From NCBI GenBank assembly GCA_029865965.1, contig JARXAJ010000082.1, forward strand, positions 1-42,257: 42,257 bases of DNA. The letters are read 5' to 3'. Of the stretch, positions 1-42,257 are shown one piece after another (positions within the stretch are counted from its first letter, which is position 1; every line of letters begins with the position of its first letter). Origin of the DNA: Aquabacterium sp. GTDB lineage: Bacteria > Pseudomonadota > Gammaproteobacteria > Burkholderiales > Burkholderiaceae_C. Below the pieces are notes generated by a model. The model was not told the DNA's origin, did not search any database, and was given only the letters and a program-made list of their open reading frames with translations. Position numbers and translations under genes: made by a program.

Positions 1-410
1 TGGCGGTAGTGGTGCATGTTCAGCAGCACCGTGCAGCCGCGCGCCAGCAGAATGTCGACAACGTGATCGACGCGCCGGAAGAAGGCCGGGTCGATGCGCG
101 CTGCGGCATCCGCACTGGCGTGGTTGCTCCAGCGCACCGGCAGGCGCACCGCCGATGTGAAGCCGCGGTCGCCCACCAGGTCGAGGTAGGACTGTTCGAG
201 GCGTACGCCCCAGGCACCTTCGGTCGGTGCGTCCAGCATGTTGCCGAAGTTGATGCCGCGGTCGAGCTGGCGCGCCAGCCGGTGCGCCAGCGCAGACGCT
301 CGCCGTCGTGTGGCAGCCGTTGCCGGCGCTTGGGTGGCGGTAGGCGGCGTGTGGGTACAGGCGGCCAGGGACAGGGCGGACATGCCGCCCAGCAGGGTGC
401 GTCGCTTCAT
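1..410 (-). CDS. GH5-family glycoside hydrolase, lipoprotein (3' end outside window)
   Basis: Only the first 136 codons are visible. The N-terminus MKRRTLLGGMSALSLAAC has a positively charged start, a hydrophobic stretch and a lipobox (LAAC), so the protein is probably a lipoprotein of the cell envelope. The block RGINFGNMLDAPTEGAWG, followed by RLPVRWSNHAS and LLNMHHYR, is typical of the N-terminal half of GH5 endoglucanase-type enzymes, which cut beta-linked glucans or mannans by a retaining mechanism. The catalytic glutamates lie beyond the left edge. The ATG overlaps the TGA of the upstream ABC ATPase gene by four bases, so it is the last visible gene of the sugar-uptake operon. The exact substrate cannot be read from this fragment. 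Confidence 0.8.
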   Translation of the reverse strand, partial: MKRRTLLGGMSALSLAACTHTPPTATQAPATAATRRRASALAHRLARQLDRGINFGNMLDAPTEGAWGVRLEQSYLDLVGDRGFTSAVRLPVRWSNHASADAAARIDPAFFRRVDHVVDILLARGCTVLLNMHHYR

Positions 411-1474
411 GGTGTTGCGGGCAGGATGTTTCCATCGGGCCCGAAGAAGTGGAGGTGTTCGGTGTCGGCCTGCAGCCAGAGGCGCTGGCCCACCCGGGGC
501 AGCGTCGCGGACGGCGCGCGCTTGATCGACAGCAGCTCGCCGCTGCCGGCCAGCCGGCCATGGATGATCACGACATCGCCCAGGTGCTCGACCGCGTCGG
601 CATCGACAGCCAGGCCATGGCCCGCTTCGGCGTCGCGCCAATGCTCAGGACGCACGCCGCACAACACCGTCGCATTGCCCCCCCGTGCACAGGGCTGCTG
701 CCCGCCAGCGGTGTGCAGGGCACCGCCGCGCAGTTCGGCTTGGAAGAAGTTCATGCGCGGCGAGCCCAGGAAGCCGGCGACGAAGACATTGGCCGGCGCC
801 TGGAAGAGCTCCAGCGGCCGGCCGACCTGCTCCAGCCGGCCGCCGTTGAAGACCGCGATGCGCTCCCCCAGCGTCATCGCCTCGACCTGGTCATGGGTGA
901 CGTAGACCATGGTGGTGCCCAGCTCGCGGTGCAGGCGTGCCAGCTCCAGCCGCATCTGCACGCGCAGTGCCGCGTCAAGGTTTGACAGCGGCTCGTCGAA
1001 CAGGAAGACCTTGGGGCGCCGCACGATCGCGCGGCCGATGGCCACACGCTGGCGCTGCCCGCCGCTCAGCGCCTTGGGCAGGCGTTCGAGCAGCGGCTCG
1101 ATCTGCAAGGTCTGTGCAACCTCGTTGACTTGGCGCCGGATCTCGTCCTTGCCCAGCCCCTGCATCTTGAGCGGGAATCCCAGGTTGGCCGCCACCGTGA
1201 GGTGCGGGTAAAGCGCATAACTCTGGAACACCATGGCCACGCCGCGTTCGCCCGGTGGCTGCGCGACGATGGACGCACCATCGAGCACGATGTCGCCACC
1301 GTCGACCGGCTCCAGCCCGGCAATGGCGCGCAGCAGCGTCGACTTGCCGCAGCCCGACGGGCCGACGAACACCATGAACTCGCCTGCGGCGACATCGAGG
1401 TCGATGCCTTGCAGCACCGGCGCGGCAGCGCCGGGGTAGGTCTTGCGCAGCGCGCGGATCTGCAGCTCAGCCAT
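407..1474 (-). CDS. Carbohydrate ABC transporter ATP-binding protein (MalK/UgpC type)
   Basis: 355-residue ATPase that energises sugar uptake with the two permeases upstream. Visible motifs in order: Walker A GPSGCGKST, the Q-loop in VMVFQSYALYP, the signature LSGGQRQR, Walker B VFLFDEPLSNLDAALR and the switch histidine in YVTHDQVEAMTLG. The C-terminal part (GVRPEHWRD and after) is the regulatory/TOBE region usual for this subfamily, and the length is normal. I chose the ATG at 1474 (MAELQIRALRKTYPG), which fits the family N-terminus. An ATG at 1483 and a TTG at 1504 are in frame, but no Shine-Dalgarno sequence decides between them. The gene follows the permease after about 100 bases and overlaps the GH5 gene by four. 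Substrate is inferred only from the neighbours. Confidence 0.93.
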   Translation of the reverse strand: MAELQIRALRKTYPGAAAPVLQGIDLDVAAGEFMVFVGPSGCGKSTLLRAIAGLEPVDGGDIVLDGASIVAQPPGERGVAMVFQSYALYPHLTVAANLGFPLKMQGLGKDEIRRQVNEVAQTLQIEPLLERLPKALSGGQRQRVAIGRAIVRRPKVFLFDEPLSNLDAALRVQMRLELARLHRELGTTMVYVTHDQVEAMTLGERIAVFNGGRLEQVGRPLELFQAPANVFVAGFLGSPRMNFFQAELRGGALHTAGGQQPCARGGNATVLCGVRPEHWRDAEAGHGLAVDADAVEHLGDVVIIHGRLAGSGELLSIKRAPSATLPRVGQRLWLQADTEHLHFFGPDGNILPATP

Positions 1475-1572
1475 GCCTGGCATTCCAGGTGGCGCCTGAT
1501 GCAACGCCGCAGGCCCGACGGCCGGGCGGGATGGGGACGATCAGGCGCATGTAGGGTGATCCCGTCTTGGCG

Positions 1573-2394
1573 TCATTGCTTCACCGCGCCGGCCGTGAGC
1601 CCTTCGATCAGGCGCCGCGACGCTACGATGAACAGCAGCAGCAGCGGCAGCACGGCGATGGCGGCACCGGCGCACAGGGCGCCGAAGGGCGTCTGCCCGG
1701 TGCCCTGCAGGGAGCGCAGGGCCAGCGGCAGGGTGAAGTTCTCGGCGTCGCGGAAGACGATCAGCGGGCTGATGAAGTTGTTCCACGAGCCGATGAAGAC
1801 CACCAGCGCCAGCGAGGCCAGTGCCGGCAGGCTCAGCGGCAGCACCAGGCGCCAGAAGATGCCGAACTCGGAGCAGCCGTCCAGGCGCGCCGCCTCGACC
1901 ATCTCGCGCGGGATGGCCGCGCCGATGTACTGGCGCATCATGAACACGCCCATGGCCGACACCGCAGCAGGCACGATCAGCGCCCGGTGCTCGTTCATCC
2001 AGCCCAGCCAGCCCATCACCAGCATCGTCGGCACCATGCCCAGGAAGGCCGGCAGCAGCAGCGTGAGCATCAACAACTGGAACAGGGCGTCGCGGCCGCG
2101 GAAGTCCAGCAGCGCAAAGGCGTGGCCCGCCAGGGCGCAGAAGAAGAGGTTCAGTGCGGTCGTCGCCAGTGCCACGTACAGGCTCCAGCTCAGGTTGTGC
2201 CAGAAGCTGGGCAGCCGTAGCAGCAGCAACTGGAGGTTGTCCCACAGGGCGTCGCCGAACCACAGCGGTGGTGGCACCGACAGGATCTCGGTGTTGGTGT
2301 GGGTCGCGAAGACGAACATGAACCAGAACGGGGTCAACATCACCAGCGCGCCGGCGCCCACCAGGGCATGGGTCAGGGCGATGGCGGGCTTCAC
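1573..2394 (-). CDS. Carbohydrate ABC transporter permease (MalG type)
   Basis: 273-residue inner-membrane subunit with about six hydrophobic segments. The EAA loop, EAARLDGCSEFGIFWRLVLP, is the contact site for the ATPase. The reading frame stays open far upstream, but that part is a shadow of the preceding genes. The likely start is the GTG at 2394 (then KPAIALTHALVGAG), whose GTGA overlaps the stop of the first permease. Length and topology match MalG-type permeases of the CUT1 family, which import oligosaccharides and sugar phosphates. It pairs with the MalF-type permease encoded just upstream. Confidence 0.93.
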   Translation of the reverse strand: MKPAIALTHALVGAGALVMLTPFWFMFVFATHTNTEILSVPPPLWFGDALWDNLQLLLLRLPSFWHNLSWSLYVALATTALNLFFCALAGHAFALLDFRGRDALFQLLMLTLLLPAFLGMVPTMLVMGWLGWMNEHRALIVPAAVSAMGVFMMRQYIGAAIPREMVEAARLDGCSEFGIFWRLVLPLSLPALASLALVVFIGSWNNFISPLIVFRDAENFTLPLALRSLQGTGQTPFGALCAGAAIAVLPLLLLFIVASRRLIEGLTAGAVKQ

Positions 2395-3326
2395 ACTGAG
2401 CCCTTGCGTTCGCCCAGCAGGCGGTTGTTGGCCCAGGTGGCCAGCGCCATCACCGCAAACAGCAGCCAGGCAATGGCCGAGGCGGTGCCGAAGTCGCCCT
2501 CGGTAAAAGCCACGCGGTACATGTGCATGGCCGCCGTGCGCCCGCCCTGGTCGATGCCGCCGGTGCCACCCGTCAGGATGAAGGGCTCCTCGAACAACTG
2601 CAGGTTGCCGATGAGGGTGAGCGTGACCGCGAAGTAGGCCATCGGCTTGAGCAGCGGCAACACGACGTGGACGAACTGCTGCCAGGGCCGCGCGCCGTCC
2701 AGCGCCGCGGCTTCCAGCAGGTCGCGCGGCACGGTCTGCATCGCCGACAGGTAGAGCACCGTGTTCCAACCCACGTAGCGCCAGAACACGACCAGCGAGA
2801 TCATGATCTTGGTGTACTCGGGCTGGTTCCAGTCGATCGGCGCCAGGCCCAGCACATGGCCCAGCGCCGAGTTGACGATGCCGAAGTCCTTGGAGAACAT
2901 CGAGGTGAACACCAGCGAGAGCGCCACCGTCGAGGTGATGAAGGGCAGGAAGTACAGCCCGAGCACCAGGTTGCGCATGCGCCGCAGCCGCGTGTGCAGC
3001 CACCAGGCCAGCGGCAGTGCCACCAGGTGCTGCGGCAGGCCCGAGACCACCGCGATCCACAGCGTGTTGCGCATCGACTGCGAGAACCAGTCGTCGTCCA
3101 TCAAGGCGTAGCGGAAGTTGTCCAGCCCCACCCACTGCATCTGCGAGAGCCCGGCTGCCGGGTCCCAGCGGTGCAGCGACAGGCCGATGGAGAACACCAT
3201 CGGAAACAGCCCGAACACCGCGAACAGCACGAAGAAGGGGCTGACGAACAGGTAGGGCTGCAGGCGCCGGAAAACCTCGCGCCAGCGCCGCCGTCGCGTC
3301 TCGGGTGTGGGCTGATGCGCGCTCAT
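2391..3326 (-). CDS. Carbohydrate ABC transporter permease (MalF/UgpA type)
   Basis: 311 residues. A short charged N-terminus (ETRRRRWREVFRRLQPY) leads into the first membrane span LFVSPFFVLFAVFGLFPMVF, the standard beginning of CUT1-family MalF-type permeases. The EAA motif EAAALDGARPWQQFVHVVLP is present near the C-terminal third. The start ATG overlaps the stop of the solute-binding protein gene, and the stop overlaps the GTG of the next permease, each by four bases, so the three are probably translated in step. It forms the membrane channel together with the MalG-type subunit. Confidence 0.94.
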   Translation of the reverse strand: MSAHQPTPETRRRRWREVFRRLQPYLFVSPFFVLFAVFGLFPMVFSIGLSLHRWDPAAGLSQMQWVGLDNFRYALMDDDWFSQSMRNTLWIAVVSGLPQHLVALPLAWWLHTRLRRMRNLVLGLYFLPFITSTVALSLVFTSMFSKDFGIVNSALGHVLGLAPIDWNQPEYTKIMISLVVFWRYVGWNTVLYLSAMQTVPRDLLEAAALDGARPWQQFVHVVLPLLKPMAYFAVTLTLIGNLQLFEEPFILTGGTGGIDQGGRTAAMHMYRVAFTEGDFGTASAIAWLLFAVMALATWANNRLLGERKGSV

Positions 3327-4600
3327 GCCGGGACTGCCGAAGTGGCGATGCGGGCGCGCCGCAGGATGCGGCGTTCGGCATCGGCCAGCACATCGCCGAT
3401 GCGGTCGCCGTGTTCGAGCACACGTTCCAGCGCCGCCTGGAGGACGTCGCGTGCCAGGCGGTCATGGCGGTCGGCATCGACGGCGGGGATGCGCAGTGAC
3501 GCATCGCGCCAGAGCTGGCGTGCACGCTGGCCGCCGAAGTAGGGCACGGGCTGGTCAAACAGCGGGTCGGCGTGGGCGGCGGCCATGGCCGGGAAGGCGT
3601 CCAGCGTGGTGAAGGCCGTGAGCTGCTGGGCCTGGTCCAGGGCCAGCGCCTGCAGAAAATCCCAGGCCAGCGCCGGTTCGCGGGCGCCGCGCGGGATCGC
3701 GTAGTAGCTGCCGCCCCAAGAGGCGAAGTTGCCGGCTGGCAGGTGGGCGCAGCGCCACAGGCCCGTGGCCTTGGGCGCGATCCAGTTGGCTAGGTGCCCG
3801 CCGAACCAGCCGCCAAACATCTGTGAGGCGATGCGCCCGCGCCGCAGGCCCTCGGCCCACTCGTTGCTCCAGGCCGTGACCCGCGCGTCGATGCCTGCGC
3901 GCCGCGCGCGGGCGGCCCAGTTGAAGGCCTGCTCAAAGCGCTCTGCGCGCACCAGGGGTCGGCCCTCGGCGCTGTAGAACACGCCCTCGCCCGGACGCAG
4001 ACCGTTGCGGATGACGACGTCGGCGATGTCGCCGGCATGGGCCACCAGGTAGCCGTTGTGACGCGCCTTCAGGCGCTCGCCGCATCGGATGAAGTCGGCC
4101 CACGACGCCGTGAGCTCGGCCTCCTGCAGGCCGGCCTGCAGCAGCAGGTCGCTGCGATAGAAGAGACAGCCGGGGCCGATGTCCACCGGGAAGGCGGTCA
4201 ATGTGCCCGTGCGGCTGTGGCCGGCGGCCAGGGCGAAGGGCACGATCTCAGCGGTGCGCTGGCCCGCCTGGAACGGTGCTGCCGACAAGTCGTGCAAGCC
4301 GGCAGAGTCGGCCAGTTGGCCGACGATCTCGCGGTCCATGCCCATCAGGTCGGGCAGGTTGGCCCCCGCCGCCAAGGCGGTGATCATGGCCGTGGGGAAG
4401 TCGGCATAGGCCAGGACCGTCAGGCGCACGCGCACGCCAGGGTGCGCGCGCTCGAATCGGGGCACGGCCAGGGCCGCCGCGCGGTCGAGATCCGGGAAGG
4501 TCGCCACCTGCAGCACCCTTGGGGCTGCCGCGCGCGCGCTGTCAGCGGCCAGCGGTGCAGCCGACAGCCCGCGGATGAAGTCGCGGCGGTGCAGCGTCAT
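3323..4600 (-). CDS. ABC transporter extracellular sugar-binding protein (family 1)
   Basis: 425-residue periplasmic binding protein that delivers an oligosaccharide to the ABC permeases. The N-terminus MTLHRRDFIRGLSAAP has the twin-arginine pattern RR-x-F and ends in AxA-type cleavage candidates, so export may be by Tat rather than Sec. The body has the usual features of SBP family 1: FERAHPGVRVRLTVLAYADFPTAM, then DLMGMDREIV, and later a conserved Trp/Gly-rich region (GGWFGGHLANW, GNFASWGGSYYAIPRGA). It is the first gene of the operon after an operator-controlled promoter at 4799-4827, leaving a leader of about 190 bases. No clear ribosome-binding site precedes the ATG. The ligand is unknown; the GH1 and GH5 neighbours suggest beta-linked gluco-oligosaccharides. 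Confidence 0.9.
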   Translation of the reverse strand: MTLHRRDFIRGLSAAPLAADSARAAAPRVLQVATFPDLDRAAALAVPRFERAHPGVRVRLTVLAYADFPTAMITALAAGANLPDLMGMDREIVGQLADSAGLHDLSAAPFQAGQRTAEIVPFALAAGHSRTGTLTAFPVDIGPGCLFYRSDLLLQAGLQEAELTASWADFIRCGERLKARHNGYLVAHAGDIADVVIRNGLRPGEGVFYSAEGRPLVRAERFEQAFNWAARARRAGIDARVTAWSNEWAEGLRRGRIASQMFGGWFGGHLANWIAPKATGLWRCAHLPAGNFASWGGSYYAIPRGAREPALAWDFLQALALDQAQQLTAFTTLDAFPAMAAAHADPLFDQPVPYFGGQRARQLWRDASLRIPAVDADRHDRLARDVLQAALERVLEHGDRIGDVLADAERRILRRARIATSAVPA

Positions 4601-4798
4601 GGCGTCTGCGCAACCGCGGGCTTGCAGGGTAGGCCTGCAGCTGTCGCACGCTCGACCTTGAACGAGGAGATTGCCGCGCCAGAACGAACCAGGGCAAAGA
4701 GTTCAGCACGTGGCGGGAAGTCGGTGGGCGGGACGTGCATCGTGTAAGTGGGTGGGGTGCGGCCTGTGCGCGCCATCAACTGGATGAGCCTGCCTTCG

Positions 4799-4827
4799 GC
4801 TATATGTTTAGTAAACATTGAAGTCAA
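4799..4827 (-). promoter_or_regulatory. Leftward sigma70-type promoter of the ABC operon
   Basis: On the minus strand, TTGACT (4827-4822) and TATAGC (4804-4799) are separated by exactly 17 bases, a good match to -35 and -10 boxes. The spacer contains the perfect operator palindrome at 4804-4818, so a bound repressor would block polymerase directly. The predicted transcript starts near 4792. Confidence 0.65.
4804..4818. promoter_or_regulatory. LacI-type operator O1 (perfect 15-base palindrome)
   Basis: ATGTTTAGTAAACAT is a perfect inverted repeat with a central base, between the -35 and -10 boxes of the ABC operon promoter and about 160 bases from the start of lacI-1. The core TGTTT-N3-AAACA recurs at 7586-7597, before kduI. 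The adjacent LacI-1 is the obvious candidate to bind it. Confidence 0.7.
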
Positions 4828-4968
4828 TGTTGAGGTGGCCAATCGATGGCGTCAAGCGGGATAGCCATCGGTTGCGCGAATACCCTGATCCCCTGTTCCG
4901 CTTCACGGACACCGTAAGCCTGAACGCAAACTCGCCCACAACAGGCCACGCGCCAGCGGGCCGAGCGC

Positions 4969-4974
4969 TAAACT
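4969..4974 (+). promoter_or_regulatory. Candidate -10 box of lacI-1, implying a nearly leaderless mRNA
   Basis: TAAACT ends six bases before the ATG of lacI-1 and no Shine-Dalgarno sequence lies between them. If it is the -10 box, transcription would begin at or very near the start codon. No convincing -35 box was found. Confidence 0.35.
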
Positions 4975-4980
4975 TTTCGC

Positions 4981-6015
4981 ATGAACAAGCGCAACACGAC
5001 GATCAGGGATGTCGCCCAGGCTGCGGGCGTCTCCATCGGAACGGTGTCACGCGCATTGAAGGGGCAGCCAGGCCTGTCCGAGTCCACCCGTGCCGGCGTG
5101 ATCCAGGTGGCCCAGAAGCTGGGCTACAACTACGACAGGCTGCGCGAGAAGCGGCCGCGCCGCATCTTGTTCCTGTATCGGCGCGCGATCGGTTTGCTGG
5201 CGTCCAACGTCTTCTACTCCCACGTGCTGCATGGTGCAGAGTCCTGCTGCCGTGACGCCGGGGTGCTGATCAGCCTGATGTCCGTCGGCGCCGGCGACGA
5301 CCTGGTTGCGCAGATCCACAAGCACGAGCCCGACGCATTGCTGGCTGCGGGCTACTTCGACGACGAGCCGATGGACCTGATCCGCCAGAGTGGCGTGCCC
5401 TGGGTGCTGGTGGACCACCTGGTGCCTGGCGTGCACTGCTTCAACGCCGACAACCAGCATGGCGCCTGGCTGGCCACGCGGCACCTGCTGGACAGCGGCG
5501 CCAAGCGTGTGGCGGCCATCTTCGGCCCGCTGACCCACCACTCGGTGGCGCTGCGCGCAAAGGGCTTTCGGCGGGCGCTGTTCGAATCGCGCATCCTCGC
5601 GGATCCTGACCTGGAAGTGTCACTCGATCCGGCACTGCCCTACGCCGACGCGGGGCGCGAGGCGATGCAGCAGTTGCTGGCAATGGCGCAACGCCCGGAC
5701 GCGGTGTTCGCCTACAGCGACCGCACCGCACTCAGCGCCATCGAGGCCTGTCTTGCTGCGGGCCTGCGCGTGCCGGAGGACATCCGCGTCGTCGGCTATG
5801 ACGACATTGAGGCGGCGGCCACCAACAAGCCGTCGCTGTCGACGATCCGTGTTGACAAGGAGGCGCTGGGCTACGCTGCCGCGCACGCACTCATCGACGG
5901 ACAGCTTGATCCCGGGAATCAATTGTTCGAGGTGTCGCTGGTCATGCGCGAGAGCTCACTTGGCAGCAACCAGCCTGCCGTGCGGGCCCGCGCCACACGG
6001 GGCCGTTCGCGCTGA
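4981..6015 (+). CDS. LacI-family transcriptional regulator (LacI-1)
   Basis: 344 residues. The N-terminal helix-turn-helix and hinge (TIRDVAQAAGVSIGTVSRAL, about residues 7-26) are those of LacI/GalR repressors. The rest is a periplasmic-binding-protein-like sensor domain with the usual CDNQ-like region (FNADNQHGAWLATRHLL), the AVFAYSDRTALSAIEA segment and the IRVVGYDDIEAA motif near the C-terminus. It sits between the ABC operon and the GH1 and kdu genes, and the TGTTT-N3-AAACA operators in both flanking control regions make it their likely repressor. Inducer unknown; an oligosaccharide or a Kdu pathway intermediate is plausible. Its stop codon directly abuts the stop codon of the convergent GH1 gene, leaving no room for a separate terminator. 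Confidence 0.93.
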   Translation: MNKRNTTIRDVAQAAGVSIGTVSRALKGQPGLSESTRAGVIQVAQKLGYNYDRLREKRPRRILFLYRRAIGLLASNVFYSHVLHGAESCCRDAGVLISLMSVGAGDDLVAQIHKHEPDALLAAGYFDDEPMDLIRQSGVPWVLVDHLVPGVHCFNADNQHGAWLATRHLLDSGAKRVAAIFGPLTHHSVALRAKGFRRALFESRILADPDLEVSLDPALPYADAGREAMQQLLAMAQRPDAVFAYSDRTALSAIEACLAAGLRVPEDIRVVGYDDIEAAATNKPSLSTIRVDKEALGYAAAHALIDGQLDPGNQLFEVSLVMRESSLGSNQPAVRARATRGRSR

Positions 6016-7446
<1,431 letters not shown>

Positions 7447-7551
7447 TCAACTTGTCGCAGTGGATCAGGGTGCGGCGCGCTTGGGCCAGCCGCGGTCAGG
7501 TGATTCGTCACTTGCATCGACCGGGTCAGTCCGGCGGTCGCAGTTGCGAGG

Positions 7552-7579
7552 TCGACAAATAGTAAACATATGCTATACG
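7552..7579 (+). promoter_or_regulatory. Promoter of kduI-kduD
   Basis: TCGACA (7552-7557, five of six matches to the -35 consensus) and TATACG (7574-7579) are 16 bases apart, and TG at 7571-7572 makes an extended -10. Transcription would start near 7586, inside the operator at 7584-7598. Confidence 0.5.
7560..7569. promoter_or_regulatory. Operator half-site in the kduI promoter spacer
   Basis: TAGTAAACAT is identical over ten bases to the right arm of operator O1 (4809-4818), but the left arm is not conserved. It lies between the -35 and -10 boxes of the kduI promoter and may be an auxiliary binding site. Confidence 0.4.
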
Positions 7580-7583
7580 ATTG

Positions 7584-7598
7584 TTGTTTGCTAAACAA
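7584..7598. promoter_or_regulatory. LacI-type operator O2 over the kduI transcription start
   Basis: TTGTTTGCTAAACAA has six-base arms around a three-base centre and shares TGTTT-N3-AAACA with O1. It lies at the predicted transcription start of kduI and between divergent GH1 and kduI, so one site could repress both directions. A weak leftward promoter (TTGTTT at 7598-7593, TAGCAT at 7575-7570, 17 apart) may overlap it. Confidence 0.6.
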
Positions 7599-7662
7599 GT
7601 CGCGATGCTCTCAGGCGTTCTCGTTTGAGGCTGCGCCGCGAGTCGCCCCAAAAGGATCCGAG

Positions 7663-8499
7663 ATGCAAGTCCGCCAGCCCATCCACAGCGAGCACGCCCG
7701 CACGCTCGATACCGCCGGCCTGCGCCGCCACTTCCTGGTCGAGCAGCTGTTCGTGCCCGAGCAGGCCACGCTGACCTACAGCCAGATCGACCGCATCATC
7801 GTCGGCGGCATCCACCCGGTGCACCAGGCCGTGCGCTTCGCGCCCGAACTGGGCAAGCACACCGGGACTGACTTCTTCCTGCAGCGGCGCGAGCTGGGCC
7901 TGATCAACATCGGCGGCGCAGCAGTTGTCCACGCTGATGGCCAGCGCTATGACGTGGGCCCGCGCGAGGCGCTGTACATCGGCCAGGGCGCGCGCGAGCT
8001 CAGCTTCACCAGTGTGGACGCGGCCATGCCGGCCAAGCTGTACTTCAACTGCGCCCCGGCGCACTGCCACTACCCGAACCGCAAGATCACGCTGGCCGAG
8101 GCCAGCCCCGAGACCCTCGGCGACCCCAAGACCAGCAACCGGCGCACCATCCACAAGTTCATCGTGCCCGATGTGCTGCCCACCTGCCAGCTGCTGATGG
8201 GCATGACCCAGCTCGAGCCCGGCAGCCTGTGGAACACCATGCCCTGCCACACCCACGACCGGCGCATGGAGGTCTACTTCTACTTCGACATGCCGGCCGA
8301 CGGCGTGGTCTTCCACATGTGCGGCGAGCCCGCCGAGACACGCCACCTGGTGGTGCGCAACGAGCAGGCCGTGATCAGCCCGAGCTGGTCCATCCACGCC
8401 GGTGTGGGCACGCAGGCATACACCTTCATCTGGGGCATGGTGGGCGAGAACCAGGTCTTCAAGGACATGGACCATGTCGCCATGACCACCCTGCTGTGA
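7663..8499 (+). CDS. kduI: 5-keto-4-deoxyuronate isomerase
   Basis: 278 residues, the same length as the E. coli enzyme. It interconverts 5-keto-4-deoxyuronate (DKI, formed spontaneously from unsaturated uronic acid) and 2,5-diketo-3-deoxygluconate in the cytoplasm. The cupin metal ligands fall at the same positions as in E. coli KduI: H196 and H198 in [12 protein letters not shown]203, and H245 in SIHAG. The start at 7663 ([14 protein letters not shown]) is set by the ribosome-binding site AAAGGA at 7651-7656; the ATG at 7570 is in frame but lies inside the promoter. It is followed almost immediately by kduD, which uses its product, and is preceded by an operator of the LacI-1 type. Confidence 0.97.
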
Positions 8500-8507
8500 A
8501 CGCGCAG

Positions 8508-9269
8508 ATGGTCCTGGACAGCTTCCAGCTCGGCGGCAAGGTGGCCATCGTCACCGGCTGCAACACCGGCCTCGGTCAGGGCATGGCCCGTGCGCTGGCG
8601 CAGGCGGGCGCCGACATCGTGGGCGTGAACCGGACAGACCCTGCCGACACGCGAAGCCAGGTCGAGGCATTGGGGCGCCGATTCCTTGACCTGCGCGCCG
8701 ACCTGTCGGACATCGGCGGCATCGATGGCCTGGTGGCCCAGGCCGGCGCGCTGACCGGGCGGCTGGACATCCTGGTCAACAACGCCGGCATCATCCGGCG
8801 CGCCGACGCCATCAGCTTCACCGAGAAGGACTGGGACGAGGTCATCGAACTCAACCTCAAGGCCAGCTTCTTCTTCGCGCAAGCCGTGGCGCGCCAGTTC
8901 ATGGCGCAAGGCACGGGCGGCAAGATCATCAACGTGGCCTCGATGCTGTCCTTCCAGGGCGGCGTGCGCGTGCCCAGCTACACCGCCAGCAAGAGCGGGG
9001 TGACGGGCATCACACGGCTGATGGCCAACGAGTGGGCCTGCCAAGGCATCAACGTCAACGCCATCGCGCCGGGCTACATGGTCACCAACAACACCGCGGC
9101 ACTGCGCGCCGACGAGAAACGCAACGCCGGCATCCTGGAGCGCATCCCCGCGGGCCGCTGGGGCACGCCGGACGACCTGGCCGGGCCGGTGGTGTTCCTC
9201 GCATCCAGGGCCAGCGATTACGTCAATGGCTACACGGTGGCAGTGGATGGCGGCTGGCTGGCGCGGTGA
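8508..9269 (+). CDS. kduD: 2-dehydro-3-deoxy-D-gluconate 5-dehydrogenase
   Basis: 253 residues, as in E. coli. A short-chain dehydrogenase that reduces 2,5-diketo-3-deoxygluconate to 2-keto-3-deoxygluconate with NAD(P)H. Visible: the nucleotide-binding TGCNTGLGQG, NNAGIIRR, the catalytic serine in ASMLSFQGG, Tyr/Lys in YTASK, and the family-typical VNAIAPGYMVTNNT and C-terminus DYVNGYTVAVDGGWLAR. I chose the ATG at 8508 because it matches the E. coli N-terminus; a GTG at 8496 is in frame and would overlap the kduI stop by four bases. Its product needs KDG kinase and aldolase, which are not in this window. Confidence 0.97.
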   Translation: MVLDSFQLGGKVAIVTGCNTGLGQGMARALAQAGADIVGVNRTDPADTRSQVEALGRRFLDLRADLSDIGGIDGLVAQAGALTGRLDILVNNAGIIRRADAISFTEKDWDEVIELNLKASFFFAQAVARQFMAQGTGGKIINVASMLSFQGGVRVPSYTASKSGVTGITRLMANEWACQGINVNAIAPGYMVTNNTAALRADEKRNAGILERIPAGRWGTPDDLAGPVVFLASRASDYVNGYTVAVDGGWLAR

Positions 9270-9291
9270 CCCTGCCCCCGATGCGGCCCGG

Positions 9292-10341
9292 TTACTGGGT
9301 CCTGGGCGGCGCGGTCGTCTCTCGCACAATCAGTTCCAGCTGCGGATGCCCGATGGATTGCTGAGGGGCGGCACCGAGCGCCTGCAACACGGCGATCGCC
9401 GCCGCGCGACCCAGGTCGTGGATGGGCTGGCGAACCGTGGTGATCGGCGGCGTCATGTAGGCAGATTGCGGCAGGTCATCGACCCCGACCAGAGAGATGT
9501 CCTCAGGCACGCGAATGCCGCGCCGATACAGGGCGCGACGGGCACCCCAGAGCATCTGGTCGTTGGCGCAGAACACGGCCGTGAACGGCGCGCCGACCTC
9601 GAGCAGCTGGTGCATCGCGCGCTCGCCGCTCGCCTCCAGGAAGTCGCCTGCCACGATCAGGCGCGGATCGACGCTCAGCCCTGCCCTTTGGTGCGCCAGG
9701 AAGTAGCCGTCGCAGCGCTCCTTCGAGTCGAGGTGGTGTGCTGCCCCGGCGACATGGGCGATGTGGCGGTGCCCCAGCCGGATCAGGTGCTCGGTGGCCA
9801 ACAGACCGCCGTGAACCTGATCGCAATGGAACGAAGAGACGCCGGGCGCGATCAACTGGCGGCCTGTGATGGCCGTGGGCAGGTGCTGCGCCAGTTCGGC
9901 GACATGCGCATCGGTCAGGCTGCCGCCGAGAATGACCAAGGCGTCAACCTTGCGGGCGATCAGCAATTGAGCGCGCTCCAGACCTTCCTGCTCGCTCCAG
10001 TTCCCGGTGACCACCATCAGCGCATAGCCGCTGCCGGCCAGGCCTTCCTCGACGCCCTTCGTGCCACCGGCAAAGTAGGGGCTTTCCAGTTCCTGGGTCA
10101 GCACGCCGATGGTGCGGGTGGATCCGCTTCTCAGGCCCTGAGCCGACAGGTTGGGCCGGAACTTCAGCTTGACGATGGCCGCTTCGACCGCCTGACGCTT
10201 GTCATCCGCAACGCGCGCCGTGCCATTCAGGATGCGCGAGACCGTGCTGGGCGAAACCCCCGCCAATTTCGCGACGTCCAACAGCGTGGACGGCATGCTG
10301 CGGCTTGGTGGCGATGGAGAGGGGTTTCCCGATTTGGACAT
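9292..10341 (-). CDS. LacI-family transcriptional regulator (LacI-2)
   Basis: 349 residues from the ATG at 10341. The helix-turn-helix TLLDVAKLAGVSPSTVSRIL is followed by the hinge region RSGSTRTIGVL and a sugar-sensing domain (SFHCDQVHGGLLATEHLI, AVFCANDQMLWGARRAL, SLVGVDDLPQS). A TTG at 10353 extends the frame and another ATG lies at 10296, just before the HTH; no ribosome-binding site decides. It is convergent with kduD with only 22 bases between the stop codons. The operator-like site 10378-10391 upstream suggests autoregulation, and four more copies precede glk and the receptor gene, so this is the likely regulator of the glk and polysaccharide operons. Confidence 0.92.
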   Translation of the reverse strand: MSKSGNPSPSPPSRSMPSTLLDVAKLAGVSPSTVSRILNGTARVADDKRQAVEAAIVKLKFRPNLSAQGLRSGSTRTIGVLTQELESPYFAGGTKGVEEGLAGSGYALMVVTGNWSEQEGLERAQLLIARKVDALVILGGSLTDAHVAELAQHLPTAITGRQLIAPGVSSFHCDQVHGGLLATEHLIRLGHRHIAHVAGAAHHLDSKERCDGYFLAHQRAGLSVDPRLIVAGDFLEASGERAMHQLLEVGAPFTAVFCANDQMLWGARRALYRRGIRVPEDISLVGVDDLPQSAYMTPPITTVRQPIHDLGRAAAIAVLQALGAAPQQSIGHPQLELIVRETTAPPRTQ

Positions 10342-10377
10342 GGCGGGATGCAAGAGGTCGAAGTTGCGAGGGATTCA

Positions 10378-10391
10378 TGATAACGATTTCT
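10378..10391. promoter_or_regulatory. LacI-2-type operator before lacI-2
   Basis: TGATAACGATTTCT fits TGnnAnCGnTnnCA except for the last base. It overlaps the candidate -10 box of lacI-2, which would allow autorepression. Confidence 0.5.
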
Positions 10392-10567
10392 TCTCGCTTG
10401 GAGCTTTCTGCGGCGACGGGCGTACTCGCGTGTCCTGCGCGCTGAGGCCGCCGGCCTGCCTTGTCCTTGCAGCAGGCCTGCAATCCTGCTGTCCATCGCC
10501 CTAGGGGTTTCACGGAGGACCCGCATCTGCGCTTGACATGGCTGTGACCATTGCGCCAGACTTGACG

Positions 10568-10581
10568 TGAAATCGTTGCCA
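10568..10581 (+). promoter_or_regulatory. LacI-2-type operator, distal glk site
   Basis: TGAAATCGTTGCCA fits the partly palindromic pattern TGnnAnCGnTnnCA. The same 14 bases occur at 11990-12003 and, inverted, at 10756-10769. A TTGACG box directly precedes it. Confidence 0.6.
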
Positions 10582-10755
10582 AATCAGCCCAAGTGACGCG
10601 CAATCTGCCAAGCCTGATCGAGGCCCCGCCCAGGGTACATGCACCGGACGGGTCGGCCGTGCGCGCCCACCTCGCTGCAACCCTTGCGTCGCTCTTGCGC
10701 CAACGGGTCGCATGGTGCTCGCGTCATGTCTGCCTTGTCGGCTGGCGATCATGCG

Positions 10756-10769
10756 TGGCAACGATTTCA
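10756..10769 (-). promoter_or_regulatory. LacI-2-type operator, proximal glk site (inverted)
   Basis: TGGCAACGATTTCA is the exact reverse complement of the site at 10568-10581. The centres are 188 bases apart, so a tetrameric or looping regulator could use both. Confidence 0.6.
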
Positions 10770-10830
10770 TGTTTCGGCCGCATGGCACCCGGTGGCGGCT
10801 GCGCCTGAGTTGCCCGGGGACACCATCCAG

Positions 10831-11823
10831 ATGACCGCGCGAACCAGTCCACGGCCCTATCCACGCTTGCTCGCCGACGTCGGGGGCACCAACGTGCGCC
10901 TGGCCATGCAGGGCCAGGTTGATGGCCCGCTGCAGCATGTCGGCAGCTATGCCTGCGCCAGCTATCCTGGCCTGCTGGAAGCCATCCGCCACCACTTGGC
11001 GGTCGAGACCCTGGACTGTCCGCGCTGGGGTGCGATCGGCATCGCCACGGCCATCACTGGCGATGTGGTGCGGATGACCAACCACCCCTGGTCGTTCTCG
11101 ATCCGCGAGTTGGAAGCCTCGCTGGGCATGGAGCAGTTGATGGTGCTGAACGACTTCTCAGCGCTTGCCATGTCCTTGCCAGCCTTGCGCGAAGACGAGC
11201 GCTGGCAGATCGGCGGGGGGGCTCCCATCGCCAGAGCGCCGATGGCACTGATCGGCCCGGGAACCGGCCTGGGCGTTTCGGGCCTGGTGCCCGCCCTGTC
11301 TGGCGCAGGCATGGTGCCTATCGCAGGCGAGGGCGGACACGTCACGCTGAGTTCGTTCAACAACGAAGAGCGCGCTGCGCTGGAAATTCTGCACTGGCGA
11401 TATGGGCACGCATCGGCTGAGCGGGCGCTGTCAGGGCCCGGACTCGAGAATCTCTACATGGCGCTTGGGCAGGTGCGGGGCGGCCATGTGCGCGAACTGG
11501 CCGCACACGAAGTGACCGCTGCGGCCCAAGCGACGCGCGATCCGCTCGCGACAGACACCCTCGAACTCTTCTCCAGCCTTCTTGGCAATGTGGCGGGCAA
11601 CCTGGCGCTCACGCTTGGCGCCAGGGGAGGCGTCTACGTCGGCGGCGGAATCGTGCAGTGGTTGGACAAGCACTTCAATGCAGCGCGCTTTCGGCAGAGC
11701 TTCGAGGCCAAGGGCCGATTTCGCGACTTCCTGTCCCAGATTCCAAGCTACATCATCCCCAGCACGGAACAGGCGGCCCTCAAGGGTGCAAGCCTCGCGC
11801 TCGACGCAGGATTGGCCCGGTGA
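10831..11823 (+). CDS. glk: Glucokinase
   Basis: 330 residues; phosphorylates glucose with ATP in the cytoplasm. Motifs of the Glk family: N-terminal phosphate-binding LLADVGGTNVRLAM, VLNDFSALAMSLP (catalytic Asp), IGPGTGLGVSGL, and EGGHVTLSSFNNEE, then GGVYVGGGIVQW near the C-terminus. The frame is open to 10639, but the family start is the ATG at 10831. It stands alone between two operator-bearing regions and probably belongs to the LacI-2 regulon, handling glucose released by the GH1, GH5 and GH88 enzymes. Confidence 0.95.
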   Translation: MTARTSPRPYPRLLADVGGTNVRLAMQGQVDGPLQHVGSYACASYPGLLEAIRHHLAVETLDCPRWGAIGIATAITGDVVRMTNHPWSFSIRELEASLGMEQLMVLNDFSALAMSLPALREDERWQIGGGAPIARAPMALIGPGTGLGVSGLVPALSGAGMVPIAGEGGHVTLSSFNNEERAALEILHWRYGHASAERALSGPGLENLYMALGQVRGGHVRELAAHEVTAAAQATRDPLATDTLELFSSLLGNVAGNLALTLGARGGVYVGGGIVQWLDKHFNAARFRQSFEAKGRFRDFLSQIPSYIIPSTEQAALKGASLALDAGLAR

Positions 11824-11989
11824 TGCAGGGGTTGTTCCATCTCCAAGGGGCATCACCCACCGGTGTTGCCTGGGCCGCTGGCGCGTTCCGCACCCGGAGC
11901 GGCCTCACTGCCACCCGCCCGGCCTGGGACTTCTACCAAGTGCGTGCCATTTCGCTTGACGCCTCACAGGCGGGTTGGCAAACTAATCA

Positions 11990-12003
11990 TGAAATCGTTG
12001 CCA
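11990..12003 (+). promoter_or_regulatory. LacI-2-type operator, distal receptor-operon site
   Basis: TGAAATCGTTGCCA is identical to the site at 10568-10581; the identity extends to CATGAAATCGTTGCCAC when compared with the inverted glk site. It lies about 430 bases before the receptor start codon. Confidence 0.6.
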
Positions 12004-12173
12004 CACTTGGTCGCCATCATGACCCGGTGAGCACGAGGGCGAAACGCCTCGCCGATGTTCGACCCATTTCTGACGGGAAATCTCGCAACCCGGGTTTGCC
12101 CGCCTCGTGCGCTGCCACTGCAGGGATGCTTTGCGCGGAAACAGTCGAGATGAATCCTCTTCTCGACTTGTTA

Positions 12174-12187
12174 TGAAAACGATTTCT
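12174..12187. promoter_or_regulatory. LacI-2-type operator, proximal receptor-operon site
   Basis: TGAAAACGATTTCT is the most symmetrical member of the set (GAAA-A-CG-A-TTTC). It fits between a possible -35 TTGTTA and -10 TTCAAT. Confidence 0.55.
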
Positions 12188-12420
12188 CATTCAATGAACC
12201 CACCTCGCAATGCGTCGTCAACCGATCCAGCAGGCGTGATGAACCAGCGCACGACGCAATTCACCATCGTCGCCCCCATCCCGCAGGCACCCACCTGAGT
12301 CGGCGTCATCGCATGTCATCGGCGCGCGCAACAGCAACCGCCCGACGTTCGACGGCGCGCCAAGTCACCGGCAAGGCACCAGCGAGTGCCCGCCACCCAT
12401 CACCGACAGGAGACAAGAAA

Positions 12421-15400
12421 ATGGCAAGTGCAAAGAAGACGCTGATAGCGACTGCGATCGCGCAACTGGGTTTGATCTCTGGCGGCTCCGTCTGGGCTCA
12501 GACACCGGCAGCCCCGAGCCAGCCACAGAAGAAGGAGGAAGCCGCGCAGGTGACGGTGACTGGCCAGCGGGCGGCCATGCAGTCGGCCCAGAAGGTCAAG
12601 CAAGAAGCAGACGAGATCGTCGACTCGATCAGTGCCGACGACATCGGCAAGCTGCCGGATCGGTCCGTCATCGAGGTGCTGCAGCGCATCGTCGGCGCGA
12701 CGCTCGATCGGTCCATGACCAATGATCCTCAGCACTTCTCCGTCGAAGGCAACAGCATTGCCATCCGCGGCCTGAGCTACGTGCGGTCCGAAATGAACGG
12801 GCGTGACTCGTTCTCAGCAAATGGCGGCCGGGCCTTGAACTTCGAAGACGTGCCGCCCGAACTGCTGTCGCGGGTGGACGTCTACAAGAATCCTTCGGCG
12901 TCGCAGATCGAAGGCGGCATCAGTGGCCTGGTCGACCTGAGGACCGCGCTGCCCTTCGACTACAAGGGCTTCAAGGGCGCCCTGTCCTTCGACACCAGCT
13001 ACTCCAAGCTCCGGGGCGGCAAGGGCTCCAACTCTGGCTCCTTGCTCTTGTCCGATCGGTGGTCGACGCGCTTCGGCGAGATTGGCCTGCTGGTCGACCT
13101 GGCCAGGTCAGACAGCGCGACCCGTGCCGATCAGGTCAAGGTGGGTGCCATGTACCCGCACGACGAACTGGCGCCGGGCAAGACGGTCTGGGTCCCCAAG
13201 GGTGCGATGTGGCGCAGCCAGGATCTGGACCGCGAACGGGGTGGCCAGTACCTTGCACTGCAATGGCGGCCGAACGCGGACATCACGAACACCCTGACCT
13301 ACTTCAGGTCCGACTACCAGATCAACTGGTCCGAGCGCTTCATGGCGATGGAGCACAACTCGCCCTTCACCATGAAGGTGGCCGATGGTGTCTACGACGA
13401 GAACGGCATCTTCAAGAGCGGAACACTCTCAGACCCCAACTCCAACGGCATCAACCACAACCCGGCGCACCGCGTTGAAAGCCGAGACTCCTCGACCAAG
13501 GACCTCGCCTGGAAGTTCGATTGGAAGTTCTCCCCGCGTCTGAAACTGAGTTCGGACCTGCAAGTGATCGAGGCCAGGACCGCCGGCTTCGCATCCGAAA
13601 TCGCAACCGGTCACCAACTACAGAGGCAGAGCCTGGACCTGACGGGCTCAGTTCCCAAGCTGATCTTCGACCAGACCGATCTGGCGCAACTGGCAGACCC
13701 CAACAAGCACTACTGGGCCTACACGATGGACCATCAGGACCGGTCCACCGCCAAGAGCAAAGCCTGGAAGGGTGACCTCGAGTATTCCCTCGACGATCCG
13801 GTGCTCCACAAACTCCAGTTCGGCCTGCGCTTCAATGACCGTCAGTCGAGCATCACGAATGAGGTCCCCAGCTACAACTGGCAGGGCGTGACGCAACCCT
13901 GGATGCTGGGCTGGAACATTTCAGGCCTGGCATATCTCGGAGACCCGCGCTTCGCGGCGCCGGGCGCGACGAGCACCCATGCGTTCAAGAACTTCTTCGG
14001 CGGCAAGATTGCCGCGCCGCCCGGGATCTTCGCCACGCAGGCCTTTCTTCGCGACGTCAAGAATTCTTACGATCAACTCCACAACTACCACAACATCCTG
14101 TGTGAGGAACAGAAGGCCGCGAACGGATGGGGTGACTGCACGCAATGGGGCACGCCCGGCTACCAGCGTACAGCCTTGTTCGGCAGCGACCCTTCTGGCC
14201 GCAACGACGTGGATGAGAAGACCCAGGCCTTCTACTCGCAGCTGAAGTTCGGGTTTGACGACTGGAAGTTCCCGGTCGACGGCAATGTCGGCATTCGCTA
14301 CATCAACACCAAGACCAAGGCTGCTGGCTACACCGTGTTCTCGGCCAGTGGAACCAACTTCCCGCCAGGCGTTCCGGTTGGCGGCTTGCCGGTCCCGAAC
14401 ATTCCCAACTTTGCCAAGGCCCAGAACTACGAGCACACGTACCACAACCTGCTGCCCAGCCTGAACCTGCGCATGAAGGCGGGCAAGGATCTGCAGTTCC
14501 GCTTCGCCTATGCAGAAGCGGTGTCCCGACCTGATTTCTCGCAGTTGCAGGGCTACACCACCCTCAAACAGGACGTGAAGACGACGACTGACCAAGCCAC
14601 TGGGGCCATCACCGTCCAGAGCGTGAACCTGACCGGAGAGTCCGAAGGCAACCCGCTGCTGAAGCCCATCACTTCGAAGCAGGTTGACCTGACGGCTGAG
14701 TGGTACTTTGCGAAGGCGGGCTCGCTGACGGTTGCAGCCTTCGACAAGAGGCTGAAGGACATCATCGTGACGCAGTCGCGCAGCTATGTGATTCCGGACG
14801 TCAACGGAGCGCCGCAGACCTTCTCGGTGACCTCCCCGGTCAATGGCGCCAGCGGAACCGCAAGGGGCTTCGAGGTGGCCTACCAGCAGTTCTACGAAAA
14901 CCTGCCCGACTGGGCGCGTGGCTTCGGTGTGCAGGCGAGCTATACCTTTGTCGAGAGCAAACGCAAGCTGTACAACCCGGTCAACGCAGCCTACTGCTCG
15001 GGCGGCGCGGGCAACAGTGACAACTTCAACCGTTGGAACAACGGTTGCGACACCGACGGACGGACCTTCAGCGGCCTGCCGCTCACGGGGCTGTCACGCA
15101 ACACGATCAACCTGGCCCTCATGTACGAGCAGGGGCCACTTTCGGCCCGACTGGCATACAACTGGCGCTCGAAGTATCTGCAAGGCATCCGGAACTCATT
15201 CGGAACGCTCTTCAGTGACGGCAAGGACACCAACCCGGCCAGCCCGAACTTCGGCGCCACCAACCTGAACTACGCGCTGCCGCTGTGGGCCGCCGCGTAT
15301 GGGCAAGTCGATGCGTCGGTGTTCTACAAGTTCGCCAACAACGTGTCGGTGGGTGTCGAAGTGCAGAACCTTACCGACTCGGTGTTCAAGCAGCAGATGC

Positions 15401-15480
15401 AGCAGCACGTCGGCATGATCGACCACGCCTGGATCTCGTCCGGACCGCGCTACAGCCTCTCTGCGCGTTACACCTTCTAG
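12421..15480 (+). CDS. TonB-dependent receptor (TIGR01782-like, glycan uptake)
   Basis: 1019-residue outer-membrane receptor. The start at 12421 is set by AGGAGA at 12408-12413 and begins a signal peptide (MASAKKTLIATAIAQLG, ending near SVWAQ). The block QVTVTGQRAAMQSAQKVK, then IVDSISADDIGKLPDRSV and LQRIVGATLDR is the plug-domain signature of the TonB-receptor group first described in Xanthomonas and Caulobacter, whose members often import plant or algal oligosaccharides. The chain ends in RYSLSARYTF, with the terminal phenylalanine needed for barrel assembly. It is the first gene of the lyase-halogenase operon, with two operator sites upstream. An in-frame ATG at 12313 would add 36 residues before the signal peptide and is unlikely. 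Confidence 0.95.
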   Translation: MASAKKTLIATAIAQLGLISGGSVWAQTPAAPSQPQKKEEAAQVTVTGQRAAMQSAQKVKQEADEIVDSISADDIGKLPDRSVIEVLQRIVGATLDRSMTNDPQHFSVEGNSIAIRGLSYVRSEMNGRDSFSANGGRALNFEDVPPELLSRVDVYKNPSASQIEGGISGLVDLRTALPFDYKGFKGALSFDTSYSKLRGGKGSNSGSLLLSDRWSTRFGEIGLLVDLARSDSATRADQVKVGAMYPHDELAPGKTVWVPKGAMWRSQDLDRERGGQYLALQWRPNADITNTLTYFRSDYQINWSERFMAMEHNSPFTMKVADGVYDENGIFKSGTLSDPNSNGINHNPAHRVESRDSSTKDLAWKFDWKFSPRLKLSSDLQVIEARTAGFASEIATGHQLQRQSLDLTGSVPKLIFDQTDLAQLADPNKHYWAYTMDHQDRSTAKSKAWKGDLEYSLDDPVLHKLQFGLRFNDRQSSITNEVPSYNWQGVTQPWMLGWNISGLAYLGDPRFAAPGATSTHAFKNFFGGKIAAPPGIFATQAFLRDVKNSYDQLHNYHNILCEEQKAANGWGDCTQWGTPGYQRTALFGSDPSGRNDVDEKTQAFYSQLKFGFDDWKFPVDGNVGIRYINTKTKAAGYTVFSASGTNFPPGVPVGGLPVPNIPNFAKAQNYEHTYHNLLPSLNLRMKAGKDLQFRFAYAEAVSRPDFSQLQGYTTLKQDVKTTTDQATGAITVQSVNLTGESEGNPLLKPITSKQVDLTAEWYFAKAGSLTVAAFDKRLKDIIVTQSRSYVIPDVNGAPQTFSVTSPVNGASGTARGFEVAYQQFYENLPDWARGFGVQASYTFVESKRKLYNPVNAAYCSGGAGNSDNFNRWNNGCDTDGRTFSGLPLTGLSRNTINLALMYEQGPLSARLAYNWRSKYLQGIRNSFGTLFSDGKDTNPASPNFGATNLNYALPLWAAAYGQVDASVFYKFANNVSVGVEVQNLTDSVFKQQMQQHVGMIDHAWISSGPRYSLSARYTF

Positions 15481-15491
15481 GACCAGCAGAG

Positions 15492-16685
15492 ATGCGCACA
15501 AGGCCAGGGTCGACCGTCGACCGCAAGGTGGGAATGGCACTGCCCTTCCTGCAGTTGGCCCTCGCTTGTGTGCTTCTCCTGCCTTTGGGCAGCACCTCTG
15601 GTTGGGCGCAAACCTCCATCGGCTTCGTCCACCCAGGCACTGTCAACGGCAAGGCAGAGCTCGACAGGGTGAAGCAGGAGATCAAGAAGGCACCGGATCA
15701 GTGGAGCAAGACCGGCAGGTTCGGGCCTCTGTTCGAGTTGGCCACGCCCTACACAAGAAATCGAGCACCAGGCAACACCGGGTCAGACGAGGGCGACGCC
15801 AAGCACGATGCCAGGAAGGCCTATGCGAATGCGCTGGCCTGGTACTACACCGACGACCCCCGATACGCCCAGAACGCCATGGCGGTGTTCGACGTCTGGA
15901 CCAAGACCTTTGCGGGTTATCTCGTCGAGCCTGGCGTCAGCGGACAGTCGCAGTTGAATGCCGGATGGATCGGCGCGCTGATGGGCTCGGCGGCCGAGGT
16001 GCTGGGCAGCTACAAAGGCTGGAACGACCAACAGCGCACCGATGTCAAGCACATGTTCGCCACCAAGTTCTATCCCGCCTTGCAGCAGGAGAGCACATGG
16101 AACGGCAACGTGGACCTGACCCAGATCGACGCCTTGATCAACATCGCCGTGTTCAACGAGAACAAGGCCTGGTTTGAAGAAGCCAAGCTGCGGCTGAAGC
16201 GGCGCAATCCGAGATTCTTCTACATGCCGACGGACGTGGGCGTGAACCGCACCAACCCGTCCTGGTTCAACCCGACCCAGTGGGTAGCCGGCCTCACGCA
16301 GGAAACCTGCCGCACCAATGCCAGGCCACCGAACGACAACGGTCACCACACGCAGTACGGCCTGGCCTCTGCCCTGCGCGCGGCCGAGGTGGCATGGAAT
16401 CAGAAGGATGACAGCATCTACGCCGACAACAAGGACCGCTATGTCGCAGCCATGGAACTGCTGGCCAGGCAGGTGAACACCGGCGACATGCAGGGCACCT
16501 GCGCCGACCCGGTCACCACCAGGAGCCTGTTCGATACCTGGGCCATCGGATACAACCACTACCACCGCCGATGGGGCATCGACCTTCCACACACCAGGGC
16601 ATTGCTCGCCAGCACAGCGCGCCCCAAACGGTCGGACTGGAACATCTTCTTCGAGAGCCTGACGCATGGCTCGGCCGCGCCATGA
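15492..16685 (+). CDS. Alginate-lyase-superfamily polysaccharide lyase (PL38-like)
   Basis: 397 residues with an N-terminal signal peptide (hydrophobic stretch about 15-33, cleavage near SGWAQ), so periplasmic or secreted. The body is an (alpha/alpha) toroid of the alginate_lyase type: ARKAYANALAWYYTDDPRYA, then STWNGNVDLTQIDALINIAV (201-220) and ETCRTNARPPNDNGHHTQYG (271-290), where the Asn/His residues are candidates for catalysis. This family cleaves uronic acid polymers by beta-elimination and leaves 4,5-unsaturated uronyl ends. PL38 is my best placement from sequence patterns; PL5-like is the alternative. It lies 12 bases after the receptor gene; GH88 in the same operon would act on its products. 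An ATG at 15534 has a better-placed AAGG but loses the charged n-region. Confidence 0.75.
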   Translation: MRTRPGSTVDRKVGMALPFLQLALACVLLLPLGSTSGWAQTSIGFVHPGTVNGKAELDRVKQEIKKAPDQWSKTGRFGPLFELATPYTRNRAPGNTGSDEGDAKHDARKAYANALAWYYTDDPRYAQNAMAVFDVWTKTFAGYLVEPGVSGQSQLNAGWIGALMGSAAEVLGSYKGWNDQQRTDVKHMFATKFYPALQQESTWNGNVDLTQIDALINIAVFNENKAWFEEAKLRLKRRNPRFFYMPTDVGVNRTNPSWFNPTQWVAGLTQETCRTNARPPNDNGHHTQYGLASALRAAEVAWNQKDDSIYADNKDRYVAAMELLARQVNTGDMQGTCADPVTTRSLFDTWAIGYNHYHRRWGIDLPHTRALLASTARPKRSDWNIFFESLTHGSAAP

Positions 16686-18247
16686 CGGCGGCCGCTGCAC
16701 AACCTTCGGGCCCTGGCGCTGCGCCCATCCGCAAGATCGTCATCGTGGGTGGCGGCTCGGCCGGCTGGATGACGGCGGCACCCTTGAGCCAGCGCCTGGC
16801 CAAGCACTGCGAGATCGTGCTGGTCGAATCACCCGAGATCGGCACGATCGGGGTGGGCGAGGCGACCTTGCCGACCATCCGCTACTACAACAGGGCACTG
16901 GGTCTGGACGGCGCCGATTTCGTTCGCCGAACCCAGGCGACCTTCAAGCTCGGCATCGAGTTTCGAGACTGGGGCCACATCGGAAACCGCTTCTTTCACG
17001 GCTTCGGTGACTATGGCCCGACCATCGAGACCCGCTCGCCCTACATGCACTGGCTGCGCCTGGTTCGTTCCGGCGCGACCCAGCGGCCACTGGAGGACTT
17101 CTGCGTCGCGACGGTGATGGCCCGGCACCAGCGTTTCACACCGCCGGCGGGCGACCAACCCTCGGCAAGCAACGCGTTCTCCTACGGCTTCCACTTTGAC
17201 GCCGGTCTCTACGCGGCCTATCTGCGCGACTACGCCATGCAGCGCGGCGTCCAGCGCATCGAGGCCATGATCGATGGTGTGGAGCTGCATCCCGAGACAG
17301 GCTTCATCACCGCGCTGCGCCTGCGCGATGGACGCCGGATCGACGGCGAACTGTTCATCGATTGTTCCGGATTCCGCGGCCTGCTGATCCAGGGCGCCAT
17401 GCAGTCGGATTACGAAGACTGGAGCACACAGCTGCCTTGCAACAGCGCCCTGGCGGTGCCCAGCGCCAGGGTGGACAAGCTGACGCCGTTCACCAGATCC
17501 ACGGCCCATCGTGCTGGTTGGCAATGGCGTATTCCGCTGCAGCACCGCACCGGCAACGGCCATGTCTACTGCAACGGGTTCACGACGGACGACGAGGCTG
17601 CAAAGACCCTGCTCGCAGGACTGGACGGGCGCCCGCTCGACGACCCCCGTCAACTGCGCTTCACGACCGGACGCAGACGGCGCCAGTGGGTCAAGAACTG
17701 TGTGGCCATTGGCTTGTCGGCCGGGTTTCTGGAACCGCTCGAATCGACCAGCCTCAATCTCATTGAAACGGCGATCGGGACACTGATTCAGAACTTTCCT
17801 GACTCGACATTCAATCCAGGATTGAGTGATGAGTTCAACCGCCTGCTGGCGGCGCGGTACGAGTCGGTCCGCGACTTCATCATCCTTCACTACAAGCTCA
17901 CCCAGCGTTCGGACTCCGAGTTCTGGCGCTACTGCGCTGACATCAAACTGCCCGACAGCCTGCGCCATCAGATCGAGTTGTTCAAGCAAACCGGCCGCGT
18001 CGTGGTGTACGAGCCGAACGGGTTCATGGAATCCTCGTTCGTCGCCATCATGACGGGACTTGGAGTTCATCCTGCGAGCTACGACCCATTCGTCGATCTG
18101 ATGGACCTGGGTCGACTGCGCCAGCACTTCGATGGTGTGCACAGGGCGATCGCCATGACCGTGCGCGACATGCCTGATCACACCGAGTACATCGCCCGCC
18201 ATGTCGCAGCCCCCGCTGTGCCGCATCCAGCCGGCACGGTGACATGA
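16682..18247 (+). CDS. Tryptophan-halogenase-like FAD-dependent enzyme
   Basis: 521 residues. The flavin-dependent halogenase hallmarks are all visible: GGGSAG (23-28) for FAD, the lysine expected to carry or position the chlorinating species (K89 in RTQATFK), WQWRIP (280-285, the WxWxIP motif), and the Glu-Ser pair in EPLESTS (E354-S355). The family oxidises halide with FADH2 and oxygen and attacks an indole or similar ring; it needs a separate flavin reductase, which is not encoded here. The start overlaps the lyase stop and the end overlaps the transporter start by four bases each. Relatives occur next to TonB-dependent receptors in Caulobacter, Xanthomonas and Brevundimonas, but their role in glycan loci is not known to me. 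Substrate unknown. Confidence 0.9.
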   Translation: MTAAAAQPSGPGAAPIRKIVIVGGGSAGWMTAAPLSQRLAKHCEIVLVESPEIGTIGVGEATLPTIRYYNRALGLDGADFVRRTQATFKLGIEFRDWGHIGNRFFHGFGDYGPTIETRSPYMHWLRLVRSGATQRPLEDFCVATVMARHQRFTPPAGDQPSASNAFSYGFHFDAGLYAAYLRDYAMQRGVQRIEAMIDGVELHPETGFITALRLRDGRRIDGELFIDCSGFRGLLIQGAMQSDYEDWSTQLPCNSALAVPSARVDKLTPFTRSTAHRAGWQWRIPLQHRTGNGHVYCNGFTTDDEAAKTLLAGLDGRPLDDPRQLRFTTGRRRRQWVKNCVAIGLSAGFLEPLESTSLNLIETAIGTLIQNFPDSTFNPGLSDEFNRLLAARYESVRDFIILHYKLTQRSDSEFWRYCADIKLPDSLRHQIELFKQTGRVVVYEPNGFMESSFVAIMTGLGVHPASYDPFVDLMDLGRLRQHFDGVHRAIAMTVRDMPDHTEYIARHVAAPAVPHPAGTVT

Positions 18248-19611
18248 GCACATCTGCCGTGACGAAGACTTCAGCGCCCACCTGGACGGCGGGCACGCTG
18301 AAGTACAGCGCTGCCGGGCTCGCGCTGCTGTTCTTCTGGCTGCTCTTCGGTGACTTCGCGTTCATGTTGCGCGAACGTTCGGCCGCGCCGACTGCGCAGC
18401 TGATGCTGAAGGCGTACCAGGCGTCGGACTTCGCCACCGGGATCTTCCTGCTGACGATCCCCCAGGCAATCATCTTCTTCCTGGGGCCTGTGATCAGCTA
18501 CTGGAGCGATCGCCATCGCGGCCGCTGGGGCCGGCGCATTCCGTTTCTGCTGTGGCCGACTCCGATCACGTCGCTGTCCATGATCGGCCTGGGCTACAGC
18601 CCGTTCATCGGAAAGGCCCTGCACCAATGGCTGGGCCGAAGCCCAGGCACCGAGCACCTGACCATCCTGATGGTCATGGTGTTGTTCTGGACGGTCTTCG
18701 AGATCGGCGTCGTGATCTCCAACTCGGTCTTCAACGGCCTGATCAACGACGTGGTTCCGCGCGCCTGGCTGGGGCGCTTCTACGGCATGTTCCGGGCCGT
18801 CGGCTTGGCCGTCGGCGTGATTTTCAACTACCAGGTCATCGGACATGTCGAAGGCAACTTCGCCCTGGTCTTCACCTGCATCGGCCTGATCTACGGGGTG
18901 GGCTTCTCGATCATGTGCCTCAAGGTGAAGGAGGGCGCGTACCCGCCGCCCCCCGAACGGGAACCAGGCAAGAGCCTGTTTCGGATCGCCATCACCGACT
19001 ACTACCGTGACTGCTTGTCGCGGCCCTACTACCTGTGGGTGTTCTGCTTCATCGCCCTGGGCACGGTCACCTACCTGCCCGTCAACACGTTTGCCATCTT
19101 TGCCGCCAAGAGCTTCGGCATGAGCATGGAGTTGTACGGCAAGTACATGGTCGCCACGTTCACTTGCTCGTTCTTGCTGGCCGTGCCCATCGGCTGGCTG
19201 GTCGACCGCTTCCATCCCATTCGTGTCGCGCAGGTGGCGCTGGTGCTCTACGGCAGCTTGATGCTGGTCGCCTACTTTCTGCTGCGCGATCAGGCTTCCT
19301 TCGGCGTCGCGCTGCTCGTGCATGGCGTCGTCTCCGGCATCTACTGGACCGGCACGGCCGCCATCGGGCAGATGCTGTACCCGCAGATGAAGTTTGCCCA
19401 GTTCGGGGCCGCAGGCGGGCTGATCACGGCAGGCTTCAGCATGTGCCTGGGGCCTGTGCTCGGGTTGCTGCTCGATGCCCTGGGCAATGACTACCGGTAC
19501 ACCTTCCTGGCTGGCAGCGTGCTGGCATTCGCATCTGTCGGGCTGGGTTGGGTGGTCTATCGGAAGTGGCAACAGCACGGTGGCCAGCACCACTACGTCG
19601 CGCCCGCCTGA
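18244..19611 (+). CDS. MFS sugar transporter, GPH/sucrose-symporter type
   Basis: 455 residues with about twelve hydrophobic segments. The loop SDRHRGRWGRRIPFLL after the second or third span is the conserved cytoplasmic motif of glycoside-pentoside-hexuronide and sucrose-type cation symporters. It would carry the periplasmic products of the lyase across the inner membrane, giving the second block its own uptake route separate from the ABC transporter. The ATG overlaps the halogenase stop codon. Substrate is inferred from context: unsaturated uronate-containing oligosaccharides or monomers. Confidence 0.88.
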   Translation: MSTSAVTKTSAPTWTAGTLKYSAAGLALLFFWLLFGDFAFMLRERSAAPTAQLMLKAYQASDFATGIFLLTIPQAIIFFLGPVISYWSDRHRGRWGRRIPFLLWPTPITSLSMIGLGYSPFIGKALHQWLGRSPGTEHLTILMVMVLFWTVFEIGVVISNSVFNGLINDVVPRAWLGRFYGMFRAVGLAVGVIFNYQVIGHVEGNFALVFTCIGLIYGVGFSIMCLKVKEGAYPPPPEREPGKSLFRIAITDYYRDCLSRPYYLWVFCFIALGTVTYLPVNTFAIFAAKSFGMSMELYGKYMVATFTCSFLLAVPIGWLVDRFHPIRVAQVALVLYGSLMLVAYFLLRDQASFGVALLVHGVVSGIYWTGTAAIGQMLYPQMKFAQFGAAGGLITAGFSMCLGPVLGLLLDALGNDYRYTFLAGSVLAFASVGLGWVVYRKWQQHGGQHHYVAPA

Positions 19612-19659
19612 GCCCGCCCCCGTGCATGCGCCAAGCTCCATGAAGCATCACCGTCCCAC

Positions 19660-20130
19660 ATGACGACCCACACACTGAAGATCAACAATCAGAGCCGCAC
19701 CGTCGACGTGGCCGCTGACACGCCGCTGCTCTGGGTGCTTCGCGATCACCTGTCGCTGTTCGGAACCAAGTACGGTTGCGGGCTGGCGCAGTGCGGCGCC
19801 TGCACGGTGCATGTGGACGGCAAGGCAACACGGTCCTGCATGACGCCGGTGTCTGCGGTGGGCCAGCAAGCAGTCACCACGATCGAGGGGCTCGATGCCA
19901 ACAAGGCGCATCCGCTCCAGCGCGCCTGGTGTGAACTGGATGTGCCGCAATGCGGCTACTGCCAGGGCGGGCAGATCATGGCCGCCGCGGCCCTTCTGAA
20001 GCAGCATCCTTCGCCGACCGATGAACAGATCGATGTGGCCATGGCCGGGGTGCTGTGCCGTTGCGGCACCTATGTTCGCATCCGCGCGGCCATCAAGGAC
20101 GCCGCGGCCAAGATGGGAGGTCGCAAGTGA
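19660..20130 (+). CDS. Molybdenum hydroxylase small subunit, [2Fe-2S] (IorA type)
   Basis: 156 residues, full length for the family. Two iron-sulfur sites are complete: plant-ferredoxin-type C40, C45, C48 and C60 ([14 protein letters not shown]), and C98, C101, C133 and C135 (CGYCQGG and CRCGTY). It passes electrons from the molybdenum cofactor in the large subunit to an acceptor. There is no FAD subunit gene nearby, as expected for the isoquinoline 1-oxidoreductase/aldehyde dehydrogenase class, which donates to cytochromes. No signal peptide, so it is probably carried out together with the Tat-bearing large subunit. Its stop overlaps the GTG of the large subunit gene. Confidence 0.93.
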
Positions 20131-22949
20131 GGATGCCGGTCTCCAAGCCGCGCCGGCGGTTCCTGCAAGTCTCGGCGCTGGCTGGCGGTGGGCTGCTGCT
20201 GAGCCAGGTGCGCGCACAGTCGACCCGGCCGCAGGGCGAGACGTCGCCGCAGCGTGGCAAGGGCGCTTTCGCGCCGAGCCCGTTCATCCAGATCAGACCC
20301 GATGGCGCCGTCGTCCTGGTGGCCAAGATTCCCGAGCTGGGCCAGGGCGTGAAGACGACCCTGCCGATGATCCTGGCAGATGAAATGGGTGCGGACTTCC
20401 AGACCGTCCAGATCGAGTCTGGCGCGCTGGATCCCAGGTTCGGTTCGCAGGAGGCCGGCGGCAGCATGTCGGTCTTCGACAGCCATCAGCCGCTGCGCGA
20501 GGCCGGCGCCCTGGCACGCACGCTGCTGGTCCGGGCCGCCGCCGCTCAATGGTCTGTGCCGACCAAGGAGTGCAGCGCCGCAGACTCCAAGGTGACCCAC
20601 CAACCCACGGACCGATCGCTGACCTTCGGTGATCTGGCGTCCAGGGCTGCTGCCCTGCCCGTGCCTGCGCCGTCGGACATCGTCCTGAAAGAGCCGCGTG
20701 AACAGCGCCTGATCGGCCAGCGGATTGGCGGCGTTGACAACCAGGCCATCGTCACCGGGCAGCCCCTGTTTGGCATCGACCAGACGGCGCCCGGCATGGT
20801 GCACGCCGTCTACGTGAAGTGCCCAGCGTCAGGCGGCAAGGTCGCGTCCGCGAACCTCGACCACATCAAGCGGCTTCCCGGCATCGTCGACGCCTTCATC
20901 CTGGCGGGCACCGCAGACGCCTATGGACTGCTGCCTGGCGTGGCCATCGTCGGCAATTCAACCTGGGCCACATTCAAGGCGCAGGACGAGCTGCGTGTGA
21001 CCTGGGACTCCAGTGCGAAGCTTGGCCAGGACTCGGCGGCCTATGAGCGCCGTGCGGCGGAGCTTGGGGCCACGCAGGGCTCGAACGTGCGGAGTGTGGG
21101 CGACGTGGCCGCCGGCCTGCGCGCAGCAGCCAAGTCCATCTCGGCGGCCTACCACTACCCCTTCCTGCACCATGCGCCGCTGGAGCCCATGAATGCGCTG
21201 GCCATTCCGCTGCCCGATGGTGGAATGAAGATCGTTGCGCCCACCCAGTCTCCGCAGGACGCGCACAAGCTTGCAGCCAAGGTGCTGGACTTGCCCACAG
21301 GCAAGGTCGAGCTGCAGTTCATCCGCAGTGGCGGCGCGTTCGGCCGCCGGCTCGTCAACGACTTTGTGGCGGAAGCTGCTGCGATTGCCCAACGTGTCGG
21401 TCGGCCCGTGAAGCTGACCTGGCGCCGGGACAGTGACACCCAGCATGGCAAGTACCGGCCTGCAGGCTGGCACTTTCTGCAGGGCGGGCTCGACAGCGCG
21501 GGCAAGCCGATGGCTTGGCGCAATCACTTCGTAACCGTCGGCTTGAACAGCATATCGAGAGCCGGCACGTCCGCCGACATTGGTGGCAACGAGTTTCCCA
21601 GCCGTTTCTTGCCCAGCTTCCGGCTGGAGCGGTCCGTCCTCAGCGCCAACGTCCCGACCAACTGGTGGCGTGCACCGGGCGCCAATGGCTTCTCGTTCGT
21701 GTTCCAGAGCTTCATCGACGAATTGGCACATGCGGCGGGCAAGGATCCTCTGGAGTTCCGCTTGGCCATGCTGGGTGAGGACCGCGTCCTGGCGGGCACG
21801 GGGCGCTGGGACCCTGCGTTCGACACGGCGCGCATGAAGGCCGTGCTCAGGCTCGCGGCCGAGCACGCCGGCTGGGGTAGGCGCCTGACGGCCGGGTCCG
21901 GTCAAGGCATGGCCTTTCATTTCAGCCACCAGGGCTACGTGGCGGAAGTGGCGGAAGTCAGCGTCTCGCCAGAAGGCGTGCTCACCGTGAAGCGCGTCAC
22001 CGCAGCGGTGGACGTGGGGCCGATCATCAACCGCAGTGGTGCGGAAAGCCAGGTGCAGGGCTCGATCATGGATGGGTTGAGCGCCGCCTGGTTGCAGGAA
22101 ATCACGATCGCCGACGGGGCCGTGCAGCAGTCGAACTTCCACGACTTCTCCGTGCTGCGCATCGATGCCGCACCGAAGCAGGTGGACGTGCACTTCATCG
22201 AGACCAAGACCGCGCCGACTGGCCTGGGCGAGCCAGCCCTTCCCCCGGTGGCACCCGCCGTGTGCAACGCGATCTTTGCGGCGACCGGCATCCGCATTCG
22301 GCGCCTGCCGATTTCCAAGACAGACCTCCAGTGGGATCCCAGAAGAGTGAAAACATCGACTCTGCAAGGCGCCGACATCGGCGCACCACGGCTGCGCGGC
22401 GAAACCCAGCAGACGTCCACCGCAGTCCAGCTGCTGGCAGGCGGCGTCGACATATGGGGGGTGCGCGACGAAGGCCACTTCGCACATCTGCCCGTGGGCG
22501 GCGACTTCGAGATCAGCGCCCGCGTGGATTCGCTGGAAATGGCCGACCTCTACACCAAGGCCGGGATCATGTTCCGGTCATCGCTTGCCGATGGCTCGCC
22601 GCATGTCATGCTGTTTGCCTTCGGCAACAACGAGCCGCGCAACAAGAACAACGGCGGCCTGGAGTTCCAGTTCCGCCAGGATGAGGGGGGCCTGTGCGCG
22701 GCCATCTACCCGCCGCAGCCGCTGCCAGCCGAGCCCGACTTCCCCGTGGGCTTTCCACATGTGTGGCTGAAGCTGGTGCGAAGGGGCGACACCTTCACCG
22801 GCCTGTTCAGCCGCGACGGAACGACCTGGAAGACGTACAGCAACCACATCCAGAACCTGCCGCCAAGCGGGTTCCTCGGGCTGGCCGTCACCGCACACAA
22901 CGACACGCAACACGTGTCCGCAAGCTTCAGCCACCTGCTGGTGGGCTGA
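20127..22949 (+). CDS. Molybdenum hydroxylase large subunit (IorB type) fused to a C-terminal DUF1349 domain
   Basis: 940 residues. The start is the GTG at 20127: GGGAGG at 20115-20120 sits six bases upstream and GTGA overlaps the previous stop; the ATG at 20133 is the alternative. [15 protein letters not shown] is a Tat signal, so the enzyme is periplasmic. Residues to about 745 match IorB-type molybdenum cofactor subunits ([38 protein letters not shown] with the expected active-site E702). These oxidise N-heterocycles or aldehydes using water. From about 750 to the end is a domain resembling DUF1349, a concanavalin-like fold ([61 protein letters not shown]). The fusion suggests the enzyme is held on a glycan. 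Native substrate unknown; an aldose or sugar aldehyde is an inference. Confidence 0.9.
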
Positions 22950-23036
22950 ACGCACTGTCCACTGGCATGGCCACGGGCGTCGAGCTCCTGGCCGTGCCAT
23001 TGGCTTCAATGTCGAATCGCACTGAAAGTGAATGGC

Positions 23037-23768
23037 ATGGATCGATTGAAAGGCAAGTGGTCTCTGGTAACCGGCGCAAGCCGCGGCGTTGGTCGGCATG
23101 TCAGCGCAGGGCTGGCCAGGCTGGGGTCCAACCTGGTCTTGCACAGCAGAGACCTGGCCCACACCGAACAACTGGCGGTCGAGCTTCGAGCCCAGGGCGT
23201 GGGCGTGGCGTGCGTGGCCGGCGAACTCGCCGACCGGGCCCAGGTGGACGACATGTTGACGCAGGCCCTGCAGCAGGCGGGGCAGATCGACGTGGTCTAC
23301 AACAACGCGGCAATCATGACGCCGTTCCGCGAGAACTTCTTCGACATTCCTGCAGAGGACTATCGCCACAGCTTCGAGGTCAACGTCATCAGCCTGGCCC
23401 GCATCTGCCACCGGCTGGTGCCGCCCATGATTGCGCGGCGATGGGGGCGCGTCATCAATCTCACGTCGGGCATCCAGGATCAGCCCGAGTTGTCGGCGTA
23501 TTCGATCTCGAAGGCTGCGGTCGACAAGCTGGTGCGCGACTTCGCGCCCAAGCTGGCTGGCACCGGCGTGCAGATGAACCTGCTGGACCCTGGCTGGCTG
23601 CGCACCGACCTGGGCGGCCCCCGGGCCCCCAACGACCCGAGCGCCGTGCTGCCCGGTGCACTGGTGCCGGCGCTGCTAGACGACGGGGTCAGCGGCCGCT
23701 TCTTCCGTGCCCAGGACTACGCGGGCCTGTCGTTGACGGCGGCGGTCGACAAGGAGCGCAGCAAGTGA
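23037..23768 (+). CDS. Short-chain dehydrogenase/reductase
   Basis: 243 residues, a classical SDR. Visible: TGASRGVG (nucleotide binding), NNAAIM, the catalytic serine in INLTSGIQD and Tyr-Lys in AYSISKAAVDKL. It has no signal peptide. The ATG at 23037 fits the family N-terminus; a GTG at 23028 is in frame three codons upstream. The end overlaps the GTG of the GH88 gene, so the two are probably translated together. The substrate cannot be read from the sequence; a keto sugar or uronate intermediate from the same operon is plausible. It is not a second KduD, as the substrate-binding loops differ. Confidence 0.88.
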   Translation: MDRLKGKWSLVTGASRGVGRHVSAGLARLGSNLVLHSRDLAHTEQLAVELRAQGVGVACVAGELADRAQVDDMLTQALQQAGQIDVVYNNAAIMTPFRENFFDIPAEDYRHSFEVNVISLARICHRLVPPMIARRWGRVINLTSGIQDQPELSAYSISKAAVDKLVRDFAPKLAGTGVQMNLLDPGWLRTDLGGPRAPNDPSAVLPGALVPALLDDGVSGRFFRAQDYAGLSLTAAVDKERSK

Positions 23769-24943
23769 GCCGAAGTGCACCAGCCACCAGCGCCCTGGAT
23801 GGCATCGACATCGATGCCGCCGTGGCCAGCATGGCCCGCAAGCTGGCCCACTACGACGACCACCAACCCGACAAGTCGGCCTACCCGAACGAGGCCAAGG
23901 CCGATGTCTGGTCCACGGTGCCTGCGCCGGACTGGGTCAGCGGCTTCTACCCCGGCGCCCTGTGGTACGTCTATGAGTTCGCGATGCGCCGGCAGTGGCC
24001 CGATCAAGACCGTTGGCGCCAGCAGGCGCACATCTGGACGACCGGCCTGACGGAAGAACAGTTCACGACCACCAACCATGATCTGGGCTTCATGATCATG
24101 GACAGCTTCGGGCATGGCTATCGGCTGACCGGCGATCCGGCCTACAAGGCCGTCGTTCTCCAGGCGGCCGGGTCGCTGTCGAAGCGCTTCAGCGACACCG
24201 TCGGCCTGATCCGATCCTGGGGCGCCATCGACGACCCGGAAAACTTCGTCGTGATCATCGACAACATGATGAACCTGGAGTTGCTGGTCTGGGCATCGGA
24301 CAACGGTGGCCCGCAACGTTATCGCCAAGTCGCCACGCAGCACGCCGACCGCTCGTGCGTGGAGTTCTTCCGGCCCGACCAGAGCACCCACCACGTCATC
24401 GACTTCAACCCGCTGACCGGTGCGCTGAAGCGAAAGTACACGCACCAGGGTCTGGCCGACGAGAGCTGCTGGTCGCGGGGCCAGACCTGGGCCATCTACG
24501 GCTACGCGTACCTCTTCGAGGCCACCGGGGACCGGCGCTATCTGGCGCAGTCCGTCGCGGCCGCCGACTACTACCTGGCGCGCCTGCCGGCGGACCACGT
24601 GCCGCCATCGGACTTCGACAGCGGGCTCGCGGGCCTAGAACACAAGGATTCGAGTGCGGCCGCGCTGGCGTCTTGCGCCTTCTTCCGCCTCAGCCGCCTG
24701 TGCCCGGAGGCAGCCGACCAGGCCCGCTTCTGGCAGGCAGCTGTCAACGCGCTGAAGAGCCTGGTGCAGGCACCGTACTTTTCGTCGTCGCCCAGCCATG
24801 CCAGCGCACTGCGCTACCAGGCCCGAAACTTCCACGCAGACGCCAGCCATCGCCTTACCAACACCGGCCTGATCTTTGGCGACTATTTCCTGCTGGAAGC
24901 GCTGCTGACCTATGACAGCGCCATCGCGAATCACCACAAGTAG
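23765..24943 (+). CDS. GH88 unsaturated glucuronyl hydrolase
   Basis: 392 residues. GH88 enzymes remove the 4,5-unsaturated uronic acid from the non-reducing end of lyase products by hydrating the double bond; the released sugar rearranges to the KduI substrate. The two catalytic aspartates expected from the Bacillus enzyme are at D106 (TNHDLGFMIMDS) and D166 (IIDNMMNLELLVWA), 60 residues apart as in the family. DESCWSRGQTWAIYGYAYLF is a further family block. The start is the GTG at 23765: AAGGAG at 23751-23756 precedes it by eight bases and it overlaps the SDR stop. No signal peptide is visible, so it acts in the cytoplasm. It links the lyase to kduI-kduD. Confidence 0.93.
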   Translation: MSRSAPATSALDGIDIDAAVASMARKLAHYDDHQPDKSAYPNEAKADVWSTVPAPDWVSGFYPGALWYVYEFAMRRQWPDQDRWRQQAHIWTTGLTEEQFTTTNHDLGFMIMDSFGHGYRLTGDPAYKAVVLQAAGSLSKRFSDTVGLIRSWGAIDDPENFVVIIDNMMNLELLVWASDNGGPQRYRQVATQHADRSCVEFFRPDQSTHHVIDFNPLTGALKRKYTHQGLADESCWSRGQTWAIYGYAYLFEATGDRRYLAQSVAAADYYLARLPADHVPPSDFDSGLAGLEHKDSSAAALASCAFFRLSRLCPEAADQARFWQAAVNALKSLVQAPYFSSSPSHASALRYQARNFHADASHRLTNTGLIFGDYFLLEALLTYDSAIANHHK

Positions 24944-24955
24944 AGATCGCCCGAA

Positions 24956-25864
24956 ATGATCAAGAACGACGCTTCGAACGCTGCGATGCCCAGTTTGTCG
25001 CCCATGGTCTATGGCACCTGGCGGATGCTCGACGACAAGCCTTCGGTGCAGGACATCAATCGCCGCCTGAACCGTTGTGTCGAACTGGGCATCACGACCA
25101 TCGACACCGCAGAGATCTATGGCGGGTACCGGGTGGAGGCAGCACTCGGAAACGCCATGGCCCTCTCGCCCGGGCTGCGCGACAAGCTGGCCATCGTCAC
25201 GAAGGCGGGCATCTACGTGCCCAACGACCTGAGCCCGCAGCGCAAGGTGGGCTTCTACGACGCCTCGGCGGCACAACTCAGGCGCAGCGTCGAGCAATCT
25301 TTGCGGATGTTGGGCTGCGAGCAGATCGAGCTGTTTCTCGTGCACCGCCCTGACTGGCTGACGGGCGTCGAAGATACGGCGCAAGGGCTCAACCAGTTGC
25401 TGCAGGAAGGCAAGATCCGCATGGCGGGGGTGTCCAACTACACCGCCAGCCAGTTTGCGGCCCTGAACAGCTTCATGGGCGTGCCGCTGTACACCAACCA
25501 GGTCGAGTTCCACCTTCTGCGTATGGACCCTATGGTGGACGGCAGCTTCGACCAGTGCCAGCAACAACGGGTTCGGCCGATGGCCTGGAGCCCCCTGGCC
25601 GCAGGCCGACTCTTTGACGCGAACGAGCCTGCAGCGGTGCGGCTGGCCCAGGCCGCGGCAGTGTTGTCCCCGAAGTACGGTGGCGCCACATTGGAGCAGT
25701 TGGCCTACGCGTGGGTGATGGCCCATCCCAGCCGGCCCTACCCCGTGATCGGAACGAACAAGATCGACCGCATCGAGAGCGCCGTCAAGGCCCTGTCGGT
25801 CCGCCTTGAGCGGGAAGACTGGTTTGCGCTCTGGGTGGCGGCTCAGGGGCGGAACATCCCCTGA
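24956..25864 (+). CDS. Aldo/keto reductase (YdhF-like)
   Basis: 302 residues. The catalytic tetrad is complete: D50 and Y55 in TIDTAEIYGGY, K83 in VTKAGIY and H130 in FLVHRPD. The C-terminal NADPH-binding region (AWSPLAAGRLFD, then PVIGTNKIDRIESAV) is of the YdhF/AKR type. It would reduce an aldehyde or keto group with NADPH. The ATG lies 12 bases after the GH88 stop, so it belongs to the same operon. The role is unknown; reduction of a sugar acid intermediate fits the context. Confidence 0.9.
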   Translation: MIKNDASNAAMPSLSPMVYGTWRMLDDKPSVQDINRRLNRCVELGITTIDTAEIYGGYRVEAALGNAMALSPGLRDKLAIVTKAGIYVPNDLSPQRKVGFYDASAAQLRRSVEQSLRMLGCEQIELFLVHRPDWLTGVEDTAQGLNQLLQEGKIRMAGVSNYTASQFAALNSFMGVPLYTNQVEFHLLRMDPMVDGSFDQCQQQRVRPMAWSPLAAGRLFDANEPAAVRLAQAAAVLSPKYGGATLEQLAYAWVMAHPSRPYPVIGTNKIDRIESAVKALSVRLEREDWFALWVAAQGRNIP

Positions 25865-25980
25865 CGATCGAAGTGCACCGGGGGCGCTGACAGCCCGACG
25901 GGCGCACGAATCCAAGGTCTCCGCTGGCGGCGTCATCGACGGCGCTGGTGGCTCCATGACACTGCAAGGCGGTTTGCAAG

Positions 25981-27213
25981 ATGAAGACCTGGGCCTGTAC
26001 GCTGATCGCTTGTCTGCTGGTCGCACTCGCAACCCCGGCGGTGCGCGCTGCAGACACTGCCAAAGGGTCTGCAGGCTCAATCGCTGTGCGAGGCGAAGTC
26101 AGGAAGGTCAGCCATGACTTCCAGCTGAACATGCTCGATCCTGCCCTGTGGACCGTCGACACGGTCCATCTGGGCACCCGTCAATTGCAGATCGATGCTG
26201 ACCGGGACAGTGAAGCCACCGTCATTCGCCCGACTTGGTCTGTGAGCGATCTTGCGTCACCTGAAGCTGACATCCGCAATGTCGAGCACAGCCGCCTGCA
26301 CATCTACCAGACGATCAAGGCCAGCGATTGCACCCAGGCCGATGTCGAGTTCGAGATCCTGATTCCCATGGAGTACATCCGGGAGGGCAAGCTCAGGCTG
26401 GTGTTCTCGCTTCAGGCCGGCGCCAAGGGCGACTATCTGTTCAATGGCAAGACCTTCAGGATGAGCGACTTTTCCGGTGCGAACGGCCAGTATCAGCGCG
26501 TCCGGGTGAAGGCAGGCGAGGACTTCACGGACGCACCGTCGCCCAAGAAGCTGCGGGCCATCGAGCGGGTCAACTTCATCTTCCACCGCAACGGGTCGAT
26601 GGTGGCGGCGCCCATCCGGATCCGTCGTGTCACGATCGACCTGAACAGCGACCGCATCGTGCCGCCGCAACCTGATGCCAAGGTGATCAATCCGCGCTCA
26701 CAGTACGCGTTCAGATACGACACGGAGCCTGTCATCGCCGGTGTTGTCGCACGCACTTCCGACGAGACCATGGACATTGGCCGTCGATTGGATGATGCGT
26801 CATCAGGGCTACTGCTCACCCCCATGTGGTTGAAGAACCAGATGCCAGCAGGCCACTCCGGCAAGGTCTCGCTCGTGCAGCCTCTAGGCAGCATGCACGA
26901 CTTCGAGCGGTTCCAGATCAAGTACACGCTGAACATTCCCCGCGCCTACTTCAACGAGGGCAAGCTCGACCTCTACTTGTTCATCCAGGCCGGTGCCGAA
27001 GGCTTCCACCGATGGAGCGGATCGCAGCGCAGGCTGTCCTCTTTCGTGGCCAACGCGGACCGAGACGTGGTCCTGACACTGACCGAGCGTGACTTTGCAC
27101 AGCAGGGCAAGCAGCGCAACCAGATTGAGTTCGTCGGGCTGCAATTGATCCCGAACGGTTCAGCCTTGAACCAGCCGTTGCTCCTGAAAAGCATCGAGGT
27201 GCAACTTCCCTGA
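25981..27213 (+). CDS. Secreted protein of two homologous domains, function unknown
   Basis: 410 residues. A signal peptide (MKTWACTLIACLLVALATPA, cleavage near VRAAD) is followed by two similar halves of about 140 residues. In the first half (about 82-221) the core reads FEILIPMEYIREGKL and SLQAGAKG; in the second (about 280-409) YTLNIPRAYFNEGKL and FIQAGAEG, with an offset of about 190. The alternating hydrophobic pattern suggests beta-sandwich modules such as those that bind carbohydrate, but I recognise no named family and see no catalytic motif. It starts 116 bases after the aldo/keto reductase gene on the same strand and ends the accessory block. A glycan-binding or scaffold role is an inference. 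Confidence 0.75.
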   Translation: MKTWACTLIACLLVALATPAVRAADTAKGSAGSIAVRGEVRKVSHDFQLNMLDPALWTVDTVHLGTRQLQIDADRDSEATVIRPTWSVSDLASPEADIRNVEHSRLHIYQTIKASDCTQADVEFEILIPMEYIREGKLRLVFSLQAGAKGDYLFNGKTFRMSDFSGANGQYQRVRVKAGEDFTDAPSPKKLRAIERVNFIFHRNGSMVAAPIRIRRVTIDLNSDRIVPPQPDAKVINPRSQYAFRYDTEPVIAGVVARTSDETMDIGRRLDDASSGLLLTPMWLKNQMPAGHSGKVSLVQPLGSMHDFERFQIKYTLNIPRAYFNEGKLDLYLFIQAGAEGFHRWSGSQRRLSSFVANADRDVVLTLTERDFAQQGKQRNQIEFVGLQLIPNGSALNQPLLLKSIEVQLP

Positions 27214-27649
27214 CGTGGCCGGAAGCAGCGAACACAGAGTCCCCGCAAGCCACCGCAGTCGTTGAGATTCAGGCGCTGTGCTGCGCGCGCTTGCGGCCTT
27301 GATCATTTTTGACACCTGCCGAAAGTCGCTTGCTGATGCTGAGGGATTGGCAGGTCGCTGGAACTGGCTTGGGGACCGTGCGATGAGCTACCTGGAAGCT
27401 GTCGGTCGCCAACGGCTGGAACTGGCCGTCAGCCGGTACCAGTGAACGGCACCTTGCTGGCGACCTGTCCGCACTGCGCATTGCACGACACGCGCCACAA
27501 CTTTGGCTCGGGGTCAGTCAGCCTCAGCAACTTGGGCAGGATGTACAAGGCCCTGTTGGCGTGGCCGTCATCAAGTTCCTGACAGCCACCGCACATCCAG
27601 GCGACCAAATTGGCACCCGACGGCGGCCATGCTCAACAAACGCTCAGGC
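27214..27649. other. Gene-poor junction between the polysaccharide block and core genes
   Basis: This 436-base stretch has no convincing gene and no clear terminator. On the minus strand there are two short open frames, one at 27429-27596 with spaced cysteines and one at 27269-27481. They may be remnants of a lost gene or mobile element, but I cannot identify one. No terminal inverted repeats were found. Confidence 0.5.
27429..27596 (-). CDS. Possible small Cys-rich ORF or gene remnant (55 aa)
   Basis: The frame begins MCGGCQELDDGHANRALY and contains a CxxC pair (C2, C5) and a later CNAQC pair, as in a zinc-ribbon, with LPKLLRLTDPEPKLWRV between. It has no ribosome-binding site and the frame is open a little further upstream. 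The spacing of cysteines and the sense-like composition suggest coding origin, but it is more likely a fragment than a working gene. Confidence 0.2.
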   Translation of the reverse strand: MCGGCQELDDGHANRALYILPKLLRLTDPEPKLWRVSCNAQCGQVASKVPFTGTG

Positions 27650-28351
27650 TCAGGTAGCCAGGTCGAACACCAGCACCTCGGCGCCTGTGCCCTTTTCCAG
27701 TGTCAGCAGCGGCTCATCGACCAGACCGATCGCATCGCCCGCCTGCAGCGCCTGGCCGTTGGCGGTGATGGCGCCACGCGCCACGTGCACCCAGGTCTTG
27801 CGGCCGGCGGGCAGGGCCAGGGTGGCGGCTTCGGCGCCGTCGAACAGCCCGACGCGGATGCTGGCGTCGGCATGCAGCGTCACCGCACCGTCCACCCCGC
27901 CCGGCGCAGCCACCAGGCGCAGCCGGCCGCGCTTGTCGGCGTCGCTGAAGGCCTTCTGCTCATAGCCGGGGGCCAGGCCGCCGGCAGCCGGCAGCAGCCA
28001 GATCTGCAGGAAGTGCGTGGCGCTGCCCTGGGCATGGTTGAACTCGCTGTGGCGCACACCGGTGCCGGCGGTCATGCGCTGCACCTCGCCGGGCAGGATG
28101 GCCGCCGCCTGCCCCATGCTGTCCTTGTGCGCCAGCGCGCCGTCAAGCACGTAACTGACGATCTCCATGTCGCGGTGGCCATGGGTGCCGAAGCCGGTGC
28201 CGGGGGCAATGCGGTCTTCATTGATCACCCGCAGGTTGCCAAAGCCCATGTGGGCCGGGTCGTGGTAGTCGGCGAATGAGAAGGTGTGGAAGCTCTTCAA
28301 CCAGCCGTGGTCGGCAAAACCGCGGTCGGCACTGCGTCGGATGGTGATCAT
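27650..28351 (-). CDS. Pirin family protein (YhaK/quercetinase type)
   Basis: 233-residue bicupin. The N-terminal metal site typical of pirins is present: FGTHGHRDMEIVSYVLDG supplies two histidines, and GTGVRHSEFN supplies a third and a glutamate. Some relatives have quercetin 2,3-dioxygenase activity; others are redox sensors, so the function here is open. The start at 28351 (MITIRRSADRGF) is preceded by GGAGA on the minus strand; upstream in-frame starts are ignored. A LysR-type regulator is divergently encoded 125 bases away and probably controls it. Confidence 0.93.
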   Translation of the reverse strand: MITIRRSADRGFADHGWLKSFHTFSFADYHDPAHMGFGNLRVINEDRIAPGTGFGTHGHRDMEIVSYVLDGALAHKDSMGQAAAILPGEVQRMTAGTGVRHSEFNHAQGSATHFLQIWLLPAAGGLAPGYEQKAFSDADKRGRLRLVAAPGGVDGAVTLHADASIRVGLFDGAEAATLALPAGRKTWVHVARGAITANGQALQAGDAIGLVDEPLLTLEKGTGAEVLVFDLAT

Positions 28352-28441
28352 GGTCGGGTCTCCGGTGGATGGGTCGAGGTCGGTGCCAGGATGGTGGCAC
28401 CGGTGGCGGCGCAACGGGCTCGGCGGGCCTTGAAGCGGGCA

Positions 28442-28456
28442 TTCAAATAAGATGAA
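28442..28456. promoter_or_regulatory. Candidate LysR-type binding site
   Basis: TTCAAATAAGATGAA is a dyad (TTCA-N7-TGAA) of the T-N11-A type used by LysR regulators. It lies in the divergent region between pirin and the LysR gene, 20 bases before the LysR start. Confidence 0.4.
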
Positions 28457-28476
28457 GCCACACCCCCGCCATACCG

Positions 28477-29469
28477 ATGACCACCCGCCGCCGCAACGCC
28501 CTGACGCCAGAAGCCCTGCAGATGATGGACATCATCGCCCGCACCGGCAGTTTCGCCGCCGCCGCGCGTGAACTGGGCCGGGTGCCGTCTGCACTGACCT
28601 ACAGCGTGCGCCAGCTGGAAGACGCACTGGACGTGCTGCTGTTCGACCGCAGCTCGCGCCAGGCGCAGCTCACCGCCGCCGGGCAAGAGCTGCTGGACGA
28701 AGGCCGCCGCCTGCTGGTGGAAATGGACGCGGTGGCCAACCGGGTGCGCCGCGTGTCCACAGGCTGGGAAAGCGAGCTGACGGTGGCGGTGGACGACGTG
28801 ATGTCGCGGCTGACGGTGTTCGAGCTGGTCGAGGGCTTCTATGCCCAGCGCGGGCCCGACGGCCAGGCGCCCGGCACACGCCTGCGCCTGCGCAGCGAGG
28901 TGCTGGCCGGCCTGTGGGAGGCGCTGGTCAGCGGCCAGGCCGACCTGGCCATCGGCGCACTGATGAACGCCCCGCCGCAGACCGGCATCGAGCTGAAACC
29001 GCTGGGCGTGGTGGAATTCGTCTTCGCGATGGCGCCGCACCACCCGCTGGCGCAGGGCAGCGACCCGCTGACCGATGCGCAGATCCTGGGCCACCGCGCG
29101 GTGGCGGTGGCTGACTCGGCCCACCGCATGTCGCCGGTGACAGTGAACCTGCTGCCGGGGCAGGATGTGTTCACCGTGCCCAGCATGGGCGCCAAGATCG
29201 AGGCGCTGGTGCGCTGCCTGGGCGTGGGCTTCGTGCCCGAACCGCAGGTGCGCGACGCGCTGCGCCTGGGCCGGCTGGTGTCCCGGCCGGTGCAGCGGGC
29301 GCGCCAGCCGGCGCTGTTCGGCTATGCCTGGCGCAGCGCCGCCACGCCCCAGCCGCGCAAGGCGCCGCAGGGCCTGGCACTGCAGTGGTGGCTGCAACAG
29401 CTGGACAGCCCCGCCACCCGCCAGGCCCTGCTGGAGCGGTATGTGGGCTTGTCCGCGGACGTCGTGTGA
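28477..29469 (+). CDS. LysR-family transcriptional regulator
   Basis: 330 residues. The winged helix-turn-helix ([21 protein letters not shown], shortened here by reading from residue 14, then [17 protein letters not shown]) is the LysR DNA-binding domain; a type 2 periplasmic-binding-protein effector domain follows. The gene diverges from pirin with a T-N11-A dyad between them, the usual arrangement of a LysR regulator and its target. The effector is unknown. The downstream Glu-Q synthetase reading frame begins one base after its stop. Confidence 0.93.
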
Positions 29470-29470
29470 A

Positions 29471-30598
29471 ATGACCGCCCCCCGAAGCGCCTTCGGCGCC
29501 TCCCCCCCAGGGGGGCGCCCCCAGCGGCCCGGCGAAGCCGGTTCCGCGGCGGCCACTTGGTCTGATTCAGGCGGTGCGCAGGGCGGGCAGGCTGCACCGA
29601 ACGCCCTGCCCGTCACCGGGCGGTTTGCGCCCTCGCCCACCGGCCCGCTGCATGCCGGCAGCGCGGTGGCCGCGCTGGCCAGCTGGCTGGACGCCCGTGC
29701 CCAGGGCGGCCGCTGGCTGGTGCGCATCGAAGACGTGGACACGCCGCGCTGCCTGAGCGGCATGGGTGAACACATCCTGGGCCAGCTGGCCGCGCTGGGC
29801 CTGGTGCCCGATGGGCCGCCGCTGTGGCAATCCAGCCGCAGCGCTGCCTACCAGGCGGCGCTCAGCCAGTTGCTGGCCGCCGGCCTGGCCTACCCCTGCG
29901 GCTGCAGCCGGCGCGAGATCGACGCCGCCTGGGCCGCGCTGGGCCGGGCGCATGGCCGATTCGACGAGCGCATTTATCCCGGCACCTGCCGCGCCGGGCT
30001 GCAAGGCAGGCCCGCGCGGGCCACCCGGCTGCGCACGGTGACCGACGGCTGCGGTGTCTCCGTCCACTGGACCGACCGCCGCCTGGGCCCACAGCAGCAG
30101 GACGTGGCGCAGACCGTGGGCGATTTCATCCTGCACCGCGCCGACGGCCTGTGGGCCTACCAGCTGGCCGTGGTGGTGGACGACGCCGCCCAGGGCGTGA
30201 CCGACGTGGTGCGCGGCGCCGACCTGTGCGACAACACCGCGCGCCAGATCCACCTGCAGCGCCAGCTGGGCCTGCCGCTGCCGCGCTACCTGCACACGCC
30301 CCTGGTGCTGGCGCCCGACGGCCACAAGCTCAGCAAGCAGAACGGCGCTGCACCGCTGGACGCCAGCCAGCCGTTGGCCACGCTGCAGGCCGCCGGCGCC
30401 GTGCTGGGCCTGCCTGTGCTGCCAGCCGCAGGCGTGGCCGACTGGCTGGCGGCCGCCACCCGCGCCTGGGCTGCGGCCTGGCCGGTACAGCAGCAGCCGC
30501 ACCAACCGAAAGACCCACCGCCACACCAACCGCAAGACCAGGCGCAACCGCAACCACAGCAGCCGCAGCCGCAGCCGCGCGGCAGCGCAATGGCATGA
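29471..30598 (+). CDS. gluQ: Glutamyl-Q tRNA(Asp) synthetase
   Basis: 375 residues, about 70 longer than usual. The enzyme attaches glutamate to queuosine of tRNA(Asp). The catalytic core is complete: [14 protein letters not shown] (HIGH-like motif, H61-A-G-S64), the zinc site CGC with Tyr and Cys in RIYPGTCR, and KLSKQNG (KMSKS-like). The conserved protein begins near residue 49 (VTGRFAPSP), and no ATG lies closer than 29471, so the first 48 residues include translation of an intergenic repeat copy. A CTG or other rare start near 29600 is the alternative. The C-terminal 40 residues are rich in Gln and Pro ([16 protein letters not shown]) and unlike the family. Confidence 0.88.
29473..29554 (+). 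repeat. Burkholderiales-type intergenic repeat, copy 1
   Basis: It begins GACCGCCCCCCGAAGCGCC and contains the hairpin GAAGCGC-CTTCG-GCGCCTC, then GGCCCGGCGAAGCCGGTTCC. It matches copy 2 (35629-35705) over nearly its full length with small gaps. This copy is read through by the gluQ frame. Confidence 0.75.
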
Positions 30599-30633
30599 TG
30601 CGGCCCCTTTCCTCCCGTTGAATTGGACCCGAC

Positions 30634-31338
30634 ATGCCCACCCCCGCCCCCGGCCTGCTGATCGATGACACTGTGCCGGGTACCGGCGCCGAAGCCCAGG
30701 CCGGCCAGCCGGTCACCGTGCACTACACCGGCTGGTTGCACGACCCCACAGCGCCCGACGGCCGCGGCAAGAAGTTCGACAGCAGCAAGGACCACGGCGA
30801 ACCCTTCGTGTTTGAACTGGGCGCCGGCCGGGTGATCCAGGGCTGGGACCAGGGCGTGCAGGGCATGAAGGTGGGCGGCACCCGCGTGCTGACGATCCCG
30901 CCCGAGCTGGGCTATGGCACCCGTGGCGCTGGCGGTGCGATTCCGCCGAACCCCACGCTGGTGTTCGAGGTGGAACTGCTGGCCGAGCCGGAGCGCGTGC
31001 CGCTGCAGTACGACGACGTGGTCGAAGGCAGCGGTGCCGAGGCGGTGGCCGGCCAGCGCGTCAGCGTGCACTACACCGGCTGGCTGCACGACCCCGCCCA
31101 GGCCGATGGCCGCGGCAAGAAGTTCGACAGCAGCAAGGACCGCGGCCAGCCCTTCCGCTTCCAACTCGGCGGCGGCGAGGTCATCCGCGGCTGGGACGAC
31201 GGCGTGCAGGGCATGAAGGTGGGCGGCACCCGCGTGCTGGTCATCCCGCCCGAACTGGGCTATGGCCCGCGCGGCGCCGGCGGCGTGATCCCGCCGAACG
31301 CCACCCTGGTGTTCGAGGTGGACCTGCTCGGCGTCTGA
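30634..31338 (+). CDS. Tandem FKBP-type peptidyl-prolyl isomerase
   Basis: 234 residues made of two complete FKBP domains, about 1-115 and 116-234. Each carries [37 protein letters not shown] and [17 protein letters not shown], the usual FKBP core including the tryptophan floor of the proline pocket. No signal peptide, so cytoplasmic. Most bacterial stand-alone FKBPs of this kind have one domain. The two halves are 348 bases apart and share long identical DNA stretches, for example 30857-30892 with 31205-31240, indicating recent duplication or gene conversion. Confidence 0.94.
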
Positions 31339-31359
31339 CCGACCCGGCGGCGCGGCGGC

Positions 31360-31911
31360 ATGGACGACGCGCCGGTCGAGATCGCAGCGGCCGACCCACG
31401 CTGGCCGGCGCTGTTTGCGGCCGAGCGGGACGCCATCGCCGCTGTGCTGGCGCCCTGGCTGGTCGGCCCGCCCGAACACATCGGCAGCACGGCCGTTCCA
31501 GGCCTGGCCGCCAAGCCGGTGATCGACATCATGGCGCCGGTGACGTCGCTGGATGCGTCGAGCGGGGCCATCGCCGCAGCAGCGCAGCTGCAGTATGCGT
31601 ACGCGCCTTACCAAGCAGAGACGATGCACTGGTTCTGCAAGCCCGGCCCGCAGCACCGCACCCACCATTTGCACCTGGTGCCGATCGGCAGCCCGCTGTG
31701 GCGCGACCGGCTGGCGTTCCGGGACGCGCTGCGCAGCGACGCCGGCCTGCGTGATGCCTACGCGGCACTGAAGCAGCGCCTGGCGCTGGCGCATCGCCAT
31801 GACCGCGATGCCTACACCGCCGCCAAAGGCCCGTTCGTGGCGCAGGTGCTGATCCGGGCGGGCCTGGCATCGGCAGACGGTCCGATGTCGCCACGCAGCC
31901 CGCCACGCTAA
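31360..31911 (+). CDS. GrpB-family protein (UPF0157)
   Basis: 183 residues of the GrpB family, a nucleotidyltransferase-like fold. The signature HIGSTAVPGLAAKPVIDIMA is intact, followed by HHLHLVPIGSPLWRDRLAFRD, also typical. The biochemical activity of this family is not well defined. It starts 21 bases after the FKBP gene and may be co-transcribed. The C-terminal PMSPRSPPR tail is not conserved. Confidence 0.88.
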   Translation: MDDAPVEIAAADPRWPALFAAERDAIAAVLAPWLVGPPEHIGSTAVPGLAAKPVIDIMAPVTSLDASSGAIAAAAQLQYAYAPYQAETMHWFCKPGPQHRTHHLHLVPIGSPLWRDRLAFRDALRSDAGLRDAYAALKQRLALAHRHDRDAYTAAKGPFVAQVLIRAGLASADGPMSPRSPPR

Positions 31912-32085
31912 ACTGCGGCCACAACGGTCGGCAGTTCACCCAGGCGTTGCCGCGCGGCCCACCGCGAGCTCAACCTGCCATCACCCCCCACAGCCCCTCG
32001 CATCCCTTGCGTGCGACAGGCTGGAAGCCGGCAACCACCAGCGCCCCGCCAGCGGGGTTCCAGTCGTGCGTGTGGAGTGCAGGCC

Positions 32086-32727
32086 ATGCCCCGTTCCCCG
32101 CTGTCCATCACCGTGCCCGATGCGTCCTTGTTTGCCAAGGCGCTGGGCCGGTCGCTGAAAACCCGCCACGCCGCCGGCCAGCCGCCGCCCGGCCATGTGG
32201 AACTGCTGAATTTGGTGGCCCGCGCGCTGGGCCACCGCAACCTGCAGAGCCTGCAGGCCGCAGCCACCGCAGCACCCTTGGCCGCGCCACCGCTGGCCAT
32301 TGAAGACCGGCCACCGCCGGCCAAACTGAGCGACAACGCCCGCAAGGCATTGGGCCAGTTCGACAGCCGCGGCCGGCTGCTGCGCTGGCCGGTGAAGTAC
32401 AGCGTACAGGCGCTGGCGATGTGGGTGCTGTGGACCTTGTTCGACGGCCGCCGCGTCTACACCGAGGCCGAGGTCAACCAGATCCTGAAAGCTGCCAATG
32501 CCTTCGGCGACCATGCCACGCTGCGCCGCGAGCTGATCAACCACCGCTTGATGAGCCGCAAGAGCGATTGCAGTGAATACCGCAAGCTGCCGGCCCGCCC
32601 CGACGCCGAGGCCCGCGCGCTGCTGCAGGCCTGGCGGCTGCAGCGCCGCACGCTGACTGGCGAGCGGGTAGAACGTGACGACAGCCCACGGCGGCGGGCG
32701 GCGGCTGCCGCAGTGGCAGGGCCATGA
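32086..32727 (+). CDS. DUF2087-domain protein
   Basis: 213 residues. An N-terminal segment (about 1-70) resembles the glyoxalase-superfamily-like region with a LVARALGHRNLQSLQA helix seen in similar proteins. The C-terminal half has the DUF2087 pattern: LGQFDSRGRLLRWPVK, then YTEAEVNQILKAANAFGDHA, LRRELINHRLMSRKSD and SEYRKL. This resembles a winged-helix, so a DNA- or RNA-binding role is possible. The ATG at 32086 has GGAG nine bases upstream; an in-frame ATG at 32011 gives an arginine-rich extension that looks non-coding. Function unknown. Confidence 0.8.
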   Translation: MPRSPLSITVPDASLFAKALGRSLKTRHAAGQPPPGHVELLNLVARALGHRNLQSLQAAATAAPLAAPPLAIEDRPPPAKLSDNARKALGQFDSRGRLLRWPVKYSVQALAMWVLWTLFDGRRVYTEAEVNQILKAANAFGDHATLRRELINHRLMSRKSDCSEYRKLPARPDAEARALLQAWRLQRRTLTGERVERDDSPRRRAAAAAVAGP

Positions 32728-32740
32728 CTTCGCAAACAGA

Positions 32741-32811
32741 CGCCGTGGAACCGGCTTTACTAGCCCAACGGCGGCGACCCCGGAGGGAGCACCGCAGGCG
32801 CTTCGAGGGCG
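32741..32811 (-). repeat. Intergenic repeat, copy 3 (degenerate, inverted)
   Basis: Read on the minus strand it gives CCTCGAAGCGCCTGCGGTGC and later AGCCGGTTCCACGGC, recognisably the same element as copies 1 and 2 but with many changes and a weaker hairpin. It lies between the convergent DUF2087 and orn genes. Confidence 0.6.
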
Positions 32812-32818
32812 ATGTGAA

Positions 32819-33391
32819 TCAGACTTTCAGGAAATGCTGCCGGTAGTGCAGCAACTCGTCGATCGACTCATGGATGTCGGCCAGCGCGGTGTGGGCCTGG
32901 GCCTTCTTGAAGCCGGCCAGCACGGCCGGGTTCCAGCGCTTGGCCAGTTCCTTCAGCGTGCTGACGTCGAGGTTGCGGTAGTGGAAGAAGTCTTCCAGCC
33001 TGGCCATGTCCTTGGCCAGGAAGCGCCGGTCCTGGCAGATCGAATTGCCGCACATCGGGCTCTTGCCCTTGGGCACGTGGTGCTTGAGCCAGTCGATCAC
33101 CTGGGCCTCGGCGGCGGCTTCGTCCACCGTGCTGGCGCGCACCCGGTCGATCAGGCCGCTCTTGCCGTGGGTGCCCTTGTTCCAGTTGTCCATGCCGTCG
33201 AGCACGGCATCGGTCTGGTGGATGGCGAACACCGGCCCTTCGATGCGGATGGCCAGCGTGGGGTCGGTCACCACCACTGCGATCTCGATGATGCGGTCGG
33301 TGAAGGGCGACAGGCCGGTCATCTCCAGATCGATCCAGACCAGGTTCTGGTCGCTCAGGGGCAAGGCGGTGGGGGTGCTGGTCGCGGTCAT
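32819..33391 (-). CDS. orn: Oligoribonuclease
   Basis: 190 residues; 3'-5' exoribonuclease that removes the last dinucleotides, including pGpG. DEDDh catalytic residues are visible: D21 and E23 in VWIDLEMTG, and the HxxxxD pair H167 and D172 in [12 protein letters not shown]; the internal Asp is in [14 protein letters not shown]. Length and C-terminus ([12 protein letters not shown]) are normal. It is divergent from the M48 peptidase gene with a short intergenic gap. Confidence 0.97.
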
Positions 33392-33447
33392 CCGGGCATT
33401 GTCGCCGCCTCAGCCAGCACCCGGCAGTGGCGGCGACAATGCAGGCC

Positions 33448-34731
33448 ATGCCGTCACTGCCTCTCACCATCCTGTTTGCCCTGGCCCTGCTGCTGTCGCT
33501 TGCCATCAAGTTCTGGCTGGCCAGCCGCCAGATGCGCCATGTGGCCGCCCACCGGGGCGCGGTGCCGGCAGCGTTTGCGCAGACGGTGGGGCTGACGGCC
33601 CACCAGCGCGCGGCCGATTACACCTTGGCCAAGGGCCGCCTGGGCCTGCTGAGCACAGCCTTCGGCACCGCCGTGCTGCTGGGCTGGACCCTGCTGGGCG
33701 GGCTGGATGCGCTCAACGGCTGGTTGCTGGATGCGGTGCGGCCGGCTTGGGGCAACATGGCCTACCAACTGGCGCTGCTGGTGGGCTTCACGCTGGTGAG
33801 TGCGCTGCTGGATCTGCCATTCGAGCTGTACAGCACCTTTCGGCTGGAGCAGCACTTTGGCTTCAACCGCACCACGCCCAAACTGTTCCTCATCGACCTG
33901 GTGAAAAACGCGCTGGTCGGCGCGCTGATCGGCCTACCGCTGGCCGCGCTGGTGCTGTGGATCATGGGCGCCACCGGCGGCCTGTGGTGGCTGTGGGCCT
34001 GGGGCGCCTGGGTGGGCTTCAACCTGTTGATCATGGTGGTCTACCCCACGCTGATCGCACCCATCTTCAACAAGTTCGAGCCCCTGGCCGACGAGGGCCT
34101 GAAGGCCCGGGTGCAGGCGCTGATGCAGCGCTGCGGCTTTGCCGCCAAGGGCCTGTTCGTGATGGACGGCAGCCGGCGCTCGGCCCATGGCAACGCCTAC
34201 TTCACAGGCCTGGGCGCGGCCAAGCGGGTGGTGTTCTACGACACGCTGCTGGCCAAGCTGAGCCCGGCTGAAGTGGAGGCGGTGCTGGCACATGAGCTGG
34301 GCCACTTCAAGCACAAGCACATCACCCAGCGCATCGTGATGGTGTTCGGCATCAGCCTGCTGGCGCTGGCCCTGCTGGGCTGGCTGGCGCAGCAGCCGGG
34401 CTTCTACACGGGCCTGGGCGTGCTGCCCAACATCGGGCCGAACGCGGATGCGCCCAATGATGCGCTGGCGCTGCTGCTGTTCATGCTGGCGCTGCCGGTG
34501 TTCAGCTTCTTCGTGTCGCCGCTGGCCGCGCAGCTGTCGCGCACGCATGAATTTCAGGCCGATGCCTATGCCTGCGCCCAGGCCAGCGGCGCCGACCTGG
34601 CCAGCGCGCTGCTGAAGTTGCATGAGGACAACGCCGCCACGCTGACGCCCGACCCGGTGTACGTGCGTTTCTACTATTCGCACCCGCCCGCCAGCGAGCG
34701 GCTGGCCGCGCTGGCCTTGCGCACTGCATGA
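33448..34731 (+). CDS. M48-family (Ste24-type) membrane metallopeptidase
   Basis: 427 residues. A zinc metalloprotease of the CAAX-protease fold with several membrane spans; the active site HELGH is at residues 282-286 (LAHELGHFKHKHI), and the third ligand is in SRTHEFQADAYA. FELYSTFRLEQHFGFNRTTP is the conserved Ste24 N-terminal block. I chose the ATG at 33448; GTG 33427 and ATG 33439 are in frame. GACAAT seven bases upstream could be a -10 box, as at other genes here. The stop overlaps the start of rsgA by four bases. Confidence 0.93.
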   Translation: MPSLPLTILFALALLLSLAIKFWLASRQMRHVAAHRGAVPAAFAQTVGLTAHQRAADYTLAKGRLGLLSTAFGTAVLLGWTLLGGLDALNGWLLDAVRPAWGNMAYQLALLVGFTLVSALLDLPFELYSTFRLEQHFGFNRTTPKLFLIDLVKNALVGALIGLPLAALVLWIMGATGGLWWLWAWGAWVGFNLLIMVVYPTLIAPIFNKFEPLADEGLKARVQALMQRCGFAAKGLFVMDGSRRSAHGNAYFTGLGAAKRVVFYDTLLAKLSPAEVEAVLAHELGHFKHKHITQRIVMVFGISLLALALLGWLAQQPGFYTGLGVLPNIGPNADAPNDALALLLFMLALPVFSFFVSPLAAQLSRTHEFQADAYACAQASGADLASALLKLHEDNAATLTPDPVYVRFYYSHPPASERLAALALRTA

Positions 34732-35630
34732 CGCTTGCACCTGCGGGCAACGGTCTGGTGGTGGCCGCGCATGGCCGGCACTGCATGGTCGAAGCCGCAG
34801 ACGGCACACGCCTGCTGTGTCACGGCCGTGGCAAGAAGAGCGAGGTGGTGGTCGGCGACAGGGTGCATTGGCAGCCCGCCGGCGACGAGGGCGTGATCGA
34901 CAAGGTGGCGCCGCGCCGCAACCTGCTGTTCCGCCAGGACGAGTGGAAGACCAAGTCCTTCGCCGCCAACCTGGACCAATTGCTGGTGCTGGTGGCGGTG
35001 GAGCCGATGTATGCCGAGACCCAGCTGGCGCGCGCACTGATCGCCGCCGAATCGGCCGGCATCCCCACCACCATCGTGCTGAACAAGACCGACCTGCCCA
35101 CGCTCGCCGCCGCGCGCGAGCGGCTGGCGCCCTACAAGGCGATGGGCGTGGCGGTGCTGGAGCTGTCGCTCAAGCAACAGGGCGCAGCCGCCAGTGCGGC
35201 CTTGCTGCCGCTGTTGACGGGTAAGGCCACCCTGGTGCTGGGGCCCAGCGGCATGGGCAAGAGCACCCTGATCAATCTGATGGTGCCGGCCGCCGCCGCC
35301 CAGGTGGGCGAGATCAGCAAGGCGCTGAACGCCGGGCGCCACACCACCACCAGCACCAGCTGGTATTGGCTGGACGACGCCCGCCAAAGCGCCCTGATCG
35401 ACTCGCCTGGCTTCCAGGAATTCGGCCTGCGCCAGCTGCAGGCCACCGACCTGGTGGGCCTGATGCCCGACCTGCGCGCCCATGCCGACGCCTGCCGGTT
35501 CTACAACTGCAGCCACCTGCATGAGCCGGGCTGCGGCGTGCGGGCGGCGTTGGATGGTGGTTTGATCCATCCGTCGCGCTACCGCATCTACGGCGAGTTG
35601 CGTGCCGAGCTGAGTCAGACGCGGTATTGA
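34728..35630 (+). CDS. rsgA: Ribosome small subunit-dependent GTPase A
   Basis: 300 residues; GTPase that helps late maturation of the 30S subunit. The circularly permuted order is clear: an N-terminal OB-fold, then G4 NKTD (119-122), G1 GPSGMGKS (172-179), G3 DSPG (225-228), and a C-terminal zinc knuckle (C256, C261, H263, C269). The ATG overlaps the M48 peptidase stop. It is convergent with the CobD-like gene, with repeat copy 2 and its hairpin in between. Confidence 0.97.
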   Translation: MTLAPAGNGLVVAAHGRHCMVEAADGTRLLCHGRGKKSEVVVGDRVHWQPAGDEGVIDKVAPRRNLLFRQDEWKTKSFAANLDQLLVLVAVEPMYAETQLARALIAAESAGIPTTIVLNKTDLPTLAAARERLAPYKAMGVAVLELSLKQQGAAASAALLPLLTGKATLVLGPSGMGKSTLINLMVPAAAAQVGEISKALNAGRHTTTSTSWYWLDDARQSALIDSPGFQEFGLRQLQATDLVGLMPDLRAHADACRFYNCSHLHEPGCGVRAALDGGLIHPSRYRIYGELRAELSQTRY

Positions 35631-35705
35631 CCGCCCCCGAAGCGCCTTCGGCGCTTCCCCCAGCGGGCGGCCCCGGTGGCCCGGCGAAGCCTGTTCAACG
35701 GCGCC
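35629..35705 (+). repeat. Intergenic repeat, copy 2, with hairpin
   Basis: It contains a perfect stem GAAGCGC / GCGCTTC with loop CTTCG at 35639-35657, followed by GGCCCGGCGAAGCCTGTTC. It lies between the convergent rsgA and CobD-like genes and could end transcription from either side, although a T-run is missing. Confidence 0.75.
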
Positions 35706-35719
35706 TGCTCGCCGAGGAC

Positions 35720-36706
35720 CTAACCAACCAGATTGGCCAGCGTCAGCAGCGCCACCAGCAGCATCCACAACACCACCGACCGCCACACCAGGCCCACCAC
35801 GCTCCGCAGGTGGGCCAGCTGCGGCGGGTCGCCGCCGGTCGAGCCTTCGGCAGCTGCATCGTCGGTGGCGCCGCCATCAAAGGTGCGTGACCGGTCGGGC
35901 GTGACACCCGGCGCTGCGCTGCCACCCAGCTGCACGCCCACGGCGCCGGCCGCCGACGCCAGGATCACACCTTCATTGGCATGCTTCCACAGCATGGCAT
36001 CCCGGCGCCAGGCATTGATGGCTTCCTCGAAGTTGCCCACCACCGCAAAGCCGAAGGCCGTCAGCCGGGCCGGCACATGGTCGATCCAGGCGAACATCTG
36101 CTGGCTGACCGCCATCAGCTGCTGGTTGGCCGGCACACCCAGCGCCTTGCTCGGGAAGGTCCAGTAGCGGGCGGCGAACTCGGCCATGCGGTAGAGCACC
36201 GCGCCCAGCGGCCCCAGCCCCAGGGTGGAGAACAGCACGAACCAGAAGAACACGCCGAAGACATGGCGGTGGGCGGCCAGCAGCGCATGCTCGATCACAT
36301 GGCGCAGCAGTTCAGTGCGCGGCAGCTCGCTGGCGTCCAGGTGGCGCCATTCGGCCAGCAGGCGGCGGGCCTCGGCCTCGTCGCCGCGGTCCAGGGCATC
36401 GCGGATGTCGGTGTAGTAGTGGCTGAACTGGCGGAAGCCCAGCGTCAGGTAGAGCACGCCCACATTGAACACCAGGGCCAGCAGCAGGCTCCAGTGGGCG
36501 ATGGCCAGGTATACCGCACCCAGCAGCAGGCCCGGCGCGCCCACCGACACGCCCCACACCACCCAGGCATGGTGGGCGCGGCCAGCATCGAAGTTGCGGC
36601 CGGTCCAGCCCACCCAAGACACCAGCAGGTGGTGTACCCAGTTGTCACGCGGCAGCGGCTTGAACTGCTCGATGACCAGGGCCAGCAGGACGGCAAAGAA
36701 ACTCAT
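35720..36706 (-). CDS. CobD/CbiB-family membrane protein (AmpE-like)
   Basis: 328 residues with several hydrophobic segments. The pattern MSFFAVLLALVIEQFKPLP at the start and MFAWIDHVPARLTAFGFAVVG in the middle places it in the CobD/CbiB superfamily, which also contains AmpE. No cobalamin genes are near, and the core neighbours do not suggest cobinamide synthesis; AmpE-like signalling or another envelope function is as likely. TATCAT lies twelve bases before the ATG, again a possible near-leaderless promoter. Confidence 0.8.
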   Translation of the reverse strand: MSFFAVLLALVIEQFKPLPRDNWVHHLLVSWVGWTGRNFDAGRAHHAWVVWGVSVGAPGLLLGAVYLAIAHWSLLLALVFNVGVLYLTLGFRQFSHYYTDIRDALDRGDEAEARRLLAEWRHLDASELPRTELLRHVIEHALLAAHRHVFGVFFWFVLFSTLGLGPLGAVLYRMAEFAARYWTFPSKALGVPANQQLMAVSQQMFAWIDHVPARLTAFGFAVVGNFEEAINAWRRDAMLWKHANEGVILASAAGAVGVQLGGSAAPGVTPDRSRTFDGGATDDAAAEGSTGGDPPQLAHLRSVVGLVWRSVVLWMLLVALLTLANLVG

Positions 36707-36758
36707 TGTTGGCGATGATAGCGAGCGGCCTTGGCAGGCCACGGTCTGGCGCCACCTG

Positions 36759-37457
36759 TCATGGGTGCGCCAGAAAGCCGTACAGGTTGCGCAGCATGGC
36801 GGCGGTGGCGCCCCAGATGAAATAGCGGTCGGGCTGCGCCGCCGGCCAGGGCATCGACAGGAACTGGCGGGTGACGCCGCCACCGGCGTCCCAATGGTGG
36901 CGGCGGTGGTGGGCCGGTGTCATCAGAAAGGCCAGCGGCACCTCGAAGGCCTCGTCGACCTCACCGGCGTCGATGCGCAGGTCGAACGGCGGCTGCACCA
37001 GGGCCACCACAGGCGTGACGACGAAGCCGGTGACGGTGGTGTAGATGGGCAGCCGGCCGATCACCTCGACATGCCTGCGTGCCAGGCCCACTTCTTCCTC
37101 GGTCTCGCGCAGCGCAGTGGCGATGGCGTCGGCGTCGTGCGCCTCCACCTTGCCGCCCGGGAAGCTGATCTGCCCGGCATGGCTGCGCAGGTGGGCGGTG
37201 CGGCGGGTCAGCAGCACCTGCAGCCCGGCATCGCGCTGCACCAGTGGCACCAGCACAGACGCCTGGGCGGTGGGGCCGCCGGGGTTGAAGCGGGTGCCGT
37301 CGCCCGGGATCTCGGGCTGCCAGGTGTGTGGCATGGCAAAGCGACGGCGCAGGGCCTGGGGGTGCAGCCGGTCGGCCGGCACCGGCGGCAGGTGGTCGTC
37401 GACACCCGCCACCGGGATCGCCTGCGGGTCGGTGATGCGGGGCACAGTGCTGGACAT
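36759..37457 (-). CDS. NUDIX hydrolase, CoA pyrophosphatase-like (NudL type)
   Basis: 232 residues. The UPF0035 motif LTRRTAHLRSHAGQISFPGG directly precedes the NUDIX box GGKVEAHDADAIATALRETE followed by EEVGL, the combination typical of NudL-type coenzyme A diphosphatases. It hydrolyses CoA or related diphosphates to 3',5'-ADP and phosphopantetheine. The conserved start is the ATG at 37457; the frame stays open upstream. It is on the same strand as, and downstream of, the ribosomal operon, but a terminator separates them. Confidence 0.9.
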   Translation of the reverse strand: MSSTVPRITDPQAIPVAGVDDHLPPVPADRLHPQALRRRFAMPHTWQPEIPGDGTRFNPGGPTAQASVLVPLVQRDAGLQVLLTRRTAHLRSHAGQISFPGGKVEAHDADAIATALRETEEEVGLARRHVEVIGRLPIYTTVTGFVVTPVVALVQPPFDLRIDAGEVDEAFEVPLAFLMTPAHHRRHHWDAGGGVTRQFLSMPWPAAQPDRYFIWGATAAMLRNLYGFLAHP

Positions 37458-37486
37458 GGGCGTGATTGTCAGGGCTGGAAACGAAA

Positions 37487-37508
37487 CAAGCCGCCCGAGG
37501 GCGGCTTG
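37487..37508 (-). terminator. Intrinsic terminator of the rpsP-rimM-trmD-rplS operon
   Basis: CAAGCCGCCC and GGGCGGCTTG form a perfect ten-base stem around a minimal loop. On the minus strand it is followed by TTTCGTTT. It lies about 110 bases beyond the rplS stop, and just before the start of the NUDIX gene. Confidence 0.8.
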
Positions 37509-37618
37509 CTGCAATCGCATCGATAAGAAGCTCAACCGAGCTTTTGCGGCTGCGCCGCGTCCGCTCTGCATCGCGCTTCGCACGATGCTGCGCCTGACGG
37601 CGCAGGGCTGAACTGCGT

Positions 37619-37972
37619 TCAGCCGAGCTTCTCTTTGATCCGGGCTGACTTGCCTGAGCGTTGGCGCAGGTAGTACAGCTTGGCGCGGCGCACGTCGCCG
37701 CGGCGCTTGACTTCGATGGTCGAGATCAGCGGGCTGTAGAGCTGGAAGGTGCGCTCGACGCCTTCGCCGCTGGACATCTTGCGCACGATGAAGCTGCTGT
37801 TGAAGCCGCGGTTGCGCTTGGCGATCACCACGCCTTCATAGGCCTGCACGCGCTTGCGCGTGCCTTCCACCACATTCACGCTGACGATCACGGTGTCGCC
37901 GGGGGCGAACGTGGGGATCGTCTTGTTCAGGCGCGTGATCTCTTCCTGTTCGAGGGTGCGGATCAGGTCCAC
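37619..37972 (-). CDS. rplS: 50S ribosomal protein L19
   Basis: 117 residues from the GTG at 37972. L19 lies at the 30S-50S interface. The chain is typical: [20 protein letters not shown], then [20 protein letters not shown] and [21 protein letters not shown] prefer the GTG because AGGAG lies seven bases upstream and the protein then begins [10 protein letters not shown] like its relatives; the ATG at 37993 adds seven residues (MNAQEKP), whose codons contain that AGGAG. Last gene of the operon before the terminator. Confidence 0.93.
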
Positions 37973-38061
37973 TGGTTTCTCCTGGGCGTTCATGCCGGCG
38001 CGCTCTCAACACCCGACTGGTGTTGACTGTGTAGCCCGGTAGAGGATCGCAAAACCTGTGA

Positions 38062-38880
38062 TTATAGCGCGGCGGGCGGATCGTCCGGCAAGACTGGTGC
38101 CGGCAGGCCAACTGCCGCCTGTGCCAAGACCTTCTCGTCGGCCTTGGACAACTGCCCGGCCGCCCGTGCAGCGGCGATCAGATCGGGTCGGCGGCGCTGG
38201 GTGATGGCCAGCGACTGGTCGCGCCGCCAGCGGGCGATCTGTGCATGGTGGCCGCTGAGCAGCACCGGCGGCACCGCCAGCATGCTGCCGTCGGCGGTGG
38301 CCAGCAGTTCGGGCCGGCTGTAGTGCGGGCAGTCGAGCAAGCCGTCAGCCGAGAAGCTGTCCTGCTCATGCGACTGGGCGGTCAGCACCCCGGGCTGCAG
38401 CCGGGCGATGGCATCGAGCAGGGCCAGCGCCGGCAGTTCGCCGCCCGACAGCACGAAGTCGCCCAGGCTCAGCTCCAGCGTCACATGGCGGTCGAGCACG
38501 CGCTGGTCGATGCCTTCATAGCGGCCGCACAGCAGCACTGCGCCGGGTGCGGTGGCGCCGGCCATCTGGCGCACCCGGGCCTGGGTGATGGGGGCGCCGG
38601 TGGGCGTGAAGTGGATCACCGGTGCGGCCGGCGCCTGGGCGGCGTCCCGGTCGGCCTGCAGTGCGGCCAGGGCACGCTCCAGCGGCTCGGCCAGCATCAC
38701 CATGCCGGGGCCGCCGCCAAACGGCCGGTCGTCGACCCGGCGGTAGGCATCGGTGGCGAAGTCGCGCAGCGGCCACAGGCGCACGTCGACCTGGCCGCTG
38801 TCGAACGCGCGGCGGGTGATGCCCTGCGTGAAGTGCGCACCGAACAACTCAGGGAACAGCGTGACGATGTCAAAGCGCAT
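38062..38880 (-). CDS. trmD: tRNA (guanine-N1)-methyltransferase
   Basis: 272 residues; methylates G37 of tRNAs that read CNN codons, using S-adenosylmethionine. The trefoil-knot region is intact: [18 protein letters not shown] and [17 protein letters not shown], with the N-terminal [13 protein letters not shown] and [14 protein letters not shown]. Third gene of the rpsP operon, about 40 bases after rimM. Confidence 0.97.
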
Positions 38881-38922
38881 GGCGCGGGCGCTGGAGCAAA
38901 TGCGGGCGCTGGTGCCGGTGGA

Positions 38923-39552
38923 TCAGTAGTCCAGGCCCCAGTCGACGGTGATGCGTTTGTCGGCGAGGTTGACGTCGTCGATGAAGGCGCCGACGAAGGG
39001 GATCAGGCGCTCGCTGGTGTCGGAAGCGGCATCGCCGTCCACCGCAGCTTCTGCATCCGGCCGGCGCAGCCGCAGTACGCTGTGCGCGCCGGTGTCGAGT
39101 AGGCCGATCACCTCGCCCAGGGCTTCGCCCTGGCGGTTGACCACAGCCAGGCCGATCAGGTCGATCCAGTAGAACTCGCCGTCACCGGCGGTGGGAAAGC
39201 TGGACCGCGCGATGAACACACGTGCGCCCCGCATCGCTTCGGCAGCGTTGCGGTCGGGCAGTTCTTGGGCGGTGGCCACCACCGCGTCGCCCTGCTCCTT
39301 GCTGTGCGTGATGCGCAGCACGGACGGGTAAGCCACCACAGCCGGCCGGGGGCCGGCCAATGGAGCGTCAGGCGGGCGGATGAACCAGCGGCGCGACGAA
39401 AACAGCGCCTGCGGGTCCTTACTGAACGGCATCACGCGGATGCCGCCCTTGATGCCCCATGCCCCCATGACACGACCGACTTCGATCGCGTCGTCGGGGA
39501 ATGGCGGGTCGTCGAACCCGCTTGGTGGCCCACCCGGCACGGCCAGCGTCAT
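38923..39552 (-). CDS. rimM: 16S rRNA processing protein RimM
   Basis: 209 residues; helps assemble the 30S head near S19. The N-terminal barrel begins IEVGRVMGAWGIKGGIRVMP, and the C-terminal PRC-barrel contains YWIDLIGLAVVNRQGEALG and ends LIPFVGAFIDDVNLADKRIT. The start ATG at 39552 leaves a Pro/Gly-rich N-terminal stretch of about 20 residues before the conserved part; no Shine-Dalgarno sequence is visible. It follows rpsP by 40 bases. Confidence 0.95.
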   Translation of the reverse strand: MTLAVPGGPPSGFDDPPFPDDAIEVGRVMGAWGIKGGIRVMPFSKDPQALFSSRRWFIRPPDAPLAGPRPAVVAYPSVLRITHSKEQGDAVVATAQELPDRNAAEAMRGARVFIARSSFPTAGDGEFYWIDLIGLAVVNRQGEALGEVIGLLDTGAHSVLRLRRPDAEAAVDGDAASDTSERLIPFVGAFIDDVNLADKRITVDWGLDY

Positions 39553-39592
39553 GGTGACGTTGCGCGCCAGGCAGGCAAGGTCAGCGCCTGGA

Positions 39593-39868
39593 TCAGGCAG
39601 CAGCCGGGGTGGCCGGGACCACCTGGGCCTTGGCGGCATCGACCACCAGGCGCTTGACGGTGGGCGACATCTGGGCGCCCACGCCGGTCCAGTAGGTGAC
39701 GCGGTCGAGGGCCACGCGCAGCGGCTGCTCGGCACCGGCGGCCATGGGGTTGTAGAACCCCAGGCGCTCCAGGTAGCGGCCGTCACGGCGCTCGCGCGAG
39801 TCGGCGACGACGATGTTGTAGAAGGGGCGCTTCTTGGCGCCGCCGCGAGCGAGTCGAATGACGACCAT
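39593..39868 (-). CDS. rpsP: 30S ribosomal protein S16
   Basis: 91 residues. The N-terminus [20 protein letters not shown] is diagnostic for S16, followed by [17 protein letters not shown]. The start is supported by GGAAGA a few bases upstream on the minus strand. First gene of the conserved rpsP-rimM-trmD-rplS operon, with a leader of about 190 bases that can form alternative hairpins. Confidence 0.97.
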
Positions 39869-39893
39869 GATGATCTTCCGAAAAATTCTGGGC

Positions 39894-39969
39894 GACAGGC
39901 CCGCCAGGGAGACACTCGAGGCTGGCCTGTCTGGTCACCACACCGCCCTTGGGGCCAAGACAGGCCAGC
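39894..39969 (-). promoter_or_regulatory. rpsP leader with mutually exclusive inverted repeats
   Basis: GACAGGCC occurs at 39894-39901 and 39959-39966, and its complement GGCCTGTC at 39924-39931. The middle element can pair with the first copy (8 bases) or with the third, where pairing extends to a perfect 12 bases (39921-39932 with 39958-39969, loop 25). On the rpsP mRNA the longer stem forms first. A TTTTT run lies between the shorter stem and the ribosome-binding site. Confidence 0.5.
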
Positions 39970-40067
39970 CGGGTGGGGTGCAGCACAGGATCGGCGCCGT
40001 AGATACGCAGGCGGGTGTTTGCTGACCATCCGCAAACCACCTCGCCCACCGTCGCCGGAAACCGCGC

Positions 40068-40073
40068 ATTATA
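40068..40073 (-). promoter_or_regulatory. -10 box of the rpsP operon
   Basis: On the minus strand this is a perfect TATAAT. No good -35 box is seen at 16-18 bases. Transcription would start near 40061, giving a leader of about 190 bases. Confidence 0.5.
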
Positions 40074-40113
40074 AACTGAGCTTTGCCGCGACCTGCGGTC
40101 CAATTTTGCCGCC

Positions 40114-40662
40114 ATGCCCCTACCCGCCCTGCTCATCCGCCCCAGCACCCTGACCGACCTGCCCGCCATCATCGCCATCTATGCCGACGCCGTGCTGCAC
40201 GGCACCGGCACCTTCGAGCTCGATCCACCCGACCTGGCGGAGATGGCCCGTCGCCGCGACGACGTGCTGGCCAAGGGCCTGCCCTGGCTGGTGGCGCAAG
40301 ACCGCGGCGACACCAGCGGCAGGCTGCTGGGCTATGCCTACGCCAACCACTTCCGCCCGCGCAAGGCCTACCGCTTCTGCGTGGAAGACTCGATCTACCT
40401 GCACCCCGACGCCCGCGGCCGCGGCGTGGGCAAGCTGCTGTTGACCGAACTGGTGGCCCGCTGCGAAGCCGCCGGCGCGCGGCAAATGCTGGCGGTGATC
40501 GGCGACGCAGCCAATGCCGGCTCCATCGGCGTGCATGCTGCACTGGGCTTTGCCCATACCGGCGTGCTGAAGGCCTCGGGCTGGAAGTTCGACCGCTGGC
40601 TGGACGTGGTGCTGATGCAGCGCAGCCTGGGCCAGGGCAGCGGCACACCAGGCGCCGCGTGA
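40114..40662 (+). CDS. GNAT acetyltransferase, phosphinothricin/methionine sulfoximine type
   Basis: 182 residues. An N-acetyltransferase with the acetyl-CoA loop ARGRGVGKLLL and the family blocks IIAIYADAVLHGTGTFE at the N-terminus and YRFCVEDSIYLHPDARG in the middle, and GFAHTGVLKASGWKFDRWLD near the end. These match the phosphinothricin N-acetyltransferase group, whose natural role is often acetylation of methionine sulfoximine or related amino acids. Divergent from the rpsP operon; the stop shares one base with the next start. Confidence 0.9.
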   Translation: MPLPALLIRPSTLTDLPAIIAIYADAVLHGTGTFELDPPDLAEMARRRDDVLAKGLPWLVAQDRGDTSGRLLGYAYANHFRPRKAYRFCVEDSIYLHPDARGRGVGKLLLTELVARCEAAGARQMLAVIGDAANAGSIGVHAALGFAHTGVLKASGWKFDRWLDVVLMQRSLGQGSGTPGAA

Positions 40663-41087
40663 TGCCAAGCGCACCGAGATCCAAGTCGCTGGCCACCTGG
40701 CTGGCGCTGCTGGGCGGCCTGCTGGGCGCACACCGCTTTTACCTGCACGGCTGGCGTGACAAGCTGGCCTGGCTGCACCCGGTGCTGTCGCTGGTCGGCC
40801 TGGCTGGCGTGGTGCGCATGCGCAACCTGGGGCAGGACGACCATGCCGCCTGGCTGCTGATCCCGCTGTTTGGCGCGATGGTGGTGGTGGCGATGCTGTC
40901 GACCATCGTGGTGGGCCTGACCACGGACGAGCGCTGGGCCCAGCGCCACGGTACGCCGCAACAAGACACAAGCTGGGCGCCGGTGATCGCGGTGGTGATC
41001 GCCTTGCTGGTGGGCGGCGCGGCGCTGATGGGCACGCTGGCGTTCTCGGGCCAGATGTTCTTCGAGTACCAGAAGCTGAGCGGCTGA
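40662..41087 (+). CDS. TM2-type small membrane protein
   Basis: 141 residues. The block LATWLALLGGLLGAHRFYLH is the TM2-domain signature; two further hydrophobic stretches (LLIPLFGAMVVVAMLSTIVV, and VIAVVIALLVGGAALMG) predict a four-span inner-membrane protein. The ATG overlaps the acetyltransferase stop by one base, and a GTG one codon earlier is in frame. Function unknown; the family is widespread in proteobacteria. Confidence 0.8.
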   Translation: MPSAPRSKSLATWLALLGGLLGAHRFYLHGWRDKLAWLHPVLSLVGLAGVVRMRNLGQDDHAAWLLIPLFGAMVVVAMLSTIVVGLTTDERWAQRHGTPQQDTSWAPVIAVVIALLVGGAALMGTLAFSGQMFFEYQKLSG

Positions 41088-41147
41088 GGGAGGCGCACAC
41101 TGTGGGGAGGCGCGCCACACTGGCCGCCCGTCGCCAGGGGGCCCAGC

Positions 41148-42257
41148 ATGCAGATCCAGTTTCTCGGTGCGGCCGATGCCGTCACCGGATCACGCCACCT
41201 CGTCACGCTGGGCGACCAGCGCATCCTGCTCGATTGCGGCCTGTTCCAGGGCTACAAGGTGCTGCGTGAGCGCAACTGGGCGCCGCTGGCGGTGCCGCCG
41301 CACACCATCGACGCGGTGGTGCTCAGCCACGCCCACCTGGACCACAGCGGCTGGCTGCCCGGCCTGGTGAAGGCGGGCTTTCGCGGGCCGATCTACGCCA
41401 GCCCGGCCACCTGCGACCTGGTGGGTGTGCTGCTGCTCGACAGCGCCCACCTGCAGGAAGAAGACGCGCGCCGCGCCAACCGGCAGGGCTTCTCGCGGCA
41501 TGCCAAGGCGCTGCCGCTCTACACCAAGGCCGACGCGAAGAAGGCCATTGCCAAGCTGGTGCCGCTGGCGCCGGGCCGGGTGCGCCGCGTCGGTGATGTG
41601 GATGTGGCGCTGACGCCCGTGGGCCACCTGCTGGGCGCCTGCGCCGTCACGCTGCGCCATGGCGGGCGCACGCTGGGCTTCTCGGGCGACCTGGGGCGTG
41701 ATGGTGACATCCTGATGCCGCCGCCCCAGCCGCTGGGCGCGGTGGACGTGCTGCTGGTGGAATCCACCTACGGCAACCGCCGCCACCCGGCCACCGACGA
41801 CACACCGCAGCGGCTGGCGCAGATCGTGCGCGATGCAGTGGCGCGTGGCGGCAGCGTGCTGCTGCCCACCTTTGCGGTGGGCCGGGCGCAGGCGCTGCTG
41901 GCGGTGCTGCAGCGGCTGAAGCGGGCGGGCGAGATCCCCGCACACCTGCCGATCTTCCTGGACAGCCCGATGGCGATCGAGGCCACGGCGTTGTACACCG
42001 GCCACAAGCGGCTGCTGCGCCTGCCCGCGCGTGAGGTGGCGCAGCTGTGCGACGGCGTGCGCATGGTGGCCACGGCGGCGCAGTCGCAGCGGCTGGCGGC
42101 ATCACGCATGCCGGCGATCATCCTGTCGGCCAGCGGCATGGCCACCGGCGGGCGGGTGCTGCACCACGTGGCCACCCTGGCGCCCGACCCACGCCACCAC
42201 ATCGTGTTTGCCGGCTTCCAGGTGGGCGGCAGCCGCGGCGCGCACCTGGTGGCCGGC
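41148..42257 (+). CDS. Beta-CASP metallo-beta-lactamase-fold RNase-like protein (3' end outside window)
   Basis: 370 codons are visible and the frame is open at the edge; relatives have about 450-470 residues. The metal site HAHLDH is at 61-66, with further ligands in VGHLLGACAV and FSGDLGRDGD. The beta-CASP insert follows (VLLVESTYGNRRH, SVLLPTFAVGRAQALL, IFLDSPMA, ILSASGMATGGRVLHH). Such proteins are related to CPSF73 and archaeal/bacterial RNA nucleases, so an RNA-processing role is likely. Start ATG at 41148 fits the family N-terminus MQIQFLGAADAVTGS. Confidence 0.93.
   Translation, partial: MQIQFLGAADAVTGSRHLVTLGDQRILLDCGLFQGYKVLRERNWAPLAVPPHTIDAVVLSHAHLDHSGWLPGLVKAGFRGPIYASPATCDLVGVLLLDSAHLQEEDARRANRQGFSRHAKALPLYTKADAKKAIAKLVPLAPGRVRRVGDVDVALTPVGHLLGACAVTLRHGGRTLGFSGDLGRDGDILMPPPQPLGAVDVLLVESTYGNRRHPATDDTPQRLAQIVRDAVARGGSVLLPTFAVGRAQALLAVLQRLKRAGEIPAHLPIFLDSPMAIEATALYTGHKRLLRLPAREVAQLCDGVRMVATAAQSQRLAASRMPAIILSASGMATGGRVLHHVATLAPDPRHHIVFAGFQVGGSRGAHLVAG

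Follow-up and report, generated by a model that had tools for sequence, protein, structure and literature searches.

Carbohydrate utilization (CUT) loci of Xanthomonas and aquatic bacteria combine degradative enzymes with a TonB-dependent receptor (TBDR), an inner-membrane sugar transporter and a sugar-type regulator, as described in the available excerpts of PMC1790865, in which the word "halogenase" does not occur. Flavin-dependent halogenases, according to the available part of PMC7336383, rely on a catalytic Lys, and the native substrates of the BrvH type are there stated to be unknown. Molybdenum hydroxylases of the IorAB/membrane aldehyde dehydrogenase type (8gy3) consist of an Fe-S subunit and a molybdenum subunit with MoCo domains.

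The window analyzed here, a 42,257-nucleotide stretch of DNA from an Aquabacterium sp. in a metagenome-type assembly of 317 contigs, contains a locus in which all four of these gene classes are represented. It differs from the loci in the excerpts of PMC1790865 by a uronate lyase/GH88 set, a PF04820 protein and IorAB. Judging from this gene content, it would best be explained as a TBDR ("CUT") type carbohydrate-utilization locus for a uronate-containing polysaccharide. The preferred reading, with an estimated probability of roughly 55%, is a LacI-controlled uronate-glycan locus built on a receptor-halogenase core, with a lyase/GH88 set and a recruited IorAB, in which halogenase and IorAB are two additions of different origin.

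Gene Order and Conservation of the Locus

Direct reading of the sequence placed nine genes on one strand at 12421-25864, encoding a TBDR, a lyase, a PF04820 protein, a symporter, IorA, IorB, an SDR, a GH88 protein and an AKR. These observations confirmed the gene order, shared strand and completeness given in an initial annotation, which had left out the SDR and the AKR and had mistaken the gene ending at 27213 for GH88. Four-base overlaps, which that annotation had also reported, were found at four junctions: ATGA at both the 5' (lyase) and 3' (symporter) ends of the PF04820 gene, and GTGA at the IorA/IorB and SDR/GH88 junctions. They did not extend to the symporter and IorA genes, which are separated by 48 bases, or to the IorB/SDR junction.

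The gene that ends at 27213 encodes a secreted 410-aa protein (25981..27213, + strand) with no Pfam match, no PDB match better than E 0.43 and no relatives at E 1e-5 among 397 other genomes. Its fold model was poor (mean pLDDT 37.7), and the L051 contig discussed below stops before the corresponding position.

Two other betaproteobacterial MAGs (L051 and L052) showed the same gene order and overlaps at 84-96% identity, the L052 contig terminating within IorB. Recurrence in these two MAGs indicated that order and overlaps are more than chance. Ratios of dN/dS were 0.060-0.219 against L051 (13/13 genes compared) and 0.069-0.237 against L052 (10 usable genes). Since order is kept in both relatives, dN/dS does not exceed 0.24 and operator-like palindromes are conserved, the run from 12421 to 25864 is a real, maintained unit. 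L051 and L052 supported the proposal that the genes form one co-oriented, conserved unit directed at a uronate-containing glycan, with halogenase and IorAB retained in it. Both MAGs hold the two genes at the same position and under purifying selection, so that in neither available relative is halogenase or IorAB missing from an otherwise intact locus. As to lyase loci outside this lineage, 10 of the 12 loci found contained nothing else from the unit at 1e-5, six of these lying on short contigs (5-10 kb) and only L053, L054, L057 and L060 offering a view of 18-21 kb.

A gene for a LacI-type regulator (9292..10353, - strand), with an N-terminal LacI-type HTH in its translation, is divergent from the receptor operon and is 94-96% identical to its counterparts in L051 and L052. 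Two operator-like palindromes lie 5' of the receptor gene (11990..12188, + strand), GAAATCGTTGCC at 11991 and GAAAACGATTTC at 12175, and palindromes precede the receptor in L051 and L052 too, three genomes in all. The pattern, which was picked after the site at 12175 had been noticed, matched six times across the window, five of these at 10379-12186, vs 0.90 expected; no match was found at internal operon junctions in the window. We infer that the LacI protein controls the locus.

Proposed Uronate-Glycan Degradation

The TBDR (12421..15480, + strand) is of the TIGR01782 type (609.9 bits; cut-off 310). It is followed by a predicted secreted polysaccharide lyase with an alginate-lyase-like (alpha/alpha)-barrel [15492 (or 15534)..16685, + strand; PF05426, 34.3 bits, cut-off 22.2]. 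Membership of PF05426 and the (alpha/alpha) helical barrel are shared with the PL5/PL38 alginate/mannuronate lyases 1qaz, 8bdq and 3nfv, although identity to these was only 12-17% and TM-scores were about 0.5-0.6. With a model pLDDT of 70.4, fold matches in the PDB were to PL5/PL17/PL38 lyases at 10-17% identity, and matches at TM about 0.5-0.6 were spread across PL5, PL17, PL38 and GAG lyases. A nine-sequence profile of the lyase gave a best PDB match of only E 0.033. On these matches, the PL38/PL5-like label of the initial annotation is a tentative one.

A search of the PDB with the GH88 protein (23765..24943, + strand) returned eight sequences, all of the unsaturated glucuronyl/chondroitin-disaccharide type, with 3wiw as the best (E 5.6e-56); its score against PF07470 was 19.6 bits, under the cut-off of 26.6. 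The motifs NHDLG (residue 104) and IIDNMMN (residue 164) are present, and their Asp residues are presumably catalytic. No signal peptide was seen in this protein, which is predicted to be a cytoplasmic unsaturated glucuronyl hydrolase. A sugar symporter of the MFS/GPH type (18244..19611, + strand; PF13347, 63.7 bits) and an aldo/keto reductase (AKR; 24956..25864, + strand; PF00248, 166 bits) are also encoded in the run, as is a short-chain dehydrogenase (SDR; 23037..23768, + strand). The SDR shares 92.6% identity with its L051 counterpart and 26% with the window's KduD-like SDR; no PDB entry matched it at 1e-30, a level at which weaker relatives are still possible. It may be a deoxy-uronate (DEH) reductase. 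Before the regulator gene in window coordinates lie KduI, of the 5-keto-4-deoxyuronate isomerase family (7570..8499, + strand; PF04962, 116.8 bits), and the KduD-like SDR (8499..9269, + strand, position 8499 being our choice of start; the longer ORF, 8229-9269, scores 187 bits against PF13561), both of which also occur in L051 and L052.

From this gene set we infer the uronate-containing nature of the glycan and the reactions. The receptor would import oligosaccharides to the periplasm, where the lyase would cut them to 4,5-unsaturated oligosaccharides. After inward transport by the symporter, GH88 would strip the unsaturated uronate, and SDR, AKR, KduI and KduD would convert the deoxy-uronate to KDG.

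A BrvH-Type Halogenase Homologue Associated With Sugar Receptors

The PF04820 protein (16682..18247, + strand) covers profile positions 1-457 of 458 (586.8 bits) and aligns over nearly its full length with BrvH (PDB 6frl, 478.8 bits) and Xcc4156 (6y1w, 469.1 bits). Halogenase motifs are intact, with GxGxxG at residue 23, K89 in TFKLGI, WxWxIP at 280 and FLEPLESTS at 349, and no signal peptide was seen. A complete, tryptophan-halogenase-like enzyme, as initially annotated, is supported by full length and motifs, its activity being predicted. As in BrvH and two Xcc enzymes described in the excerpts of PMC7336383, Ser replaces Gly in the Fx.Px.Sx.G region. BrvH and Xcc4156 prefer bromide.

A role as a flavin monooxygenase that hydroxylates a peptide or protein, as in QhpG, rather than as a halogenase, would agree with the relation of QhpG to PF04820 proteins, although the QhpG model scored 24.9 bits, far under its cut-off of 240, and with the cupin-like, 2OG-Fe(II) oxygenase and SapC genes that adjoin PF04820 relatives in other TBDR loci. 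The intact halogenase motifs, including the Lys of TFKLGI, and the bromination of indoles in vitro by the 52%-class relatives BrvH and Xcc4156, as reported in the available parts of PMC5945002 and PMC7336383, make this monooxygenase role doubtful.

In 46 of 60 genomes, the best halogenase relative had a TBDR no more than 8 kb away, compared with 1/17 control stretches (Fisher p 1.4e-7). Both genes were on the same strand in 38/46 cases, and in 21/46 the TBDR was directly upstream of the halogenase, at most 500 bases away. The tblastn search for neighbors (1e-8) used the proteins of the window plus 13 further ones as queries, the TBDR queries coming from the window and six loci preselected for a halogenase, a choice that may favor linked receptors. 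For the remaining 14/60 relatives, including the most similar of the set (66%, L097), no TBDR match was found within 8 kb. Distances between halogenases and between TBDRs were correlated (r 0.50), the within-family permutation mean being 0.17 and 0/2000 permutations reaching 0.50. Whole inheritance of orthologous loci could give rise to such a correlation.

The sugars served by these loci differ. Two species of the host genus carry a related receptor-halogenase pair in a xylose-type locus (halogenase 62-63%, TBDR 48-53% identity). An annotated TBDR adjoined the halogenase in 6/6 plasmid regions examined, with GH68; GH43/GH9; GH95/NAGLU; GH32/amylosucrase; GH68; and GH16/GH3/GH43 as respective neighbors. 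These observations suggest that the halogenase usually accompanies sugar receptors, regardless of the sugar. Among TIGR01782 receptors of the genus, 34/50 had no listed halogenase within 8 kb, and the enzyme is therefore not required for TBDR function as such. In the preferred reading, the PF04820 protein would be a BrvH-type companion of sugar TBDRs, tied to the receptor rather than to the polymer.

That BrvH-type PF04820 enzymes form part of a receptor-associated oxygenase module, joined in other loci by the cupin-like, 2OG-Fe(II) oxygenase and SapC neighbors and acting on the TBDR, a bound peptide or a tied signal and not on the imported sugar, is an improbable extension of these data; if true, orphan brominases, BrvH among them, would gain a native role. 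A single receptor Trp as universal halogenation site was considered and rejected, because a rough alignment of 58 linked and 17 unlinked TBDRs, the latter including receptors from genomes with halogenases elsewhere, contained no near-invariant Trp column; the sole column above 60% in either group had Trp in 35/58 linked and 7/17 unlinked sequences. The recurrence beside sugar TBDRs (46/60 vs 1/17) makes the native-substrate question testable, and the operon offers a natural comparison, inside a single genus, of related receptor-halogenase pairs that serve two different sugars. No title or abstract describing PF04820 genes next to sugar TBDRs was found in a literature whose coverage excluded most subscription journals, and the link may already be published.

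IorAB and Its Place in the Locus

IorA (19660..20130, + strand; PF01799, PF00111) is a 2Fe-2S subunit (Fer2, Fer2_2) encoded next to a separate MoCo subunit, IorB (20127..22949, + strand; PF02738, PF20256), which matches the 8gy3 large subunit with E 3.2e-76 (260 bits). The motifs GGAFG and GLGEP and the IorA Cys residues are present, and IorB carries a Tat-type RRRFL at residue 9. In keeping with the IorAB type, the run contains no FAD subunit gene. Unlike the 8gy3 type, this IorAB lies in a uronate-glycan operon, in which no cytochrome subunit gene was found, and has a C-terminal tail from residue ~740 onward. The tail matched PF07081 (E 3.1e-07), the family in the IorB-DUF1349 fusion initially annotated, but weakly; taken alone it scored 30.7 bits, under the Pfam cut-off of 32.4, and it is therefore termed only DUF1349-like.

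The best reading of IorAB is a putative two-subunit periplasmic molybdenum hydroxylase, acting as an aldehyde oxidase and recruited to the locus in one small lineage. Of the two ideas in the initial annotation, oxidation of a sugar aldehyde fits better, for IorAB alone. With its lectin-like tail, the enzyme would most likely oxidize an aldehyde from the same glycan, either free reducing ends or released deoxy-uronate, and pass electrons to the respiratory chain. The absence of a cytochrome or FAD subunit gene for IorAB from the operon and the sub-threshold tail match count against this.

Insertion by chance of an enzyme for general aldehyde detoxification or energy scavenging, with no tie to the glycan, has to be weighed against this reading. 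Enzymes of the IorAB type are widespread in the host family (matches in 110/150 genomes), and the 30 best IorB relatives in that family sit in unrelated surroundings, a TBDR, lyase, halogenase or GH88 being nearby in 0/30. Against chance insertion stand the GTGA/ATGA coupling of IorA and IorB, the fact that in three genomes the genes keep their place and are under purifying selection, and the tail, which was not seen in any of the 30 relatives, their alignment to IorB stopping by residue 760 of 940 in each case. Chance insertion is rather unlikely.

The very improbable alternative that halogenase and IorAB jointly modify or remove aromatic groups of the glycan, the other idea in the initial annotation, draws on their being kept together at the same place in L051 and L052, but is countered by halogenase relatives near TBDRs of other sugars, among them the xylose-type locus in two species of the host genus, with IorAB near 0/60 (tblastn 1e-8), by the absence of IorAB's best relatives from such loci (0/30), by different predicted compartments (no signal peptide seen in the halogenase, a Tat-type signal in IorB) and by the run's annotated genes, among which no aromatic-catabolic gene was seen. 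An aromatic-decorated glycan as common purpose was set aside, given that the halogenase turns up again in loci for other sugars and in the absence of IorAB.

No IorAB was found in other glycan loci among the 60 halogenase and 30 IorB stretches, suggesting that its presence in such a locus is so far confined to the window and two near relatives. In the preferred reading, in which halogenase and IorAB differ in origin, the operon provides a candidate molybdenum oxidase that would specifically serve uronate oligosaccharides; if true, a lectin-tailed molybdenum hydroxylase acting on glycan aldehydes would be a second, independent oxidative addition in the window. A tail module of the kind seen in IorB is also carried by a protein of the alginate-lyase family from a different Burkholderiales genome.

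Conservation of Gene Organization

The window (contig C42 of a 4.46 Mb, 317-contig assembly that is 88% complete) contains a forward-strand run of nine genes (12421-25864), encoding a TonB-dependent receptor (TBDR), an alginate-lyase-like protein (15492-16685), a PF04820 putative halogenase (16682-18247), a symporter, the 2Fe-2S (IorA) and molybdenum (IorB) subunits of a molybdenum hydroxylase, an SDR, a GH88 protein and an aldo/keto reductase (AKR). Four-base overlaps occur at four junctions (lyase/halogenase, halogenase/symporter, IorA/IorB and SDR/GH88). Genes for the deoxy-uronate pathway enzymes KduI and KduD are located upstream of the run, and a divergent LacI gene (9292-10353) lies 5′ of it. 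These results confirmed the gene chain described in the initial annotation, except that the last position given there lies not in GH88 but in a secreted 410-residue protein of unknown type (25981-27213). A search of 397 other genomes at E 1e-5 found no relative of this orphan protein; within its own assembly, contig C52 encodes a 52-residue piece 62% identical to the C-terminus.

Use of the lyase as a query against 84,980 species genomes yielded 12 loci, two of which (L051 and L052, on contigs of betaproteobacterial metagenome-assembled genomes) showed the gene order of the window. GH1, KduI, KduD, LacI, TBDR, lyase, halogenase, symporter, IorA and IorB were common to both. L051 extended further, through SDR and GH88 into the beginning of AKR, while the L052 contig stopped within IorB, with SDR and GH88 past its end. 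The lyase/halogenase, halogenase/symporter and IorA/IorB overlaps were kept in both loci and the SDR/GH88 overlap in L051. Protein identities to the window were 84-96%, and dN/dS ratios were 0.060-0.219 for L051 (13 genes) and 0.069-0.237 for L052 (10 genes; the row for the first LacI, which had been paired with an incorrect paralogue, was omitted). No stops interrupted the frames compared in the retained rows.

Operator-like palindromes were found 5′ of the receptor gene in all three genomes, and none occurred at the internal junctions of the window. The six pattern matches in the window, versus 0.90 expected, are partly circular evidence because the pattern was chosen from the window; conservation across genomes is free of this circularity. 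Three intragenic two-mismatch matches were present in L051. Operator-like sites also surround a glucokinase-family gene (10639-11823) between LacI and TBDR, for which no match was found in the corresponding gap of L051 or L052.

We infer that this is a maintained locus of the TBDR carbohydrate utilisation type, with a uronate glycan as its substrate, and that its two unusual enzymes (halogenase and IorAB) have separate histories. The reactions, regulation and electron acceptor proposed for it are all predictions.

Association of the Halogenase With TonB-Dependent Receptors

The halogenase, whose motifs are intact, has BrvH as its closest solved structure. Relatives at E 1e-60 were present in 61 of 398 phylum-sample genomes, including that of the window. 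Stretches of 8 kb on each side of the best relative in the 60 other genomes, some shortened by contig ends, were compared with 17 control stretches located 300 kb away in 17 of these genomes. A TBDR match was found in 46/60 halogenase stretches versus 1/17 controls. Pairs were on the same strand in 38/46 cases and within 300 bases in 27/46, with the TBDR directly upstream (≤500 bases) in 21/46. Halogenase and TBDR distances were correlated (r 0.50; permutation means 0.00 free and 0.17 within-family; 0.50 reached in 0/2000), which is compatible with linked inheritance and is no proof of interaction. The 14 stretches that lacked a TBDR match count against a strict link; among them was that of a 66% identical relative (L097), flanked by signalling genes and GH9. 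Neither IorA nor IorB was detected in any of the 60 stretches (1/17 controls). Other neighbors were cupin-like (14/60), SapC (14/60) and 2OG oxygenase (2/60) proteins. A set of TBDR, sometimes a second halogenase, SapC, cupin-like protein and halogenase recurred in alphaproteobacterial and gammaproteobacterial-type sugar loci (L118, L123, L129, L130, L135-L138, L143, L144, L146, L147).

Within the genus, 26 halogenase places were found in 11/21 genomes. A TIGR01782 receptor lay within 8 kb of 20 of these and a different TBDR type adjoined three more; no TBDR was found at the remaining three, two of which were checked against the TIGR01782 list only. Conversely, 16/50 TIGR01782 places had a halogenase within 8 kb. 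The two halogenases nearest that of the window (62-63% identical) were paired with TBDRs 48-53% identical to its receptor, and in both loci the pair had as neighbors a ROK regulator and a protein resembling xylose isomerase. A scan of one of these loci (L202) additionally detected an AKR, a protein resembling GH35/42 enzymes and components of a sugar ABC system. Lyase, GH88 and IorAB had no match in either. Since the same type of receptor-halogenase pair is apparently used there for another sugar, the halogenase appears to travel with the receptor.

Twenty-three plasmid records contained a halogenase relative at E 1e-100. All six regions examined, a non-random choice, included an annotated TBDR, with as neighbors GH68; GH43/GH9; GH95 and alpha-N-acetylglucosaminidase; GH32/amylosucrase; GH68; and GH16/GH3/GH43, respectively. 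A Niveispirillum cyanobacteriorum plasmid (L046, 7021-13145) carried four successive tryptophan-halogenase genes with an adjoining TBDR.

IorAB and Its C-Terminal Tail

IorB-type enzymes were frequent in the host family (110/150 genomes), and no TBDR, lyase, halogenase or GH88 match was found around the best 30 relatives. In all 30, alignment to IorB ended by residue 760 of 940. IorB-type matches were also present in 397 plasmid records, none with 80% query coverage. The DUF1349-like tail alone matched 3/398 phylum genomes, including that of the window. One match (genome G335) was in a protein with PF05426, F5/8-type and DUF1349-like domains, so that in the window a module of a glycan-enzyme-associated kind appears to be fused to a molybdenum hydroxylase. 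The tail is the best pointer to action of IorAB on the glycan of this locus, although it provides a hint only. L066 (9147-12005), from a Burkholderiales genome other than that of the window, encodes a member of the alginate lyase family that has both DUF1349-like and F5/8-type C domains.

Rarity of the Lyase and GH88

The lyase was found in 1/21 genus genomes and 1/398 phylum-sample genomes, in both cases that of the window, and GH88 relatives in 3/21 genus genomes, of which the two from other genomes were 35-36% identical. The whole locus is therefore rare among sampled kin. The modeled lyase fold resembles PL5, PL17 and PL38 enzymes, without apparent membership in any one of these families. 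A Cytophagaceae lyase relative (L053, 9968-12193) with CBM9 and a Por-secretion tail adjoined a hybrid two-component sensor, and its locus had no GH88 or TBDR match. In a metagenome-assembled genome titled Thalassocella blandensis (L060, 9650-11062), the lyase relative begins like a lipoprotein, contains a long Ser-rich linker and is surrounded by housekeeping genes.
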